Under the pieces are notes generated by a model. It ran no database searches. It saw only the letters and a list, made by a program, of their open reading frames with translations, and was not told the DNA's origin. From assembly GCF_011603255.1 (NCBI RefSeq), contig NZ_JAANCM010000003.1, positions 1 to 64,000 on the forward strand: 64,000 nt of DNA, read 5' to 3'. Of the stretch, positions 1 through 64,000 are shown one piece after another (position 1 is the stretch's first letter; each line of letters starts with the position of its first letter). The DNA comes from Ferranicluibacter rubi. GTDB lineage: Bacteria; Pseudomonadota; Alphaproteobacteria; Rhizobiales; Rhizobiaceae. Position numbers and translations under genes: made by a program.

Positions 1-87
1 GTGGGTGGGTGCCCTGCCGCGAGGCGAGCGGGTCACGCGGCGTGCAAGGCAATCCGGCGCCTGAGAAGCATCAGCAACGGGGCTGGC

Positions 88-1245
88 ATGGATCATTTTG
101 CATTTCTTCTGCCGGTCATTCTGTGCGCGTTTGGACTGACGTTCCTGTTCGTCGGGCGCCACGAGCCCCGCTCCGCGCCCTGGTGGGGCGTCGGCTACCT
201 CTCTGCCGCTCTCGGCTTCATCATGCCGATCCTGCCGGAGACCATTCCCGGCCTGTTTCGCTCCGTGGTGGCGGATACGCTGTTCCTGCTGGCGCTGAGC
301 TTCTACGGGCAGGGCCTTCTAGCCCAGTTCCGCCGGCACTTGCCTGTCTGGCCAAGGGCCTTGCTCGTCGTTACCGGCATGCTCGCTTCCGTCGTGTCGA
401 CATTCATCCTTGAAAACCCGACGCTGGCGCTGGCGGCCAACGATCTCGTGACCTCGCTTTGTTTCGTCGTGCCTGCCTTTGCCGTCATGCGGCATGCGCG
501 GGGTGCGGCGGAGCGTCTGCTGGTCGCCATCGTCTTTCTGCTCGTCGCGGATTCGCTCGTCCGCAACATCGTGATGACCGTGCTCAACCGCAATCCGAGC
601 GACTTCGAGACCTTCCTGCTGTCGCCCTATGCATTCCTGATGCAGACGACGAGCACCGTGATCGGGATTTTGCTGGCGCTTGCGGCGCTCGGCTGCGTGA
701 CGCTGGAGGTCATCGATCGCTACAAGGACGTGGCCGAGCGCGATCCGCTGACGGGGCTCCTCAACCGCCGCGGCTTCGACAGGCTGTCCGGCCAGAAGAC
801 GATCGCGGGCGCCGTGATCGTCTGCGACATCGACCACTTCAAGCGGGTCAACGACCGGTACGGTCATGCCGCCGGCGATGCGGTCATCGCCGAGCTTGCG
901 CGCATTCTCGCTCTGGAGCAGGCGCAAGGTGCCGTGCTCGCCCGGTTCGGTGGCGAGGAATTCGTGCTCTTCCTGCCCGGCATCGCACTCCATACCGCTC
1001 TTCCGGTGGCCCATGCGATGCATGCGCGGATCGGATCGGCCGACTGGTCGCGGATTGGCGTCGGCGCCGTGACCGCAAGCTTCGGCGTTGCGGCGTCGCG
1101 CGGCGGTGATCTCGGCATCTATGACGTCATGGCCCGTGCGGATCGCGCGCTTTATGCCGCAAAGACGGCCGGCAGAAATCGCGTCTTTACCGAGGGCGAA
1201 AGGCCGGCTGAGCTACGCGCGGCGGCGGCACGTGCGGTCGCCTGA
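88..1245 (+). CDS. Membrane-anchored GGDEF diguanylate cyclase
   Basis: Probable diguanylate cyclase making the second messenger cyclic di-GMP from two GTP. The N-terminal half (about residues 1-215) is a run of hydrophobic segments that should form a multi-helix membrane domain, and the C-terminal 160 residues are a GGDEF domain. The signature motif is intact as GGEEF at residues 288-292, preceded by the substrate-binding D-x-D-H-F-K segment, so the enzyme should be active. I see no RxxD inhibitory site at the usual place five residues before GGEEF, so product inhibition may be absent. The reading frame is open back to base 1, but ATG 88 starts the first hydrophobic segment directly and is the better start; the 29 upstream codons look non-coding. 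The stimulus is unknown. Confidence 0.85.
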   Translation: MDHFAFLLPVILCAFGLTFLFVGRHEPRSAPWWGVGYLSAALGFIMPILPETIPGLFRSVVADTLFLLALSFYGQGLLAQFRRHLPVWPRALLVVTGMLASVVSTFILENPTLALAANDLVTSLCFVVPAFAVMRHARGAAERLLVAIVFLLVADSLVRNIVMTVLNRNPSDFETFLLSPYAFLMQTTSTVIGILLALAALGCVTLEVIDRYKDVAERDPLTGLLNRRGFDRLSGQKTIAGAVIVCDIDHFKRVNDRYGHAAGDAVIAELARILALEQAQGAVLARFGGEEFVLFLPGIALHTALPVAHAMHARIGSADWSRIGVGAVTASFGVAASRGGDLGIYDVMARADRALYAAKTAGRNRVFTEGERPAELRAAAARAVA

Positions 1246-1254
1246 TCACGATGC

Positions 1255-1809
1255 CTAGCCTGAAGCGTTCCCGCGCTCGCTAACGGCCTCTGCGGCCGCC
1301 TTCCGGATGGCAAGCCATCGCGTGTGCTCCAGCGTCGCATCCGCCAGCGCCCTGTGCGCGGGTTGGGTCGGCTCGGTGCTCTCGATCATGCCCTTCACGA
1401 AATCGGCGATCTCGCGGCGGGTGAACGTGCCATCCATGATCTCCCTCGCATGCTCTAGAAAGACATCGTCGGATTTTCCGAGCCTCAGCGCATGGCGCGG
1501 CAGGCCCCCTGCGCGCAGCAGCACGCTCAGCCATTTCCCATCCCAGGAAGGGGCGCTGGCGTAGAGTGCATGCCCCTCCAGCGTTTCCAGCATATCGCGC
1601 GCGACGTCCGCGACAGGCGTGCCCTCCAGGTGGAGACGACGGCGGGAGAGGCCGTGAATGCGCTCGGCCTTCATCGACCAGTCCGTCCAATCGGGCGTCG
1701 GGCGGATCAGGTGAGCGCGCGACGTTCCGTCCTCGAAGACCCAGGCAACCTCGACCGGATAGCTCTTCTTGCCGAGGGAGGACGCTTCGAAATCGAGAAA
1801 CACAAGCAT
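1255..1809 (-). CDS. DEDDh-family 3'-5' exonuclease
   Basis: A 184-residue stand-alone exonuclease of the DnaQ-like (RNase T / Pol III epsilon) superfamily. The first acidic pair sits in the N-terminal strand as D-F-E (residues 6-8). A later conserved histidine-aspartate pair occurs near residue 150 in the H-R-A-L-A-D segment, as expected for the DEDDh subtype with two-metal catalysis. It carries no polymerase or other domain, so it is probably a small exonuclease acting on short DNA or RNA ends rather than the replicative proofreading subunit. It converges on the diguanylate cyclase with only nine bases between the stop codons, and its 5' end faces the apnO-like gene across a 233-base gap. 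Family assignment is good; substrate is unknown. Confidence 0.75.
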   Translation of the reverse strand: MLVFLDFEASSLGKKSYPVEVAWVFEDGTSRAHLIRPTPDWTDWSMKAERIHGLSRRRLHLEGTPVADVARDMLETLEGHALYASAPSWDGKWLSVLLRAGGLPRHALRLGKSDDVFLEHAREIMDGTFTRREIADFVKGMIESTEPTQPAHRALADATLEHTRWLAIRKAAAEAVSERGNASG

Positions 1810-2042
1810 GGCATTCGTCCAGAATGATGTGCGGCACGAAACGCGAGACGCTGATCACCGCAACATCCGGTCTCTTCAAGGCATCTGCCGGCCTGTTACG
1901 ATCTAGCCGGATCGGACCGCCTGCGTAAAGGACAAGGGAATGCACATTCCGTCGAACACCGTTCTTCGACATCATGTGAAATGATCATTGACTCATTATA
2001 CCAGTTTCCTTTAGATGGTCTGATAAAACGGGATCAAGACAC

Positions 2043-2870
2043 ATGACATCGATCGCACTTTTCGGCGCTGGCGGAAAAATGGGCACGCGGCTCGCGCGCA
2101 ACCTCATCGGCTCGCGCTTCGACATTCGCCCTGTGGAGGTCAGCGACGCCGGACGCGCGCGGCTGCTGGCAGATCTCGGCCTGACCTGTTTGCCCGTGGA
2201 GGAGGCGCTCGACGGCGCCGAAGTCGTGGTTCTCGCCGTGCCGGATACGGCCATCGGCAAGGTCGCCTCCGGTATCATCGATAAGCTCGCGCCGGGCACC
2301 ATGGTCGTCGTGCTCGATGCCGCGGCACCCTTTGCGGGCCATCTGCCGGAGCGCGCCGACATCACCTATTTCGTGACCCATCCCTGCCACCCCCCGATCT
2401 TCAACGACGAGACCGAGATGGCCGCGAAGAAGGACCATTTCGGCGGCATCGCCGCCAAGCAGCACATCGTCTCGGCGCTGATGCAGGGGCCGGAAGAGCA
2501 TTATGCGCTGGGCGAAGAGGTGGCGAAGACCATCTGGGCGCCGGTGATGCGCTCGCACCGCGTGACGGTCGAGCAGATGGCGATCCTTGAGCCCGGCCTG
2601 TCGGAAACGGTCTGCGCCTCGCTGCTCGTCGTTATGAGCCAGGCGCTGGACGAATGCGTGAAGCGCGGCGTGCCGGAACAGGCGGCGCGCGACTTCCTGC
2701 TCGGCCACATGAACGTGCTGGGCGCCGTCATCTTCAAGGAAGTCGACGGCGTGTTCTCGGATGCCTGCAACAAGGCGATCGAGTTCGGCATTCCCGCGCT
2801 GATGCGCGACGACTGGAAGAATGTCTTTGAACCGCAGGAAATCGCCGAGAGCATTCGCCGGATCACCTGA
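2043..2870 (+). CDS. ApnO-like NAD(P)-dependent oxidoreductase (putative D-apionate oxidoisomerase)
   Basis: A 275-residue Rossmann dehydrogenase that begins with the dinucleotide-binding motif G-A-G-G-K-M-G and continues as an all-helical C-terminal domain of the 6-phosphogluconate-dehydrogenase type. A conserved T-H-P-C-H-P-P segment lies at about residue 112. Size and layout match the family that includes D-apionate oxidoisomerase (ApnO), an enzyme of bacterial apiose/apionate catabolism, though other sugar-acid substrates are possible. The gene lies 102 bases before a CUT2 sugar importer in the same direction, which fits a catabolic dehydrogenase encoded with its uptake system. No other apiose genes (apiose dehydrogenase, lactonase, oxo-isoapionate decarboxylase) are in the window, so the substrate is inferred, not shown. 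Confidence 0.6.
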   Translation: MTSIALFGAGGKMGTRLARNLIGSRFDIRPVEVSDAGRARLLADLGLTCLPVEEALDGAEVVVLAVPDTAIGKVASGIIDKLAPGTMVVVLDAAAPFAGHLPERADITYFVTHPCHPPIFNDETEMAAKKDHFGGIAAKQHIVSALMQGPEEHYALGEEVAKTIWAPVMRSHRVTVEQMAILEPGLSETVCASLLVVMSQALDECVKRGVPEQAARDFLLGHMNVLGAVIFKEVDGVFSDACNKAIEFGIPALMRDDWKNVFEPQEIAESIRRIT

Positions 2871-3914
<1,044 letters not shown>

Positions 3915-3928
3915 TCGCACTCTCCTGA

Positions 3929-3966
3929 GGCGGGCGGCTCGTTCACACGCGCCGCCCGCGCCTTTT
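3929..3966 (+). terminator. GC-rich hairpin after the binding-protein gene
   Basis: GGCGGGCGGC (3929-3938) pairs with GCCGCCCGC (3951-3959) and is followed by CCTTTT. Placement right after the binding-protein gene and before the rest of the operon matches the usual partial terminator or mRNA-protecting stem that raises binding-protein output over the membrane components. Confidence 0.65.
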
Positions 3967-3985
3967 CCCATCCGGAGTTGACGGA

Positions 3986-4636
3986 ATGCCGCGTTTCACC
4001 GCCGCTGCCGCGCTTTGCCTCGCCTCGGCCACGCTTATGGTCCTGGCCGGCTGCAAGATCATCAAGACGCCGACGGCCGAAGAAGCCGCGGAGGCCGCAA
4101 GCGACGGCTTCAACCCCGAACGGCAGGCGACCGAGCTCTGGACGCCGAAGGTGGTGCCCTATCTCACCTCGAAAGCCGGCCCCTATGCCGAGGTCGCCGC
4201 GCTGATCGCGTCCGATCCCGATGCGGCGGCTGCCAAATACGGCCACAAGGAAAAGGAGGGCAACGCTCCCTGGACCTATGCTGCCAATATTTCGGGCACC
4301 GTGATCAAGGCCGAGACCACGTCGCGCGCCGGCTATCTCGACACGGATATAGACGGCGACGGCAAGGCTGATGTGCGGGTCCAGATCGGGCCGGTCATCA
4401 AGGGCACCGCGATCCGTGACAGCCTCGATTTCGTCAGCTTCAATCAGTTCAAAAACCAGATCCAGTGGGCCGAATTCGGCAAGGCCTTCAACGCTGACCT
4501 GAATTCTCAGGTATTGCAGGCTCTGCCGCGCGAGGGGCTGGAGGGGAAGACGATCGAGGCTGTCGGCGCCTATCCGCTGCCTGCGAAGGGGCAGCTGCCC
4601 TTGTTGACTCCCGTCAATGTGGCAATCGGCGGCTGA
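3986..4636 (+). CDS. DUF2291-family periplasmic lipoprotein
   Basis: A 216-residue lipoprotein. The signal peptide ends in a clear lipobox L-A-G-C at residues 22-25, so the mature protein should be acylated on Cys25 and anchored in the periplasm. I recognise it as DUF2291-like from the mature sequence and from context: members of this family are found beside ribose-type (CUT2) importers in alphaproteobacteria. It sits between the binding protein and the ATPase, two bases before the ATPase start codon, so it is translated from the same mRNA. Its role is unknown; an accessory part of the importer or a periplasmic sugar chaperone is plausible. GGAG 8-9 bases upstream supports ATG 3986. Confidence 0.7.
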   Translation: MPRFTAAAALCLASATLMVLAGCKIIKTPTAEEAAEAASDGFNPERQATELWTPKVVPYLTSKAGPYAEVAALIASDPDAAAAKYGHKEKEGNAPWTYAANISGTVIKAETTSRAGYLDTDIDGDGKADVRVQIGPVIKGTAIRDSLDFVSFNQFKNQIQWAEFGKAFNADLNSQVLQALPREGLEGKTIEAVGAYPLPAKGQLPLLTPVNVAIGG

Positions 4637-4638
4637 TC

Positions 4639-6189
4639 ATGGCAGACGAAGACGACATCATCCTTCAGCTCGAGGACGTAACGAAGGTCTATTCCGGCAT
4701 CGTTGCGGTCAGAAATGCCAACCTGTCGCTGCGCCGCGGTGCGGTGAACGTGCTCGTCGGCGAGAACGGTGCGGGAAAATCGACGTTGATGCGGATGATC
4801 GCCGGCGTCGAGCGTCCGTCCCTCGGGCGTATTCTCCTCGACGGCAAGCCGGTCGAGTTCCACTCGCCGGCCGACGCCCAGAAACACGGCATCGGCATGG
4901 TGTTTCAGGAACTCAATCTCTTCGGAAACCTGTCCGTCGCCGAGAACATCTTCGCCACCCGCGAAATCCTCCGCGGTTTCACCGGCATCGATCACAAGGC
5001 GCACGTCGAGAAGGCCAACATCTTCCTCGACCGGCTGGATGCGGGCATCAATGCCGAGACGATGGTGGAGGACCTGCCGATCGGCCAGCAGCAGCTGGTC
5101 GAGATCGCCAAGGCGCTTTCGCTCGACACGCGTATTCTCATCCTCGACGAACCGACCTCGGCCCTGTCGGCCGCCGAAGTCGACATTCTGTTCAAGGTGA
5201 TCGCCGAACTGAAAGCGCAGGGCGTGGCCATCGTCTATATCTCGCACCGGCTGGAAGAGCTGATGCGCATCGGCGACCACATCACCGTGCTGCGGGACGG
5301 GCAGATTACCGGCCAGGCGCTGGTCAAGGACATCGACACCCGCTGGATCGTCCGCTCGATGATCGGCTCGGATGCCAAGGATTTTGCAAAGTCCGTCGAT
5401 CACAAACTGGGTCGCGAAGCGTTTCGTGCCGAGGATATCTCGCTCGCGCGGCGAACCGGAGGCCTTGCGGTCGATCATCTCTCCATTTCGGTGCGGGCCG
5501 GCGAGGTGCTCGGCATCTATGGCCTGATGGGCGCTGGGCGCAGTGAATTCTTCGAATGCGTCATGGGGCAGCACCCTCACGCGACCGGCCGCATCTTCAT
5601 TGATGGCGAGGAGATCGTCGCGCGCGACACCCCGACGCGCATCAAGCGCGGGCTGGCGTTGATCCCGGAGGACCGGCAGCGCGAAGGCTTGGTGCAGGTG
5701 CTGTCGATCGCCGCGAACCTGACGCTGGCCAGCCTCGACCGGTTCGTGCGCTTCAAGTTCCACATCGCCGGCGAGCGCGAGCGCTCCGCCGTTGCCACGG
5801 CCATCAAGGATCTCGCCATCAAGGCGCCGAACCCGGATTTCGATGTGACGTCCATGTCGGGCGGCAACCAGCAGAAGGTGGTGATCGGCAAGGCGCTGAT
5901 GACAAAACCGAAGGTTCTGCTGATGGACGAGCCGAGCCGCGGCATCGACGTCGGCGCGAAGGCCGACGTCTTCCGCACCATGCGCCGGCTGGCGGGGGAG
6001 GGGCTCGCCATCCTGTTCTCCACCTCCGATCTCGAAGAGGTGATGGCGCTGTCCGACCGGATCGCCGTGATGAGCAATGGCCGCATCACCACCATTCTCG
6101 ACCGGGCGGAGGCGAGCGAGGAAGCGATCGTGCGGGCGGCATCGATCGGGCACAAATCGACACAGACCAGCGGGGATATCGCGCCATGA
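4639..6189 (+). CDS. CUT2 sugar ABC transporter ATP-binding protein (double ABC, RbsA type)
   Basis: A 516-residue fused tandem ATPase of the ribose/xylose/galactose class. The first cassette has an intact Walker A G-E-N-G-A-G-K-S-T near residue 48 and a Walker B L-I-L-D-E-P. The second cassette has the degenerate P-loop G-L-M-G-A-G-R-S usual for RbsA-type proteins, but retains the signature M-S-G-G-N-Q-Q and Walker B L-L-M-D-E-P. It energises import by the permease that follows. The start codon lies two bases after the lipoprotein stop, and the 3' end overlaps the permease start by four bases, which indicates translational coupling. Substrate follows that of the upstream binding protein and is not determined. 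Confidence 0.9.
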   Translation: MADEDDIILQLEDVTKVYSGIVAVRNANLSLRRGAVNVLVGENGAGKSTLMRMIAGVERPSLGRILLDGKPVEFHSPADAQKHGIGMVFQELNLFGNLSVAENIFATREILRGFTGIDHKAHVEKANIFLDRLDAGINAETMVEDLPIGQQQLVEIAKALSLDTRILILDEPTSALSAAEVDILFKVIAELKAQGVAIVYISHRLEELMRIGDHITVLRDGQITGQALVKDIDTRWIVRSMIGSDAKDFAKSVDHKLGREAFRAEDISLARRTGGLAVDHLSISVRAGEVLGIYGLMGAGRSEFFECVMGQHPHATGRIFIDGEEIVARDTPTRIKRGLALIPEDRQREGLVQVLSIAANLTLASLDRFVRFKFHIAGERERSAVATAIKDLAIKAPNPDFDVTSMSGGNQQKVVIGKALMTKPKVLLMDEPSRGIDVGAKADVFRTMRRLAGEGLAILFSTSDLEEVMALSDRIAVMSNGRITTILDRAEASEEAIVRAASIGHKSTQTSGDIAP

Positions 6190-7250
6190 CGACGGCCACC
6201 ACGACCACATCGGCAGCCGCGACGGACGGCGGATCGCTTCTGCTGACGCTGATGAAGCTGCGGACGTTCATCGCACTTTTCGCCGTCATCGCCTTCTTCT
6301 CGGCCTTCGCGCCGAACTTCCTCTCGACGGCCAACATCATCCTGATGTCGAAGCATGTGGCGCTGAACGCGTTTCTCGCCATGGGCATGACCTTCGTCAT
6401 CATCACCGGCGGCATCGACCTGTCGGTCGGCTCCATCGTCGGGCTCTGCGGCATGGTGGCCGGCGGGCTGATCCTCAACGGCATCGATCTGCAGATCGGC
6501 TACACGATCTATTTCAACATCGTCGAGGTCTGCCTGATCACGCTCGCTGTCGGCATCCTGATCGGCGCGGTCAACGGATTGCTGATCACCCGGCTGAACG
6601 TCGCGCCCTTCATCGCCACGCTCGGCACGCTCTATGTCGCCCGCGGCCTCGCGCTGCTGTCGTCGGACGGGCAGACCTTCCCGAATCTCGTCGGCAAGCC
6701 GGAACTGGCCACCACGGGCTTCGGCTTCCTGGGCTCGGGCCGTATCATCGGCCTGCCGGTGTCGATCTGGATCCTGATCGTCGTTGCGCTCGCCGCTGCA
6801 TATTTCGCGCGGAACGTACCGCTCGGCCGCCAGATCTTCGCCGTCGGCGGCAACGAGCGGGCGGCGCGCATGTCGGGCATCCGGGTCAACCGGGTAAAGA
6901 TGTTCGTTTATATGTTCTCCGGCTTCTGCGCCGCCATCGTCGGCATCGTCATCTCCTCCGAACTCATGGCCGCGCATCCGGCCACCGGCAACTCGTTCGA
7001 ACTGAACGCCATCGCGGCAGCGGTTCTCGGCGGCACCTCCATGTCCGGCGGGCGGGGCACGATCGGGGGTACCATCATCGGCGCCTTCGTCATCGGCATC
7101 CTGTCGGACGGGCTCGTGATGATGGGCGTCTCCTCCTTCTGGCAGATGGTCATCAAGGGCATCGTCATCATCGTCGCCGTGGTGGTCGACCAGGCCCAGC
7201 GCCGTCTGCAGCAGCAGGTCGCGCTGATGCAGCTGGCCAAGAAGGGTTAG
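6186..7250 (+). CDS. CUT2 sugar ABC transporter permease (RbsC type)
   Basis: A 354-residue polytopic inner-membrane permease with the features of the ribose/xylose BPD_transp_2 family. These are a first helix after about 30 polar residues, the conserved I-T-G-G-I-D-L-S-V-G-S segment near residue 75, and the cytoplasmic loop A-V-G-G-N-E-R-A-A-R near residue 220 that contacts the ATPase. The N-terminal leader is rich in Thr and Ala and precedes the first membrane segment. The ATG overlaps the ATPase stop (ATGA). The 3' end overlaps by four bases with the convergent DMT transporter, so no room is left for a conventional intergenic terminator. Confidence 0.9.
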   Translation: MTTATTTTSAAATDGGSLLLTLMKLRTFIALFAVIAFFSAFAPNFLSTANIILMSKHVALNAFLAMGMTFVIITGGIDLSVGSIVGLCGMVAGGLILNGIDLQIGYTIYFNIVEVCLITLAVGILIGAVNGLLITRLNVAPFIATLGTLYVARGLALLSSDGQTFPNLVGKPELATTGFGFLGSGRIIGLPVSIWILIVVALAAAYFARNVPLGRQIFAVGGNERAARMSGIRVNRVKMFVYMFSGFCAAIVGIVISSELMAAHPATGNSFELNAIAAAVLGGTSMSGGRGTIGGTIIGAFVIGILSDGLVMMGVSSFWQMVIKGIVIIVAVVVDQAQRRLQQQVALMQLAKKG

Positions 7251-8146
7251 GCCGGCGAGCCTTTGCGGCGGGGGCCTTGTCCCCGTCGCTCCCAGAAGAC
7301 GAGCACGATGCTGGACGCAACGATCAGCAGGGCGCCGATGAAGACGTTCACGGCCGGCACCTCTGTCCAGATCAGGTATCCGTAGAGGAAAGCCCACATC
7401 AGGCCGGTATATTCGATCGGTGCGATGGCCGAGGCCGGGGCGTAGCGGAAGCCGTCATAGAGCAGGTATTGCCCGATCGTGGAGATGAGGCCGAGCGCCA
7501 GCAGCAAGCCCCAGCCCGTCGCATCCGGCGTGGTCCAGACCCAGGGCAGCGACAGGGCGCAGGCAAGGCCGAAGAGGAGGCTCGTCGCATACATCTGCGT
7601 CAGCGTGGATTCGCTGCGGCTCACGAGGCGCACGAGAATGGTGCTCCAGGCCCAGCAGAAACCCGCAACGACGCACATGGCCGCCGGCAGCAGGTTCGGC
7701 GAGTGGGTGGGGTTTGCGGCCACGACCACGCCGATGAAACCACCGATACAGGCGATCCAGCGTCCTATGCCGATCGTTTCCTTCAATATCAGGATCGACA
7801 GGAACATGACCATGATCGGCGCCGAGAAATAGAGCGTCGTTAGTTCCGCAAGGCCCAGCGTGCGGGCCGCATTGTAGAACAGCAGCCAGGCGACCAGCAT
7901 CAGCGCGGCGCGCAGCACCAGCGTCTTCCGGTAGGGGCTCTGCCAGGCAGAAGGGTGCTTGCGAACGCGGACGAGCACGCCGGTGATGGCGACGATCACG
8001 AGGCTGCGGAAGAACAGGATCTGCGGCACCGCGTAATCCGTCACCAGCCATTTGACGATCGCATCCTGCAGGGCAAAGCAGGCATAGCCCGCCGAAGCCA
8101 GCGCGATACCCGTCAGCGGGCCCTTGTCCTTGATCTCCAAAACCAT
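7247..8146 (-). CDS. DMT-superfamily (EamA) transporter
   Basis: A 299-residue membrane protein with ten hydrophobic helices arranged as two EamA repeats, typical of drug/metabolite exporters. The second half carries the usual G-R-W-I-A-C-I-G-G-F-I-G-V segment. The frame is open to base 8287, but the extra N-terminal 47 residues are polar and of low complexity; ATG 8146 gives the expected length for the family, with the first helix at about residues 9-27. It converges on and overlaps the sugar permease by four bases, so it is not part of that operon. Substrate cannot be inferred; amino acids, purines or other metabolites are exported by relatives. Confidence 0.8.
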   Translation of the reverse strand: MVLEIKDKGPLTGIALASAGYACFALQDAIVKWLVTDYAVPQILFFRSLVIVAITGVLVRVRKHPSAWQSPYRKTLVLRAALMLVAWLLFYNAARTLGLAELTTLYFSAPIMVMFLSILILKETIGIGRWIACIGGFIGVVVAANPTHSPNLLPAAMCVVAGFCWAWSTILVRLVSRSESTLTQMYATSLLFGLACALSLPWVWTTPDATGWGLLLALGLISTIGQYLLYDGFRYAPASAIAPIEYTGLMWAFLYGYLIWTEVPAVNVFIGALLIVASSIVLVFWERRGQGPRRKGSPA

Positions 8147-8394
8147 GTGGCCCTCCAGCCGCGCACCCCCAGCTCGAACCACGAACGAGGACACGCCATC
8201 GACAGCGCCGCAATGGCAGGAACCGGCCTGCGCCGCAATGTCAAATTCTCTCGCACCGGACGGAGCAGTTGCCGATGCCGGGGTCATAAGGACTGTAAGT
8301 ATTTTATTCTATTTTAATCCGCATTTGACAGAATGCCGCACGCGCTGTGCCGGATCACTCCGGTGCGACCTTAAGCGGGCGGGGGAGCCTTTTC

Positions 8395-10917
8395 ATGATC
8401 GATCGTTTGATGTCTCGGATACGGATCCAGACCAAGGTGCTGGTTCTCGTCACGCCGTTCGTGCTCAGCATCACGGCCGTCGGCATCACCGGTCTCTACA
8501 CATCCGGCCTGCTTCAGGGCCGCATGGAAATCTCCAACAGCGTTCTCCAGTCGCTGAGCGGCTTCAAGGAGGTCTTCTCCGCCATGTCGCGCTTCCTGAT
8601 GCAGCCGTCGACCGAGACGCATGATGCCGCGCGCAGGGAACTGAGCGACGAGATTGCCAACCTGAAGACGATGGCCGATGGCCTGCGTGCGGAGACGGAT
8701 GTCACAAGCCTGGACGAGGCACTGGCCCAATCCGCCAGCATCGCTGCGAACATCGAGACGCTCTGGGCGCTGCAGACCGACCGCGAGCGGATCGCCACCG
8801 CGGTCGGCGCGAGCACCGAGGAGCTTCTCGCCGTGCAGGCCGCAGCGGGAAAACAGGCCTTCGTCCTCCTCGCCTCTGCCAAGACTCTCGAGAAATCCGC
8901 AAAATCCGACCTGAAGACGGCGCTGCAAGTCGGTGCGCTCGGTACCGTCGCGCAGACGCTCGCATCACAGGCGACCGCAGCGGCAAGCGATGCGGACCGG
9001 ATCAAGGCAATCAAAACGGGCCTGCCTGCCGTGTCCACCGCGCTCGACGCGACGATCAAGGCACTCGGCAAGGTCTCTCTTCCTGCCGTCGATGCGCTGA
9101 AGCCTCAGATGGCGGCCGTTAGCGATGCTGCTGTCAAGGCCGGCACCGACCCGTTCGCCGCCGGCAATCTCGTCACCCTACTCGCTTCGCTCGACCGCGC
9201 AGCGGCGGCGATCAAGACCGCGTCCGACGACGCCCTGCGCAATGCCGTATCCGCGCTCGCCGCCGCCGAAGGCGAAATCGCCAAGGCCGATCGCGTCGGC
9301 AACAAGCTGCGCGCCATCGTCGGCAATGCCAACCAGATCCGCGTCGTCTTCGCCGAACTCGCGGCCGTTCCAGATGAGGGCGGCGTGAAGACGGTGCAGC
9401 AGGCGCTGTATGCCTATGGCAAGGAGATGGAGGGCCTCGCGACCGCCGTTCCCGGCGATACGGTTCTGGCCGCGCTGCCGGCAAAGGCAAAGCCGGCGAT
9501 GGCGTCCCTGGAGGCGAACGCCCTTGCGCTCGTCGCCTTGTCAGAGAAACAGCGTTCGGAGTTCGACGCCGCGGCGGCCCAGATCGACGGGACGTGGACG
9601 CTGCTGACGGAATTCGCGGAAAGCCAGAAGCAGAGTGCGGGTACGGAGCGCGAGCAGGCCAACACCATTTCGCTCGGCGCGACGCTCGCCGGCATCCTCA
9701 TTGCCCTTCTCGCCGGAACCGCGCTTGTCATGACGCTAAAGGGCCCGATCGGGCAGATCACCGCCGCCATGCGTCGCCTTGCCGACGGTGCGCTGGATAC
9801 GTCGATCACCGGCGAAAACCGTTCCGACGAAATCGGCGACATGGCGCGCGCGCTTTCCGTCTTCAAAGGCAATGCTCTCACCAAGGTCTCGATGGAAGAG
9901 CAGGCGGAGGCGACCCGCCGCGAGACGGAGACCCAGCGACTGCGCAACGATGCGGACCGCCAGGAGGCAGCACAGCAGGTTCAGTTCGCCGTGGACACCC
10001 TGGCGCAGGGTCTGTCGCGCCTCGCACGGGGTGACATGAGCTTCACTATCGAAACGCCCTTTGCCGCGCATCTCGATCGTCTGCGCAGCGACTTCAACGC
10101 CTCGGTCGGTGGCCTGCGCGAGACGCTTTCGGAAATCCGCAATATCTCCAGCGCCATCCACCATAACGGCCAGCAGATGGCCGATGCCGTTGGCGACCTT
10201 GCCAAGCGGACGGAACAGCAGGCGGCAGCGCTTGAGGAAACCTCGGCTGCGGTTGACGAAGTTTCCTCCACGGTGCGCACGGCGGCCGGTCGCGCCAACG
10301 ACGTGCAGGGCATCGTCCAGCGCGCCAAGCGCAATGCCGACAATTCCTCCGGCATCGTACAGAACGCAATCTCGGCCATGCTGCGGATTCGCGAGGCCTC
10401 CGACAAGATCGGGCAGATCGTCGGCGCCATCGACGCGATCGCCTTCCAGACCAACCTTCTTGCGCTCAACGCCGGCGTCGAAGCGGCCCGTGCGGGCGAG
10501 GCCGGGAAGGGCTTTGCGGTCGTGGCGCAGGAGGTGCGCGACCTCGCGCAGCGTTCGGCGCAGGCGGCCAAGGAGATCGGCGGCCTGATCGCAAAATCGT
10601 CGGCGGAGGTTGCAACGGGTTCGCAATATGTCGAGCAGACCGGCAGTGCCCTGATGGAGATCGCACACCAGATCGTGGATATCGCTGGCCATGTCGATCA
10701 TCTCGCAATCTCCAGCCGCGACCAGTCGACCTCGCTCGAATCCGTCAACGGTTCCGTCAACCAGATCGACCACATGACCCAGCAGAACGCCGCGATGGTG
10801 GAAGAGACCAATGCCGCGACCCTGCAGCTTGCCGAGGATATCGACATGCTCGCAGGCCTCGTCGGCCGCTTCCGCCTGCTGGAGGAGGACGATGTTCGGC
10901 ACGCGCGGGCTGCCTGA
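8395..10917 (+). CDS. Methyl-accepting chemotaxis protein with large periplasmic sensor domain
   Basis: An 840-residue chemoreceptor. The first membrane helix is at about residues 12-35, a long Ala-rich helical periplasmic domain spans about 36-420, a second helix lies at about 425-448, and a HAMP domain follows. The C-terminal signalling domain contains the conserved hairpin tip segment F-Q-T-N-L-L-A-L-N-A near residue 683, continuing as E-A-A-R-A-G-E-A-G-K-G-F. The first residue of the tip consensus region is Gly-Val rather than the common Ala-Val, a small deviation. There is no C-terminal CheR/CheB tethering pentapeptide. A GGGGGA Shine-Dalgarno is 8-9 bases before ATG 8395, which is preferred over the longer open frame from 8347. 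The ligand is unknown. Confidence 0.9.
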   Translation: MIDRLMSRIRIQTKVLVLVTPFVLSITAVGITGLYTSGLLQGRMEISNSVLQSLSGFKEVFSAMSRFLMQPSTETHDAARRELSDEIANLKTMADGLRAETDVTSLDEALAQSASIAANIETLWALQTDRERIATAVGASTEELLAVQAAAGKQAFVLLASAKTLEKSAKSDLKTALQVGALGTVAQTLASQATAAASDADRIKAIKTGLPAVSTALDATIKALGKVSLPAVDALKPQMAAVSDAAVKAGTDPFAAGNLVTLLASLDRAAAAIKTASDDALRNAVSALAAAEGEIAKADRVGNKLRAIVGNANQIRVVFAELAAVPDEGGVKTVQQALYAYGKEMEGLATAVPGDTVLAALPAKAKPAMASLEANALALVALSEKQRSEFDAAAAQIDGTWTLLTEFAESQKQSAGTEREQANTISLGATLAGILIALLAGTALVMTLKGPIGQITAAMRRLADGALDTSITGENRSDEIGDMARALSVFKGNALTKVSMEEQAEATRRETETQRLRNDADRQEAAQQVQFAVDTLAQGLSRLARGDMSFTIETPFAAHLDRLRSDFNASVGGLRETLSEIRNISSAIHHNGQQMADAVGDLAKRTEQQAAALEETSAAVDEVSSTVRTAAGRANDVQGIVQRAKRNADNSSGIVQNAISAMLRIREASDKIGQIVGAIDAIAFQTNLLALNAGVEAARAGEAGKGFAVVAQEVRDLAQRSAQAAKEIGGLIAKSSAEVATGSQYVEQTGSALMEIAHQIVDIAGHVDHLAISSRDQSTSLESVNGSVNQIDHMTQQNAAMVEETNAATLQLAEDIDMLAGLVGRFRLLEEDDVRHARAA

Positions 10918-11005
10918 TCGGTGCTTTAGGCACGCTCTTGCCGATTTCGGTTGAATTGCGGGGAGACCGCGATAGCGTCAGGCTCTGATATCACGGGAGC
11001 ATCCG

Positions 11006-12055
11006 ATGACGTTGACCGACCAGAGACTGCTGGAACTACGGGAAAAATATGCGAGTGGGCACGGGGGCGAGATCAGCGATCCCGGCTTTCGCCGCGTGGC
11101 TGCGCATATCTTCTCCGAGAGGGGCACGCGGGCTGCACCCTATTCCGGCATACCAACGCTCCTGTCCGCGCCCCTGGTCGAACTGAGCGATAGCGAAGCG
11201 TTCGACGCGCTGCAGGTCGCGCTGCTCGGAATTCCCATGGATCTTGGCGTGACGAACCGCACCGGATCCCGTTTCGGCCCGCGGGCGCTGCGGACGATCG
11301 AGCGGATCGGGCCCTACAACCATGTGCTGGAGGTCGCGCCGGTGCACGAGTTGCGCGTGGCGGATATCGGCGACGTTCCCTTTCGCAGCCGGTATCGGCT
11401 GGAGATGAGCCACGAGGACATCGAGCAGCATGTGGACAGGATCGTCGCAAAGGGCATCCTGCCGCTGTCGGTCGGCGGCGACCATTCCGTGACGCATCCC
11501 ATCCTGCGCTCGGTCGGGCAGGAGCGGCCTGTCGGCATGATCCATATCGATGCGCATTGCGACACGGGCGGCGCGTATGATCTCACCAAGTTCCACCATG
11601 GCGGCCCGTTCCGCAACGCGGTTCTCGATGGCGCTCTCGATCCGACACGGGTGATCCAGATCGGCATTCGCGGCTCGTCCGAATATCTCTGGGAGTTCTC
11701 CTACGATGCCGGAATGACGGTCATCCACGCAGAAGAGGTGACCGGAATGGGCATTCCGGCGATCATCGAGAAGGCGCGCACGATCGTCGGAGACGGGCCG
11801 ACCTACCTTTCCTTCGACATCGACAGTCTCGATCCGGCCTTTGCGCCCGGCACGGGAACGCCGGAGATCGGCGGTCTGACCACGCGCGAGGCGCTGGAAC
11901 TGCTCCGCGGGCTGAAGGGTCTCAATTTCGTCGGTGGAGACGTCGTCGAGGTCGCACCGCAATATGACAGCACGACCAACACCGCCCAGGCCGGCGCCCA
12001 GATGCTGTTCGAGATCCTGAGCCTGCTCGCCTTCAGCCCGTCGCTGAAGGCGTGA
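11006..12055 (+). CDS. Agmatinase / ureohydrolase-family protein
   Basis: A 349-residue member of the arginase-agmatinase-guanidinobutyrase family, dinuclear manganese hydrolases that release urea from guanidino compounds. All metal-binding motifs are present: G-G-D-H-S (about residue 157), D-A-H-C-D (about 180) and S-F-D-I-D-S-L-D (about 271), followed by G-T-G-T-P-E. The N-terminal extension of about 60 residues is longer than in arginases and fits agmatinase-like or guanidinobutyrase-like enzymes of rhizobia. It lies 88 bases after the chemoreceptor in the same direction but probably has its own transcript. Which guanidino substrate it uses (agmatine, 4-guanidinobutyrate, other) is not decidable from sequence alone. 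Confidence 0.85.
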   Translation: MTLTDQRLLELREKYASGHGGEISDPGFRRVAAHIFSERGTRAAPYSGIPTLLSAPLVELSDSEAFDALQVALLGIPMDLGVTNRTGSRFGPRALRTIERIGPYNHVLEVAPVHELRVADIGDVPFRSRYRLEMSHEDIEQHVDRIVAKGILPLSVGGDHSVTHPILRSVGQERPVGMIHIDAHCDTGGAYDLTKFHHGGPFRNAVLDGALDPTRVIQIGIRGSSEYLWEFSYDAGMTVIHAEEVTGMGIPAIIEKARTIVGDGPTYLSFDIDSLDPAFAPGTGTPEIGGLTTREALELLRGLKGLNFVGGDVVEVAPQYDSTTNTAQAGAQMLFEILSLLAFSPSLKA

Positions 12056-12099
12056 TCCGGATCCGCTTCTCGGTTGTCAGCAGCTTGGGCCCGCCGCGT

Positions 12100-12516
12100 C
12101 TATCGTCTGCGAAGCGGCCAGCGCAGGATGCCAGTGGCGTAGAGCGGCAGCGAGACGAGCACCGGCTGAAGCGCCAGACGCGGGACGTGATAGAGCCAGG
12201 GCAGAACGCCCGCATCGATCGCCGTCAGGCCGTCGATGGCATGTTTGATGTTGGCGGGGTAGACGCAGACCGCATATAGCGCGAGGCCCAGCGCCGCTGG
12301 CCGCTCGACGGCGCGGAACCAGAGACCGATCGCGCCCAGAAGCTCGCAAACCCCCGTCAGCGCGATGACCGTTGTCGGATAGGGCACCCAACCGGGTGTG
12401 ATCGTCAGAAAAGGCGATGGCCAGGCGAGATGCAGGATGCCGGCGGCCGCGTAGAACAGAGAGAGCCCGATGCGCAGGCCGGTATGCCGTTCGTCGCTGC
12501 GCGTTGCTTCAAACAT
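12100..12516 (-). CDS. DoxX-like membrane protein
   Basis: A 138-residue inner-membrane protein with four hydrophobic segments, matching the small DoxX / DoxX-like family in length and layout. An early helix contains A-A-G-I-L-H-L, and the second and third helices are separated by a short basic loop (F-R-A-V-E-R). The biochemical role of these proteins is poorly defined; some relatives belong to oxidative-stress or respiratory complexes. It is monocistronic as far as the sequence shows, converging on the agmatinase gene, with 44 bases between the two stop codons. Confidence 0.65.
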   Translation of the reverse strand: MFEATRSDERHTGLRIGLSLFYAAAGILHLAWPSPFLTITPGWVPYPTTVIALTGVCELLGAIGLWFRAVERPAALGLALYAVCVYPANIKHAIDGLTAIDAGVLPWLYHVPRLALQPVLVSLPLYATGILRWPLRRR

Positions 12517-12618
12517 GGTGTGTTCATCGTCCAGTGGATGTCTGCAGCTTTATGCCCGTTTTTTAGAGTACGTAACACCGCGATACGAACGACCCGCCGC
12601 TTCAGGGAAAACGGCGGG

Positions 12619-12659
12619 CCTTGACCTCGAAGGCAGGGAGTAGCGCCCCGAGGTCGAGG
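12619..12659 (-). terminator. Hairpin downstream of the arabinoside-importer operon
   Basis: CCTTGACCTCG (12619-12629) pairs with CGAGGTCGAGG (12649-12659) with one G-U pair. On the minus strand it lies 26 bases after the binding-protein stop codon, and TTTTCCC follows a few bases further on, so it is a reasonable terminator for the operon that ends at 12685. Confidence 0.55.
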
Positions 12660-12684
12660 GAGATGAGCCGAGATTCAGCCGGCT

Positions 12685-14010
12685 CTACAGGTTGGCCAGA
12701 AGATCGTTGATACGGTTCTCCATGTCGGACAGCGCGGCATCGACCTCTTTCTGGCCGGTCATCGCGGCGTTCATTTCCTGACCGATGATGTCCTGGATCG
12801 CGAACTGGCGCTGGACGGTCGACGGCAGGGCCGTGCCGAGCGTGGCAATCGGCGCCACGGTGTCGCGGTACGGCAGGGCCTTGAACGCCGGCGTTTCGAA
12901 CACGGCCTTCACGGACGGCAGGTGGCCGGTGCGCGACCATTCGAAGTCGTTGTCCTTGAAGAACTTGAGGAACTTGCCGACGGCCGCCGTTTCTTCGGCT
13001 GAGCGGTCCTTCTGCGAAATACCCCAGGCGTGGCCGTCGGCGTATTGGCTTTTCTTGCCCGGAAACAGCTGCGGATAGGGATAGACGGCATAGCCGCCTC
13101 TGTTCAGCGCGGTCCCCGGCGTTTTCGAGGAGGCGTTGTAGTCGCCGATGACCCAGGTGCCGTTGAGGTGCACGCCACCTTCGCCAGCGAGGAAGGCGTT
13201 GATGCTGGCGGCGTAGTCCATGTCCTTCGTGGTGTCGCCCTGGTCGAAGATCGCCTTGTACATCTCCAAGACTTTTTTGGCCTCCGGCGTGTTCAGCTTG
13301 ACCTTCAGCGGATCGGCGAAGAAGTCGGAATCCTGCTGGAACAGGTAGGTATAGAAATTGCGGGTGTAGAGCGCCGTCTCGTTGGCGAGGTTCTGGACGA
13401 AGTAGGGCTTGCCGGTTTTCTCGCGGAACTGCTTGGCCTGTGCCAGAAGTTCGTCGACGCTGGTCGGCAGCTTCGGCGTGCCATCGGCATTCACGAGGTC
13501 CGCCTGCTTAAACAGGTCCATGTTGATGTGGTAGAGCATCGTCCAGTTATCGATCGGCAGGCCGTAGATCTTGCCGTCCTTGGTCACGCCGTTGCGGGCC
13601 GCATCGGTAAAGTCGTCCGGCTTCACGCCGACGGAGGCGAGAACCTCGTCGAGCGGCATCAGCAGGCCCTTGGATTGGTAGTCCGATAGGGCCGAGTGGT
13701 GAATCGAGACGATGTCGGGCGGATCGCCGGCCGCAAACTGGGCGGTCAGCTGGTCGTAGCCCGGCCACTCCACCGTCGTCACCGAGATATGGATATCGGG
13801 ATTGTCGGCGTTGAACTTGTTGATCATCGAGGTGATGATCCCGCACTCGCCGACAGCCTTGGCCACATCGGTATTGCTGCCAAAATCCGCGTCGCAGGCG
13901 CCGAAAAAGCGCTGCAGGCTGAGTTCAGTGGCCGCGAACGACGGCGTCGCCGCCATCACGGCAAGGGCCGAAGCCGCCGCCAGAATAGACGTCCTCCATA
14001 CATGCATCAT
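12685..14010 (-). CDS. CUT1 sugar ABC transporter substrate-binding protein
   Basis: A 441-residue extracellular solute-binding protein of family 1 (maltose-binding-like). Residues 1-27 form a Sec signal peptide ending in S-F-A-A. The mature part has the N-A-D-N-P-D-I-H strand and the Y-D-Q-L-T-A-Q-F-A-A-G segment typical for the family. GGAGGAG lies 6-7 bases before ATG 14010, so the longer open frame to 14043 is rejected. It is the last gene of a minus-strand operon: arabinofuranosidase, ATPase, two permeases, then this protein 64 bases later. Given the GH51 enzyme in the operon, the ligand is probably an arabinose-containing oligosaccharide; this is inference. Confidence 0.87.
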   Translation of the reverse strand: MMHVWRTSILAAASALAVMAATPSFAATELSLQRFFGACDADFGSNTDVAKAVGECGIITSMINKFNADNPDIHISVTTVEWPGYDQLTAQFAAGDPPDIVSIHHSALSDYQSKGLLMPLDEVLASVGVKPDDFTDAARNGVTKDGKIYGLPIDNWTMLYHINMDLFKQADLVNADGTPKLPTSVDELLAQAKQFREKTGKPYFVQNLANETALYTRNFYTYLFQQDSDFFADPLKVKLNTPEAKKVLEMYKAIFDQGDTTKDMDYAASINAFLAGEGGVHLNGTWVIGDYNASSKTPGTALNRGGYAVYPYPQLFPGKKSQYADGHAWGISQKDRSAEETAAVGKFLKFFKDNDFEWSRTGHLPSVKAVFETPAFKALPYRDTVAPIATLGTALPSTVQRQFAIQDIIGQEMNAAMTGQKEVDAALSDMENRINDLLANL

Positions 14011-14074
14011 GCGTGTCTCCTCCATGTCATGATTGCGTTTCACCGGCCTTGTCTGCGCAGGCCGGGCAGTCTTC

Positions 14075-14953
14075 TCACCGCACGGCAGCGCCGGATACGG
14101 CGGTAACGATGTATTTCTGGAAAAACAGATACAGGATCAGGATCGGCGCGCTGGCAAAGACCGCCTGCGACATGAGGAAGCCGAGCCCCTCGGACTGTGC
14201 GAAGTTCGTCTGCGTCGATGCGATACCGACGGTCAGCGTGTACATTTCTTTCTTCGTGCCGGAGATCAGCGGCCAGAAGTAGTCGTTCCAGACGCTGAGG
14301 AAGGTGAAGATGCCGAGCGTCGCCTGCGCCGGCACCGTCAGCGGCAGAAGCACCTTCCAGAAGATCTTGAAGCGGCTCGCATTGTCGAGCAGCGCCGCCT
14401 CGTCCAGCTCCTTGGGAATGGCGCGAAAATACTGCGTCATCAGGAACACGCCGAACGGTGCCGAAAGCCAGGGCAGGATCAGACCCGGATAGGTGTTGTG
14501 CAGCTTCAACCAGGAAAAGAGCTGGTGGCGGGCGATCAGCACGGCCTGCTCGGGAATGGCAAGGCCGATGAGCACGATCACAAAGAGGACGTTGCGGAAG
14601 GGGAAATTGAGACGGGCAAAGCCGTAGCCGGCGAGCGAGCAGAGCACCAGCGTGCCGAGGGTCACGCCGCCGGACACGATGAGGCTGTTGAGAATCCACC
14701 GGAAGACCGACGAGGTCGTGAGGATGTTGAGATAGTTCTGGAGCGTGTAGGGCGCATGGAACACGGCGTTCATGCTCGCCATCAGCTCCTTGTTGTCCTT
14801 CAGCGACAGAGCGACGACCCAGACCAGCGGCGCCATCATGACGACGGCCATCGCGATCGTGAGGGCCAGAATGACGCGGTCGCCCGTGCTGCGTCCGACC
14901 ATGCCCGAGGGGCCCGCGCCCGTCTGTGCGGATGGTGATGTCATCGTGCTCAT
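14075..14953 (-). CDS. CUT1 sugar ABC transporter permease (MalG/UgpE type)
   Basis: A 292-residue inner-membrane permease of the carbohydrate-uptake-1 class. It has six predicted helices, the first after a polar N-terminal stretch of about 25 residues, and the conserved EAA-loop segment E-L-D-E-A-A-L-L-D-N-A about 90 residues before the C-terminus, which docks on the ATPase. The reading frame is open far upstream to 15724, but that part lies in another frame of the preceding permease and is not coding. The true ATG at 14953 overlaps the preceding permease stop by four bases, so the two permeases are translationally coupled. Confidence 0.88.
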   Translation of the reverse strand: MSTMTSPSAQTGAGPSGMVGRSTGDRVILALTIAMAVVMMAPLVWVVALSLKDNKELMASMNAVFHAPYTLQNYLNILTTSSVFRWILNSLIVSGGVTLGTLVLCSLAGYGFARLNFPFRNVLFVIVLIGLAIPEQAVLIARHQLFSWLKLHNTYPGLILPWLSAPFGVFLMTQYFRAIPKELDEAALLDNASRFKIFWKVLLPLTVPAQATLGIFTFLSVWNDYFWPLISGTKKEMYTLTVGIASTQTNFAQSEGLGFLMSQAVFASAPILILYLFFQKYIVTAVSGAAVR

Positions 14954-15888
14954 GCGTCCTCTCCCTTCCGGCGGGAAACGAGATACTGGATCATCGCGGC
15001 AACAAGAATCAGCGCGAACAGGACTTCGGAAGCCGCAGCGCCGAGGCCGAGATCCCACCGCTTGAAGGCGGCGTCGTAGATGTAGAGGACGAGCGGGGTG
15101 GACACGTTGTTGGGCCCGCCATTCGTCATCAGTCGCGCCTGTCCGAAAAGCTGGAACTGCAGCACGATCTGGATGACGACCACCAGCACGAAGGTGCGCT
15201 TGATGGACGGGAAGGTGATGGACCGGAACGTGCGCCAACGCCCCGCATTGTCGAGCGCGGCTGCCTCGTAGATATCGCCGGGTATCTGTTGGAGCGCGGA
15301 GAGAAACAGCATCATCGGAAGGCCGACGCACCACCAGATCGTCGCGATGGCGATGGCGATCATGACCAGCTTCGGGTCGGACAGGAAGGCCGGGGCCGTG
15401 GCGCCGAACCAGCCGTAGACGGTGGACAGGAGGCCGAAGCCGGGCACGAAGACGATGCGCCAGATCAGCGTGACGATGGTGACGGACAGAACGGACGAGG
15501 CAAAGAAGACGGTGCGTAGCACCGCTGCCGTGCGCGTCTGCCGGTTGAGCGCCAGCGCGAGGAGGAGACCGATTAGCGCCAGGGCGGGAACGGTGAGCAG
15601 CACGAAGTAGAACGTGTTGCCAATGGCCTGCAGGAAGATCCGGTCGTTGAAAAGCCTGGTGTAATTGGCAAGCCCGACGAAGCGGCCGGTGGAAAACGCA
15701 TCCGCCTTGTGCAGGCTCATCCACATGCCCCAGAACAGAGGCACGATGAGCAGCAGAACGAAGAAAACGAGGTAGGGCGCGACGAAGATCGCATTGCGCC
15801 AGAGCGGCGCATTGACGTTCTGGACCCGTCGCCGGGACGGTGCGGGCCGTTCCGCCGGGGATGTGCTGCCGAGCGTCAGGTCAGCCAT
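14950..15888 (-). CDS. CUT1 sugar ABC transporter permease (MalF/UgpA type)
   Basis: A 312-residue permease with six hydrophobic helices and the cytoplasmic EAA-loop E-A-A-A-L-D-N-A-G-R near residue 200, typical of the first permease of CUT1 importers. The ATG at 15888 is preceded by GGAGGAG at a spacing of 7 bases and overlaps the ATPase stop codon by eight bases, so translation is coupled; the open frame up to 15972 is rejected. It forms the heteromeric channel with the downstream permease. Confidence 0.88.
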   Translation of the reverse strand: MADLTLGSTSPAERPAPSRRRVQNVNAPLWRNAIFVAPYLVFFVLLLIVPLFWGMWMSLHKADAFSTGRFVGLANYTRLFNDRIFLQAIGNTFYFVLLTVPALALIGLLLALALNRQTRTAAVLRTVFFASSVLSVTIVTLIWRIVFVPGFGLLSTVYGWFGATAPAFLSDPKLVMIAIAIATIWWCVGLPMMLFLSALQQIPGDIYEAAALDNAGRWRTFRSITFPSIKRTFVLVVVIQIVLQFQLFGQARLMTNGGPNNVSTPLVLYIYDAAFKRWDLGLGAAASEVLFALILVAAMIQYLVSRRKGEDA

Positions 15889-16984
15889 GGCCGATCTCCT
15901 CCGCATGGCGGGCCCGGCCCTCGGCATCGAACAAATGCGTCCGCGTGCCGTCGAGGACAAGTGCGATCTCATCGCCGATGGCGACGCGGCTCATGCCGAT
16001 ATCCTCGGCGACGATCATGCCGCCGTCCTTCAGCCGGACATAAAGCAGCGTGCGGTCGCCGAGCCTTTCCAGCACCTCGACCCGGCCGGGCATCGTGTTG
16101 ACGGCGCCAGCATCCGCGCGACGAACGGCCTCGGCGCGGATGCCGAGCGTCTGTTCGCCCGCCGTTACGCCATCGGCCCGAATGGTGGTGGTCAGCTGCG
16201 CGCCGTTCGGCAGTGTCGCGACGAGGAAGCTGCCGCTTTCCGACAGGGTGACCGGCAGGAAGTTCATGGTGGGTGACCCGACGAAGGTCGCGACGAACCG
16301 GCTGACCGGCCGCAGATAGATGTCCATCGGCGTGCCGATCTGCTCGATCTGCCGGTTGTTCATGACGACGACACGGTCGGCCAGCGTCATCGCCTCGATC
16401 TGGTCATGCGTGACGAAAATCATGGTGGACTTCACGCGGTTGCGCAGCTGCGCGAGTTCCACGCGGGTTCGAACCCGAAGAGCTGCATCGAGGTTGGAAA
16501 GCGGCTCGTCGAACAGGAAGGCTTTGGGTTCCTTGACGATGGCGCGACCGATTGCGACGCGCTGGCGCTGCCCGCCGGAGAGCTGGCCAGGCTTGCGCTC
16601 CATGAGATGCCCGATCTCCAGCATCCGGGCGGCCTCCGCCAGACGCGCATCGATCACGCCCTTGGGCACGTCGATATTCTTTAGGCCGAAGGCCATATTG
16701 TCGGCGACCGTCATATGCGGATAGAGCGCGTAGGACTGGAACACCATGGCGATGCCGCGCTGGCCGGGCGGCAGGGTGTCGATCCGTTCGCCATTGATGG
16801 AGATCGTGCCCTCGTCCACGCTTTCGAGCCCGGCGATCATGCGCAGCAGCGTCGATTTTCCGCAGCCGGAGGGGCCGAGGAACACCATGAACTCATTGGC
16901 TTTGACGGATAGCGAGAGGTTTTCAAGCACCGTCATCGCGCCATAGCGCTTCGTTACGCTGTCGATCTCGATCTGCGCGGTCAT
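15881..16984 (-). CDS. CUT1 sugar ABC transporter ATP-binding protein (UgpC/MsmK type)
   Basis: A 367-residue ATPase of the MalK/UgpC class. The nucleotide-binding domain has Walker A G-P-S-G-C-G-K-S-T (about residue 37), signature L-S-G-G-Q-R-Q-R (about 134) and Walker B F-L-F-D-E-P-L-S-N-L-D-A. The final 130 residues form the TOBE-type regulatory domain expected in this class. CAGGAGG lies 5 bases before ATG 16984, which decides the start. It couples to the two permeases encoded immediately downstream. Such ATPases are often shared by several sugar importers in the same cell, so it need not be specific for arabinosides. Confidence 0.92.
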   Translation of the reverse strand: MTAQIEIDSVTKRYGAMTVLENLSLSVKANEFMVFLGPSGCGKSTLLRMIAGLESVDEGTISINGERIDTLPPGQRGIAMVFQSYALYPHMTVADNMAFGLKNIDVPKGVIDARLAEAARMLEIGHLMERKPGQLSGGQRQRVAIGRAIVKEPKAFLFDEPLSNLDAALRVRTRVELAQLRNRVKSTMIFVTHDQIEAMTLADRVVVMNNRQIEQIGTPMDIYLRPVSRFVATFVGSPTMNFLPVTLSESGSFLVATLPNGAQLTTTIRADGVTAGEQTLGIRAEAVRRADAGAVNTMPGRVEVLERLGDRTLLYVRLKDGGMIVAEDIGMSRVAIGDEIALVLDGTRTHLFDAEGRARHAEEIGHG

Positions 16985-17094
16985 GCAAGCCTCCTGCCGG
17001 TGTCGTTCAAAACACAGGTCTGCATCATATCCTCCCGGCGGTGGCGCGGGCTCCCGCCCGTCCATCCGCCATCCTTGCCGCCATTCCGTGTCAC

Positions 17095-17120
17095 CGAACC
17101 GGGTATCCTCCTCCGGTTCG
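17095..17120 (-). terminator. Intercistronic hairpin between arabinofuranosidase and importer genes
   Basis: CGAACCGG (17095-17102) and CCGGTTCG (17113-17120) form a perfect 8-bp stem with a 10-base loop, 22 bases after the arabinofuranosidase stop. No T-run follows on the minus strand; mRNA processing or partial termination between enzyme and importer is likely. Confidence 0.5.
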
Positions 17121-17142
17121 CAATGCCGCTTTTTGACCCGTG

Positions 17143-18654
17143 TCAGGCCTTGAGGCGGATCATCCGATAGCTCAGCGGCGCGATGGGCGCTGTGAGACGA
17201 CCATCCGCAAACAGAGCGCCTTCGCCCTTCACCGGCACGACGTTGTCGGGCGTCTCCGCGGTGTTGGTGATGCCGAGGTCGGAATGAGCGATGACCTGAT
17301 CCTCGACGATCGACAGCGCGCCGAATTCGAGCAGGCCGACATCAAGATCGAGCGCTTCGCTCAGATGCCGGTTGACGAGGAAGAAGGTGACATGGCCCGA
17401 TGTCGCGTCGTGCACGGCGGAGACATCGAGATAGGGGACCGTCCCGATATCCTCGACCGTGTAGCTGGGGCTGTCCACCATCAGCTTCAGTGCCGTGCCG
17501 CGACCGTAGACCGATGCGTAATAGTAGGGATAGAAAATCGTCTGGCGCCAGGCAGGGCCGCCGGGCACGGTCATGATCGGCGCGATGACGTTGACCAGCT
17601 GCGCAAGGCAGGCGATCTTCACCACGTCGGCCCGGTTGATGAACGTATTGAGAATGCAGCCGACCTGCAGCACATCCTCGAAATTGTAGTCGTCCTCCAG
17701 CAACGGCGGCGCTTCCGGCCAGCCATTGTGCCCTTCGAGGATCGCCTTATCCCGCTCCTTGGAGTGGTACCAGACGTTCCACTCGTCGAAGGAGATATAG
17801 ACGTCCTTCTTGGAGCGCTTCTTCGACTTCACATAGGCGATGACGCCAGCGACCGTGCCGATATAGGTGTCGAGTTCCAGGCTGCGGGCGAGATAGCTCG
17901 CCGTGTCCTTGGCCCGGTTCTCGAAGTACATATGCAGCGAGATATGGTCGACTTCGTTGTAGGTATGCTCCAGCACCGTCGCCTCCCATTGCGGGTAGGT
18001 CGGCATGTGCGCGTTGGAGGAGCCGCAGACGACGAGTTCGAGCCGGCTGTCGAAGGCGCGCATGGCCTTTGCCGTCTCATGAGCCAGCCGCCCATATTCG
18101 TCGGCCGTCTTGTGGCCGATCTGCCAGGGGCCATCCATCTCGTTGCCGAGGCACCAGAGGCGCACGTCGAACGGCGCTTCGCGGCCGTTGGCACGGCGCT
18201 TGTCGCTCCAGGTGCTGCCGCCTTCGTGATTGACGTATTCGAGGAAGTTGCGGGCCTCGTCGAGCCCGCGTGAGCCGAGGTTGACCGCGAGCATCATCTC
18301 CGTGCCCACCGTCTCGCACCAGTCGGCGAACTCGTGGATGCCGACCTGATTGCTCTCCGAGGTGTGCCAGGCGAGATCGAGGCGAACGGGGCGCTCTTCG
18401 CGCGGGCCAATGCCGTCTTCCCAATTGTAGGCGGACACGAAATTGCCGCCGGGATAGCGGACGATCGGGACCTGCAGCTCCTTCACGAGGTCGATAACAT
18501 CCTGGCGCATGCCATCGCAATCGGCCGTCGGGTGGTCCGGCTCGTAGATCCCGGTGTAGACGGCGCGGCCCAGATGCTCGATGAACGAGCCGTAGAGCCG
18601 CGGGTCGATCTCCGAGATCGTGAATTTGCTGTGGGCGATAACTGTCGCCTTCAT
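17143..18654 (-). CDS. abfA: GH51 alpha-L-arabinofuranosidase
   Basis: Glycoside hydrolase family 51 exo-enzyme releasing terminal alpha-L-arabinofuranosyl residues from arabinans, arabinoxylans or their oligosaccharides. At 503 residues it has the usual length of intracellular GH51 enzymes and no signal peptide, so it should act in the cytoplasm on imported oligosaccharides. The acid/base glutamate lies in L-G-N-E-M-D at residue 172 and the nucleophile in F-D-E-W-N at residue 291, close to the positions known for characterised GH51 enzymes. R-Y-P-G-G-N-F (about 66-72) is the conserved substrate-site strand. GGGAGG precedes ATG 18654. It is the first gene of the importer operon and faces a palindromic operator. 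Confidence 0.93.
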   Translation of the reverse strand: MKATVIAHSKFTISEIDPRLYGSFIEHLGRAVYTGIYEPDHPTADCDGMRQDVIDLVKELQVPIVRYPGGNFVSAYNWEDGIGPREERPVRLDLAWHTSESNQVGIHEFADWCETVGTEMMLAVNLGSRGLDEARNFLEYVNHEGGSTWSDKRRANGREAPFDVRLWCLGNEMDGPWQIGHKTADEYGRLAHETAKAMRAFDSRLELVVCGSSNAHMPTYPQWEATVLEHTYNEVDHISLHMYFENRAKDTASYLARSLELDTYIGTVAGVIAYVKSKKRSKKDVYISFDEWNVWYHSKERDKAILEGHNGWPEAPPLLEDDYNFEDVLQVGCILNTFINRADVVKIACLAQLVNVIAPIMTVPGGPAWRQTIFYPYYYASVYGRGTALKLMVDSPSYTVEDIGTVPYLDVSAVHDATSGHVTFFLVNRHLSEALDLDVGLLEFGALSIVEDQVIAHSDLGITNTAETPDNVVPVKGEGALFADGRLTAPIAPLSYRMIRLKA

Positions 18655-18669
18655 GCCGTCCTCCCAAAT

Positions 18670-18700
18670 AAATCATATTTCATGATTTGTATCATGATTT
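18670..18700 (-). promoter_or_regulatory. Palindromic operator upstream of abfA
   Basis: AAATCAT (18670-18676), five bases, ATGATTT (18682-18688) is a perfect 19-bp dyad. A third ATGATTT half-site (18694-18700) follows at a 12-base phase. The block is AT-rich, lies 16-46 bases upstream of the abfA start codon, and is the obvious candidate binding site for the ArsR-like regulator encoded just upstream. Confidence 0.7.
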
Positions 18701-18768
18701 AAGATTAATAGAGCGGAGGCGGCGGGAAGCGTCAAGCGGAAAATGTTGTGCAGTGCGAAAGCGAGGTC

Positions 18769-19713
18769 TTACTTGCGGGTGCGCAGCCGCAGCAGGATAT
18801 CCTGATCGTAGTTGCCGAAACCGCGCCCGAAAATGTTGATGCCGCCCGGGTGCTTAGCATCGTCGCGCACACCGATCCGCAGGCGGATGGAATGGTGGAC
18901 GTCCAGTTTCAGGTCGTCGAGACGAATGTCGGACATCCGCAGGCCATCGACATAGGAGCCCTCGTCATTCACCCGAAAGCTCTTCAGTTTCCCATATTGC
19001 GAGCCCTTCAGTTTCCACCAGTCCGGCGTGTAAACCCCTCTTTTATCACCGAAATCCCCAGGAGAGGTCCATGTTCCCACCTCCACGCCGTTGACGCCAA
19101 GCGTGATGTCGGAAGGCCAGTCGGCACTGGTGCCGGGAACTTCGGAGGAGAGCTCCAGCACGAATTCCAGCTCGCGGATCTGCGCATTGGCAAGGCGGGC
19201 ATTGTTGGGAAACTGGTACTCGACATGACCGCGGGTGAACCATATCAGCCCGGTCTTCATGCGGTCGGGATCGAGAAACGTGCTGGGTACGTCCAGCAGC
19301 CCAATGATGCCATCGACCGAACAGAGCCCGCAGGGTGCCGACACCTCGAAACTCGTGTAAAGGCCGAGAGGCATGGACACGTCGATGGCATCCGGTTCCG
19401 TTTCCTTGATATCGTTCTTCAAAACGATCAGGATTTCATCGTAAAGTGCGTGACAAACCTTCTGGTTTCCCTTCCGCGCCTTGATGGTTTCTGTGCGGAT
19501 CAGCCCGGCTTCCTGCAGCATCTGGACGTTGATCGACACGCTGGATTGCGGTGATCGCAGGACGTCAGCGATGTCATTGACATTCATCGGCCCCTTGCTT
19601 TGCAGCAGCTTCAGGATTGAAATGCGGGCTGGCGACGCCAGTCCCTTCAAAACGGCCTGGTTTTCTTCAGGATCGACGACGAGAAAATTTCGGCTCACGA
19701 TCTGGCACTCCAA
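18769..19713 (-). CDS. ArsR-like winged-helix regulator with large C-terminal domain
   Basis: A 314-residue protein. Residues about 15-95 are an ArsR-type winged helix (A-V-L-K-G-L-A-S-P-A-R-I-S-I-L-K-L-L then a recognition helix with S-P-Q-S-S-V-S). The remaining 215 residues are a separate beta-rich domain I cannot name; it contains a C-G-L-C motif near residue 127 and a C-terminal run of alternating hydrophobic residues typical of a jelly-roll. Ordinary ArsR proteins have about 100 residues, so this is a fused sensor, presumably for an arabinose-derived ligand. It precedes abfA in the same direction, 114 bases upstream. The start is uncertain: TTG 19713 with GAAGG, or GTG 19698 with GGAG 9 bases upstream. 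Confidence 0.72.
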   Translation of the reverse strand: MECQIVSRNFLVVDPEENQAVLKGLASPARISILKLLQSKGPMNVNDIADVLRSPQSSVSINVQMLQEAGLIRTETIKARKGNQKVCHALYDEILIVLKNDIKETEPDAIDVSMPLGLYTSFEVSAPCGLCSVDGIIGLLDVPSTFLDPDRMKTGLIWFTRGHVEYQFPNNARLANAQIRELEFVLELSSEVPGTSADWPSDITLGVNGVEVGTWTSPGDFGDKRGVYTPDWWKLKGSQYGKLKSFRVNDEGSYVDGLRMSDIRLDDLKLDVHHSIRLRIGVRDDAKHPGGINIFGRGFGNYDQDILLRLRTRK

Positions 19714-19881
19714 GCTAAGCCTTCGAGGTTTTCATTCATATCGATAAAACTGATCCAGTCAACAGCCGCATTTGCGTGCGTTCGACATGTGAACCCGGTT
19801 CCACCCGCCCTATCTCTTGGGGCGACCGCGCGTGCCGCCGAGAGGATGCCGGTGCGATTGTTATCAGTGAAGGAGACCCGT

Positions 19882-21420
19882 GTGACGACACCGACAGCCC
19901 GCGTGCAGCAGACCGCTGACGCCACTTCAGGCGCAGCCCTCGGCAATCTCGATCCCGCGCCGCCCGCCACGCTGGTGATTTTCGGCGCGACCGGGGATCT
20001 CACCCGCCGCCTACTCGTTCCCGCGCTCATCAACATGGAGCGGGAAGGGCTGATCAACCCGTCCTCGACCGTGCTCGGCATCGGCAAGGACGCGGGCGAT
20101 GACGAGATGCTCAGGACGAGCCTCGAGACCTTCGGTGCCGGGCATTTCGGTGAGGGCGACGCGCAGCGTATCGAGGCCTGGAAGAGCCTGCGTCCAAAAC
20201 TGCGCTACCGCGCCGGAGACTTCACGGCAGATCAGATCTACACCGAGATCGCCGCCGAACTTACCGGCAACGCGGTCTTCTACCTCGCCGTACCGCCGCG
20301 CTTCTTCGGCGATATCGTGGAGAAGCTCGCCGATCATGGGCTGACGACGGAAGCCGACGGCGCGTTTCGCCGTATCGCGATCGAAAAGCCGTTCGGGCAT
20401 GATGCGGCGTCGGCAAAGGCGCTGAACGCACGTATTCTGGCCCGCGTGGCGGAAACGCAGGTCTACCGGATCGACCATTTCCTCGGCAAGGAAACGGTCC
20501 AGAACATCATGACACTGCGGTTCGCCAATATGATGATCGAGAAGCTGTGGAACAGCGACAGCATCGACCATATCCAGATCACGGCGGCGGAAACCGTGGA
20601 TGTCGGTACGCGCGGCAGTTTCTACGACGGCACCGGGGCGCTTCGCGACATGGTGCCCAACCACCTGTTCCAGCTTTTGTCCATGGTGGCTATGGAGCCG
20701 CCGATCAGCTTCGACGCGGAAGCCGTGCGGGACGAGAAGGCCAAGGTCCTGCGCGCTATCCGGATCTACGAGCCCGAGGAGGCGGCCGAAAACAGCGTGC
20801 GCGGCGCCTACACCGCCGGGACCATCGGCGACCGGACCATTCCGGCCTATACCGAAACATCTGACGTCAAACCCGACAGCACGACGGAGACCTATGTCGC
20901 GCTGAAGCTGATGATCGACACTTGGCGCTGGGCCGGCGTGCCGTTCTACCTGCGCACCGGCAAGGCGCTCACCGTGCGGGATACGGAGGTCATCGTCACG
21001 TTCAAGCCCGTGCCGTTCGCGCAATTCCCGCGCCTCAAGAACGCGCACCTGCCGCCGAACCGCATCGTCATCCAGATCCAGCCGGACGAGGGAATCAGCC
21101 TTGATATGCTCATCAAGCGGCCCGGCATCGGCGTGGCGGTGGAGCCGGCGGTGATGGATTTCCGCTATGCCGGCCTGTTCGATATCGGCCGGCTGAACGG
21201 CTACGAGACCCTGATTTACGATATCCTGACCGGCGACCAGACCCTGTTCCAGCGGGCGGATGCGGTGGAAGCAGGCTGGCGGGCCGTGCAACCGTTTCTT
21301 GACCGCTGGGCCGAAGGCGGCGCACCTGAACCCTACGCTCCCGGCTCGCTCGGGCCGGACATGGCAGCGGATCTCCTCGCCCGCGATGGTCTCGCCTGGC
21401 ACGATCTCGTCACCCGTTGA
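19882..21420 (+). CDS. zwf: Glucose-6-phosphate 1-dehydrogenase
   Basis: Oxidises glucose 6-phosphate to 6-phosphogluconolactone with reduction of NAD(P), the entry to the Entner-Doudoroff and pentose phosphate routes. The 512-residue product has the nucleotide-binding motif G-A-T-G-D-L near the N-terminus (Thr where Ser is more usual) and the active-site segment R-I-D-H-F-L-G-K-E, with the catalytic histidine at residue 199. GTG 19882 is preceded by AGGAG at 6 bases; the frame is open further upstream but that stretch is low in coding character. There is no pgl or edd gene next to it, unlike the usual zwf-pgl-edd operon, so this may be a second copy in the genome. Confidence 0.92.
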   Translation: MTTPTARVQQTADATSGAALGNLDPAPPATLVIFGATGDLTRRLLVPALINMEREGLINPSSTVLGIGKDAGDDEMLRTSLETFGAGHFGEGDAQRIEAWKSLRPKLRYRAGDFTADQIYTEIAAELTGNAVFYLAVPPRFFGDIVEKLADHGLTTEADGAFRRIAIEKPFGHDAASAKALNARILARVAETQVYRIDHFLGKETVQNIMTLRFANMMIEKLWNSDSIDHIQITAAETVDVGTRGSFYDGTGALRDMVPNHLFQLLSMVAMEPPISFDAEAVRDEKAKVLRAIRIYEPEEAAENSVRGAYTAGTIGDRTIPAYTETSDVKPDSTTETYVALKLMIDTWRWAGVPFYLRTGKALTVRDTEVIVTFKPVPFAQFPRLKNAHLPPNRIVIQIQPDEGISLDMLIKRPGIGVAVEPAVMDFRYAGLFDIGRLNGYETLIYDILTGDQTLFQRADAVEAGWRAVQPFLDRWAEGGAPEPYAPGSLGPDMAADLLARDGLAWHDLVTR

Positions 21421-21428
21421 CGCGCGGG

Positions 21429-22424
21429 ATGGAACTGCGAGCGCAGGCTGCTTTCTGCCGGGACGAGGAAGGAACGTCCCGGCTGCGCGGCCGCACCGTC
21501 TTTCCCGCCCTTCGTGTTGCGTTCTTCGGCGTATGTCTCTTACCCATGCAGGCATTGGAGGCAGTTGCCCAGACCAAGGAAGAGCGGGACGCCGGCTGTC
21601 TGTACGAGGGCGGTGCGGCATCACCCGCGCTCTGTATCCGCAAAGAGAGTTTCACCGGCGATCTTTGCCGGGCGATCGAGCACTTCGCAAAACGGTCGGA
21701 TCTGCCGCCCGACTATTTCGCACGATTGCTCTGGCGCGAAAGCCTGTTCCGGCCGGAGGCCGTCAGCCCCAAGGGGGCAGAAGGCATAGCGCAGTTCATG
21801 CCGGGCACGGCGCGCGCGAGAGGCCTTGGCAACACCTTCGACGTCATCCAGTCGCTCGATGCCGCCTCGGCTTACTTGCAGGAGCTTCGCACGCGGTTCA
21901 GCAATCTCGGCCTTGCCGCCGCGGCCTATAACGCCGGGGAGGGTGGGCTTTCGCGGTTTCTCTCGACGGGGAGGCTGCCGCTGGAAACGCAGGATTACGT
22001 CTTCGCCATCACCGGACATCCCGCCGAGACCTGGAAAACCAGCCCGCCCGAAAGTGCCGCCCCGGTGCTCGATCCGGCAAAGCCGTTTCTCGATGCCTGC
22101 ATCGCGCTTGCGACCAGTCGCATTATCCGTGATCCCGTCCTCGCCGGCTCGGCCGACTGGGCGCCTTGGGGCGTGCAGCTTGCCGGGCACTACAATCCTG
22201 CCACCGCAATGAAGCTCTTCACATTGGCCGTCGCTCGGTTACCCGCGCCTTATAATGCCGAGCGCGCGCTTCTGATCCGCCAGCGCGGCGGCAATTTCGG
22301 CTACCGGCCGCGCTACGCCGCGCGCATCGGGCGCGAGAACCGGCAGGAGGCGGACGCCCTTTGCGCCATCGTGCGGAAAACCGGCGGCGCCTGCATCGTC
22401 TTTCGCAACAGGCCCCGTCGGTGA
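21429..22424 (+). CDS. Lytic transglycosylase (SLT domain), exported
   Basis: A protein of about 331 residues with a hydrophobic segment at roughly residues 25-45 that should act as signal peptide (cleavage after A-V-A-Q). An SLT transglycosylase domain follows at about residues 75-200, with the catalytic glutamate in L-W-R-E-S-L-F-R-P-E-A, then G-A-E-G-I-A-Q-F-M-P-G-T-A and A-A-Y-N-A-G-E-G. It cleaves the MurNAc-GlcNAc bond of peptidoglycan. The C-terminal 130 residues are of unknown function. It follows zwf directly: a TTG at 21417 overlaps the zwf stop (TTGA) and is an alternative, coupled start; ATG 21429 has no strong Shine-Dalgarno. Confidence 0.82.
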   Translation: MELRAQAAFCRDEEGTSRLRGRTVFPALRVAFFGVCLLPMQALEAVAQTKEERDAGCLYEGGAASPALCIRKESFTGDLCRAIEHFAKRSDLPPDYFARLLWRESLFRPEAVSPKGAEGIAQFMPGTARARGLGNTFDVIQSLDAASAYLQELRTRFSNLGLAAAAYNAGEGGLSRFLSTGRLPLETQDYVFAITGHPAETWKTSPPESAAPVLDPAKPFLDACIALATSRIIRDPVLAGSADWAPWGVQLAGHYNPATAMKLFTLAVARLPAPYNAERALLIRQRGGNFGYRPRYAARIGRENRQEADALCAIVRKTGGACIVFRNRPRR

Positions 22425-22440
22425 CCCTTCATCTGCGTCA

Positions 22441-22470
22441 AAGAAAAAAGGCCCGACAATGCCGGGCCTT
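22441..22470 (-). terminator. Rho-independent terminator of the kdgD operon
   Basis: AAGGCCCG (22448-22455) and CGGGCCTT (22463-22470) form an 8-bp stem with a 7-base loop. On the minus strand it is followed by TTTTTTCTT, a textbook intrinsic terminator 22 bases after the kdgD stop codon. It also lies 3' of the convergent transglycosylase gene. Confidence 0.85.
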
Positions 22471-22491
22471 CAGGAGTGCATATTCTGGCCT

Positions 22492-23469
<978 letters not shown>

Positions 23470-23471
23470 CT

Positions 23472-23486
23472 AGAGATATTATCTCT
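23472..23486 (-). promoter_or_regulatory. Palindromic operator upstream of kdgD
   Basis: AGAGATATTATCTCT is a perfect 7-bp inverted repeat around one central base, in the 49-base gap between the GntR gene and kdgD. It matches the site at 34282-34296 in 13 of 15 positions, which supports it as a FadR/GntR operator and suggests kdgD has its own promoter. Confidence 0.6.
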
Positions 23487-23503
23487 GTCAATAGTTGTAT
23501 GAT

Positions 23504-24238
23504 CTATGCCGTCGTATTGCTGCGCGTGCTGCGCATCAGAGCCCGGTAACGCTGCTGACTGCCCTTCAGATGGTTGCGCATCGCATCCCGCGCAGCCGTC
23601 TCGTCTCGGTCGGCGATCGCGCGGGCGATGGTCTCGTGTTCCTGCTGGATTTGCGAGAGGTAGTCGGCGGGCGTGGCCTCCGGCCTGTCGTTACCCAGAA
23701 GAGAGCGCGGTATCATCTGCTCGCCGATCGCCTGCAGCAGTTCCCGGAAGCGGGGATTGTTGGTGCTGTCGGCAATGGCGAGGTGGAAGGCGCGGTCGCT
23801 CTCCACCGTGGCGGTGCCCGATGCGATCTGGTTGTTCATCACGTGCAGCGCCTCGAAAACAAGCTCCTGCTGTGCGGGGGAACAGCGCCCGGCAGCAAGG
23901 CCCGCGGCCTCGATTTCGATTGCAGCGCGAACCTCCAGCATCTCGATGATGGACGAGACGCGGTTGGGATCGACGCTCTGCAGGCCGCCTTGCGGCTTGG
24001 GTTGCGTGGCCAGAACGAACACGCCGACGCCATGCCGCACCTCCACCAGTCCGTCGGCCCGCAGGGACGCGATGGCCTCGCGGATAACGGTCCGGCTGAC
24101 CTGGTGCTCTTCGGTCAACCCGCTCTCGCTTGCCAGTTTGTCGCCCGGCTTCAGTGTGCCGTCCGCAATGGCGGCACGCAGCCTGTGGCTGACGGTGGCC
24201 ACAAGGTTTCGTCCTTTGCGCGCCGGCGTACCCTGCAT
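23504..24238 (-). CDS. FadR-subfamily GntR transcriptional regulator
   Basis: A regulator of about 244 residues. The N-terminal winged helix contains K-P-G-D-K-L-A-S-E and V-S-R-T-V-I-R-E-A-I, the signature of GntR proteins. The C-terminal helical FCD-type domain (E-I-E-A-A-G-L-A-A, then F-H-L-A-I-A) normally binds a small carboxylate ligand. It lies between kdgD (same strand) and the divergent aldehyde dehydrogenase gene, so it most likely represses both and is relieved by a sugar-acid intermediate. The frame stays open to 24325; ATG 24238 is chosen because conserved GntR sequence begins shortly after it, but a GTG further upstream is possible. Confidence 0.85.
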   Translation of the reverse strand: MQGTPARKGRNLVATVSHRLRAAIADGTLKPGDKLASESGLTEEHQVSRTVIREAIASLRADGLVEVRHGVGVFVLATQPKPQGGLQSVDPNRVSSIIEMLEVRAAIEIEAAGLAAGRCSPAQQELVFEALHVMNNQIASGTATVESDRAFHLAIADSTNNPRFRELLQAIGEQMIPRSLLGNDRPEATPADYLSQIQQEHETIARAIADRDETAARDAMRNHLKGSQQRYRALMRSTRSNTTA

Positions 24239-24381
24239 GTCGTGGTCCGATCTCTTCACGTATCCCCGCTCTGCGAACGCTTTGTTTCGTCTGCTTTTAT
24301 CGCAAAGATAGACCATGTGACGCATATGCGGGAAGAAATTAATTGACGTGGAAGTGAAGTCTTATAGGATGACATACGTCA

Positions 24382-24394
24382 GTTATATGATAAC
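24382..24394 (+). promoter_or_regulatory. Palindromic operator upstream of the semialdehyde dehydrogenase
   Basis: GTTATATGATAAC is a perfect 5-bp inverted repeat around ATG, in the divergent promoter region between the GntR gene and the aldehyde dehydrogenase. The ATATGAT core is shared with the site at 34282. A second small dyad, TGAC-ATAC-GTCA, lies just before it. Confidence 0.5.
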
Positions 24395-24488
24395 AAGTGC
24401 TCCTGCTGGAGGCGGGCGCCTGGGCTCGAGGCGATCGATGGCCGGCGGAAATGCGCCTGACCCGGGCGGATGTGTGGAGGAGACGAAT

Positions 24489-25922
24489 ATGACCATTTAC
24501 CAGAACCTCATTGCCGGCGAGTGGGTCGGTGCGCAGGCCTCACCAAACCTGAGCCCGTCGGATACCAACGACGTCGTCGGTCTCTACGCCCAGGCGAGTG
24601 CCGACGATGCGCGGGACGCCATCGCTGCGGCCAAGGCTGCGTTTCCGGCATGGTCGCGTTCCGGCATTCTGGAGCGCCACGCCATCCTGCGAAAGGCGTC
24701 CGACGAAATTCTCGCGCGCAAGGAAGTACTCGGCGCGCTTCTGGCGCGTGAGGAGGGCAAGGTGCTTCCCGAGGCGATTGGCGAGGTGACGCGTGCCGCA
24801 CAGATCTTCGATTTCTTCGCAGGCGAAGCGCTGCGGCTGGCAGGCGAGACCCTGCCATCGGCCCGGCCGGGGATCGGCGTCGAGGTGACACGGGAGCCGC
24901 TTGGCGTCGTCGGGATCATCACGCCCTGGAATTTTCCGATCGCCATTCCCGCGTGGAAGATCGCGCCGGCGCTTTGCTATGGCAATACGGTCGTCTTCAA
25001 GCCGGCGGACCTCGTGCCCGGCTGTGCCTGGGCGATCGTGGATATTCTTCACCGCGCCGGTCTTCCCAAGGGTGTGCTGAACCTCGTCATGGGGCGCGGC
25101 TCCGTCGTTGGGCAGGCGCTGCTCGACAGCCCGGATCTTGGCGGTCTCACCTTCACGGGCTCGACCGGCACCGGCAAGCGGGTCGCTCTCGCCTCGATCG
25201 AGCATAACCACAAGTTCCAGCTGGAAATGGGTGGCAAGAACCCGATGGTGGTTCTCGACGATGCCGACCTTCCGGTCGCGGTCGAGGCGGCTGCCAATTC
25301 CGGCTTCTTCTCTACCGGCCAGCGCTGCACCGCATCCTCAAGGCTGATCGTCACCGAAGGCATCCACGACCGCTTCGTTGTGGCGCTGACCGAACGGCTG
25401 AAAACGCTGACGGTGGACAATGCGATGAAGCCCGGCACGCATATCGGCCCTGTGGTCGATGAGCGGCAGCTGCGCCAAGACACCGACTATATCGATATCG
25501 GCAAGGCCGAAGGGGCAAAGCTGGCATTCGGCGGCGAGGTGCTGACGCGCGAGACGCCCGGCTTCTACCTGCAGCCGACGCTTTTCACCGAGGCGACCAA
25601 CCAGATGCGCATCTCGCGCGAGGAGATTTTTGGGCCTGTGGTCAGCGTCATCCGGGCTCGGGATTATGAAGAGGCACTCTCCATCTCCAACGACACGCCG
25701 TTCGGGCTGTCAGCCGGCATCGCCACCACCAGCCTGAAGCACGCGACACACTTCAAGCGCAATGCGGAGGCCGGCATGGTCATGGTCAACCTGCCCACGG
25801 CCGGCGTTGATTTCCATGTGCCGTTCGGCGGCCGCAAGGCCTCGTCGTTCGGCCCGCGTGAGCAGGGCCGCTATGCCGCCGAGTTCTTCACCGTGGTGAA
25901 GACCGCCTACACGCTGGCGTGA
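24489..25922 (+). CDS. 2-oxoglutarate-semialdehyde (2,5-dioxopentanoate) dehydrogenase
   Basis: A 477-residue NAD(P)-dependent aldehyde dehydrogenase. Catalytic residues are in place: Glu246 in L-E-M-G-G-K-N-P and Cys280 in G-Q-R-C-T-A. The P-W-N-F-P and F-T-G-S-T-G-T-G cofactor-binding segments are also present. It converts the kdgD product to 2-oxoglutarate, so the two genes complete the non-phosphorylative end of aldarate catabolism. GGAGGAG precedes ATG 24489; the open frame from 24348 has poor coding character. It heads a plus-strand pair with the enolase-superfamily gene 71 bases downstream. The specific substrate is inferred from kdgD; general aldehyde dehydrogenase activity is the alternative. 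Confidence 0.87.
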   Translation: MTIYQNLIAGEWVGAQASPNLSPSDTNDVVGLYAQASADDARDAIAAAKAAFPAWSRSGILERHAILRKASDEILARKEVLGALLAREEGKVLPEAIGEVTRAAQIFDFFAGEALRLAGETLPSARPGIGVEVTREPLGVVGIITPWNFPIAIPAWKIAPALCYGNTVVFKPADLVPGCAWAIVDILHRAGLPKGVLNLVMGRGSVVGQALLDSPDLGGLTFTGSTGTGKRVALASIEHNHKFQLEMGGKNPMVVLDDADLPVAVEAAANSGFFSTGQRCTASSRLIVTEGIHDRFVVALTERLKTLTVDNAMKPGTHIGPVVDERQLRQDTDYIDIGKAEGAKLAFGGEVLTRETPGFYLQPTLFTEATNQMRISREEIFGPVVSVIRARDYEEALSISNDTPFGLSAGIATTSLKHATHFKRNAEAGMVMVNLPTAGVDFHVPFGGRKASSFGPREQGRYAAEFFTVVKTAYTLA

Positions 25923-25993
25923 GGCTTCGGCCCCTCTCTTTTTCGCAATGACCGGCAGCGGCGTTCGCCGCGCCCATCCCAGGAGGAATTTCC

Positions 25994-27142
25994 GTGAAAA
26001 TCGTCGACGTCCACGTGCGTGTCTTTGCCCACACCACCTATCGCCATCAGGACACGGCCGGCCATGCCCATCCGGGGCCGGCGCACAAGGTGAACCTCGC
26101 GCTCCTGACCATTGTCGATGACGAGGGCGGAGAAGGCTATTGTTTCGCGGCGCCCGAAGTCGTGCGGCCGCATGTCATCGAAAAGTTCGTGAAGAAGGTG
26201 CTGATCGGCGCCGATCCCTTCGCGCGAGAGCGGCTCTGGCAGGAACTGGCCCACTGGCAGCGCGGCAGCGCGGCGCAGCTGACCGACAGGACGCTGGCGA
26301 TCATCGATTGCGCGCTGTGGGATCTCGCCGGGCGCAAGCTGAACATGCCGGTGCACAAGCTGATCGGCACCTACCGCGAGAAGATGCTCGCCTATGGCTC
26401 GATCATGTGCGGCGACGAGCTGGAGAACGGTCTGGCGACCCCGGAGGATTACGGCCGGTTTGCCGAAAAGCTCGTCGCGCGCGGCTACAAGGGTATCAAG
26501 CTGCACACCTGGATGCCGCCGGTATCCTGGGCGCCGGATGTCGGCATGGACCTCAAGGCGTGCGCGGCGGTGCGCGAAGCCGTCGGTCCGGATATCCACC
26601 TGATGATCGACGCCTTCCACTGGTATACCCGGACGGACGCGCTGAAGCTCGGCCGCGGGCTTGAGGCACTCGGTTTCGACTGGATCGAGGAGCCGATGGA
26701 CGAGCAGAGCTCGATGTCCTACGCGTGGCTGTCCGAAAACCTCGATATCCCCGTTCTCGGGCCCGAAAGCGCCGGCGGCAAGCACTTCAGCCGTGCGGAA
26801 TGGATTGCGACGAAGGCCTGCGACATCCTACGCACGGGCGTTCACGATGTCGGCGGTATCAGCCCGGCCATGAAGTGCATGCATCTAGCCGAATCCTTCG
26901 GCATGAACTGCGAGATCCACGGAAATGGCGCGCCGAACCTGATCATCGCCGCCTGCTCGAAGAACGCCAACTGGTACGAGCGCGGACTGCTGCACCCCTT
27001 CCTCGAATATGACGATGGCTTCGAATATCTGAACGGCCTGGTCGATCCGATGGACGCGGATGGCTACGTTCACATCTCCGACAAGCCCGGGCTCGGCGAA
27101 GACATCAACTTCGACTTCATCGACGCCAATCTCGTCGCCTGA
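25994..27142 (+). CDS. Enolase-superfamily (mandelate-racemase-like) sugar-acid dehydratase
   Basis: A 382-residue muconate/mandelate-racemase-like protein. Metal ligands are D206 (M-I-D-A-F-H), E232/E233 (W-I-E-E-P) and E258 (L-G-P-E-S). The general bases are a K-x-H pair at K169/H171 and a His-Asp dyad formed by H309 (E-I-H-G-N-G) and D285 (V-H-D-V-G-G). Family members with these residues abstract the proton next to a carboxylate and dehydrate aldonates or aldarates. In this context it probably makes the ketodeoxy acid that kdgD consumes, but which sugar acid it uses cannot be read from sequence. GTG start 25994 follows AGGAGGA at 6-7 bases. It converges on the hydrolase gene with three bases between the stops. 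Confidence 0.82.
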   Translation: MKIVDVHVRVFAHTTYRHQDTAGHAHPGPAHKVNLALLTIVDDEGGEGYCFAAPEVVRPHVIEKFVKKVLIGADPFARERLWQELAHWQRGSAAQLTDRTLAIIDCALWDLAGRKLNMPVHKLIGTYREKMLAYGSIMCGDELENGLATPEDYGRFAEKLVARGYKGIKLHTWMPPVSWAPDVGMDLKACAAVREAVGPDIHLMIDAFHWYTRTDALKLGRGLEALGFDWIEEPMDEQSSMSYAWLSENLDIPVLGPESAGGKHFSRAEWIATKACDILRTGVHDVGGISPAMKCMHLAESFGMNCEIHGNGAPNLIIAACSKNANWYERGLLHPFLEYDDGFEYLNGLVDPMDADGYVHISDKPGLGEDINFDFIDANLVA

Positions 27143-27145
27143 GGT

Positions 27146-28213
27146 TCAGAGGACGCGGTCGAGCCAGTCGATCGCGTCGTCCTGCTGCTGCACCGCAAAG
27201 ACATGTCCGCCCGGCACCATCCGCGTGTGGAGCGCGTTCGGTGCATCCGTGGTATCCCAGATCATGCGCATCTGGCGAAAGGCGTCCGTAGCGATGGCTT
27301 CCGGGAAATGCCGGTCGTCGCGGCCGCTGAAGAAGAGGGCGGGCTTGGGCGCGGCAAGCGCCGCGAGATGGGGATAATCGATCCGGCCGGCGATGCCGGG
27401 ATGCAGCATGTAGAAGGCGGACTGGCCGCGCAGCTGGTTGCTGCCGGACTGCATCAGCCCCGACAGGGTGCCCATCCACCCGCCGGACACGCAGGCCTTC
27501 GCATCCGGCGAAAGGGCCGCCACCTGCCAGGCCCGCGCGCCGCCCATCGAAAAGCCGAAGCTTGCCAAGCGCTCCGGGTCGACCCCGTCGAGCTGTTTCA
27601 GGAAAGCCAGCGCTTCCAGATCTTCTTGCAGCACCACGCCCGCGAGCGACTGGCCGAACTGCAGGAGGTTCGCCGCCAGCGCCTGCTGGCCCTCGTATCC
27701 CGTTCCCGAGCGCCCGCCCCATCCCAGCGTATCGACGCAGAGAACGCTGTATCCGCGTCGGGCCAGAACATTGCCGACGTGCTGGCCGCCGTAGAGACGG
27801 GTGGCCCATTCGTTCGACTGCGCCGCCGTTTCAAGCGGCTCGTCAGGCCGCCGGATCAGCTTCTGCCGGCCGATGGAAAAGAAGGAGCCGTGATCGTGGA
27901 AGAGCAGGATGCCGGGCGTCGGATGCTTGGTGGAAGGGCGGAGCAGATAGGCGTCGGCTGTCTCTCCATTCGAGAAGCCAAGCTGCAGGTGTTGGCCGAA
28001 AGACCCATCATCCTCCCATTCGGCAAGGGGTGTCGCTGAGGGCGTAGCGATCGTCCCGATCCCGATCCCGATCCCGAGCGCGTTGCGCACCGCAGCAAGC
28101 GTCGTTCTCTGCCATGTCGCGACATCGGACACGGCCGGGTCGAAGTTCCAGGCGAAGGCTTTCTTATCCCGCAGGCGCTTGGCGAGATCCGACATGTTTT
28201 CGCCGTCGATCAT
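27146..28213 (-). CDS. Alpha/beta hydrolase (dienelactone-hydrolase / acetylxylan-esterase-like)
   Basis: A 355-residue alpha/beta-hydrolase. The nucleophile elbow is G-F-S-M-G-G with Ser222, an acidic residue follows in F-F-S-G-R-D-D, and the catalytic histidine is probably in P-G-G-H-V near residue 338. There is no signal peptide, so it is cytoplasmic. An internal run of about eight alternating G-I residues near residue 48 comes from a short GATCCC-type DNA repeat. The ATG overlaps the stop of the upstream GntR regulator by four bases, so it is the last gene of the importer operon. It may hydrolyse an ester or lactone of the imported sugar acid; this is inference from context. Confidence 0.75.
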   Translation of the reverse strand: MIDGENMSDLAKRLRDKKAFAWNFDPAVSDVATWQRTTLAAVRNALGIGIGIGTIATPSATPLAEWEDDGSFGQHLQLGFSNGETADAYLLRPSTKHPTPGILLFHDHGSFFSIGRQKLIRRPDEPLETAAQSNEWATRLYGGQHVGNVLARRGYSVLCVDTLGWGGRSGTGYEGQQALAANLLQFGQSLAGVVLQEDLEALAFLKQLDGVDPERLASFGFSMGGARAWQVAALSPDAKACVSGGWMGTLSGLMQSGSNQLRGQSAFYMLHPGIAGRIDYPHLAALAAPKPALFFSGRDDRHFPEAIATDAFRQMRMIWDTTDAPNALHTRMVPGGHVFAVQQQDDAIDWLDRVL

Positions 28214-28959
28214 CCGCCGCGGCGCATGCGTTCGATCATCCGGTCGCGGCTGACCGTCAGATGCTGTCGCATCGCCAGCCGGGCGCCGTCGATGTTGCGC
28301 TCGGCGATGGCGGCAAGGACCAGACGGTGCTCGGCGTTGACCCGCGCAAGATTCGCCTGAAACACCGCGTCTTCCACGTCCTTGGTCTGCAGCCGCATGC
28401 GCGGCATCAGCGTTTCGCCCAGATAGTTGAAGATGCCGAAGAAATGTTCGTTCTGGCTGGCCTTGGCCACCGCACAGTGAAACTCGAAATCCGTCTGGCT
28501 GTCGCGGACGACGTCCCGGATGGCGTCGTCCATCGCGTCGCAGACGGCGGCCATGGCATCAAGATCGACTTGCGTACGACGCTCGGCCGCCAGAGCCGCA
28601 GCTTCGGACTCGATGCCGATGCGCAGTTCGAGGCCTTTCAACTGGTTCTCCACCATGGTCAGCCTTTCCGGGGCAAGCCGGAAGGGTGGAATACCCGCAT
28701 CATCACGGACGAAAGCGCCGACCCCATGCTGGATCGAGACGAGGCCGCTCGCGCGCAGATTGGCGATCGCCTCGCGTACGACCGTGCGGCTGACGCCAAG
28801 CTCGTCGATCAGCACTTTCTCCGTCGGCAATTGCGAGCCGCGGGAATATTCGCCCTGCCGGATGCGGTCCGCAAGCGTGCGGATGACCTGCGAACTCAGG
28901 GTCTCGCGTCTCCGGCCGCCTGCGGGAACTGGGGCGGGGTTGTCGGCATCTATCGTCAT
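28210..28959 (-). CDS. FadR-subfamily GntR transcriptional regulator (importer operon)
   Basis: A 249-residue second GntR regulator with the same architecture as the one at 23504: winged helix with R-G-S-Q-L-P-T-E and V-S-R-T-V-V-R-E-A-I-A, then a helical ligand-binding domain (F-H-C-A-V-A-K-A). The two share long stretches of similar sequence and look like paralogues. It is embedded in the operon, 32 bases after the second ATPase gene and overlapping the hydrolase start, so it is co-transcribed with the importer it presumably controls. ATG 28959 is preceded by GGAGG; the longer open frame to 29130 overlaps the ATPase gene and is rejected. Confidence 0.85.
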   Translation of the reverse strand: MTIDADNPAPVPAGGRRRETLSSQVIRTLADRIRQGEYSRGSQLPTEKVLIDELGVSRTVVREAIANLRASGLVSIQHGVGAFVRDDAGIPPFRLAPERLTMVENQLKGLELRIGIESEAAALAAERRTQVDLDAMAAVCDAMDDAIRDVVRDSQTDFEFHCAVAKASQNEHFFGIFNYLGETLMPRMRLQTKDVEDAVFQANLARVNAEHRLVLAAIAERNIDGARLAMRQHLTVSRDRMIERMRRGG

Positions 28960-28991
28960 GGCGTAGAGCCCCTCCAGCGGGCGGTGGACCG

Positions 28992-29750
28992 TTAAACGGC
29001 TTGGTCGTAGGCAAGGCTCGCTTCGATCAGCTCCCGGGCATAGGGGTCGTTGGCCTTGCCGGTGGAGAGAACCGAGCGATCCATGATCTCCACCACGCGC
29101 CCATGTTGCATCACTGCCAGTCGTTCGCACATATGGTCGATCACCGCCAGATCGTGGCTGACAAAGAGATAGGTGAGGTTGCGCCGGACCCGCAGATCCG
29201 CCAGCAGGTTCAGAACCTCGGCCTGCACGGAGACGTCGAGCGCGGAGGTTGGCTCGTCAAGCAGAAGGATGCGCGGCTCCAGGATCAGCGCGCGAGCAAT
29301 CGCCACGCGCTGGCGCTGTCCGCCGGAAAGCTCGTGCGGATAGCGGGCGAGGAAAGCGGGGTCGAGCCCGACATCGGTCAGTGCCCGCTCCATCCGCTCC
29401 AGCTGCCGGTCCATGCGGTGGATGCGCAGGGGCTCCTGTAGGGCGGTGCGGATCGACTGGCGCGGGTGGAGGGAACCGTAGGGGTCCTGGAACACCATCT
29501 GCACCATGCGGCAGTAATCGGCGAAGGGCATGTCATTGATCGATTTGCCCTCCATCTCGATGGCGCCGTCCCAGAGCGTGAGCAGACGGGCGATGCAGCG
29601 CAGGATGGTCGATTTGCCGGAGCCGGATTCGCCGACGAGCCCGAAGGATTCGCCCGGCTTGACGGAGAACGTGACGTCCCCGAGGATCCGTCGCTTGGCG
29701 GCGCCGGAGCCGAGGTCGATCGAGACATTGCGAACATCGATGGCGTTCAT
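28992..29750 (-). CDS. Peptide-type ABC transporter ATP-binding protein (DppF/OppF type)
   Basis: A 252-residue ATPase with Walker A G-E-S-G-S-G-K-S-T, signature L-S-G-G-Q-R-Q-R and Walker B I-L-L-L-D-E-P-T-S-A-L-D. It forms a heterodimer with the ATPase encoded immediately upstream, whose stop codon its ATG overlaps by four bases. The length is short for DppF because the C-terminal oligopeptide-transporter extension is largely missing. It serves the dipeptide/opine/nickel-class importer in this operon. Confidence 0.9.
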   Translation of the reverse strand: MNAIDVRNVSIDLGSGAAKRRILGDVTFSVKPGESFGLVGESGSGKSTILRCIARLLTLWDGAIEMEGKSINDMPFADYCRMVQMVFQDPYGSLHPRQSIRTALQEPLRIHRMDRQLERMERALTDVGLDPAFLARYPHELSGGQRQRVAIARALILEPRILLLDEPTSALDVSVQAEVLNLLADLRVRRNLTYLFVSHDLAVIDHMCERLAVMQHGRVVEIMDRSVLSTGKANDPYARELIEASLAYDQAV

Positions 29751-30619
29751 GGCTGGGCCTCCAATGTGCTGCGCATTGCCGGCTCGCGGTTGAGCACCGG
29801 CAGCGGGCGACGGCTTCCGCCGATATGCGGCTGCGCGGCAAGAAGGCCGCGGGTGTAGGGGTGAACGCAGTTCTGCATGTCGCGCGCGGCGCGCTCCTCC
29901 ACCACTTCGCCGTGGCGCATGACGAGCACCCGGTCGCAGAAATTGCGCACGAGGTTGAGGTCATGGCTGATCATGATGAGGCCGATGCCCTTGTTGGTCA
30001 CCAGTTCGTTGAGGATGTTGAGCACCTGCATGCGCACCGTCACATCAAGCGCCGAGGTCGGCTCGTCGGCGATGATGATCTGCGGCTCGGGGATCAGCAT
30101 CATGGCGATCATGATGCGCTGGCCCATGCCGCCGGAGACCTCATGGGGATAAAGTCCGTAGACCCGCTCGGGATCTCGGATCTTCACCGCCTCGAGCATG
30201 GCGAGCGTCTTGTCGCGCGCTACTTGGGCAGAGGCCTTGTTATGGACGCGATAGGCCTCGGCGATCTGGTCGCCGACGCGGTGCACCGGGTTCAGCGAAA
30301 ACTTCGGGTCCTGCAGGATCATCGAGATCCGCCGGCCCCGGATCGAGAGCATCTGGCGCTCGCTTGCGGCCAGAAGATCGGTGCCCTCGAAATCCATCCG
30401 GTCTGCTTCGATCCGCGCGGTTGGCAGCAGCTTGAGGAGCGCGCGGCCGATGGTCGATTTGCCCGAACCGGACTCGCCGACGATGCCGAGCCGCTCGCGG
30501 CCGAGGTCGAACGACACGCCCTTGACGACGGGCGTGAAGGCTTTGCCGTTGCGGTAGCTGACGCGCAGGCCTTCGACGCGGAGAAGAGGCGTGGGGTTGT
30601 CCATCTGCGTTTCCATCAT
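29747..30619 (-). CDS. Peptide-type ABC transporter ATP-binding protein (DppD/OppD type)
   Basis: A 290-residue ATPase with Walker A G-E-S-G-S-G-K-S-T at about residue 39, the Q-loop I-L-Q-D-P, a signature of S-G-G-M-G-Q-R, and Walker B I-I-I-A-D-E-P-T-S-A-L-D. The C-terminal H-P-Y-T-R-G-L-L-A segment is the oligopeptide-transporter extension normal for DppD/OppD. GGAGGCG is seen just before ATG 30619, and a second in-frame ATG at 30604 could also be used. It is coupled to the downstream ATPase by a four-base overlap. Confidence 0.9.
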   Translation of the reverse strand: MMETQMDNPTPLLRVEGLRVSYRNGKAFTPVVKGVSFDLGRERLGIVGESGSGKSTIGRALLKLLPTARIEADRMDFEGTDLLAASERQMLSIRGRRISMILQDPKFSLNPVHRVGDQIAEAYRVHNKASAQVARDKTLAMLEAVKIRDPERVYGLYPHEVSGGMGQRIMIAMMLIPEPQIIIADEPTSALDVTVRMQVLNILNELVTNKGIGLIMISHDLNLVRNFCDRVLVMRHGEVVEERAARDMQNCVHPYTRGLLAAQPHIGGSRRPLPVLNREPAMRSTLEAQP

Positions 30620-30625
30620 CGCCTC

Positions 30626-31534
30626 CTAGTGGCCCTGTTTCGGATCGAGCGCATCGCGCAGGCCATCGCCGAGCAGGTTGAAGGCGAGGCTGACCAGAAG
30701 GATGGCGCCGCCGGGGAAGGCGACCAGCCACCAGTTGTCGAGCATGTAGCGCCGCCCGGTGGCGATCATCGCGCCCCATTCCGGCAGCGGCGGCTGCGCG
30801 CCGAGGCCGAGAAAGCCGAGGCCTGCCGCCGTCAGGATCACCGTTGCCATGCTGAGCGTGACGCGGACGAGCACGGAGGGCAGGCACATGGGCATGATCG
30901 ACTTGATGATGATGCGCAGCTTGGAGGCGCCCTGCATGCGGGACGCGGAGATGTAGTCGGCATTGCGAAAGGTCAGCGTTTCCGCGCGCGCCAGCCGCGC
31001 GATCGGCGGCCAGGCGGTGAGGCCGATGGCGATGATCGCGTTTTCTAGGCTGGCGCCCAGCGCCGCCACGAAGGCAAGCGACAGGATGAGGCTCGGGAAG
31101 GACAGGAAGATATCGGTGATGCGCATCATGACCGTATCGTACCAGCCACCGAAATAGCCGGCGGTCGTGCCGACCAGAAGCCCGAGCGGGCCGACGATGA
31201 CGGAGACGATGGTGATGATCGTCAGGCTGATGCGCGAGCCGTGAATGATGCGGCTGAGCACGTCGCGGCCCAGCTCGTCCGTGCCGAACAGATGGGTGGC
31301 GGACGGCGGCTGCAGGGCTTTGGCGAGGTTGATCATGTTCGGCTCATAGGGCGCGATCCAGGGTGCCACGAGCGCCGTGACGAGGAGGATCGCGATGACC
31401 ACGAGGCCGAAGCCGGAGGAGGGATTGGCGAGCAGGTCCTTGAGAACACGGAGCAGGCGGCTCCAGGCCGTATAGGTCTTCTCACTGGAAGCGGTCATGG
31501 CTGCGGTCCCGATGTCGATGGTTTTCGTCGTCAT
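30626..31534 (-). CDS. Peptide-type ABC transporter permease (DppC/OppC type)
   Basis: A 302-residue inner-membrane permease with a polar N-terminus of about 40 residues, a first helix, and the DppC-type periplasmic segment H-L-F-G-T-D-E-L-G-R-D-V-L-S-R that marks this subunit. The EAA-like loop A-S-R-M-Q-G-A-S lies near residue 205. Its ATG follows the stop of the preceding permease by one base, so the pair is translated together; the longer open frame to 31573 overlaps the neighbour and is rejected. Confidence 0.9.
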   Translation of the reverse strand: MTTKTIDIGTAAMTASSEKTYTAWSRLLRVLKDLLANPSSGFGLVVIAILLVTALVAPWIAPYEPNMINLAKALQPPSATHLFGTDELGRDVLSRIIHGSRISLTIITIVSVIVGPLGLLVGTTAGYFGGWYDTVMMRITDIFLSFPSLILSLAFVAALGASLENAIIAIGLTAWPPIARLARAETLTFRNADYISASRMQGASKLRIIIKSIMPMCLPSVLVRVTLSMATVILTAAGLGFLGLGAQPPLPEWGAMIATGRRYMLDNWWLVAFPGGAILLVSLAFNLLGDGLRDALDPKQGH

Positions 31535-31535
31535 G

Positions 31536-32552
31536 TCAGCGCGTCCTCGGGTCGAAGATCTTGTAGAGCGCATCGGACAGGAGATTGAGCCCGATGAAGA
31601 TGACGCCCACGAGCAGGACGCAGGTCATCACCGCGTTCATGTCGCCGACCAGCATGTTGTTGGTGATGTACTGGCCAAAGCCCGGCCATGAGAACACGGT
31701 CTCGATCAGCACGGCGCCTTCGAGCAGGCTGCCATAGGCGAGCGCGACGATGGTGACGAGCTGGACACGGATATTGGCGAAGGCATGGTGCCAGATCGTC
31801 CGGCTTTTCGAGAGACCCTTCACGCGGGCGGTGGTCACATATTCCTGGTTCAGCTGGTCCAGCATGAAACTGCGGGTCATGCGGGTGATGTAGGCCATCG
31901 AGGAATAGCCGAGAATGCTTGCCGGCAGCAGCAGGTGGTTGACCGCGTCCCAGAAGACTTCCCAGTCGCCGGCCAGCATCGAGTCGATCAGCAGGAAGCC
32001 GGTCGTCTCCGGCACGAGGCCAATATAGTAATCCGACACGCGGCCGCCGCCGCCGACAAGATCAAGCGCCGCGTAGAAGACGATGAGGCCGATCATGCCG
32101 GTCCAGAAGATCGGCATGGAATGGCCAATGAGCGTCAAAAACCGGATGACGTGATCAACGGGCTTGTTGCGGCGCACGGCCGCGAGAATGCCCAAGGGAA
32201 TGCCGAGGCCCGCTCCGACGATGATGGCGAAGGTCGCAAGCTCGATCGTTGCCGGCATCACGTGCAGAATATCGTTGATGACGGGCTGTCCGGTGCGGAT
32301 CGAGACGCCGAAATCGCCGTGCAGCAGGTCGCTCACATATTTGAAGAACTGCTGGTAGAGCGGCAGGTTGGCCCCGATCCGCTCGGCGACCATCTCGTAG
32401 GTCGCCCGGTCGGCCTCTTCCCCCACGATCGCGCGCACGGGATCGACCGGCATCAGGCGGCCGATGCAGAAGGTGAGGATCAGAAGGCCGATGAGGGTGA
32501 CCAGAATGGTCCCTGCCTGCCTGCCGAAAGCAGAAAAGCGCGCATTGTTCAT
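31536..32552 (-). CDS. Peptide-type ABC transporter permease (DppB/OppB type)
   Basis: A 338-residue permease beginning with a single helix after a short basic N-terminus, then the DppB-type periplasmic region with L-P-L-Y-Q-Q-F-F-K-Y and G-D-F-G-V-S-I-R-T-G-Q-P-V. Five more helices and the cytoplasmic R-V-K-G-L-S coupling segment near residue 245 follow. It partners the DppC-type subunit encoded directly downstream. It lies 70 bases after the binding-protein gene. Confidence 0.9.
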   Translation of the reverse strand: MNNARFSAFGRQAGTILVTLIGLLILTFCIGRLMPVDPVRAIVGEEADRATYEMVAERIGANLPLYQQFFKYVSDLLHGDFGVSIRTGQPVINDILHVMPATIELATFAIIVGAGLGIPLGILAAVRRNKPVDHVIRFLTLIGHSMPIFWTGMIGLIVFYAALDLVGGGGRVSDYYIGLVPETTGFLLIDSMLAGDWEVFWDAVNHLLLPASILGYSSMAYITRMTRSFMLDQLNQEYVTTARVKGLSKSRTIWHHAFANIRVQLVTIVALAYGSLLEGAVLIETVFSWPGFGQYITNNMLVGDMNAVMTCVLLVGVIFIGLNLLSDALYKIFDPRTR

Positions 32553-32622
32553 GACGGCGTCCTTGAAATGCGAAGAGGTCGAGGGGCGGCAGCCGGCGTG
32601 CGGGCACGCCGGCCAAAGCGCG

Positions 32623-34227
32623 CTAGCGCTCTTTCGTCACCGTGCGCAGCCGCGTGGACCAAGACGGATTGAGCGCCAGTCCCTTGATGTCGGCGCGATA
32701 GCCGACACTGTCGACCACTTCGGCGAAGGGCTGGATGGCCGGGAGGACATCGGCATAATAGGTCTGGATCGCTTCGTAATCCTTGACCTGCTTCGCCTTG
32801 TCCGTCTCCACGAGCGCCGCATCGACCATGCTGTTGATCTTTTCGTCGTAGAAGGCCGTGCGCCAGCCCTGGAAGTTGGTCAGCTTAGCTTCGTCGGCAT
32901 TGTCGGGATTGTAGACGATGGCGCGCAGGTTGCTGTCCGGGTGCGGCAACTGCCCGCCGCCGCCGCGGCCGACGAGGAGTTCATACTTCCGTTCGCGCAT
33001 CGCGCCATAGATCTGGTCGCCGCTGCCGGTGATGATCTCGGCCTTGATGCCGCCCTGCGCCAGCGTCGCCTGGATGGCGGTCGCCGCATTCATGAAGGGC
33101 GCATCGGAGATCGCGCGGAGCGTCGTCGAAAAGCCGTCGGGGTAGCCTGCTTCCGCCAGCAGCGCCTTCGCCTTCTCCACGTCCAGTTTGTAGCCCGCAT
33201 TCGGCAGGGCGCCGAAAAGGCCGGTCTGGATCGGCCGATCCCGCAAGCGTCCGAAATAGGGCAGGACGGTGTCGTTCAGGCCCTGATAGTCGATCAGGTA
33301 GCGGAGCGCCTCGCGCACCTTCGGCTTCTGGAACTTCTCGTCCTTCATGGAGACGGCGAGGTAGTAGAACCCGCTGCCGCCATTGGTCTGCACCTCGACC
33401 TTGTCGCTCTTCTCCAGCGCCTTCAGGTCGGCGGCCGACATCGAATAGGCGATGTCGATATCGCCCTTTTCGAGCATCAGCCGCTGGCTCTGGGATTCCG
33501 CCAGATGCCGCATCATGATGCGCTTCATGCCGGGCGCCTCACCCCAGTAGCTCTCGTTGCGGTCGAGAATGACCCGCTCGTTGGAGCGCCACTGACCGAG
33601 CGTGTAGGGGCCGGATCCTGCGGAATTGTTGGTGAGCCAGGCAGAGCCGAGATCGCCGGCCTTATCGTGTTCCATCACGACCTTACTGTCGAGCACCGAG
33701 CCGGGGCCGACGATGCCGAGCGTCTGGACGATGATCTCCGGATCGACCTTTTTCGGCAGGGTGATGACGACCGTCGTCTCGTCGGGGGCGGTGAAGCTCT
33801 GTTCGGCATTGGCGGCGGTGAAGCCGTGCGTCTTGAGGAAGGAGGCCTGCGCGAGGTTCAGCGTCAGGAGACGCTTCAGTGACCAGACGACATCGGCCGA
33901 CGTCACGGGGTTGCCGGAGGCGAAGGTCGCGCCGGACCTCAGCTTGAAGGTGATTGCCGTATTGTCGGGGCTGACGCTCCAGCTCTCGGCGAGCTGCGGA
34001 TTGACCTGCGCGCGGTTGACAGCGTCGAGCCCAACAAGGTTATCATATATGTTGGCAAGAACTTGTACCGTCTCTTTGCCGGTGATGGCGGCGGGATCCA
34101 GCGTCAGGATATTGCTCATGGAAAAGCCGACAACCAGCATATTCGGCGGCGTTTCAGCCCATGCCGGACTGGTCAGCAAGGTGGAACCAACCAAAATCGT
34201 CGACAGTGCTTTGATCATGCGATGCAT
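32623..34227 (-). CDS. Family 5 (peptide-type) ABC transporter substrate-binding protein
   Basis: A 534-residue extracellular solute-binding protein of family 5. A Sec signal peptide covers about residues 1-25 (cleavage after A-W-A). The mature protein shows the usual L-D-P-A-A-I-T-G-K and Y-D-N-L-V-G-L-D strand pair and the W-S-V-S-P-D motif. Family 5 binders take peptides, opines, nickel or oligosaccharides. Because this operon shares an operator motif with kdgD, an esterified sugar acid or a uronate oligomer is as likely as a peptide. GGAGG is 5 bases before ATG 34227; a second ATG at 34230 and one at 34218 are alternatives. The open frame to 34368 is rejected. Confidence 0.87.
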   Translation of the reverse strand: MHRMIKALSTILVGSTLLTSPAWAETPPNMLVVGFSMSNILTLDPAAITGKETVQVLANIYDNLVGLDAVNRAQVNPQLAESWSVSPDNTAITFKLRSGATFASGNPVTSADVVWSLKRLLTLNLAQASFLKTHGFTAANAEQSFTAPDETTVVITLPKKVDPEIIVQTLGIVGPGSVLDSKVVMEHDKAGDLGSAWLTNNSAGSGPYTLGQWRSNERVILDRNESYWGEAPGMKRIMMRHLAESQSQRLMLEKGDIDIAYSMSAADLKALEKSDKVEVQTNGGSGFYYLAVSMKDEKFQKPKVREALRYLIDYQGLNDTVLPYFGRLRDRPIQTGLFGALPNAGYKLDVEKAKALLAEAGYPDGFSTTLRAISDAPFMNAATAIQATLAQGGIKAEIITGSGDQIYGAMRERKYELLVGRGGGGQLPHPDSNLRAIVYNPDNADEAKLTNFQGWRTAFYDEKINSMVDAALVETDKAKQVKDYEAIQTYYADVLPAIQPFAEVVDSVGYRADIKGLALNPSWSTRLRTVTKER

Positions 34228-34281
34228 CATTTCCTCCACACGCTGCTCCCCAGCAGCATTCCGTTCCTCAACTCCGAGACA

Positions 34282-34296
34282 AGAGATATGATGTCT
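34282..34296 (-). promoter_or_regulatory. GntR-type operator upstream of the peptide-type importer operon
   Basis: AGAGATATGATGTCT matches the perfect palindrome upstream of kdgD (23472-23486) at 13 of 15 bases. It lies 55 bases before the binding-protein start codon, where a repressor would block transcription of the importer operon. Confidence 0.6.
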
Positions 34297-34449
34297 TACC
34301 TTGGCTGTCAATCGGATTTGGATGGATGGGTAAGAGGGCTGCGCCCACGGGAGGTCAGACGCGGCCAAAGGCAGCGATGATTGCTTGATGGGTCGGCATA
34401 GGATTCGGCAGTCCGACCCGTCTTGAACGAGCGGTTGGATGGTATCGGT

Positions 34450-34481
34450 ACAGGAGCGCGGCTTTCAGACGGCGCTCCTGT
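34450..34481 (-). terminator. Hairpin after the first giant repeat-protein gene
   Basis: ACAGGAGCGC (34450-34459) and GCGCTCCTGT (34472-34481) form a perfect 10-bp stem with a 12-base loop. It begins 7 bases after the stop codon of the giant gene. No T-run follows, so it is terminator-like rather than a classical intrinsic terminator. Confidence 0.65.
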
Positions 34482-34488
34482 CCGCCTG

Positions 34489-37400
34489 CTACACGCTCAG
34501 CATCGACATGATCAGCGAGGCACTGCTCTCGCTCGGCTGTTCGGATGTGGCGGACGACGCGCTTTGCGCGCTGGAGGTCTCCGAAGCCGAGGCGGCACGG
34601 GCACTGGAGGTGCTCGGGGTCGTCTGGGCGTTGATCGCCACGTCCGTCAGAGCCTGCAGCTGCGCGGAGGTCATGCCGTTGATCTGGGCGGGTGTGAAGG
34701 CTTCCGCCTGTGCAACGGTGAGGCCGGAAATGGCGCGCGTGCTCAAACCGGAGATCGCGCCGGTGCCGAGCGCGATGATATGTTCCGGCGTCAGCCGAAC
34801 CAGATCGTCCGAGCCGAGGGCCGCCGCCTGCATGAGGCCGAAAGCGCCGACCTGCGATGTCGTGAGCATTTCGATCTGCGCCGGGGTCAGGGCGCTCACC
34901 TGGCTGTAGCCGAGGGCGGCGACCTGGCCCGTCGTCAAAGCCGCGATACTGGTCGATGTCAGGCCGGAAACGATGGTCGTGCTCAATCCCTTGATGGCGC
35001 CCAGCGAAATCGCGGCGATATCCTGCGTGGAGAAGGTCGCGAGGTGCGTCGTGGTCAGGCCGGCGAGACCGCTCTGGCTGAGGGCGGTGATCTGGCTGGT
35101 CGTGAGCGTATCCATCTGCTCGGCACTCAGCGCGCCAAGCTGCCCGCTCGTCAGCCCGGAAACGGTGCCCGTGCCGAGGCCTGCGATTTCGGTGAGAGAC
35201 AGCGCGGCGATGAACGCGGTCGGGAGACCCTTTACGGCTGTCGAGCCGAGGGCGCCGATCTTGGCGGGCTTCAGCGTTGCGAGGCTGTCCGTCGTCAGGC
35301 CCGAAATGGCCTCCGAACTCAGAGCCGCGATCTGACCGGTCGACAGGACCTGCATCTGTGCAGCGCTGAGCGCTGCCGCCTGACCGCTGCTGATGCCGGC
35401 AATGCCCTTGATGCTCAAGGCGGCAAGCTGGCTATCCGAAAGACCGGCGATGCCGCTCGTTTTCAGGGCGCCGATCTGGCTGGAGGTCAGCGCGCCGACC
35501 TGTGCAAGGCTCAGGGCTTCGATCTGGCTGGAGGTGAGGGCGGCGATCTGCGTCGAGGCGAGCCCCGAAATGCCGCCCGGGCTCAGGGCCGCGATCTGCT
35601 GCTGCGTCAATGAGGAGAGCATGGCCGACGAGAGACCGGCGATGGCGGTCGAGCTGATGGCGGCGATCTCGTTTGTGGTGAAGCGGTCGATATCATCCGC
35701 GCCAAGGGCCGCCAGCTGGCGGGAATCGAGCACCGCGATCTGCGACGCCGTCAGCGCTTCGGCCTGATCGACGCTGAGAGTTGCGATCTGTGCCGTGCCG
35801 AGGCCTGCGACTGCGGATGTGCCGAGTGCGGCGATCTGGTTCATGGACAGCGATGCGATCGCCGTCGTGGAGAGGCCGGGAATGGCGAGAGAGCTGATCG
35901 CCGCAAGCTGCGCCGTCCCCAGGTTGTCCAAGGCGTCGGTACTGAGCAGGGCCAGCTGTTGCGACGAAAGCGTTCCCATCTGAACGCTCGTCAGGGCCTT
36001 GACCTGATCGATCGTGAGGATGGAGATCGCGGCCGTGGAGAGACCGGCAATCCCGCTCGTTCCCAACGCACCGATCTGGGCGGGAGACAAGAGGGTGATA
36101 TCCTCGGTTCCCAGAACTGACGCCTGCCGTGAGGAGAGCGCACCAAGCTGCGCGGTCGTCAGCACTTCGATCTGGTTGCTGTTCAGCGCGGCGATCTGGT
36201 CGGTGCTGAGCCCCGCCACGCCGGAGGCGCTGAGAGCTGCGACCTGTTCTGCAGACAGCGATGCGATCGCCGTCGTTGACAGGCCGGGGATCGCCGCAGA
36301 GCCGAAGGCGGCGATATCCGCCGTCGAGAAGCCGTCGAGATCCTCATTGGCCAGCGCTGCGACCTGGGCGGAGCTGAGGGCTGCGACCTGCGTCGGCGTG
36401 AAGGCGGCCGTCTGGTCCGAGGTCAGGGCGGCGATCTGCGTGGCTGTGAAGCCCGCGACGCCGTCGGCGCTCAGAGCGGCCATCTGGCGGAGCGACAGTG
36501 CTGCGACGGCTGCTGTCCCGAGTGCGGCGACCTGCTTGGAGGTGAGTGCTGCGACCTGCGCGGTCGTCAGACCATCGACCTGGTCGCTCGAAAGGGCTGC
36601 GACCTGCGTGCTGCTCAGGCCGGCAATGCTGCCTGTGCTGAGCGCAGCGACGCCCTCGGCCGAAAGCGTTGCGATCGTCGCCGTGGACAGGCCTGCGATG
36701 GCCGAGGCGGAAATGGCAGCGATATCGGTGAGGCTGAAGCGGGCAAGCGCGCCGGTGCCGAGCGCTGCCAGCTGCCGCGAGCCAAGGGCTGCGATCTGGA
36801 CGCCGTTGAGAGCTTCCGCCTGATCGGCACTCAGTGCGCCGATCTGCTGGGTGGTCAGGCCGGCAACGCCTGCGGCGCTCAGCGCGGCGATCTGCGTCGC
36901 CGTCATCGCGGCGACGTCGCTGGCGGCGAGAACGGCCACCTGCCGTGAACTCAGGGCAGCGATCTGGGTGGTGCCGAGAGCCTGCACCTGCGTGCTGCTC
37001 AGATGCGCGATCAACGAGGTGCTGAGCCCGCTGATGCCGCTGGCGCTGATGGCGGCAATCTGATCGTTCGTCAGGGCCGTGACCGCCTCGGAGGTCAGCC
37101 CGGCCATCGCGTCGGACGACAGGGCGCTGATGTTCTTGGGCAGAATGGCCTGGATGTCGGTGGAGGTCAGCACGGCCGTCTGCCGGGAGGTGAGGGCGCC
37201 CAGCTGAGCACGGGTCAGCGCTGCGATCTGGTCTGCGCTGAGGGCGTCGATCTGGCGGGAGCCGAGGGCTGCGACGGCCGCAGTGCTCAATGCTGCAATT
37301 TTGCTTGGATCGAGCGACGCGATGGTGGCGGAGGAGAGACCGACGATGGCAACCGCATCGATTGCGGCGATCTCGCGTGTCGTGAAGGTGGCGATGGCGT

Positions 37401-40400
37401 TGGAGGACAGGGCGGACAGCTGGGACGAGCTGAGGGCTGCGATCTGGACGCCGGTCAGGGCTTCCACCTGCCCTGTCTGCAGCGCTGCCAGCTGGCGCGT
37501 GGTCAAGCCGTGCACGCTGGATGCGCTAAGAGCGGCTATCTGGCTCGTGGAGAGCGTGGCGATCGTGGCGGTGGTGAGGCCGGCAATCGCAGCGGATGTA
37601 ATGGCCGCGATATCCCTCGTCGAGAAGGTGGCCATGTCGTCCGACTGGAGCCCCGACATCTGACCCGACGTCAGGTTCCCCACCTGGGCGCTGGTCAGCG
37701 CTTCCGCCTGGTCCGTCGTCAACACGGCGATGTGCTGCGAGGTGAAGCCGGAAATCGCCGCGCTCGAAAGCGCTGCGATCTGCGCCGTCGAGAGCACGGC
37801 GACATTGGAAGTTGCGAGGGCACCGATCTGGGCCGAGCTCAAGGCTGCGACCTGCCGGGTGGAGAGGTTGACGATCTGGTCTGCGCCAAGCGCCGTGATC
37901 TGGGCGGTCGAGAGACCACTGACCGCGCTGCTGCTCAGCGACCCGATGCGCTGCGAGGAGAACGCAACGATATCCGCGGTGCTAAACCCGGCCATCTGCT
38001 GCGACGTCATCCCGCCCAGTTGCGCGGAGGTCAGCGCCGCCAGTTGCAAATCGCTGAGGGCTGCGATCTGGTCGGTCCCGAGCGCGCCGATCGCAAGCGG
38101 TGTCATGGCAGCCACTTGCTCGGTGGAGAAGACCGAAATGTTCTCGGCGAGAGCGGCCATCTGCGCCGAGGTCAGCTGTTTGACCTGCGAAGCGGAAAGG
38201 GCGGCGAGTTGCCCGGTGGAGAAAGCCGACGCCTGCAGGGTCGAGAGACCGGCGAGCGCAGCCGTCCCCAGCGCTGCGACCTGCGCGGTGGAAAGGGCCG
38301 CGACGAGATCCGTGCCGATGCCCGAGAGTGCCTGACTGCCGAGTGCGGCGATGTTTGCCCTCGGGAAGGCGGCGATATCCGCGACGTCGAGTGCGGCCAT
38401 CTGCGTGACGCTCAGGGCCTTGACCTGCGCGACCGAAAGGGACGCGATCTGGCTTGCGGCCATCGCCGAGATCTGCGTGGTCGTCAGCCGCGCGATCGCA
38501 GCCGTGCTCAGGGCACCGATCTTGTCCGCGGTCAGACTTTCCATCACATCGCTACTGAGGCCGGTTATGGCTGTGGTGCTGATGGCAGCGAACTCCTCCT
38601 TGGAGAAGGTCGCGATATCATCGGCGCCGAGCGCGGCGAGCTGTGCTGCGGTCAGCACGCGAATCTGGACCGAAGACAGCGCCTCGGCCTGCGCCGTCCC
38701 GAGGGCCTCGATCTGCGCCGTCGTCAGGTTTGCGATGGCCGATGTTCCCAAGGCTGCGATCTTGGCGGTCCCAAGCGTCGCCACGACATCGGCGCTGAGG
38801 CCGGGCAGGGCGCGGCTGTTGATCGCGGCGACATTGGATACGGAAAATGCTGCGAGATCGCTCGCGTTGAGCACGGTGAAATGCTGCGCGGTCAGCCGTG
38901 CGACCTGGGTGGTGCTGAGAGACGCAAGATGGGCCGTGCTGAGGGCAGCCATTTGCGCCGTCGAGAGCACCGCCACCGAAGTCGCGCTCAGAGCAGCCAC
39001 TTGTGCCGTCGAGAGTGACCCGATTTGATCGGTCGACAGTGCCGCAATCTGCGTTGTCCGCAAAGCTGCGACCTGCGCGGTCGTCAGGGCGGCCAGCTGG
39101 CTTCCTGAAAGAGCTGCAATGTTGAGGCCCGGCACCGCCGCCGTGGTCATCGCCGCGATATCGTCCGTGGAGAGGGTGGCGATAGCCTCGTCGCTCAAGC
39201 CGGAGATTTGCACGGAGGTCAGGGCGGCCATCTGCGTTGGCGACAGGACTTCGATCTGCGCCGTGCCCATCGCGGCCAGCTGTCCCTTCGTCAGCCCGGC
39301 AACCTGTGTTGTCGTCAAGGCGGCAATCTGCGCTGTCGACAGTGTTGCGGCCACGTCCGTCGTCAGTCCGGACAGGGCCAATTTGGAGATTGCCCCGATA
39401 TTGTCGGTCGATAGAGAGGCGAGATCATCCGCACCGAGGGCAGAAAGCTGAGAAGCGCTCAGGGCCTTGATCTGATCGGAAGACAGCGCGGCAACCTGGC
39501 CCGTCTGCAGGGCCGCGATCTGGGCCAACGTCAGGCTGACGATGGCGCTCGTGCTCAGAGCCGCGATCTTGTCGCTCGACAGCGCGGCGAGAGTGTCCGT
39601 CTGCAAGCCTGAGATCGCCCTGTTGGTGATGGCGGTCATGTCCTCGCTGGAGAAGGTACCGATAGCCGCTGTATCGAGCGCGGCAAGCTGCGTCGCGGAG
39701 AGGGCTCGGATCTGTCCGGGTAACAGGGCCTCGACCTGCAGACTGCTCATGGCCGATAGCTGTAGGGTCGTCAGAGCGCCCGTCTGGCTGGAGGTGAACG
39801 CCGCGATCTGGCCTGTGGACAGATGACCGATGCCGTCGGTGCCCAGGCCCTTGATGGCGATCGTCGAAATGGCCGCTATGGCCGTAGACGAGAAGGAGGC
39901 CAGTGCGCTTTGCCCGAGGGCTGCAACCTGCGTCGAGTTCAGTGCCCGAACTTGCTGGGAGGTCAGCGCTCCCGTCTGTTCTGCGCTCAAGGTGCTGATT
40001 TGCAGCGTGCTGAGGCCTGCAATCGTCTGCGTTCCGAGCTTCGCGATCTGCGCCGTGGAGAGCGCCTCAAACTGCTCGGAGCCCCAACCGCTGATCTGCA
40101 ATGCACTGAGAGCGGCGATCTGCGACGGGAGCAGGGCCGGGAGGTGCGCGGTCGTCAAGGCGTTGACCTGGGTGCTCGTCAGCGCGGCGACGGTGGCGGT
40201 GCTGAGCGCAGCGAGCTGTGCGTTTGAAAGTGCTGCAACGACGTCGGTCTTCAGACCTCGCACGGCCTGGCCGCTGATGGCGGCGATATCGGTGGGGGAG
40301 AAATTGGCGATATCGTCAGCATCGAGGGCGGCCAGCTGGGTCGAGCTGAAGGCTTTGACCTGCACGGGTGTAAGGGCTTCCAGCTGCGCGCCGTTCAGCG

Positions 40401-41514
40401 CCTCGATCTGTCGGCTGCTCAGACTGGCGATGACGCTGGTCGCGAGCGCCGCAACGTGACCGGCCGTCAGCCCGGGGATGGCGTCCGGCTGAATTCCGGA
40501 AAATGTCTGCCCCGTAACGGCCGACATCGCAGACGTCGACAATGCGGCGATCTGGCTGGACGACAGGGCGGAGACCTGCGTAGAGGTGAGGCTCTTTACC
40601 TGCGTGAAGGACAAACCGCCGATCTGGTCCGAGGTCAGGGCGGCCATCTGGTCCGTCGTCAAGGCTGCGACGGATCTCGGTGCCAGCGCTGCGATCTGAA
40701 CGCTGTTGAAGGCCGCCAGCTGCCCTGTGCTCAACGTAGAAATCTGCGATGCGCCCAGAGCGGCGATCTGCGCAGGCGAGAGCGCGGAAAGCTTGTCGTT
40801 CGACAGGCCGGCAATACGCAAACCGGCGATCGACCGGATGGAGATCGCCGCGACGTCTTCGATGGAAAGAACGTCGACATCTTCCGTCTCGAGCGCCGCA
40901 AGCTGGAGCGAGCTGAGGGCGGAAACCTGTGACGAGGTGAACGATTCGACCTGATCCTTGCTCAGGGCGACGACCTGGTCGCTCGACAGGTTCGAGACGG
41001 CGCCGGTGTTCAGCGCTGAAATCTGGTCGTTCGTCAGCGAAGACAGCACCTCTGTCCGAAGCCCGCGAATGGCAGTGCCCGCGATCGCGTTCATGTCCTC
41101 CGTCGAAAAGGTCGCGAGGTCTTCCGCGCTCAGGGCGGCAATCTGGGCGCTGGTCAGCCCTCTGATCTGGGCCGGCGTCAGGGCTTCCGCCTGATCGGCC
41201 GTCAATGCACCGATCTGCGTCGTCGTCATTCCGCCGACCTGCGACGAGGACAGCGCCTCGATGCCGGTCTTGTGCAGGGCGCTGAGCTGATCGAGTGTCA
41301 GACCGACAATGGCCGCGCGGGAGATGGCGCTGAGCTGGTCGGTGCTGAGAATCTCCACGTCCTCGACGTCGAGGGCAGCGATCTGGGAGGAGGAGAGGGC
41401 CTTGATCTGCAGCGTGGAGAGGGAGCTGACATCTTCGGTCGTCCAGGCCGCAACGGCGGGTGTGGACAGGGACCGGATTTGCGTGACGCTCAGGCCGGAA
41501 GCAATTGTCGTCAT
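34489..41514 (-). CDS. Giant octapeptide-repeat protein 1 (2,341 residues)
   Basis: I do not recognise a named family. After six N-terminal residues the protein is about 285 tandem octads of consensus (A/G)-L-(S/T)-(S/T)-x-Q-(I/V)-x up to about residue 2295, followed by a 46-residue Ser/Ala-rich tail ending S-M-L-S-V. Ser and Thr occupy octad positions 3 and 4 almost throughout. Every 10-14 octads a variant pair of the type F-S-T-x-D-I-A-A-I-S, then A-I-x-G-L, recurs and defines a higher-order module. There is no N-terminal signal peptide, transmembrane helix or RTX nonapeptide. The start ATG 41514 has GGGGAT 8 bases upstream, and the N-terminus (G-L-S-V-T-Q-I-R-S-L) matches that of the second giant. 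The remaining 128 upstream codons are not repeat-like. Export route and function are unknown; surface or extracellular location is my guess. Confidence 0.8.
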   Translation of the reverse strand: MTTIASGLSVTQIRSLSTPAVAAWTTEDVSSLSTLQIKALSSSQIAALDVEDVEILSTDQLSAISRAAIVGLTLDQLSALHKTGIEALSSSQVGGMTTTQIGALTADQAEALTPAQIRGLTSAQIAALSAEDLATFSTEDMNAIAGTAIRGLRTEVLSSLTNDQISALNTGAVSNLSSDQVVALSKDQVESFTSSQVSALSSLQLAALETEDVDVLSIEDVAAISIRSIAGLRIAGLSNDKLSALSPAQIAALGASQISTLSTGQLAAFNSVQIAALAPRSVAALTTDQMAALTSDQIGGLSFTQVKSLTSTQVSALSSSQIAALSTSAMSAVTGQTFSGIQPDAIPGLTAGHVAALATSVIASLSSRQIEALNGAQLEALTPVQVKAFSSTQLAALDADDIANFSPTDIAAISGQAVRGLKTDVVAALSNAQLAALSTATVAALTSTQVNALTTAHLPALLPSQIAALSALQISGWGSEQFEALSTAQIAKLGTQTIAGLSTLQISTLSAEQTGALTSQQVRALNSTQVAALGQSALASFSSTAIAAISTIAIKGLGTDGIGHLSTGQIAAFTSSQTGALTTLQLSAMSSLQVEALLPGQIRALSATQLAALDTAAIGTFSSEDMTAITNRAISGLQTDTLAALSSDKIAALSTSAIVSLTLAQIAALQTGQVAALSSDQIKALSASQLSALGADDLASLSTDNIGAISKLALSGLTTDVAATLSTAQIAALTTTQVAGLTKGQLAAMGTAQIEVLSPTQMAALTSVQISGLSDEAIATLSTDDIAAMTTAAVPGLNIAALSGSQLAALTTAQVAALRTTQIAALSTDQIGSLSTAQVAALSATSVAVLSTAQMAALSTAHLASLSTTQVARLTAQHFTVLNASDLAAFSVSNVAAINSRALPGLSADVVATLGTAKIAALGTSAIANLTTAQIEALGTAQAEALSSVQIRVLTAAQLAALGADDIATFSKEEFAAISTTAITGLSSDVMESLTADKIGALSTAAIARLTTTQISAMAASQIASLSVAQVKALSVTQMAALDVADIAAFPRANIAALGSQALSGIGTDLVAALSTAQVAALGTAALAGLSTLQASAFSTGQLAALSASQVKQLTSAQMAALAENISVFSTEQVAAMTPLAIGALGTDQIAALSDLQLAALTSAQLGGMTSQQMAGFSTADIVAFSSQRIGSLSSSAVSGLSTAQITALGADQIVNLSTRQVAALSSAQIGALATSNVAVLSTAQIAALSSAAISGFTSQHIAVLTTDQAEALTSAQVGNLTSGQMSGLQSDDMATFSTRDIAAITSAAIAGLTTATIATLSTSQIAALSASSVHGLTTRQLAALQTGQVEALTGVQIAALSSSQLSALSSNAIATFTTREIAAIDAVAIVGLSSATIASLDPSKIAALSTAAVAALGSRQIDALSADQIAALTRAQLGALTSRQTAVLTSTDIQAILPKNISALSSDAMAGLTSEAVTALTNDQIAAISASGISGLSTSLIAHLSSTQVQALGTTQIAALSSRQVAVLAASDVAAMTATQIAALSAAGVAGLTTQQIGALSADQAEALNGVQIAALGSRQLAALGTGALARFSLTDIAAISASAIAGLSTATIATLSAEGVAALSTGSIAGLSSTQVAALSSDQVDGLTTAQVAALTSKQVAALGTAAVAALSLRQMAALSADGVAGFTATQIAALTSDQTAAFTPTQVAALSSAQVAALANEDLDGFSTADIAAFGSAAIPGLSTTAIASLSAEQVAALSASGVAGLSTDQIAALNSNQIEVLTTAQLGALSSRQASVLGTEDITLLSPAQIGALGTSGIAGLSTAAISILTIDQVKALTSVQMGTLSSQQLALLSTDALDNLGTAQLAAISSLAIPGLSTTAIASLSMNQIAALGTSAVAGLGTAQIATLSVDQAEALTASQIAVLDSRQLAALGADDIDRFTTNEIAAISSTAIAGLSSAMLSSLTQQQIAALSPGGISGLASTQIAALTSSQIEALSLAQVGALTSSQIGALKTSGIAGLSDSQLAALSIKGIAGISSGQAAALSAAQMQVLSTGQIAALSSEAISGLTTDSLATLKPAKIGALGSTAVKGLPTAFIAALSLTEIAGLGTGTVSGLTSGQLGALSAEQMDTLTTSQITALSQSGLAGLTTTHLATFSTQDIAAISLGAIKGLSTTIVSGLTSTSIAALTTGQVAALGYSQVSALTPAQIEMLTTSQVGAFGLMQAAALGSDDLVRLTPEHIIALGTGAISGLSTRAISGLTVAQAEAFTPAQINGMTSAQLQALTDVAINAQTTPSTSSARAASASETSSAQSASSATSEQPSESSASLIMSMLSV
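34630..41496 (-). repeat. 24-bp tandem repeat array encoding octapeptides (giant 1)
   Basis: The array runs from residue 7 to residue 2295 of the first giant protein. Octads are diverged at DNA level. The register slips exactly three times: five-residue units G-L-R-I-A (40810-40824) and G-L-N-I-A (39115-39129), and one seven-residue unit A-L-A-E-N-I-S (about 38131-38151). These slips add up to the observed length modulo 8 (2,289 residues = 286 x 8 + 1). Confidence 0.85.
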
Positions 41515-41989
41515 GCTATCAATCCCCACACTTAACCGGCCCACTCGCGACGGGCGCCGAGCCCTGCCAACGGACAAAGCTCTCCCTCCGAACGAGCATG
41601 GGCGAACACCCCATCGATACGGCTGGTTACCGTCTTGAGTATTGCCTCTGGCTTGCATGAGCCTGAAGCGAGCAACGTGAAAGGATTGCATGCGCCTCGA
41701 TATTCGCGGCGTGGTCGCGCGAAATCGACATGTCGGTAGCCGCGGAGATGGTGCCTTTCGCCATCCCGTCCGCCGCTGGCATGTTTCAGAGTAGGGAATG
41801 TAAGTTTTGCAAACTATCGGGCTTGACCGATAAGATCGACGGGTCCAGTTCAGGGAAGCGAGATCCGATCTCGACCGACGCAGAGTCGGCGCCTGCAAAG
41901 GTGCGCTGGCGCATGCCGTCGTCTACTGACGGCCGTCCGACCGCCGATGTCCCTCCCTCTCCGCCGGCAAGGCGCTCCGGAACCGATTC
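41515..41989. promoter_or_regulatory. Divergent intergenic region between giant 1 and the MFS gene
   Basis: There are 475 bases with no convincing gene. Visible elements are a perfect 10-bp palindrome CGACATGTCG (41726-41735) and the dyad AGTTT-TGC-AAACT (41813-41825). The latter lies 165-177 bases before the MFS start and about 300 bases before the giant start. I cannot place clear -35/-10 boxes. It shows no obvious similarity to the upstream region of the second giant. Confidence 0.4.
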
Positions 41990-43468
41990 ATGACGGAAAA
42001 ACGTGTTCACCGCGGCCTCGTCGTTGCCGCGATCATGGCAAGCATGGCGATGATCGCGATCGAGGCAACCATCGTCTCGACCGCCATGCCGCAAATCGCG
42101 GCACAACTGGGCCAGCTCAACCTCTACAGCTGGGTGTTCTCCGCCTTCCTGCTGACGCAGACGGCGACGACCGTCGTGTTCGGCAAGCTTTCGGATATCT
42201 ACGGTCGCAAGCCGATCGTACTCTTCGGCATCGCCGTCTTTCTCGCATCCTCGCTGCTTGCGGGCTTTGCCTGGTCCATGCCGTCGATGATCGCTTTCCG
42301 CCTGCTGCAGGGCGTTGGCGCCGGTGCGATCCAGCCGGTCGCGATGACGATCATCGGGGACCTGTTTCCCGGACGCGAACGCGGCAAGGTGCAGGGCTAT
42401 CTCGCGAGTGTCTGGGCACTGTCCGCCGTCGTCGGGCCGCTGCTCGGCAGCTTCATCATTCACAGCCTGCCATGGGCCTGGGTCTTCTGGATCAACATTC
42501 CCGTCGGCATCCTCGCGGCCTTCGGCTTCATCCGCTTTCTGCACGAGGAGAAGCGGACGCGCACCGCGTCGATCGACATTCTCGGCGCAGCGCTCTTCGC
42601 CGTTTCCATCTCTGCGCTCATGGTGGCGCTGACCGAGGTGGAGGCTGCGACGCCGGTCTACACGATCGTGGCCGTGCTGGTCTTCGTCGTCAGTCTCGGT
42701 CTGTTCCTCTGGCAGGAGCGTCGTGCAGAAGCACCGATGGTCGCGCCCGATCTCTGGCTGCGCCGGCCGATCGCGGCATCGAACATCGCCATCTTCTTTG
42801 CCAGCATGGCCATCATGGGGCTGACGACGTTTCTGCCGATGTATGTGCAGACGGTGCTCGACCGTTCGCCTCTGGTGGCCGGCTTCGCGCTGACCATGCT
42901 GCTCCTCGGCTGGCCGGCCGGCGCCACGTTCGCCTCACGCATGTTCCCGCGTTTCGGGCTGCGACCGATCATGCTCGTCGCAAGCCTCCTCATCCCCATC
43001 GGGGCCTTCCTGCTCGTGCTGCTGACGCCGGAAAGCTCGCCGGCCCAGGCCGGCGCGGGGTCGCTGATCATGGGGGTTGGCATGGGCCTGCTGAACATCT
43101 GCGCGCTGGTCATCACCCAGGAGAGCGTCGGCTGGTCGCAGCGCGGCAGCGCCACGGCGTCGAACGTGTTCTCCCGCAACCTCGGCAGCACGCTGGGTGC
43201 ATCCATTCTGGGTGCGGTGCTCAGCTACGGCCTTGCGCATGCCGGCGGCATCGGCGCGATTTCCCCCGAACAGCTGCGCGGACTGCTCGACGGGACAGGT
43301 GCAGCGGCGATCGATGCAGTTCCCGTCCGCATGGCTCTGCAGGCGGCGCTCCACGTCACCTTCCTGGTGATGTTCGTCATGACGGTCCTCATCGTCCCCG
43401 TCTGCCTCTGGGTGCCGAAGCGTCTCGATCAGGACCAGCCTGCGGAAGCGGTCGAAGCCAAGGCCTGA
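41990..43468 (+). CDS. MFS transporter, DHA2 (14-helix, EmrB-like) family
   Basis: A 492-residue membrane protein with about 14 hydrophobic helices, the number of the DHA2 drug:proton antiporter family. The loop 2-3 motif G-K-L-S-D-I-Y-G-R-K-P and the helix-5 antiporter motif G-P-L-L-G-S-F are intact, so export driven by proton antiport is expected. It lies between the first giant gene (divergent) and the glycosylation genes (convergent), so it may export a compound unrelated to them. The start ATG 41990 has only a weak Shine-Dalgarno. No EmrA-type membrane-fusion partner is present. Confidence 0.88.
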   Translation: MTEKRVHRGLVVAAIMASMAMIAIEATIVSTAMPQIAAQLGQLNLYSWVFSAFLLTQTATTVVFGKLSDIYGRKPIVLFGIAVFLASSLLAGFAWSMPSMIAFRLLQGVGAGAIQPVAMTIIGDLFPGRERGKVQGYLASVWALSAVVGPLLGSFIIHSLPWAWVFWINIPVGILAAFGFIRFLHEEKRTRTASIDILGAALFAVSISALMVALTEVEAATPVYTIVAVLVFVVSLGLFLWQERRAEAPMVAPDLWLRRPIAASNIAIFFASMAIMGLTTFLPMYVQTVLDRSPLVAGFALTMLLLGWPAGATFASRMFPRFGLRPIMLVASLLIPIGAFLLVLLTPESSPAQAGAGSLIMGVGMGLLNICALVITQESVGWSQRGSATASNVFSRNLGSTLGASILGAVLSYGLAHAGGIGAISPEQLRGLLDGTGAAAIDAVPVRMALQAALHVTFLVMFVMTVLIVPVCLWVPKRLDQDQPAEAVEAKA

Positions 43469-43481
43469 CGAGGCTCGTCAG
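43465..43481. terminator. Short palindrome between convergent MFS and glf genes
   Basis: CTGACGA-GGC-TCGTCAG is a 7-bp stem with a 3-base loop overlapping the MFS stop codon and ending six bases before the glf stop codon. It could serve both convergent transcripts. There is no T-run. Confidence 0.4.
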
Positions 43482-43486
43482 AACGC

Positions 43487-44701
<1,215 letters not shown>

Positions 44702-44741
44702 TTACGTCAGGGCATTTGAACCCCTGTCCAACGGAATTGCT

Positions 44742-45998
44742 CTAGGCCGCCGCAAGGTTGGTGCGCATCAGCGCGTCGTAGCCGTCGATCAGTCGCTCGA
44801 GCGCCAGGCCGTTTTCCTGCGGCCCGAAGCTCAAGTGGCTCACCGTGAAGTCGGAATAGATGGCCGTCGGGCGGTTCAGGTAGTTGGGCAGATCGACCGT
44901 CAGCGCATATTCGTCGTCGCACTTCGGCAGAGCCATATGGACGAGGTCCTTGCCGAGCCAGGCGATGAAATTGATCGACTGGCGCTCGTGCCAGTCGATG
45001 ACGGGGCTCGGCAGGGGTAGCGACTTCTCGGTCTTGCCGAGGAAGTAGTCGTGCAGCCGCGTGGCGCGTTCTGCGCTCTGCCACAGGCTGCCGCCGAAGC
45101 CGCCAGGCGGGCGCTCGAACTGGCCGAGCGTGGCAGGCAGGGAGCCCGCTTCCTGCTGCCAGTAGGCGCAGACGCCATTGTTGACCACATTCGCCGACAC
45201 GATGAAGTAATGCGGATTGTCGCGACGAAACGCGATGAACTTACTGAGATTATCGAGATCGAGATAGACGACGTCGTCGTCGCACTTCAGGAAGACGGCG
45301 TCCGTGAACGCGCTGAGGCGCTTGGTGTAATAGCTGTAGGCCTGCCAGTAGGGCGTGCTCTCGTTCTCGTTGCCGACATAGCGGCGAACCGGGCTCTGGA
45401 CGTCGCAGAGCTCGAGGTCGGAGCCCCAGCCGCCGCGAACCATGATCGACGCCCCACCCGGCAGCTGAATGTCGGGCCAGGTGCCGACCATCACGCCGTT
45501 GACGTGGAGGGTCGGAACGCCTGTTTCATCCAGGTTCAGAACGACGTGATTGGCCAGACCCGGCGACAGAACGCCGGGTGTCGAGCGGGTCCAGATCAGC
45601 GGATGCGTGTCGCGCGAGAAGCTGGTGAGATCGGCCTCGGTGATGCGGCGAAGGGCGGAGTGGGTGTTGTTCCAGCCGCCGATGACGAGTTCGTAGGCAT
45701 CGCTCGTCTTGTCGTTCGGAACGATCGCGATGTGCAGGTCGCTCTGGATCTTTGCCGTAGTGCGGAACGACGAGAGACGGCTGACCGAGCCCTTATGCTG
45801 GTAGGAGGCGTTCGGGCCCATGAAGCGTACCGGACCGAATTCCTTCGTGACCCAGGCGCGATCCTCGGCCGAACGGGTGAAATCCCAGATATGCCATTCG
45901 TCGATGATCCCGGCTTCCAGCGCTTTCCTTATATACTGGGTCAGGATCTCCATCCGCTGCTGGCGGCCGGCAAAAGTGACCAAAATCACGGGGTTCAT
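44742..45998 (-). CDS. Putative glycosyltransferase with FAMeT-like insert
   Basis: A 418-residue protein. The N-terminus (V-I-L-V-T-F-A-G-R-Q-Q-R-M) and the central F-L-K-C-D-D-D-V-V-Y-L-D segment at about residue 237 fit a nucleotide-diphospho-sugar transferase with a D-D-D metal site. Between them, at about residues 70-205, is an inserted domain whose sequence (Y-E-L-V-I-G-G-W-N-N-T-H-S-A-L-R-R and a later V-R-G-G-W-G-S-D) I recognise as farnesoic acid O-methyltransferase-like (Methyltransf_FA). Despite its name, that domain is thought to be a beta-sandwich that may bind glycans. AGGA lies shortly before ATG 45998. It sits between GT41 and glf genes, so a galactofuranosyl or other sugar transfer is plausible but unproven. 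Confidence 0.68.
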   Translation of the reverse strand: MNPVILVTFAGRQQRMEILTQYIRKALEAGIIDEWHIWDFTRSAEDRAWVTKEFGPVRFMGPNASYQHKGSVSRLSSFRTTAKIQSDLHIAIVPNDKTSDAYELVIGGWNNTHSALRRITEADLTSFSRDTHPLIWTRSTPGVLSPGLANHVVLNLDETGVPTLHVNGVMVGTWPDIQLPGGASIMVRGGWGSDLELCDVQSPVRRYVGNENESTPYWQAYSYYTKRLSAFTDAVFLKCDDDVVYLDLDNLSKFIAFRRDNPHYFIVSANVVNNGVCAYWQQEAGSLPATLGQFERPPGGFGGSLWQSAERATRLHDYFLGKTEKSLPLPSPVIDWHERQSINFIAWLGKDLVHMALPKCDDEYALTVDLPNYLNRPTAIYSDFTVSHLSFGPQENGLALERLIDGYDALMRTNLAAA

Positions 45999-46102
45999 GT
46001 CGTCCTGCCCTCTCGTCGATGTCGTCGTTCGTCTGGTTGCGGCGAAGTGCCGGAAGGTCTCGCTTACCGTCGCCTGCGTCTGCCCCCCGGCAGCACGCTG
46101 GA

Positions 46103-48151
46103 TCAGTCGGTATCGGTCCAGAAGCGGGTGTCCCGGGCGATCGGCGCATAAGCGTGCCGCTGCGCGAGTTCCTGGCGGTAACGCTCCCGGTAGCTCGCGT
46201 CAGTCTCGAATTCGACCGGGTCGGACAGGAAATCGACGCCGACCTCGTAGTAGATGTCGAGATTGTCGAGGCGCGGCACGGGGATCTCGCCGCGCTCGCC
46301 TTCGCCCTGCATCTGCCAGTACAGTTCCTCGAGACGGCGCACCAGCGCCGGGATGTCGCGCAGCGCGCAGGTCTCCCGCTGCGCCTGCAGCGAACGGCGC
46401 ACGGCCAGCAGGCTCTCCGGGTCGCGGGCATAGGCAATCGCCTTGGCGACATAGGCATCCGGCGTTTCGCAGATCATTTCGGGAATGCCGGCTGCGGACA
46501 GGATGCTGCTGCAGAAGCGGGACGCGAAGCCCTTGCCGCGAAGCGTCAGGACCGGCAGGCCCATGGTCACGGCGTCGGCCGCCGTGGAATGCGCACCGTA
46601 GGGGAACGTGTCGAGGAAGAGATCGGCTACGCCGATGCGGGCGAGGTGGAAGGCGTTGGGAGCCTTGGGCGCGAAGATGAGGCGATCCGGCTCGACGCCA
46701 TGGTCGATCGCCAGCTGCCGAAGCCGCTGGTTGACGGGCTCCGAGGCACCGAGCAGCCAGAGCACGCTGCCGGGAACGGCGGCAAGGATGGCCATCCAGC
46801 GCGTGAAGCAGGCAGCGGTCGTCTTCTGCGAGCCATTGAAACAGGCAAACACGAAGGCATCTTCCGGCAGGCCGGCCTCTTCGCGTGTCGGCTTGGCCGC
46901 AATCTTGCGCTTCCGGTCGACCGGCTGGTTGCAGGGAATGCGCAGGACCTTTTCGGTGTAGTAAAGTTCGTTTTCCGGCGGGATGATCTGTTCGTCGGCG
47001 ATGATATATTGATGAACCGGGCTCGCCATCGTTCCGGGATAGCCACAGAAGTTCACGATCACAGGCGCCGGGCGATAGGCGAAGATCTTGGTGCGCGCGT
47101 GTTTGGTGTAGCCGTTGACGTCCACGAGGATGTCGATCTCGTCGGCGAGAATCTGCTTGGCGGCATCGAGATCGCTGAGCGCGGCGATGTCATGCCAGTG
47201 ATCGACGGCCGTCTGAATACGGGTCTGGGTGGCGTCGTTGGTACGCGGCTCGCCGCAATAGTAGGCGAAGACCTCGACGCGCGTCTTGTCGTGCAGCTCC
47301 AGCACTTCGCTGAGCGCGAAGCCGACGGCATGGTCGCGGAGGTCCGAGGAGACGTAGCCGATCCGCAGGCGTTCCGTCGTGCCGGCCTTTTTGGCAGGCG
47401 CCGGGCGCAGCATGTCGCGGGCATTGATACGGCCGACGAGATGCTTGTTGTAGCGATAGGCCTTTGCCATCTGGAAGATGGGGTCGTCTGTGTAGCAGGC
47501 GAGGGGCAGCGGCGAAAAGGCTTCAAGCAGCTGCCGGTTCGTCACATATTCCGACGTGGTGACGATCGGCCACTTGCACTGGTGCTGGCGCGTCGACAGC
47601 CAATGCTGCGCCGCCTCGGTGCGGTCCGGACGAAGCTCGATCGCCTGCCACAGGATGGCTTCGGCATCCTCAAGCAGGCCAACACCTTCCATGACGCGGC
47701 CGATATGCTGGAGCGCCATCAGGCGATAGCCGATCTTTTCCGGCGTGATATCCTGCGTCGCGGCGACATATTGCTGCCACTGCTGCACGGCCTGGGCGTT
47801 CAGACCGCTGTCCTCGAAGGTGCGGCCGAGATTGATGCGCGCCTGGCCCATCAGCGGCGAAATCTTGAGGCTGGCCTGGAGCGCGTTGATGGCGCCGGGC
47901 ATATCGTCCAGACCCCGCAACGTGACCGAGTAGTTGAAGTAGGCGAGATGCAGGACCGGGCTGTTGTCGTTGAATGCGATCCAGGTACTGTAGAGCTTTG
48001 CGGCCGCGGCCTTCTGGTTGCTCGCGTTCAGCTCCTCGGCGATCTGGAAGAGCTCCAGAAGGGAGAGTTGCTGTTGGCGTGCACGTTCCAGGGCGGCGGC
48101 AAGCATCGATTGGTGTGCTGAGGCAAAGGTATTATGAATAACCATGGACAT
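46103..48151 (-). CDS. TPR-GT41 glycosyltransferase (SPINDLY/OGT-like)
   Basis: A protein of about 682 residues. Residues about 25-200 form tetratricopeptide-like helical repeats. The rest is a family 41 glycosyltransferase, the family of O-GlcNAc transferase, SPINDLY and HMW1C. Hallmarks are R-I-G-Y-V-S-S-D-L-R-D-H (about residue 270), V-D-V-N-G-Y-T, Y-I-I-A-D-E-Q-I-I-P-P-E, the donor-site lysine in F-N-G-S-Q-K-T-T, and D-T-F-P-Y-G-A-H-S-T-A-A-D-A. Relatives glycosylate Ser/Thr (or Asn) of cytoplasmic or adhesin proteins. It is transcribed divergently from giant gene 2. Start is uncertain: GTG 48154, ATG 48151 or ATG 48145, none with a clear Shine-Dalgarno. Target and sugar are not known. 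Confidence 0.88.
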   Translation of the reverse strand: MSMVIHNTFASAHQSMLAAALERARQQQLSLLELFQIAEELNASNQKAAAAKLYSTWIAFNDNSPVLHLAYFNYSVTLRGLDDMPGAINALQASLKISPLMGQARINLGRTFEDSGLNAQAVQQWQQYVAATQDITPEKIGYRLMALQHIGRVMEGVGLLEDAEAILWQAIELRPDRTEAAQHWLSTRQHQCKWPIVTTSEYVTNRQLLEAFSPLPLACYTDDPIFQMAKAYRYNKHLVGRINARDMLRPAPAKKAGTTERLRIGYVSSDLRDHAVGFALSEVLELHDKTRVEVFAYYCGEPRTNDATQTRIQTAVDHWHDIAALSDLDAAKQILADEIDILVDVNGYTKHARTKIFAYRPAPVIVNFCGYPGTMASPVHQYIIADEQIIPPENELYYTEKVLRIPCNQPVDRKRKIAAKPTREEAGLPEDAFVFACFNGSQKTTAACFTRWMAILAAVPGSVLWLLGASEPVNQRLRQLAIDHGVEPDRLIFAPKAPNAFHLARIGVADLFLDTFPYGAHSTAADAVTMGLPVLTLRGKGFASRFCSSILSAAGIPEMICETPDAYVAKAIAYARDPESLLAVRRSLQAQRETCALRDIPALVRRLEELYWQMQGEGERGEIPVPRLDNLDIYYEVGVDFLSDPVEFETDASYRERYRQELAQRHAYAPIARDTRFWTDTD

Positions 48152-48780
48152 CACATTGATCGTGGGCCTGACGGCCGCATTGCGGAGACGGTACTGCCTC
48201 GACCCTTAGCGGCGTTGCCTTGCCTTGAGCTTGCGGCCGCAGCGCACAACGACGCGGAAGCAGCTTAACCGGCCGAATGTTCTTGCTTGTCGGGCACGTG
48301 TCGGAAGACGTACCTGTATCGGCTTGAAAGGCGCCACCTCCGCGCAAGTTACCCGATGTAACGAGGGAACGGACGTTTAAACTATTTCTTTAGGTTGCGT
48401 TTTAACCGAAAATTAGAAGGTGACGCGATACAAATTGGGACGTGGACAGATCGGTATCCCCTTTCGTGGGATACGGGGGCGTCCGCAGGGGAATTCACAG
48501 ACTTCGAATTTATTGATACTTCCAGGTGTGGGAAGCAGAGTCTCTAACTCTGCATGCATGATGCCGCCCCCACGTCAGGCTCTTATGAGCCATGTTCCAG
48601 ATATTCTTTCCGCTCGAATGAGCGCCACCCTGTGCCTTGCCCGATGGAGCAGGCAGCAGCCATGGCGATCGTTTGAAGATGCCCGGCGCATCATAGGCTC
48701 TGTGACGCGAGGCTACGCCTTCCGCCGCAGGCATCGGAGAGGAAAGAATATTAATCCTTGAACGATGAAGGCGCGCACCC
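48152..48780. promoter_or_regulatory. Divergent intergenic region between GT41 gene and giant 2
   Basis: There are 629 bases without a credible gene, the longest such gap in the window. It holds an AT-rich patch (about 48370-48420) with the palindrome GTTTAAAC (48375-48382) and the dyad GGTT-N7-AACC (48393-48407). There is also a hairpin GCAGAGT-CTCTA-ACTCTGC (48535-48553) in the leader of the second giant. The long leader suggests regulation of giant 2 at promoter and RNA level. No -35/-10 pair stands out. Confidence 0.45.
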
Positions 48781-51700
48781 ATGACCTCGATTGTATCTTC
48801 TCTCAGCGTTAAACAGATTCAGTCTCTCAATACCTCCACGATCGCGTCGTTCACGACCAGCGATGTCGGTGCTCTGACTTCGCTGCAGATTGCTGCATTT
48901 TCCTCTAATCAGATTGCGGCTTTCGCTACGGAAGACCTGGCAGCGTTCAACTCGACACAGCTTCGCGCGGTTTCCGCTGCAGCTGTAACGGGTCTGACGG
49001 CCGGGCAGCTCGCCGTTCTCGACAGCAGCAAGCTTGCAACGCTGGTGTCCAGCCAGGTCGCGGCATTGTCATCCGCTCAGGTTGCCTCTCTTTCCTCCGG
49101 CCAGCTCGACGGTCTGACGACGGCTCAGCTCGGCGCACTGAGCGCCGGCGCACTTGCCGGCTTTGCAACCGAGGACATGGCGACCATCTCGTCGACGGAA
49201 ATCTCGGCCCTCAGCGCACGGTCGATTGCAACGCTCTCCACCTCGAACTTCGCGGCTCTGACCTCCACGCAGCTGAGCGGCCTGACGACGGCACAGGCCG
49301 GCGCACTCGGCACAGCCCAGATCAAGGTGCTCTCGACGGCCCAGATCGACGGTCTCACGACAGCACAGGTCAAGGTTCTGACGGCGACCCAGGTCGGCGC
49401 TCTCTCCACGGACGGTCTGGCTTCGCTCTCGACCGATCAGGTCGCAGCCCTGAGCACGATCGTGATCGCCTCCCTGTCCTCCACGCAGATCGGCGCTCTG
49501 AGCAGCGTGCAGCTCGGTGCCTTCGACACCAAGCAGCTGGCTGCCCTGCAGCCTGCAGCCGCTGCCGGCCTTGAAACGGCCGACATGGCGGCGATCTCGT
49601 CGACGGCAATCTCCGCCCTCAGCGGCAGGGTTCTTTCGAACCTCTCGACGGCGAACATCGCGGCCCTGACCTCCACGCAGCTCGGGGGTCTGACGACCGC
49701 ACAGGCCGGCGCTCTCGGCACGGCCCAGATCAAGGTGCTTTCGACGGCCCAGATCGACGGCTTGACGACGGCGCAGGTCAAGGTCCTGACAGCGGTACAG
49801 GTCGGCGCTCTCTCGACCGATGGCCTGGCCTCGCTCTCGACCGATCAGGTCGCGGTGCTGAGCACGGCGGCGGTCGCCGCACTGTCCTCCACGCAGCTCG
49901 GTGCTCTGAGCAGCGTGCAGCTCGGTGCTTTCGATACCAAGCAGCTTGCGGCCCTGTCGGCTGCAGCCGTGGCCGGCCTCGAAACAGCCGACATGGCAAC
50001 GATCTCGTCGACGGAAATCTCGGCTCTCAGCGCCAATGTTTTGTCGAAGCTCTCGACGGACAACATCGCAGCCCTAACGTCCACGCAGCTCGGCGGTCTC
50101 ACGACCGCACAGGCCGGTGCGCTCAGCACGGCGCAGATCAAGGTGCTCTCGACGGCCCAGATCGACGGTCTGACGACGGCGCAGGTCAAGGTTCTGACGG
50201 CGGCCCAGGTCGGCGCGCTCACCACGGATGGTGTCGCCTCGCTCTCGACCGATCAGGTCGCAGCGCTGGACGTCAAGACGATCGCTGCTCTTTCGACCGC
50301 CCAGCTGAGCGCCATGAGCTCCGCCCAGATCGGCGCGCTCAATGCTGCACAGATCGCGGAACTCGGTTCGGAAGATCTGGCGGTCCTCGCATCCGAAGAT
50401 CTCGCGGCCTTCTCGACCAGCGAGATCGCCGTGCTCAGCGCAAAGGCCATCACCGGCCTGTCGTCGAGCGTGATTGCAACGCTTGCCACCGACAAGGTCG
50501 CAGCACTCAGCTCGGCCGCCGTTGGCGCGCTGAACTCCACCCAGATCGCTGCGCTGACGACGGCCCAGATCGGTGCCCTTGATACCAAGCAGCTGGCAGC
50601 CCTGACGTCCACGGCCGTTGCCGGCCTGGAAACCGCCGACATCGCGGCTATCTCCTCGACCGAGATTTCCGCCCTCAACACCAAGACGCTCGCCAGCCTT
50701 TCCACGGCGAACTTCGCTGCCCTGGCATCCACCCAGCTGGCCGGCCTGACGACGGCACAGGCCGGCGCCTTGACCGCTGCCCAGATGCGCACCCTGAGCA
50801 CCGCCCAGATCGACGGCCTGACAACGGCGCAGGTCAAGGTCCTGACGGTGGCCCAGGTTGGCGCTCTGACAACGGACGGCCTGGCTTCGCTCTCGACCGA
50901 TCAGGTCGCAGTGCTGAGCACGGCCGTGGTCGCCGCGCTGTCCTCGACACAGATCGGCGCTCTGACCAGCGTGCAGATCGGTGCCTTCGATACCAAGCAG
51001 CTTGCAGCCCTATCGGCTACAGCCGTCGCCGGCCTCGAAACGGCCGACATGGCAACGATCTCGTCAACGGAAATCTCGGCTCTCAGCGCCAATGTGTTGT
51101 CGAAGCTCTCGACGGACAACATCGCGGCCCTGACGTCCACGCAGCTCGGTGGTCTGACGACCGCACAGGCCGGCGCTCTCGGTACGGCCCAGATCAAGGT
51201 GCTCTCGACGGCACAGATCGACGGCCTCACGACGGCACAGGTCAAGGTCCTGACGGCGGTACAGGTGGGTGCTTTCTCCACGGATGGTCTGGCCTCTCTC
51301 TCGACCGATCAGGTCGCAGTGCTGAGCACCGCGGCAATCGCCTCCCTGTCCTCCACGCAGATCGGTGCACTGAGCAGCGTGCAGCTCGATGCCTTCGACA
51401 CCAAGCAGCTGGCGGCCCTGTCGGCCGCAGCCGTCGCCGGCCTTGAAACCGCCGACATGGCAACGATCTCTTCGACGGAAATCTCGGCCCTCAGCGCCAA
51501 GGTTCTGTCGAGCCTCTCCACGACCACCTTCGCGGCTCTGACCTCCACACAGCTCGGCGGTCTGACGACGGCACAGGCCGGTGCGCTCGGCACGGCTCAG
51601 ATCAAGGTGCTTTCGACGGCCCAGATCGACGGCCTGACGACGGCGCAGGTCAAGGTTTTGACGGCGGTACAGGTCGGTGCTCTGACGACCGATGGCTTGG

Positions 51701-54700
51701 CCTCGCTCTCGACCGATCAGGTCGCAGCCCTGAACACGGCGGCCATTGCCTCCCTGACCTCGACGCAGATCGGCGCTCTGAGCAGCGTGCAGATCGGTGC
51801 TTTCGATACCAAGCAGCTTGCGGCCCTGTCGCCTGCGGCCATCGCCGGCCTCGAAACGGCCGACATGGCGACGATCTCGTCGACGGAAATTTCGGCTCTC
51901 AACGCCAGAGTTCTGTCGAACCTCTCGACGGCGAACATCGCAGCCCTGACCTCCACCCAGCTCGGCGGTCTGACGACGGCACAGGCTGGTGCGCTCGGCA
52001 CAGCCCAGATCAAGGTGCTTTCGACGGCACAGATCGACGGCCTCACGACGGCGCAGGTCAAGGTTCTGACGGCAGCACAGGTCGGCGCTCTCTCCACGGA
52101 CGGTCTGGCTTCGCTCTCGACCGATCAGGTCGCAGCCCTGAGCACGACCGCGATCGCCGCCCTGTCCTCGACCCAGATCGGCGCTCTGAGCAGCGTGCAG
52201 CTCGATGCCTTCGACACCAAGCAGCTGGCTGCCCTGCAGCCCGCAGCCGTCGCCGGCCTTGAAACGGCCGACATGGCGGCGATCTCGTCGACGGAAATCT
52301 CGGCTCTCAACGTCAGGGTTCTGTCGAACCTCTCGACGGCAAACATCGCGGCCCTGACCTCCACGCAGCTCGGCGGTCTGACGACGGTTCAGGCCGGCGC
52401 TCTCGGCACAGCCCAGATCAAGGTGCTCTCGACGGCTCAGATCGACGGTCTGACGACGGCGCAGGTCAAGGTTCTTACAGCGGCTCAGGTCGGTGCTCTC
52501 ACCACGGACGGTCTGGCCTCGCTCTCGACCGATCAGGTCGCAGCCCTGAACACGGCCGTAATCGCCTCGCTGACTTCGACGCAGCTCGGTGCTCTGAGCA
52601 GCGTGCAGCTCGGTGCTTTCGATACCAAGCAGCTTGCGGCCCTGTCGGCTGCAGCCGTGGCCGGCCTCGAAACAGCCGACATGGCAACGATCTCGTCGAC
52701 GGAAATCTCGGCTCTCAGCGCCAATGTTTTGTCGAAGCTCTCGACGGACAACATCGCAGCCCTGACGTCCACGCAGCTCGGCGGTCTCACGACCGCACAG
52801 GCCGGTGCGCTCAGCACGGCGCAGATCAAGGTGCTCTCGACGGCCCAGATCGACGGTCTGACGACGGCGCAGGTCAAGGTTCTGACGGCGGCCCAGGTCG
52901 GCGCGCTCACCACGGATGGTGTCGCCTCGCTCTCGACCGATCAGGTCGCAGCGCTGGACGTCAAGACGATCGCTGCTCTTTCGACCGCCCAGCTGAGCGC
53001 CATGAGCTCCGCCCAGATCGGCGCGCTCAATGCTGCACAGATCGCGGAACTCGGTTCGGAAGATCTGGCGGTCCTCGCATCCGAAGATCTCGCGGCCTTC
53101 TCGACCAGCGAGATCGCCGTGCTCAGCGCAAAGGCCATCACCGGCCTGTCGTCGAGCGTGATTGCAACGCTTGCCACCGACAAGGTCGCAGCACTCAGCT
53201 CGGCCGCCGTGGGCGCGCTGAACTCCACCCAGATCGCTGCACTGACGACGGCCCAGATCGGTGCCCTCGATACCAAGCAGCTGGCAGCCCTGACGTCCAC
53301 GGCCGTTGCCGGCCTGGAAACCGCTGACATCGCGGCCATCTCCTCGACCGAGATCTCCGCCCTCAACACCAAGACGCTCGCCAGCCTGTCCACGGCGAAC
53401 TTCGCTGCCCTGGCGTCCACCCAGCTGGCCGGCCTGACGACGGCACAGGCCGGCGCCTTGACCGCTGCCCAGATGCGCACCCTGAGCACCGCCCAGATCG
53501 ACGGCCTGACAACGGCACAGGTCAAGGTCCTGACGGTGGCACAGGTTGGCGCTCTGACAACGGATGGTCTTGCTTCGCTCTCGACCGATCAGGTCGCAGT
53601 GCTGAGCACGGCCGTGGTCGCCGCGCTGTCCTCGACACAGATCGGCGCTCTGACCAGCGTGCAGATCGGTGCCTTCGACACCAAGCAGCTGGCGGCGCTT
53701 TCGCCGGCAGCCGTCGCCGGCCTTGAAACGGCCGACATGGCAACGATCTCGTCGACGGAAATCTCGGCCCTCAACGCTAATGTGTTGTCGAAGCTCTCGA
53801 CGGACAACATCGCGGCCCTGACGTCCACGCAGCTCGGTGGTCTGACGACCGCACAGGCTGGCGCTCTCGGTACGGCCCAGATCAAGGTGCTCTCGACGGC
53901 CCAGATCGACGGCTTGACGACGGCGCAGGTCAAGGTCCTGACGGCGGTACAGGTCGGTGCCCTGACAACGGATGGTCTGGCTTCGCTCTCGACCGATCAG
54001 GTCGCAGTGTTGAGCACGGCCGTGGTCGCCGCGCTGTCCTCCACGCAGATCGGCGCTCTGACCAGCGTGCAGCTCGATGCCTTCGATACCAAGCAGCTGG
54101 CGGCCCTGTCGCCGGCAGCCGCAGCCGGCCTCGAAACGGCAGACATGGCAACGATCTCGTCGACGGAAATCTCGGCTCTCAACGCGAAGGTGTTGTCGAA
54201 CCTCTCGACGGCGAACATCGCGGCCCTGACCTCCACCCAGCTCGGCGGTCTGACGACGGCACAGGCCGGTGCCCTCGGTACGGCCCAGATCAAGGTGCTT
54301 TCGACGGCCCAGATCGACGGCCTGACGACGGCGGCGGTCAAGGTCCTGACGGCGGCTCAGGTCGGCGCCCTGACAACGGATGGTCTGGCTTCACTCTCCA
54401 CCGATCAGGTCGCAGCCCTGAACACGGCGGCGATCGCCTCCCTCTCCTCCACGCAGATCGGCGCTCTGAGCAGCGTGCAGCTCGATGCCTTCGATACCAA
54501 GCAGCTGGCGGCGCTTTCGTCGGCAGCGGCTGCAGGCCTTGAAACCGTCGACATGGCAACGATCTCATCGACGGAAATCTCGGCTCTCAGCGCCAGGGTG
54601 TTGTCGAGCCTCTCGACGGCGAACATCGCGGCCCTGACGTCTACCCAGTTGAGCGGTCTGACGACGGCACAGGCCAGCGCTCTCGGCACGGCTCAGATCA

Positions 54701-55140
54701 AGGTGCTTTCGACGGCCCAGATCGACGGCCTCACGACGGCGCAGGTCAAGGTTCTGACGGCGGCACAGGTCGGCGCTCTGACGACCGACGGTCTGGCCTC
54801 GCTCTCGACCGATCAGGTCGCAGCCCTGGGTACCGGCGCTGTTGCCGCGCTCTCGACCGCGCAGCTGGATGCCATGTCGTCCGACCAGATCGGTGCGCTG
54901 ACAGCTACCCAGGTGTCTGTGCTTGGCTCGGCAGCGATCGCTGCTCTGTCCTCGCAGGACCTCCTGGCCTTCTCGACGAGCGATATCGCTGCCATCAACC
55001 TCCGGGCACTGGCAGGGCTCTCGACGGCGGATATCGGCAACCTGTCGACCACGCAGGTACGGGCCTTCACGACGACCCAGGTCGCCGCGTTCGACACGGA
55101 GCAGATGAACGCTATCGTCATCGCCTACCAGCAGATCTAA
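48781..55140 (+). CDS. Giant octapeptide-repeat protein 2 (2,119 residues)
   Basis: Paralogue of the giant at 34489. The product is six residues, then 264 octads in unbroken register, then one residue before the stop (6 + 264 x 8 + 1 = 2,119). Typical octads read A-L-S-T-A-Q-I-x or G-L-T-T-A-Q-V-x. The first about 20 octads and the last about 20 are diverse; the middle is highly homogeneous, built of modules of 17 octads. There is no signal peptide, membrane helix or C-terminal Ser-rich tail, unlike giant 1; it ends V-I-A-Y-Q-Q-I. GAAGG lies 9 bases before ATG 48781. I do not recognise a named family. The Thr/Ser-rich repeats beside a GT41 enzyme suggest a glycosylated structural or surface protein; this is inference. 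Confidence 0.82.
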   Translation: MTSIVSSLSVKQIQSLNTSTIASFTTSDVGALTSLQIAAFSSNQIAAFATEDLAAFNSTQLRAVSAAAVTGLTAGQLAVLDSSKLATLVSSQVAALSSAQVASLSSGQLDGLTTAQLGALSAGALAGFATEDMATISSTEISALSARSIATLSTSNFAALTSTQLSGLTTAQAGALGTAQIKVLSTAQIDGLTTAQVKVLTATQVGALSTDGLASLSTDQVAALSTIVIASLSSTQIGALSSVQLGAFDTKQLAALQPAAAAGLETADMAAISSTAISALSGRVLSNLSTANIAALTSTQLGGLTTAQAGALGTAQIKVLSTAQIDGLTTAQVKVLTAVQVGALSTDGLASLSTDQVAVLSTAAVAALSSTQLGALSSVQLGAFDTKQLAALSAAAVAGLETADMATISSTEISALSANVLSKLSTDNIAALTSTQLGGLTTAQAGALSTAQIKVLSTAQIDGLTTAQVKVLTAAQVGALTTDGVASLSTDQVAALDVKTIAALSTAQLSAMSSAQIGALNAAQIAELGSEDLAVLASEDLAAFSTSEIAVLSAKAITGLSSSVIATLATDKVAALSSAAVGALNSTQIAALTTAQIGALDTKQLAALTSTAVAGLETADIAAISSTEISALNTKTLASLSTANFAALASTQLAGLTTAQAGALTAAQMRTLSTAQIDGLTTAQVKVLTVAQVGALTTDGLASLSTDQVAVLSTAVVAALSSTQIGALTSVQIGAFDTKQLAALSATAVAGLETADMATISSTEISALSANVLSKLSTDNIAALTSTQLGGLTTAQAGALGTAQIKVLSTAQIDGLTTAQVKVLTAVQVGAFSTDGLASLSTDQVAVLSTAAIASLSSTQIGALSSVQLDAFDTKQLAALSAAAVAGLETADMATISSTEISALSAKVLSSLSTTTFAALTSTQLGGLTTAQAGALGTAQIKVLSTAQIDGLTTAQVKVLTAVQVGALTTDGLASLSTDQVAALNTAAIASLTSTQIGALSSVQIGAFDTKQLAALSPAAIAGLETADMATISSTEISALNARVLSNLSTANIAALTSTQLGGLTTAQAGALGTAQIKVLSTAQIDGLTTAQVKVLTAAQVGALSTDGLASLSTDQVAALSTTAIAALSSTQIGALSSVQLDAFDTKQLAALQPAAVAGLETADMAAISSTEISALNVRVLSNLSTANIAALTSTQLGGLTTVQAGALGTAQIKVLSTAQIDGLTTAQVKVLTAAQVGALTTDGLASLSTDQVAALNTAVIASLTSTQLGALSSVQLGAFDTKQLAALSAAAVAGLETADMATISSTEISALSANVLSKLSTDNIAALTSTQLGGLTTAQAGALSTAQIKVLSTAQIDGLTTAQVKVLTAAQVGALTTDGVASLSTDQVAALDVKTIAALSTAQLSAMSSAQIGALNAAQIAELGSEDLAVLASEDLAAFSTSEIAVLSAKAITGLSSSVIATLATDKVAALSSAAVGALNSTQIAALTTAQIGALDTKQLAALTSTAVAGLETADIAAISSTEISALNTKTLASLSTANFAALASTQLAGLTTAQAGALTAAQMRTLSTAQIDGLTTAQVKVLTVAQVGALTTDGLASLSTDQVAVLSTAVVAALSSTQIGALTSVQIGAFDTKQLAALSPAAVAGLETADMATISSTEISALNANVLSKLSTDNIAALTSTQLGGLTTAQAGALGTAQIKVLSTAQIDGLTTAQVKVLTAVQVGALTTDGLASLSTDQVAVLSTAVVAALSSTQIGALTSVQLDAFDTKQLAALSPAAAAGLETADMATISSTEISALNAKVLSNLSTANIAALTSTQLGGLTTAQAGALGTAQIKVLSTAQIDGLTTAAVKVLTAAQVGALTTDGLASLSTDQVAALNTAAIASLSSTQIGALSSVQLDAFDTKQLAALSSAAAAGLETVDMATISSTEISALSARVLSSLSTANIAALTSTQLSGLTTAQASALGTAQIKVLSTAQIDGLTTAQVKVLTAAQVGALTTDGLASLSTDQVAALGTGAVAALSTAQLDAMSSDQIGALTATQVSVLGSAAIAALSSQDLLAFSTSDIAAINLRALAGLSTADIGNLSTTQVRAFTTTQVAAFDTEQMNAIVIAYQQI
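49891..50990 (+). repeat. Segmental duplication, copy A
   Basis: About 1.1 kb nearly identical to 52579-53678 (offset 2,688 bases, equal to 112 octads). I count roughly 14 base differences, all of which look synonymous. It contains one of the two 27-octad modules. Confidence 0.88.
52579..53678 (+). repeat. Segmental duplication, copy B
   Basis: Second copy of the 1.1-kb block at 49891-50990. Similarity drops at both ends exactly where flanking octads change, which marks the copied or gene-converted tract. Confidence 0.88.
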
Positions 55141-55147
55141 AACACAT

Positions 55148-55178
55148 ACCGCCATTCGGGCTTGTCCCGGATGGCGGT
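55148..55178 (+). terminator. Terminator hairpin of giant gene 2
   Basis: ACCGCCATTCGGG (55148-55160) pairs with CCCGGATGGCGGT (55166-55178), a 13-bp stem with one G-U pair and a 5-base loop, starting 7 bases after the stop codon. The T-run is weak. Confidence 0.75.
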
Positions 55179-55200
55179 GATCCTTCCAATATCAAGATCC

Positions 55201-55230
55201 CGCCGGCTGATGCACATGCGTCAGCCGGCG
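55201..55230 (-). terminator. Terminator-like hairpin of the CUT2 importer operon
   Basis: CGCCGGCTGA (55201-55210) and TCAGCCGGCG (55221-55230) form a perfect 10-bp stem with a 10-base loop, 23 bases after the permease stop on the minus strand. There is no clear T-run. Confidence 0.6.
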
Positions 55231-55253
55231 AACGTCGTCTGAAAAACGGTGGC

Positions 55254-56312
55254 CTACAGCCGGTTCCGCGCAACCCCGTAGGTCAGCGCCAGCGCTCCCA
55301 CGAGGACGGCACCTTTGATGAAGTCCTGCGTGTAGTAGGGGGCATTCAGCATGGTCAGCCCATTCAGAAGCACGCCGACGAAAACTGCGCCGATGATGGT
55401 GCCAAAGACATTGGGACGCCGCAGGCCGAGCACCGCAAAGCCGATCAGCGCGGCGGCGACCGAATCCATGAGGAGGGACGCGCCGGAGGAGACATCGCCG
55501 CGACCGACGCGTGCCGCGACGATGATGCCACCGACAGAGGCCAAGGCACCCGAAAGCACATAGGCGATGGTCTTGATACGCGCGGTGTTCGCGCCTGCGA
55601 GCCGCGCAGCGATCTCGTTGCCGCCGGTGGCGAAGAGGACGCGGCCGAAGCGGGTCTTTTCGGTGAGGACGAAGAGGACAACGGCGAGCGCCGCCATGAT
55701 GACGACCGGAATGGGGACGGTTCCCCAAAGACTGGATCGGCCGATCGGGAGGAAAGAAGGATCGACCCGCCCGGTGGCCGTCGTGCCGTCCGGCAGGATG
55801 AGGCCGGCCGAAATCGAGCGGCCTGCGGTCGGGATCAGTTGCAAGCCGGTGAGAAGGAACATCGTCGATAGCGTTGCCAGGAGATCGGGCACCCCGAGGC
55901 GGACGATGAGCAACGCGTTGAACAGGCCGACGAGAGCCCCGAAAGCGATCACGAGGACCACCGTTTCCGTCGCGTTCAAGCCGAGCACGATCATCGCGTA
56001 GCTTGCGGCCATGACGCTGGAAGCGGCGACCGCGCCGACGGACAGGTCGAACTCGCCGATGGCCAGCGTCACGGTGACGCCGGCGCCGATAATGGCGACG
56101 ACGGAGACGCCCTGCAAAATGCTCATCAGATTGCCGACCGTGAGGAAGGCAGGCTGCGCGACCGCGAAGACTATCAGGAGAACGGCCAACAGCAGGAATA
56201 CGGCACTGCTACGAACCGCTTCGCGGATCGCGTCCAGACCGGGTAGACGCAATGAGGTGGTGCTGTTCGGGTCAAGGGGAGAGGCGGCGTGTGCCGGGTC
56301 CTGCGGGATCAT
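55254..56312 (-). CDS. CUT2 sugar ABC transporter permease (RbsC type)
   Basis: A 352-residue permease with a polar N-terminus of about 35 residues and around ten hydrophobic segments. It has the family motif I-G-E-F-D-L-S-V-G-A near residue 86 and the coupling loop A-T-G-G-N-E-I-A-A-R-L-A-G near residue 230. Its ATG overlaps the ATPase stop by four bases. The matching binding protein is encoded divergently at 58103. Confidence 0.9.
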   Translation of the reverse strand: MIPQDPAHAASPLDPNSTTSLRLPGLDAIREAVRSSAVFLLLAVLLIVFAVAQPAFLTVGNLMSILQGVSVVAIIGAGVTVTLAIGEFDLSVGAVAASSVMAASYAMIVLGLNATETVVLVIAFGALVGLFNALLIVRLGVPDLLATLSTMFLLTGLQLIPTAGRSISAGLILPDGTTATGRVDPSFLPIGRSSLWGTVPIPVVIMAALAVVLFVLTEKTRFGRVLFATGGNEIAARLAGANTARIKTIAYVLSGALASVGGIIVAARVGRGDVSSGASLLMDSVAAALIGFAVLGLRRPNVFGTIIGAVFVGVLLNGLTMLNAPYYTQDFIKGAVLVGALALTYGVARNRL

Positions 56313-57802
56313 GCGTCTTCCTTTTGTTCGCGAAGTGCCTGCGGCTCGGTGATCTCACCGTGCGCAGCGGTCTCGATCGTGTGGCGGGAGAGGGTGAGGA
56401 CGCGGTCGGCGACGGCGTGCGCTTCGTCCGGATCCGATGTGGCTATCAGGGTGGCCCGCCCGCGCTGGCTGCGCAGCGCGTCGATGATATCCTGGCGTGC
56501 GCCGATATCGACGCCCTGGAAGGGTTCGTCCAGAAGCAGGATGCGGCTGACGGCAGCATCCCAACGGGCGAGAACCACCTTCTGCTGGTTGCCGCCGGAC
56601 AGCGACCAGACCGAGGCATCGGGACTGCGCGCCTTGATCCCCAGCCGTTCGATGGCCCTCGCGGCCTCGCGGTTTTCCCGTCGTGTGTCGATCAGGCCGG
56701 AGGGATACCAGCGGGCCAGATGCGGGAGGCTGATCGTTTCGGCGATGCTCTCGCCCGGCCAGCCAGCCGGCATCAGAGACGAGCGATGGCGATCCTCGGC
56801 GGCCATCACGACGCCGGCGGCGATGGCCTCGGCCGGTCCTTTCGGACGGTAGGGCATGCCGGCAAGCGTCATGTTACCGGACGCCAGGGGATAAACGCCG
56901 AACAGGGTCGAAAGAAGCCGGCTCTTGCCCGCCCCAAGGACGCCTGTGATGGCGACGATCTCGCCCTCGTGAACCGTCAGGTCGAACGGTAGGCTGTCGG
57001 GCAGGAGGGCGGCGCCGTGAAGGTGGAGGAGAGGTTTACCGGGCGCTGCAGCCCCTCGTGTTTCGGCCGCGGGTAGTGGTCGCCCGATCATCGCCTCGAT
57101 GGCGGCGTCGAAATCGATCGGCCGCGCGAAGCGCCCGACATCGCGTCCGTTACGAAGGACGACGACGCGATCGGCCAGCGCCTGAAGATCGGCCGTGCGG
57201 TGGGAGATGTAGAGAATGGCTAGGCCTTGGGCCTTCAATGCCCGCAAGAGCGCGTAAAGCCTCTGGCTTTCCAGCGACGAGAGGCTTGCGGTGGGTTCGT
57301 CGAGGATCAGCAGTTCGGCTTTGTTGGAGAGCGCGCGGGCAATGGCTACCATCTGCCGATCTGCTGTGCCGAGATCGCCGAAACGACGGTCGAGAGGTAG
57401 GTCGATGCCCGTTCCCTTCAGAAGACGGGCGGCCGATCTGCGGACCGAGGCCGTGGAGAGAAAGAAGGGTTGGCGGCCGTCGATGAAGCAGTCGAGCATC
57501 AGCGCGTCGGCAACGGTGAGATCGGGAATGCCAACGACATCCGTCGATTGGTGCACGGTGACCACCCCGGCGCGACCGGCCGCCGCAGGGCTTGCCGGAG
57601 CAAAGGGCAGGCCCTTCCAGAGAACGGCGCCGCTATCGGCTCTCTGGACGCCGGAGAGGATCTTGACGAGCGTCGATTTGCCCGCGCCGTTCGCGCCCAT
57701 CAAAGCAACGATTTCGCCGGCTTCGATGCTGAGCGAGGCAGCGTCCAGGGCGCGTGTGGAGCCGAAAGAGAGGGAAAGCGAACGGATATCGAGAAGCGGC
57801 AT
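56309..57802 (-). CDS. CUT2 sugar ABC transporter ATP-binding protein (double ABC)
   Basis: A 497-residue tandem ATPase. Cassette one has Walker A G-A-N-G-A-G-K-S-T and Walker B L-L-I-L-D-E-P-T-A-S-L. Cassette two has a P-loop G-V-L-G-A-G-K-S that keeps the lysine (often replaced in RbsA-type proteins), signature L-S-G-G-N-Q-Q, and Walker B I-L-L-L-D-E-P. ATG 57802 has GGAG 9 bases upstream; the longer open frame to 57844 is less likely. It is transcribed divergently from the binding protein. Confidence 0.88.
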   Translation of the reverse strand: MPLLDIRSLSLSFGSTRALDAASLSIEAGEIVALMGANGAGKSTLVKILSGVQRADSGAVLWKGLPFAPASPAAAGRAGVVTVHQSTDVVGIPDLTVADALMLDCFIDGRQPFFLSTASVRRSAARLLKGTGIDLPLDRRFGDLGTADRQMVAIARALSNKAELLILDEPTASLSSLESQRLYALLRALKAQGLAILYISHRTADLQALADRVVVLRNGRDVGRFARPIDFDAAIEAMIGRPLPAAETRGAAAPGKPLLHLHGAALLPDSLPFDLTVHEGEIVAITGVLGAGKSRLLSTLFGVYPLASGNMTLAGMPYRPKGPAEAIAAGVVMAAEDRHRSSLMPAGWPGESIAETISLPHLARWYPSGLIDTRRENREAARAIERLGIKARSPDASVWSLSGGNQQKVVLARWDAAVSRILLLDEPFQGVDIGARQDIIDALRSQRGRATLIATSDPDEAHAVADRVLTLSRHTIETAAHGEITEPQALREQKEDA

Positions 57803-58102
57803 GACGAGGGTCTCCGGATGTTCGGCAAGGCGTGCCGCACCCATGGACCTCCGACAAGGCGTGCCCCTGTTATAGTCGAGTGAGTTTGTAGAATATTATT
57901 GCGTTGGAGCCGGTGTGGCCGCTTTTCGTGCACATTCACGGGGGAGAGCGTCGGTGTTCCGCGTTCTACGTCGGGCACAGCATTTGCAAAATGCATCCGC
58001 AAACGCGGAGAATGACGCTATTTATTATCTACCATTATACTAGACTAAATGGCCTGATAGGACAACGCTCGATCCGGCGTCGTTCAACGGGAACCCACGA
58101 CC
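57803..58102. promoter_or_regulatory. Divergent promoter region of the second CUT2 importer
   Basis: About 300 bases without a gene. Two AT-rich patches occur (about 57870-57900 and 58015-58052), placed as expected for promoters of the divergent ATPase-permease pair and of the binding-protein gene. No clear operator dyad was found. Confidence 0.45.
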
Positions 58103-59149
58103 ATGAAGCCCTTCCTCCGTCTCGCCCTTACAACCGCCACGCTCCCTCTTTTTCTCGTGTTGCCTGCGCAGGCAGCAGGACTTCCCGGCGCGCCCGCACC
58201 GTTCGACAAGGGAGGCGCAAAGATCGCCCTGATCAGCTACATCTCCGCCGGAGACTTCTTCCAGGCCTATCAGGCGGGAGCGGAAGCGCAGGCCAAGGCG
58301 CTCGGCGTCGATCTCAGGGTGTTCCCCGGCCGCCAGAACGCGAGCGAACAGCGCGAACAGATTCTTCAGGCGATCAACCTCGGTGTCGATGGCATCGTGA
58401 TCGATCACGGCCTGCCGGAATCGCTGGGCGATGTGGTCGAGCAGGCCTTGAGCAAGAATATCAAGGTGGTCGCTTTCGACGTCAATCTGAACAATCCGAA
58501 GATCCCGCAGGTGGAGCAATCCGACCACCGCCTCGCCGAACTCGCTCTCGACAAGGCCATCAAGGACAATGGGACGGCCTTCAAGGCGGGCTACGTTTAT
58601 GTCGCAGGCTTCGCGCCGCTCGACCGCCGCAACGAGGTCTGGGAAAAGGTGAAGGCGGCAAATCCCGGTATCGAACAGAAGGCGCATTTCGGCAGTGTCA
58701 GCGATACCACGGCCGCGACAACCGCAGACCAGGCCAAGGCCGCGCTGCAGGCAAACCCCGATATTACCGTCGTCTTTGCGCCCTATGACGAGTTCGCGCG
58801 CGGGGTAAAGCTGGCGCTTGCCGATCTCGGGCGGTCCGACGCGGTGAAGATCTACTCGGCGGATGTCTCCACCGCCGATATCCAGGAGATCACCGAGGCC
58901 GGTAGCCCCTGGGTCGCGACGGCTGCGACCAATCCGGCCGTCGTCGGCGCGGTTTCGATCCGCGCGGTGGCGCTGCAGATCGCCGGACAGCCCGTACCGC
59001 CCCGGATCGTCGTGGAGCCCTTGCTGATCACGCAGGACGAGCTTCGGGCAGCCGGTGTCCAGACGGTCGAGGACCTCGCCCGGAAGATCCCCGCCTTCTC
59101 GACCAGTGCAGCCGTGACGGCCGACTGGATCCCCGCCGCGGCATTCTGA
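58103..59149 (+). CDS. CUT2 sugar ABC transporter substrate-binding protein
   Basis: A 348-residue periplasmic binding protein of the ribose/LacI-like fold. The signal peptide covers about residues 1-24 (cleavage after A-Q-A-A). The first strand reads I-A-L-I-S-Y-I-S-A-G-D-F-F, followed by Q-A-G-A-E-A-Q-A-K-A-L-G, and later segments V-D-G-I-V-I-D-H and V-V-F-A-P-Y-D-E-F are typical of the fold. It is longer than common ribose binders. It is the only binding-protein gene next to the divergent ATPase/permease pair and is presumably its partner. Ligand is unknown. Confidence 0.87.
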   Translation: MKPFLRLALTTATLPLFLVLPAQAAGLPGAPAPFDKGGAKIALISYISAGDFFQAYQAGAEAQAKALGVDLRVFPGRQNASEQREQILQAINLGVDGIVIDHGLPESLGDVVEQALSKNIKVVAFDVNLNNPKIPQVEQSDHRLAELALDKAIKDNGTAFKAGYVYVAGFAPLDRRNEVWEKVKAANPGIEQKAHFGSVSDTTAATTADQAKAALQANPDITVVFAPYDEFARGVKLALADLGRSDAVKIYSADVSTADIQEITEAGSPWVATAATNPAVVGAVSIRAVALQIAGQPVPPRIVVEPLLITQDELRAAGVQTVEDLARKIPAFSTSAAVTADWIPAAAF

Positions 59150-59196
59150 GCCGCCGTCGGAGACTCCTAAAAAGCAACCTCGCAGGAGGAAACGAT

Positions 59197-59388
59197 ATGG
59201 CAGGAGTAGGACATGTCCTGCGGCTGGAAAGCCTGCGCGATGATCTGGAGACCCGCCTGTTTCTCCACGAGGAGCGGCGTTGCTTCGGCGATGACGACGT
59301 GGATGACGGTACGTGGCAGGACTTGAAGGTCCGGATCCGCGATCTCTCGCGGGAGATCAGCGCCTTGCGCCATTGCGCGAGCTGCTAA
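59197..59388 (+). CDS. Small conserved-looking acidic protein (63 residues)
   Basis: A short reading frame preceded by an excellent Shine-Dalgarno (AGGAGG, 7 bases before the ATG). The product is largely helical by composition, rich in Asp, Glu and Arg, and ends in a C-x-x-C-like pair (C-A-S-C). It lies 47 bases after the binding-protein gene in the same direction and may be co-transcribed. I do not recognise the family. The Shine-Dalgarno and position make it probably real. Confidence 0.55.
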   Translation: MAGVGHVLRLESLRDDLETRLFLHEERRCFGDDDVDDGTWQDLKVRIRDLSREISALRHCASC

Positions 59389-59437
59389 ATCCCCGTGCGA
59401 GCTTCAGCCCCTGCCGGAGGTCGGCAGGGGCTTGAGG

Positions 59438-60451
59438 TCAGAAGCCTTCGAGCACGATCTTGCCGCGCGCCTTGCCGCTTTCGATCACGGCATGCGCTTG
59501 TTTCAGGTTCTTGGCATTGATCGGTCGCAGCACCTCCGTCACCGTCGTGCGGATCTTGCCGGCGTCGATCAGGGCAGCGACCTCGGTAAGCAGCTTGCCC
59601 TGCTCGTCCATGTCGGGCGTTTCGAAGATCGAGCGGGTGAACATCAGCTCCCAGTGAATGGACACGGCCTTGCGCTTGAAGCCGGTGACATCGAGGCTTT
59701 CCGGATCATCGATCAGGCCGAAGCGGCCCTGCGGGGCGATGAGGCTGATGATCTCGGCGAGATGACGGTGCGTTTCCGTGGTGGAGAACACGAAGGCCGG
59801 GGCGCCGATGCCGAGCGCGGTTATCTGGTCTGCGAGCGGTTTGCTGTGATCTATGACGTGATGCGCGCCGAGCTCGCGGACCCAATCCCGCGTCTCCGGC
59901 CGTGACGCCGTCGCAATGACGGTCAGGCCTGTGAGGGCACGCACGAGCTGGATGGCGATCGATCCGACACCGCCGGCGCCGCCGATGATGAGAATGGCGT
60001 CTGCCGCGCCCGCGACCGGCTTGCGCACGTCGAGACGATCGAACAGCATTTCCCACGCCGTGATGGCCGTAAGCGGCAAAGCGGCGGCTTCGGCATTCGA
60101 TAGAGAGGACGGCTTCCTGCCCACAAGCCGCTCATCGACCAGATGGAATTCGCTGTTTGCGCCCGGCCGCAGCAGGGAGCCGGCATAGTAGACGGCATCG
60201 CCAGGCTTGAACCCTGCGACGGCGGCGCCCACCTCCACGACTCGACCGACAGCATCCCAGCCGAGCACTTTATGCGCGCCGGCTTCGGGCGAGACGTTTT
60301 TCCGGATCTTCGTATCCACCGGGTTCACCGAGATCGCATCCACGGCGACCAGAAGATCGCGGGGCCCGGGCGTCGGCTTGGAGATTTCGACATCGATGAG
60401 CGCGTCGTCGCGCTCGATGGTGCCGGCCTTGGTGTAGGCGACTGCTTTCAT
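59438..60451 (-). CDS. Zinc-type alcohol dehydrogenase-like / quinone oxidoreductase
   Basis: A 337-residue medium-chain dehydrogenase of the quinone-oxidoreductase branch. It has an N-terminal GroES-like domain (V-N-P-V-D-T-K), the nucleotide-binding motif G-G-A-G-G-V-G-S near residue 160, and no structural-zinc cysteines, as expected for zeta-crystallin-like NADPH:quinone reductases. It probably reduces quinones or reactive enones. The open frame to 60793 overlaps the divergent regulator; ATG 60451 with GAGGA upstream is the start. It faces an HxlR-family regulator across a 121-base gap, the usual arrangement for electrophile-responsive reductase genes. Confidence 0.85.
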   Translation of the reverse strand: MKAVAYTKAGTIERDDALIDVEISKPTPGPRDLLVAVDAISVNPVDTKIRKNVSPEAGAHKVLGWDAVGRVVEVGAAVAGFKPGDAVYYAGSLLRPGANSEFHLVDERLVGRKPSSLSNAEAAALPLTAITAWEMLFDRLDVRKPVAGAADAILIIGGAGGVGSIAIQLVRALTGLTVIATASRPETRDWVRELGAHHVIDHSKPLADQITALGIGAPAFVFSTTETHRHLAEIISLIAPQGRFGLIDDPESLDVTGFKRKAVSIHWELMFTRSIFETPDMDEQGKLLTEVAALIDAGKIRTTVTEVLRPINAKNLKQAHAVIESGKARGKIVLEGF

Positions 60452-60504
60452 GATCAGGTTCCTCGTCTTCTTGCTGCCGGCCCATCCGGTTGCTTCCTGC
60501 TTGA

Positions 60505-60514
60505 TATGCGCATA
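60505..60514. promoter_or_regulatory. Palindrome in the divergent reductase-HxlR promoter
   Basis: TATGCGCATA is a perfect 10-bp palindrome midway between the two start codons. It is a candidate operator for the HxlR regulator. Confidence 0.4.
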
Positions 60515-60572
60515 CGCTCGACAGAATGGAATACGCACAAAGAGAGTACATAGTGTCGAAAAGGATACCGTC

Positions 60573-60968
60573 ATGGCGAAGGTCCGGCATTCCCGGTTCG
60601 ACTGCAGCCCCGGCTGCTCGGTGGAAGCAGCGATCGGGTTGATCGACGGCAAGTGGAAATCCGTCATTCTGTTCCATCTCCTGTCGGGCACGCTCCGGTT
60701 CAACGAGATCCGCAAGATCATCCCCAACATGACGCAGCGCATGCTGACCAACCAGCTGCGCGAGATGGAGGATGACGGCCTGATCTCGCGCAAGGTCTAT
60801 GCGCAGGTTCCGCCGAAGGTCGAATACAGCCTGTCGCCGCTCGGCCGGTCGATGGAGCCGGTGCTGCTGGCGCTGAAGCAGTGGGGAGACGCCAATCTCG
60901 GCCTCTACGGCAAGCCGAAGATCGCCAACCCCGATGAGGCGGCATCCGCCGACAGCGTTGGGGCCTGA
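60573..60968 (+). CDS. HxlR-family transcriptional regulator
   Basis: A 131-residue MarR-like winged-helix regulator of the HxlR family. The N-terminal C-S-P-G-C-S-V-E segment holds the redox- or electrophile-sensitive cysteines typical of the family. It is followed by I-D-G-K-W-K-S-V-I-L-F-H-L, the F-N-E-I-R-K-I-I-P-N-M-T-Q-R-M-L helix pair, and the wing with E-Y-S-L-S-P-L-G. AAAGGA lies 7 bases before ATG 60573. It probably controls the divergent reductase and itself. Confidence 0.9.
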   Translation: MAKVRHSRFDCSPGCSVEAAIGLIDGKWKSVILFHLLSGTLRFNEIRKIIPNMTQRMLTNQLREMEDDGLISRKVYAQVPPKVEYSLSPLGRSMEPVLLALKQWGDANLGLYGKPKIANPDEAASADSVGA

Positions 60969-61065
60969 AGAAGGCGCTTTCGAAACCGGTTGAGATCAGG
61001 GGACGGAGCGTCTATCTGATGGGCACGCGCAGGCGCGAACGTCCCGACAGAACAAGGCATCCGGC

Positions 61066-62013
61066 ATGACCCTTACCTATCTCGTCACCCATTCCGGTGG
61101 CTTCCATGCCGATGAGCTTCTCTCGAGCGTCATCCTGACACGGCTTTATCCCGAGGCGCGGATCGTTCGCAGCCGGGCGCCGGAATGGATCACGGCCGGC
61201 GCGGACAGGATCGTCTACGATGTCGGCGGCGCCTATGACGCGGAGACACGCATCTTCGACCATCACCAGCGCGGCGCACCGGTGCGGGACGATGGTCAGC
61301 CCTACAGCTCCTTCGGCCTGATCTGGCGGCATTTCGGACAGGACTACCTCCGTGCGTCCAGTGTTCCCGAGGCGCATGTCGCGACGATCCATGCCGCCTT
61401 CGACGGCAGCTTCGTCCTGCCGGTCGATCTGGTCGATAACGGCGCGCTCAGCCCCTCGACGGCAGGCCTTCTCGCCGGCCTGACGCTTCCGGCCCTGCTC
61501 GAAACGCTGAAGCCTGTCTTCGACGAAGCCGACCCGGACGCGGAAAACCGAAGCTTTCATGCCGCGCTCGCCATTGCGCGCAGCTTCGTAGAGGCCAGCA
61601 TCGGCAAGTCTGCGGCCAAGCTGCGCGCGGAGGCGCTGGTCATGAGCGCGATCGAGGCGGCAGGGCAGGGGAACATTCTGGAGCTTCCGCTCGGCATGCC
61701 CTTCCGTTCGGCGGTGGTGAAGGCCGGCGCCGATCAGCTGCTCTTCGTTGTGCACCCGCGTGACAAGGACTGGTGCGTCACGGGTATTCGCCGCGCGGAC
61801 GAGGGCTTCGAGCTTCGCGCAGACCTGCCTGCCGCCTGGGCCGGGCTGACGAATGCCGACCTCGAGGCAGCCAGCGGCGTGGCCGGCGCGAGCTTCTGCC
61901 ACAAGGGCCGCTTCATCGCAGCCGCCCGCACGCGCGAGGCAGCTATGGCTCTGGCGGAGATCGCCGTCGCCGAAGCGCTGGCCGAGAAAGCAAGCGTCGC
62001 CGCCGTCGCCTGA
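61066..62013 (+). CDS. MYG1-family metal-dependent hydrolase (UPF0160)
   Basis: A 315-residue protein of the MYG1 family, related to DHH phosphoesterases; the eukaryotic member is reported as a 3'-5' RNA exonuclease. The conserved metal-site segments T-H-S-G-G-F-H-A-D-E (residues 8-17), V-Y-D-V-G-G and F-D-H-H-Q-R-G are intact. It lies 27 bases before the Gre-family gene in the same direction, so the two may be co-transcribed. Function in bacteria is not established. Confidence 0.85.
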   Translation: MTLTYLVTHSGGFHADELLSSVILTRLYPEARIVRSRAPEWITAGADRIVYDVGGAYDAETRIFDHHQRGAPVRDDGQPYSSFGLIWRHFGQDYLRASSVPEAHVATIHAAFDGSFVLPVDLVDNGALSPSTAGLLAGLTLPALLETLKPVFDEADPDAENRSFHAALAIARSFVEASIGKSAAKLRAEALVMSAIEAAGQGNILELPLGMPFRSAVVKAGADQLLFVVHPRDKDWCVTGIRRADEGFELRADLPAAWAGLTNADLEAASGVAGASFCHKGRFIAAARTREAAMALAEIAVAEALAEKASVAAVA

Positions 62014-62040
62014 TCGCGGCGCGATGCAGGGAGGTCCGGA

Positions 62041-62523
62041 ATGAGCGTCGCCTTTACCAAGGAAGAAAGCTTCGAGACGGCATCGGAAACGCTCGTTCCC
62101 GACCGTCCGATCTCGGCGCATCCGAACCTCGTGACGCAGGAGGGTTTTGCGGCGCTGGAGGCGCAGTTGGAGCAGGCACGGACCGCCTATACAGCGGCGA
62201 ACCTGATCGAAGACGTCAACGAGAAGCGCCGGCAGACGGCAACGCCACTGCGGGACCTGCGCTATCTCTCGGCCCGCATCCGCTCCGCGCAGGTCATGCC
62301 GGAACCGACGTCCTCGGCCAGCGTCGCCTTTGGCAGCACCGTAACGTTTTCCCGCGATGACGGCCGCGTTCAGACCTACCGGATCGTCGGCGAGGACGAG
62401 GCGGATCCGAAGGGCGGGACGATCTCGCATGTCTCGCCGGTGGCGGCCCTTTTGATCGGCAAGGCCGTGGGCGATGTCGTCAGCGTCAATGGTCAGGAGC
62501 TGGAGATCGTCGCCATTGCGTGA
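62041..62523 (+). CDS. GreA/GreB-family transcription factor homologue
   Basis: A 160-residue protein with an N-terminal predicted coiled coil (about residues 35-95) and a C-terminal FKBP-like domain (S-S-A-S-V-A-F-G-S-T-V-T, Y-R-I-V-G-E-D-E-A-D, P-V-A-A-L-L-I-G-K-A-V-G-D). This is the architecture of transcript-cleavage factors that bind the RNA polymerase secondary channel. The usual GreA tip motif (D-L-x-E-N-A) is not visible; the tip reads E-D-V-N-E-K-R-R, so cleavage activity is uncertain. It is an accessory paralogue rather than the main greA. GGGAGG precedes ATG 62041. Confidence 0.8.
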   Translation: MSVAFTKEESFETASETLVPDRPISAHPNLVTQEGFAALEAQLEQARTAYTAANLIEDVNEKRRQTATPLRDLRYLSARIRSAQVMPEPTSSASVAFGSTVTFSRDDGRVQTYRIVGEDEADPKGGTISHVSPVAALLIGKAVGDVVSVNGQELEIVAIA

Positions 62524-62607
62524 TGTGGCGCGATAATCCTCTTCAAGGATGAGCAGCGTGGCGCAGTGGACCTACGGTAAAAATCTCCGACCCTGGCTCG
62601 AAAGCCG

Positions 62608-62619
62608 GTAAATATTTAC
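62608..62619 (+). promoter_or_regulatory. LacI-type operator upstream of the regulator gene
   Basis: GTAAATATTTAC is a perfect 12-bp palindrome 73 bases before the regulator start codon. A close copy (ATAAATATTTACT) lies after the gene at 63819-63831, before the next, truncated gene. Confidence 0.7.
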
Positions 62620-62691
62620 TGACAGCGAGTGGACAATGGGGCAAGTTGCTTCGTCCCGTCACCGGCTTTCAGCATCGAGCTTCAGCATCTC

Positions 62692-63786
62692 ATGGTCACC
62701 ATCAAGGAAATCGCGAAAGCTGTCGGCGTGTCCTCCGCGACGGTGTCCCGCGTCCTGAACTACGATCCCGCTCTTTCGATTTCCGCCGCCAAGCGGCAGG
62801 CGATCATCGAGACGGCGGAGGCGCTGAATTACGCCACCCCCCGCAACCGCGCCCGCCAGAGCGAGGCTTTGCAGCAGGAGGCGGCGCAGAACGGAGCCGG
62901 TCACCACGGTGGCGCCGAGCCAAGCATCCTTCCTCGGCTCGCCATCGTCCATTTCCTGGAACCGTCCGACGAGGTGGCCGACCCCTATTATGTCGGCGTT
63001 CGCCTCGGCATCGAGAACCGGTGTCGCGAGTTGCGCACCGATATCGTCAAGGTCTTCCATTCCGATACCCTGCCGGACGCAGCGCTTCTGGCGGACGTCG
63101 CCGGTGTCATCGTCATCGGCAAGCACTCGGACAATGAGATCGCCTGGCTCGACGAGCATTGTCGCCATGTCGTCTTCGCCGATTTCGTGCCATCGTCCGA
63201 CCGCTTCGACTGTGTGCATAGCGATCTCGTTGCCGCGACACACAAGGTATTGGATACGCTTCATCATCTCGACTATGAGCGGATCGCCTTCATCGGCAGC
63301 TACGAGCATCTGAACGGGGAAACCCAGCATTTTGGCGAGCGGCGCTGCAAGGCCTATATCGATTGGCAGACGGCGCGCGGCACCTTCGACACAGAACTTC
63401 TGGTGCTCGGCGAGAGTTGCGATTCCGGGCAGAACCTGCGGCTCGAAACCGGCTACGAACTCGCGCGCCAACTCCTGTCCCGGCGCCCGCTACCCGATAT
63501 CATCCTGACCGCGAACGACAATATGGCGATCGGCACCTACCGCGCCGCGCGCGAGGCTGGCCTGTCGATCCCCGACGACGTGGCGATCGTTTCCTTCAAC
63601 GATATCCCCGTGGCACAATTCCTGACGCCACCGCTGTCGACCGTGAAGATCCACGGGGAGCATATCGGCGAGACCGCGGTCAACCTGCTGCTCGAGCGGC
63701 TAGGCGGTCGCAGCTATGCCAAGATGGTGACGATCCCGACCGAGACGATCTGGCGCGGCAGCTGCCGGGCTCCCGGGGCCCTGTGA
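62692..63786 (+). CDS. LacI-family transcriptional regulator
   Basis: A 364-residue regulator. The N-terminal helix-turn-helix reads V-T-I-K-E-I-A-K-A-V-G-V-S-S-A-T-V-S-R-V, followed by the hinge. The periplasmic-binding-protein-like effector domain (about residues 80-350) contains P-D-I-I-L-T-A-N-D-N-M-A-I-G and V-A-I-V-S-F-N-D-I-P. An unusual Gln/Gly-rich linker of about 25 residues (Q-Q-E-A-A-Q-N-G-A-G-H-H-G-G) separates the two parts. ATG 62692 is chosen because the conserved helix-turn-helix begins directly after it, although the Shine-Dalgarno is weak. Flanking GTAAATATTTAC sites suggest autoregulation and control of the gene that follows. Confidence 0.88.
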   Translation: MVTIKEIAKAVGVSSATVSRVLNYDPALSISAAKRQAIIETAEALNYATPRNRARQSEALQQEAAQNGAGHHGGAEPSILPRLAIVHFLEPSDEVADPYYVGVRLGIENRCRELRTDIVKVFHSDTLPDAALLADVAGVIVIGKHSDNEIAWLDEHCRHVVFADFVPSSDRFDCVHSDLVAATHKVLDTLHHLDYERIAFIGSYEHLNGETQHFGERRCKAYIDWQTARGTFDTELLVLGESCDSGQNLRLETGYELARQLLSRRPLPDIILTANDNMAIGTYRAAREAGLSIPDDVAIVSFNDIPVAQFLTPPLSTVKIHGEHIGETAVNLLLERLGGRSYAKMVTIPTETIWRGSCRAPGAL

Positions 63787-63818
63787 CCGCAGTCGCAGCA
63801 GACCTCTTTTGCAGCGCG

Positions 63819-63831
63819 ATAAATATTTACT
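63819..63831 (+). promoter_or_regulatory. LacI-type operator before the truncated exported-protein gene
   Basis: ATAAATATTTACT shares TAAATATTTACT with the site at 62608. A possible -35/-10 pair (TTGCGC at 63847, AAATAC at 63863) lies just downstream, so a bound repressor would block this promoter. Confidence 0.55.
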
Positions 63832-63924
63832 AAATTTCTGTTGCCCTTGCGCAAAGTTTAGGAAATACTCTCTCCCAAGACAGGTGGAGCTGTCTCAGCC
63901 ATCGGGACTTCAGGGAGGAAGACC

Positions 63925-64000
63925 ATGCATTTTCAGCGTATTTCCAAGACCTTCGCAGCCGTTGCTCTGGCGGGCACGAGCTTCTTCGCCACCACCGCGG
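63925..64000 (+). CDS. N-terminus of an exported protein, probably an ABC binding protein (truncated by window end)
   Basis: ATG 63925 follows GGGAGGA at a normal distance. The 25 visible residues form a signal peptide (basic start, then V-A-L-A-G-T-S-F-F-A). With a LacI regulator immediately upstream, a periplasmic sugar-binding protein heading an importer operon is likely, but only the leader is visible. Confidence 0.6.
   Translation, partial: MHFQRISKTFAAVALAGTSFFATTA

What the first reader, a model, noticed from the sequence alone, without database searches (positions are those of the whole stretch)
49279..54840. Higher-order 17-octad (408-bp) modules, 13 copies, two enlarged to 27 octads
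The landmark octad recurs at 408-base steps, with two steps of 648 bases (27 octads = 17 + 10). Each module repeats the same ordered set of octads. This is a hierarchical repeat like satellite DNA, inside a coding sequence. The 17-octad module may reflect a structural repeat, for example a full superhelical turn, or a functional binding unit.
Basis: seen in the sequence. Interest (0 to 1): 0.7.

Follow-up and report, generated by a model that had tools for sequence, protein, structure and literature searches.

The report
Modular screw-protein gene beside sugar-attaching enzyme
A soil-type bacterium carries a giant protein built from 264 eight-residue helical steps, copied in blocks of 17 steps that probably make whole turns of a screw, next to an enzyme that probably coats it with sugars; the pairing recurs in other bacteria and can be tested.

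Summary
ORF A (48781-55140, +, 2119 aa) is 264 gap-free octads. The landmark octad recurs 13 times, with ten steps of 408 bp and two of 648 bp. A is an ALTTAQ-repeat protein (PF20080, 77 stretches). A diverged paralog B lies at 34489-41514 (-).

AlphaFold2 predicts one short helix per octad (pLDDT 92.7 and 93.1). In 16 family members strong repeat distances fall near multiples of 3.4 octads (142 of 173 lags against 30% by chance). So 17 octads is probably about five superhelical turns, not one. Blocks 2688 bp apart are homogenised within strains, while the 13-module plan is shared with a second species.

The main new lead is the neighbour. A GT41 (O-GlcNAc-transferase-like) gene lies within 5 kb of an ALTTAQ gene in 17 of 20 genomes examined, and is mostly of a separate GT41 lineage. 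Cereibacter and Pseudomonas relatives also have type I secretion genes nearby. Best explanation: a secreted, O-glycosylated alpha-screw rod whose modules are copied in whole-turn units. Glycosylation and export are inferred, not shown.

The parts
48781..55140 (+). ORF A: 2119-aa ALTTAQ octad-repeat protein (264 octads)
   Evidence: PF20080, 77 stretches, E=0; octad listing
48781..49284 (+). N-terminal 21 octads before the first landmark
49285..50100 (+). modules 1-2 (17 octads each)
50101..50748 (+). module 3, 27 octads; extra 10 octads at 50269-50508
50749..52788 (+). modules 4-8 (17 octads each)
52789..53436 (+). module 9, 27 octads; extra 10 octads at 52957-53196
53437..54660 (+). modules 10-12 (17 octads each)
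54661..55140 (+). module 13 (first 7 octads) and C-terminal tail, which resembles the extra 10 octads
49891..50522 (+). homogenised tract, identical to the copy 2688 bp downstream (52579-53210) except for one base
   Evidence: identical runs of 185 and 446 bp
34489..41514 (-). paralog B: ALTTAQ protein, 2341 aa, 289 parsed octads, strongest lags 10, 27 and 17 octads, Ser-rich C-terminal tail
46103..48154 (-). GT41 (O-GlcNAc-transferase-like) glycosyltransferase with weak TPR matches, divergent from ORF A
   Evidence: PF13844 E=1.4e-68; Xanthomonas OGT 2jlb E=1.8e-74
44742..45998 (-). 418-aa protein with Methyltransf_FA domain; relatives in two other genera's loci; probable sugar-chain enzyme (inference)
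43487..44644 (-). UDP-galactopyranose mutase (GLF)
   Evidence: PF03275 E=6.8e-78; present in the ALTTAQ loci L024-L027 and L032

Best explanation
ORF A encodes a long, rod-like alpha-solenoid. Each octad (S/T-S/T-x-Q-I/V/L-x-x-L) is one short capped helix, and about 3.4 octads make one turn of the screw. The gene grows and shrinks by copying blocks of 7, 10 or 17 octads (about 2, 3 and 5 turns), because only near-whole-turn blocks keep the following helices facing the same way; unequal recombination or gene conversion between blocks keeps them alike. Ser/Thr at octad positions 1 and 2 probably lie on the outside and are O-glycosylated in the cytoplasm by the adjacent GT41 enzyme, with sugar supply by the neighbouring UDP-galactopyranose mutase cluster. 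The coated rod is then probably exported by a type I secretion system, as a surface or matrix fibre. Shown: octads, modules, homogenisation, recurrent GT41 linkage. Predicted: the short-helix solenoid. Inferred: turn number, glycosylation, export, extracellular role.
For: AlphaFold2 models of aa 1-560 (pLDDT 92.7) and of two modules (272 aa, pLDDT 93.1, pTM 0.83) give one helix of 4-6 residues per octad, 70 in 70 octads and 34 in 34. The solved chain 9zem ('HeliScrew4') matches by sequence at E=1.6e-14. Strong lags lie within 0.5 octad of multiples of 3.4 in 142 of 173 cases over 16 proteins (chance 30%). Enrichment falls with distance from a whole turn (15 proteins; Spearman -0.71 at 3.40; most extreme of 500 permutations over a coarser grid of periods -0.53). 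Other taxa use other dominant lengths, 24 octads and 31, also near multiples of 3.4. One to four pairs of modules 2688 bp apart are 99-100% identical within each of three genomes, while their best matches between genomes are 89-97%; pN/pS is 0.11 between the window and G101. GT41 lies within 5 kb of an ALTTAQ gene in 17 of 20 genomes. Among 41 relatives GT41 is present in 11 of 11 ALTTAQ carriers and 5 of 30 others (Fisher p=1.4e-6 by genome, 1.3e-4 by genus, not corrected for relatedness). Of 14 control genomes the one with ALTTAQ (Caulobacter) is one of two with GT41. The GT41 tree separates linked from unlinked genes with few exceptions. Type I secretion genes lie near the ALTTAQ genes of Cereibacter sphaeroides and two Pseudomonas plasmids, and one Pseudomonas ALTTAQ protein carries a FrpC-like self-processing stretch (6sjw, E=1.5e-36). 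Ser+Thr is 26% of A, and there is no Cys.
Against: No coordinates were available, so the twist was not measured; armadillo mapping gives medians of 3.51-3.64, not 3.40, and the toy backbone model favours 2.4-3.2 for its best-packed solutions. Lags add up (7+10=17), so they are not independent. In 4 of 16 proteins another period scored as well or better, and one (Pseudomonas sp. DTU) had only 14 of 29 strong lags on the grid. Three ALTTAQ carriers (G020, G062, G262) had no GT41 hit at the cut-offs used, and a Shinella plasmid shows none annotated within 10 kb. In G017 a second GT41 about 3.7 kb from the ALTTAQ gene belongs to the other GT41 group. No type I secretion gene was recognised among the neighbours of ORF A; homologues of the Pseudomonas exporter lie elsewhere in the genome. 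No glycan or secretion was demonstrated.
Confidence: 0.58

Rival explanations
1. Neutral tandem duplication. Blocks of 10 and 17 octads simply happened to duplicate and were spread by recombination; the lengths have no structural meaning.
For: 7, 10, 17, 27 and 44 are sums and differences of two numbers; homogenisation between blocks is evident.
Against: Distant relatives with other dominant module lengths (24, 31) fall near the same 3.4 grid, though with more exceptions (9 of 14 and 7 of 10 lags for L030 and L031); lags 4, 5, 6, 11-13 and 21-23 are depleted in the pool of 12; low pN/pS.
Confidence: 0.2
2. A cytoplasmic or non-glycosylated scaffold that binds peptides or proteins along an armadillo-like groove, one binding unit per module; the GT41 linkage reflects a shared polysaccharide island.
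For: No type I secretion gene recognised next to A; armadillo-type proteins are among the best structural matches (Z up to 7.4); GLF and other sugar genes are nearby.
Against: The GT41 link holds within about 4 kb across Alpha- and Gammaproteobacteria with different surroundings; Z under 8 may be only a common arrangement (note).
Confidence: 0.16
3. Assembly artefact: collapsed or misplaced near-identical repeats.
For: The gene runs into contig ends in three of five genus relatives that carry it (G094, G102, G103) and holds a run of unknown bases in L010.
Against: The same 13-module plan is found in a second species on a 1.17-Mb contig of a genome in about 7 contigs, and the standard modules of the window differ from one another by 4-19%.
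Confidence: 0.06

Closest known systems
ALTTAQ repeat family, Pfam PF20080
   Same: 77 stretches in A; same octad motif
   Different: The model is a 38-residue unit; my searches found no paper on it, and I saw no description of 17-octad modules or of a GT41 link
HeliScrew4 (PDB 9zem)
   Same: 120-residue chain of octads of the LTPEQIAAL type; E=1.6e-14 to A and 8e-17 to the Pseudomonas homologue
   Different: Only its sequence match and name were seen; no paper found; at about 15 octads it is shorter than one 17-octad module
FlmG, flagellin O-glycosyltransferase of Caulobacter crescentus (PMC7591256: listing, start of abstract and passages seen)
   Same: Soluble O-glycosyltransferase that modifies an exported protein in the cytoplasm
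   Different: Substrate is flagellin; the term GT41 does not occur in its text, and it was not compared with the linked GT41s here
Bacterial OGT orthologues (Xanthomonas 2jlb; Thermobaculum, PMC4683255, passages seen)
   Same: GT41 catalytic domain with TPRs
   Different: No modified protein was identified for the Thermobaculum enzyme; here a candidate substrate sits next door
HMW1 adhesin with its HMW1C glycosyltransferase (PMC3012730: listing and start of abstract seen)
   Same: Large secreted protein modified by a dedicated glycosyltransferase; HMW1C-like chains match this GT41 weakly (3q3e E=5.1e-6)
   Different: HMW1 is N-glycosylated and exported by two-partner secretion; here a predicted alpha-helical octad rod and an OGT-like enzyme

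Membership tests
ALTTAQ repeat (PF20080) | Profile match over the curated cut-off | tested here: met
   1203.6 bits against 26.4; 77 stretches
HeliScrew-like octad alpha-solenoid | Octad sequence similarity to 9zem | tested here: met
   E=1.6e-14, aa 405-511
HeliScrew-like octad alpha-solenoid | Same solved fold and twist | tested here: inconclusive
   9zem not among the 50 rows shown of each structure search; no coordinates at hand
Leucine-rich repeats (PF23952) | Strand-containing repeat unit | tested here: not met
   Score over the cut-off for the whole protein but 0 stretches pass on their own; both models, covering aa 1-560 and 929-1200, all-helical
Ice nucleation protein | Match to an ice-nucleation profile (the Cereibacter homologue is annotated with that name) | tested here: not met
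   No such family among 9 Pfam and 2 NCBIfam rows for A at E<=1, nor for the Cereibacter protein in Pfam at 0.001
Armadillo repeat protein | Structural match well above the common background | tested here: inconclusive
   Z up to 7.4 with rmsd 7.7 over 262 residues
GT41 glycosyltransferase (46103-48154) | Glyco_transf_41 profile and OGT similarity | tested here: met
GT41 glycosyltransferase (46103-48154) | Transfers sugar to Ser/Thr of ORF A | not testable with these tools
   needs mass spectrometry or in vitro assay
Type I secretion substrate (ORF A) | Adjacent secretion genes | tested here: not met
   none recognised among the neighbours scanned; present near the Cereibacter and Pseudomonas genes
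Type I secretion substrate (ORF A) | C-terminal signal recognised by the exporter | not testable with these tools
   no NCBIfam model of that kind hit A; a signal can be shown only by experiment

The most novel reading that the evidence does not exclude
ALTTAQ proteins are the dedicated substrates of a largely separate lineage of bacterial GT41 O-glycosyltransferases: sugar-coated alpha-helical screw rods exported by type I secretion. Their evolution is quantised, because copying is tolerated only in blocks that make near-whole turns (7, 10, 17, 24, 27, 31 octads; about 3.4 octads per turn), so module length reads out superhelical geometry from DNA.
Probability: 0.43. Interest if true: 0.8.

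Novelty: new variant of a known kind. Interest (0 to 1): 0.62.

Why it matters
The functions of bacterial OGT-like GT41 enzymes were described in 2015 as largely unexplored, and no modified protein could be identified for the Thermobaculum enzyme (PMC4683255, passages). A gene pair that recurs from Rhizobiaceae to Pseudomonas names a concrete candidate substrate and makes the question testable, for instance in Cereibacter sphaeroides 2.4.1. If module lengths follow the superhelical turn, these genes are a natural record of which insertions a solenoid tolerates, which is useful for protein design.

Tried and rejected
Ice-nucleation and LRR readings: rejected. 'Haem utilisation' is only an annotated name of the Pseudomonas homologue; nothing seen supports it. 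'One module is one turn': rejected in favour of about five turns. Strain variation in module number: the window genome and G101 both have 13 modules; the extra length in L010 is a stretch of unknown residues, not a module. Profile hits such as PRTRC_C, TetR_HI_0893_C and Sigma70_r4_2 to ALTTAQ proteins have 0 stretches that pass on their own and were taken as composition hits.

A toy backbone model with ideal helices and sampled turns gave compact solenoids mostly of 2-4.5 octads per turn, the best-packed nearer 2.4-3.2. In its top solutions positions 4, 5 and 8 lie inside and 1, 2, 3, 6 and 7 outside, but it does not single out 3.4. Structural searches gave no strong match (Foldseek best E=2.2e-4; VIA best Z 7.7 and 7.4), so turn mapping by armadillo alignment is soft. 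In one search I used 12 armadillo rows that I had picked and that left out some with higher values; one search repeats it with 41 armadillo-type rows (medians 3.64 by span, 3.51 by aligned residues; range 3.29-4.16) and 13 engineered rows (3.63 and 3.56). A search of the phage collection with ORF A found nothing. The viral structure library gave hits of low TM-score only. Neighbour clustering was blurred by antisense frames of the repeats and was used only as a hint.

Rows dropped: the pooled tests use 12, 16 and 15 proteins. Near-identical orthologues of A and B, the N-containing L032 and the later L050, L052 and L053 were left out; the Pseudomonas sp. DTU protein (14 of 29 strong lags on the grid) was dropped. 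In one search the best overall period was 4.84, 5.45, 4.85 and 4.81 for 4 of 16 proteins, with 3.41-3.43 equal or nearly equal in three of them. In the GT41 tree the 19 'far' rows were chosen by me; one of them (G017) in fact lies about 3.7 kb from an ALTTAQ gene and groups with the far genes. Counting it as near raises the label changes from 2 to 3 (shuffled mean 13.7, none of 500 as low). The near GT41s of G017 and one of G296 were not in the tree because only fragments were fetched; the rows G296a and G392a lie about 6 kb from their ALTTAQ genes, behind a second GT41.

Literature: ten searches. None listed a paper that by its title concerns ALTTAQ or HeliScrew proteins. The seven hits each hold the string 'PF20080' once, in papers unrelated by title.
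Full report
What is there. ORF A (48781-55140, +) encodes 2119 residues, of which 2112 are 264 consecutive octads. Position 8 is Leu in 224 of 264 octads, position 5 is Ile/Leu/Val in 230, position 4 is Gln in 147, and positions 1 and 2 are Ser/Thr in 195 and 217. The landmark octad recurs 13 times with ten steps of 17 octads and two of 27.

Family. Pfam calls it ALTTAQ_rpt (PF20080). The other eight Pfam rows for A have no stretch that passes on its own, and the two NCBIfam rows are far below their cut-offs. The one strong sequence match among solved structures is 9zem, 'HeliScrew4'. A second ALTTAQ gene, B (34489-41514, -, 289 parsed octads), lies in the same window; its strongest lags are 10, 27 and 17 octads.

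Structure. AlphaFold2 on aa 1-560 (8 alignment rows) and on two modules (10 rows) gives high confidence and one helix of 4-6 residues per octad, mostly at positions 2-6. Coordinates could not be read. Alignments to armadillo-type proteins, whose unit I take from general knowledge as 42 residues and one solenoid turn, equate that turn with 3.5-3.65 octads (medians over 41 rows and 13).

Module lengths. For each protein I compared octads at every lag with octad-order shuffles. The 12 proteins share a pooled best period of 3.40 octads. In one search, 142 of 173 lags with z>=4 in 16 proteins lie within 0.5 octad of a multiple of 3.4, where 30% is expected. Enrichment declines with the angular misfit (15 proteins: mean 0.76 at 0-11 degrees, 0.63 at 11-27, 0.41 at 27-42, and below zero in each wider bin). 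Single-turn lags 3 and 4, which misfit by 0.4-0.6 octad, are not enriched in the pool. Relatives in other families show dominant lags of 24 octads (L030, L052) and 31 octads (L053). Caution: lags add up, so 7 and 10 could generate most of the rest, and 4 of 16 proteins had another period as good or better.

Evolution. The G101 orthologue (L035; another species of the genus) has the same 13 modules in the same order of lengths, at 92.5% DNA identity. Within the window genome modules 3 and 9 are identical. In G101 pairs 1/7, 2/8, 3/9 and 4/10 are 99-100% identical, and in L010 pairs 3/9 and 4/10 are 100%. Between genomes the best matches of the window's modules 1-4 and 7-10 are 89-97%. Blocks are thus homogenised within genomes at a 112-octad offset. 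Between the window and G101 pN/pS is 0.11, so the protein is under purifying selection. The 10 extra octads of the long modules best match the C-terminal tail (43 of 80).

Neighbours. The divergent gene next to A is a GT41 glycosyltransferase; a 418-aa Methyltransf_FA protein and UDP-galactopyranose mutase lie beyond it. I examined 20 genomes with an ALTTAQ match: G000, G101, G102, G103, G104, G094, G003, G011, G014, G017, G020, G045, G057, G062, G075, G115, G262, G296, G324 and G392. They were found at E cut-offs of 1e-12 to 3e-10 or 1e-9, plus G020 at 1e-7, and are not a complete census. A GT41 gene lies within 5 kb of an ALTTAQ gene on the same contig in 17. G020 and G062 have no GT41 hit at E<=1e-10, and G262 is not among the GT41-positive genomes (E<=1e-15). 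In named records GT41 adjoins the ALTTAQ gene in Cereibacter sphaeroides 2.4.1 pA (annotated 'O-linked acetylglucosamine transferase'), Pseudomonas asturiensis, Pseudomonas sp. DTU and Rhodovastum; none is annotated within 10 kb of the Shinella HZN7 gene. Rhizobium daejeonense also has it, but that record was found with a query covering GT41, so it is a biased example. Co-occurrence in 41 relatives is 11 of 11 against 5 of 30 (Fisher, not corrected for relatedness). Among 14 control genomes ALTTAQ rings only in Caulobacter, and GT41 only in Caulobacter and Synechococcus; where they lie in Caulobacter was not seen.

GT41 tree. With 22 linked rows (within about 6 kb) and 19 unlinked rows chosen by me, 17 linked form one branch (100/100), 18 unlinked another (99/100), 5 linked a weak branch (85/47), and one unlinked row (G115, very long branch) stands apart. 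One row labelled unlinked, G017, is in fact about 3.7 kb from an ALTTAQ gene and groups with the unlinked ones; with it relabelled the label needs 3 changes against a shuffled mean of 13.7. The linked enzymes are thus mostly, not wholly, a lineage of their own.

Export. A and its relatives start without an obvious signal peptide (by eye; no tool run). Type I secretion ABC/HlyD genes (and TolC in Pseudomonas) lie near the ALTTAQ genes in Cereibacter and both Pseudomonas plasmids. The Pseudomonas sp. DTU protein matches the FrpC chain 6sjw at 2405-2567, which I recall as the self-processing module of RTX proteins exported this way. In the window genome the best match to the Pseudomonas exporter lies on another contig (42% identity over query residues 11-559).

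Judgement. The sequence facts are firm. The short-helix solenoid is a confident prediction. The whole-turn reading is well supported statistically but needs coordinates. Glycosylation by the linked GT41 is the most useful inference, because functions of bacterial OGT-like enzymes are little explored (PMC4683255, passages). Export and surface role are plausible by analogy.

Noticed in passing
34489-41514 (-): Second, diverged ALTTAQ gene (B) with strongest lags 10, 27 and 17 octads and a Ser-rich C-terminal tail; the two genes flank the glycosylation cluster.
   Followed up: partly
41990-43468 (+): MFS drug-efflux-like transporter between B and the sugar cluster, present in the loci of four genus relatives (family).
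   Followed up: no
44742-45998 (-): 418-aa protein with a Methyltransf_FA domain inside what looks by eye like a glycosyltransferase; relatives in the ALTTAQ loci of G057 and G075.
   Followed up: no
L053 1-14444: In G324 two ALTTAQ reading frames lie on either side of a GT41 gene; the longer one has strict 31-octad modules (z 47.9 at lag 31).
   Followed up: partly
L048 9101-17167: Pseudomonas ALTTAQ protein ends with a FrpC-like stretch and a tail unlike the octads.
   Followed up: partly
L046 14058-21349: The Pseudomonas asturiensis ALTTAQ region is annotated as three consecutive reading frames, perhaps one gene broken or mis-assembled.
   Followed up: no
50253-50837, 52941-53525 (-): Antisense open frames of equal length (194 aa) inside ORF A, 2688 bp apart; taken as by-products of the homogenised blocks.
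   Followed up: no
G017, contig C2:167407-168465: A second GT41 on the other side of the ALTTAQ gene that belongs to the unlinked GT41 group.
   Followed up: partly
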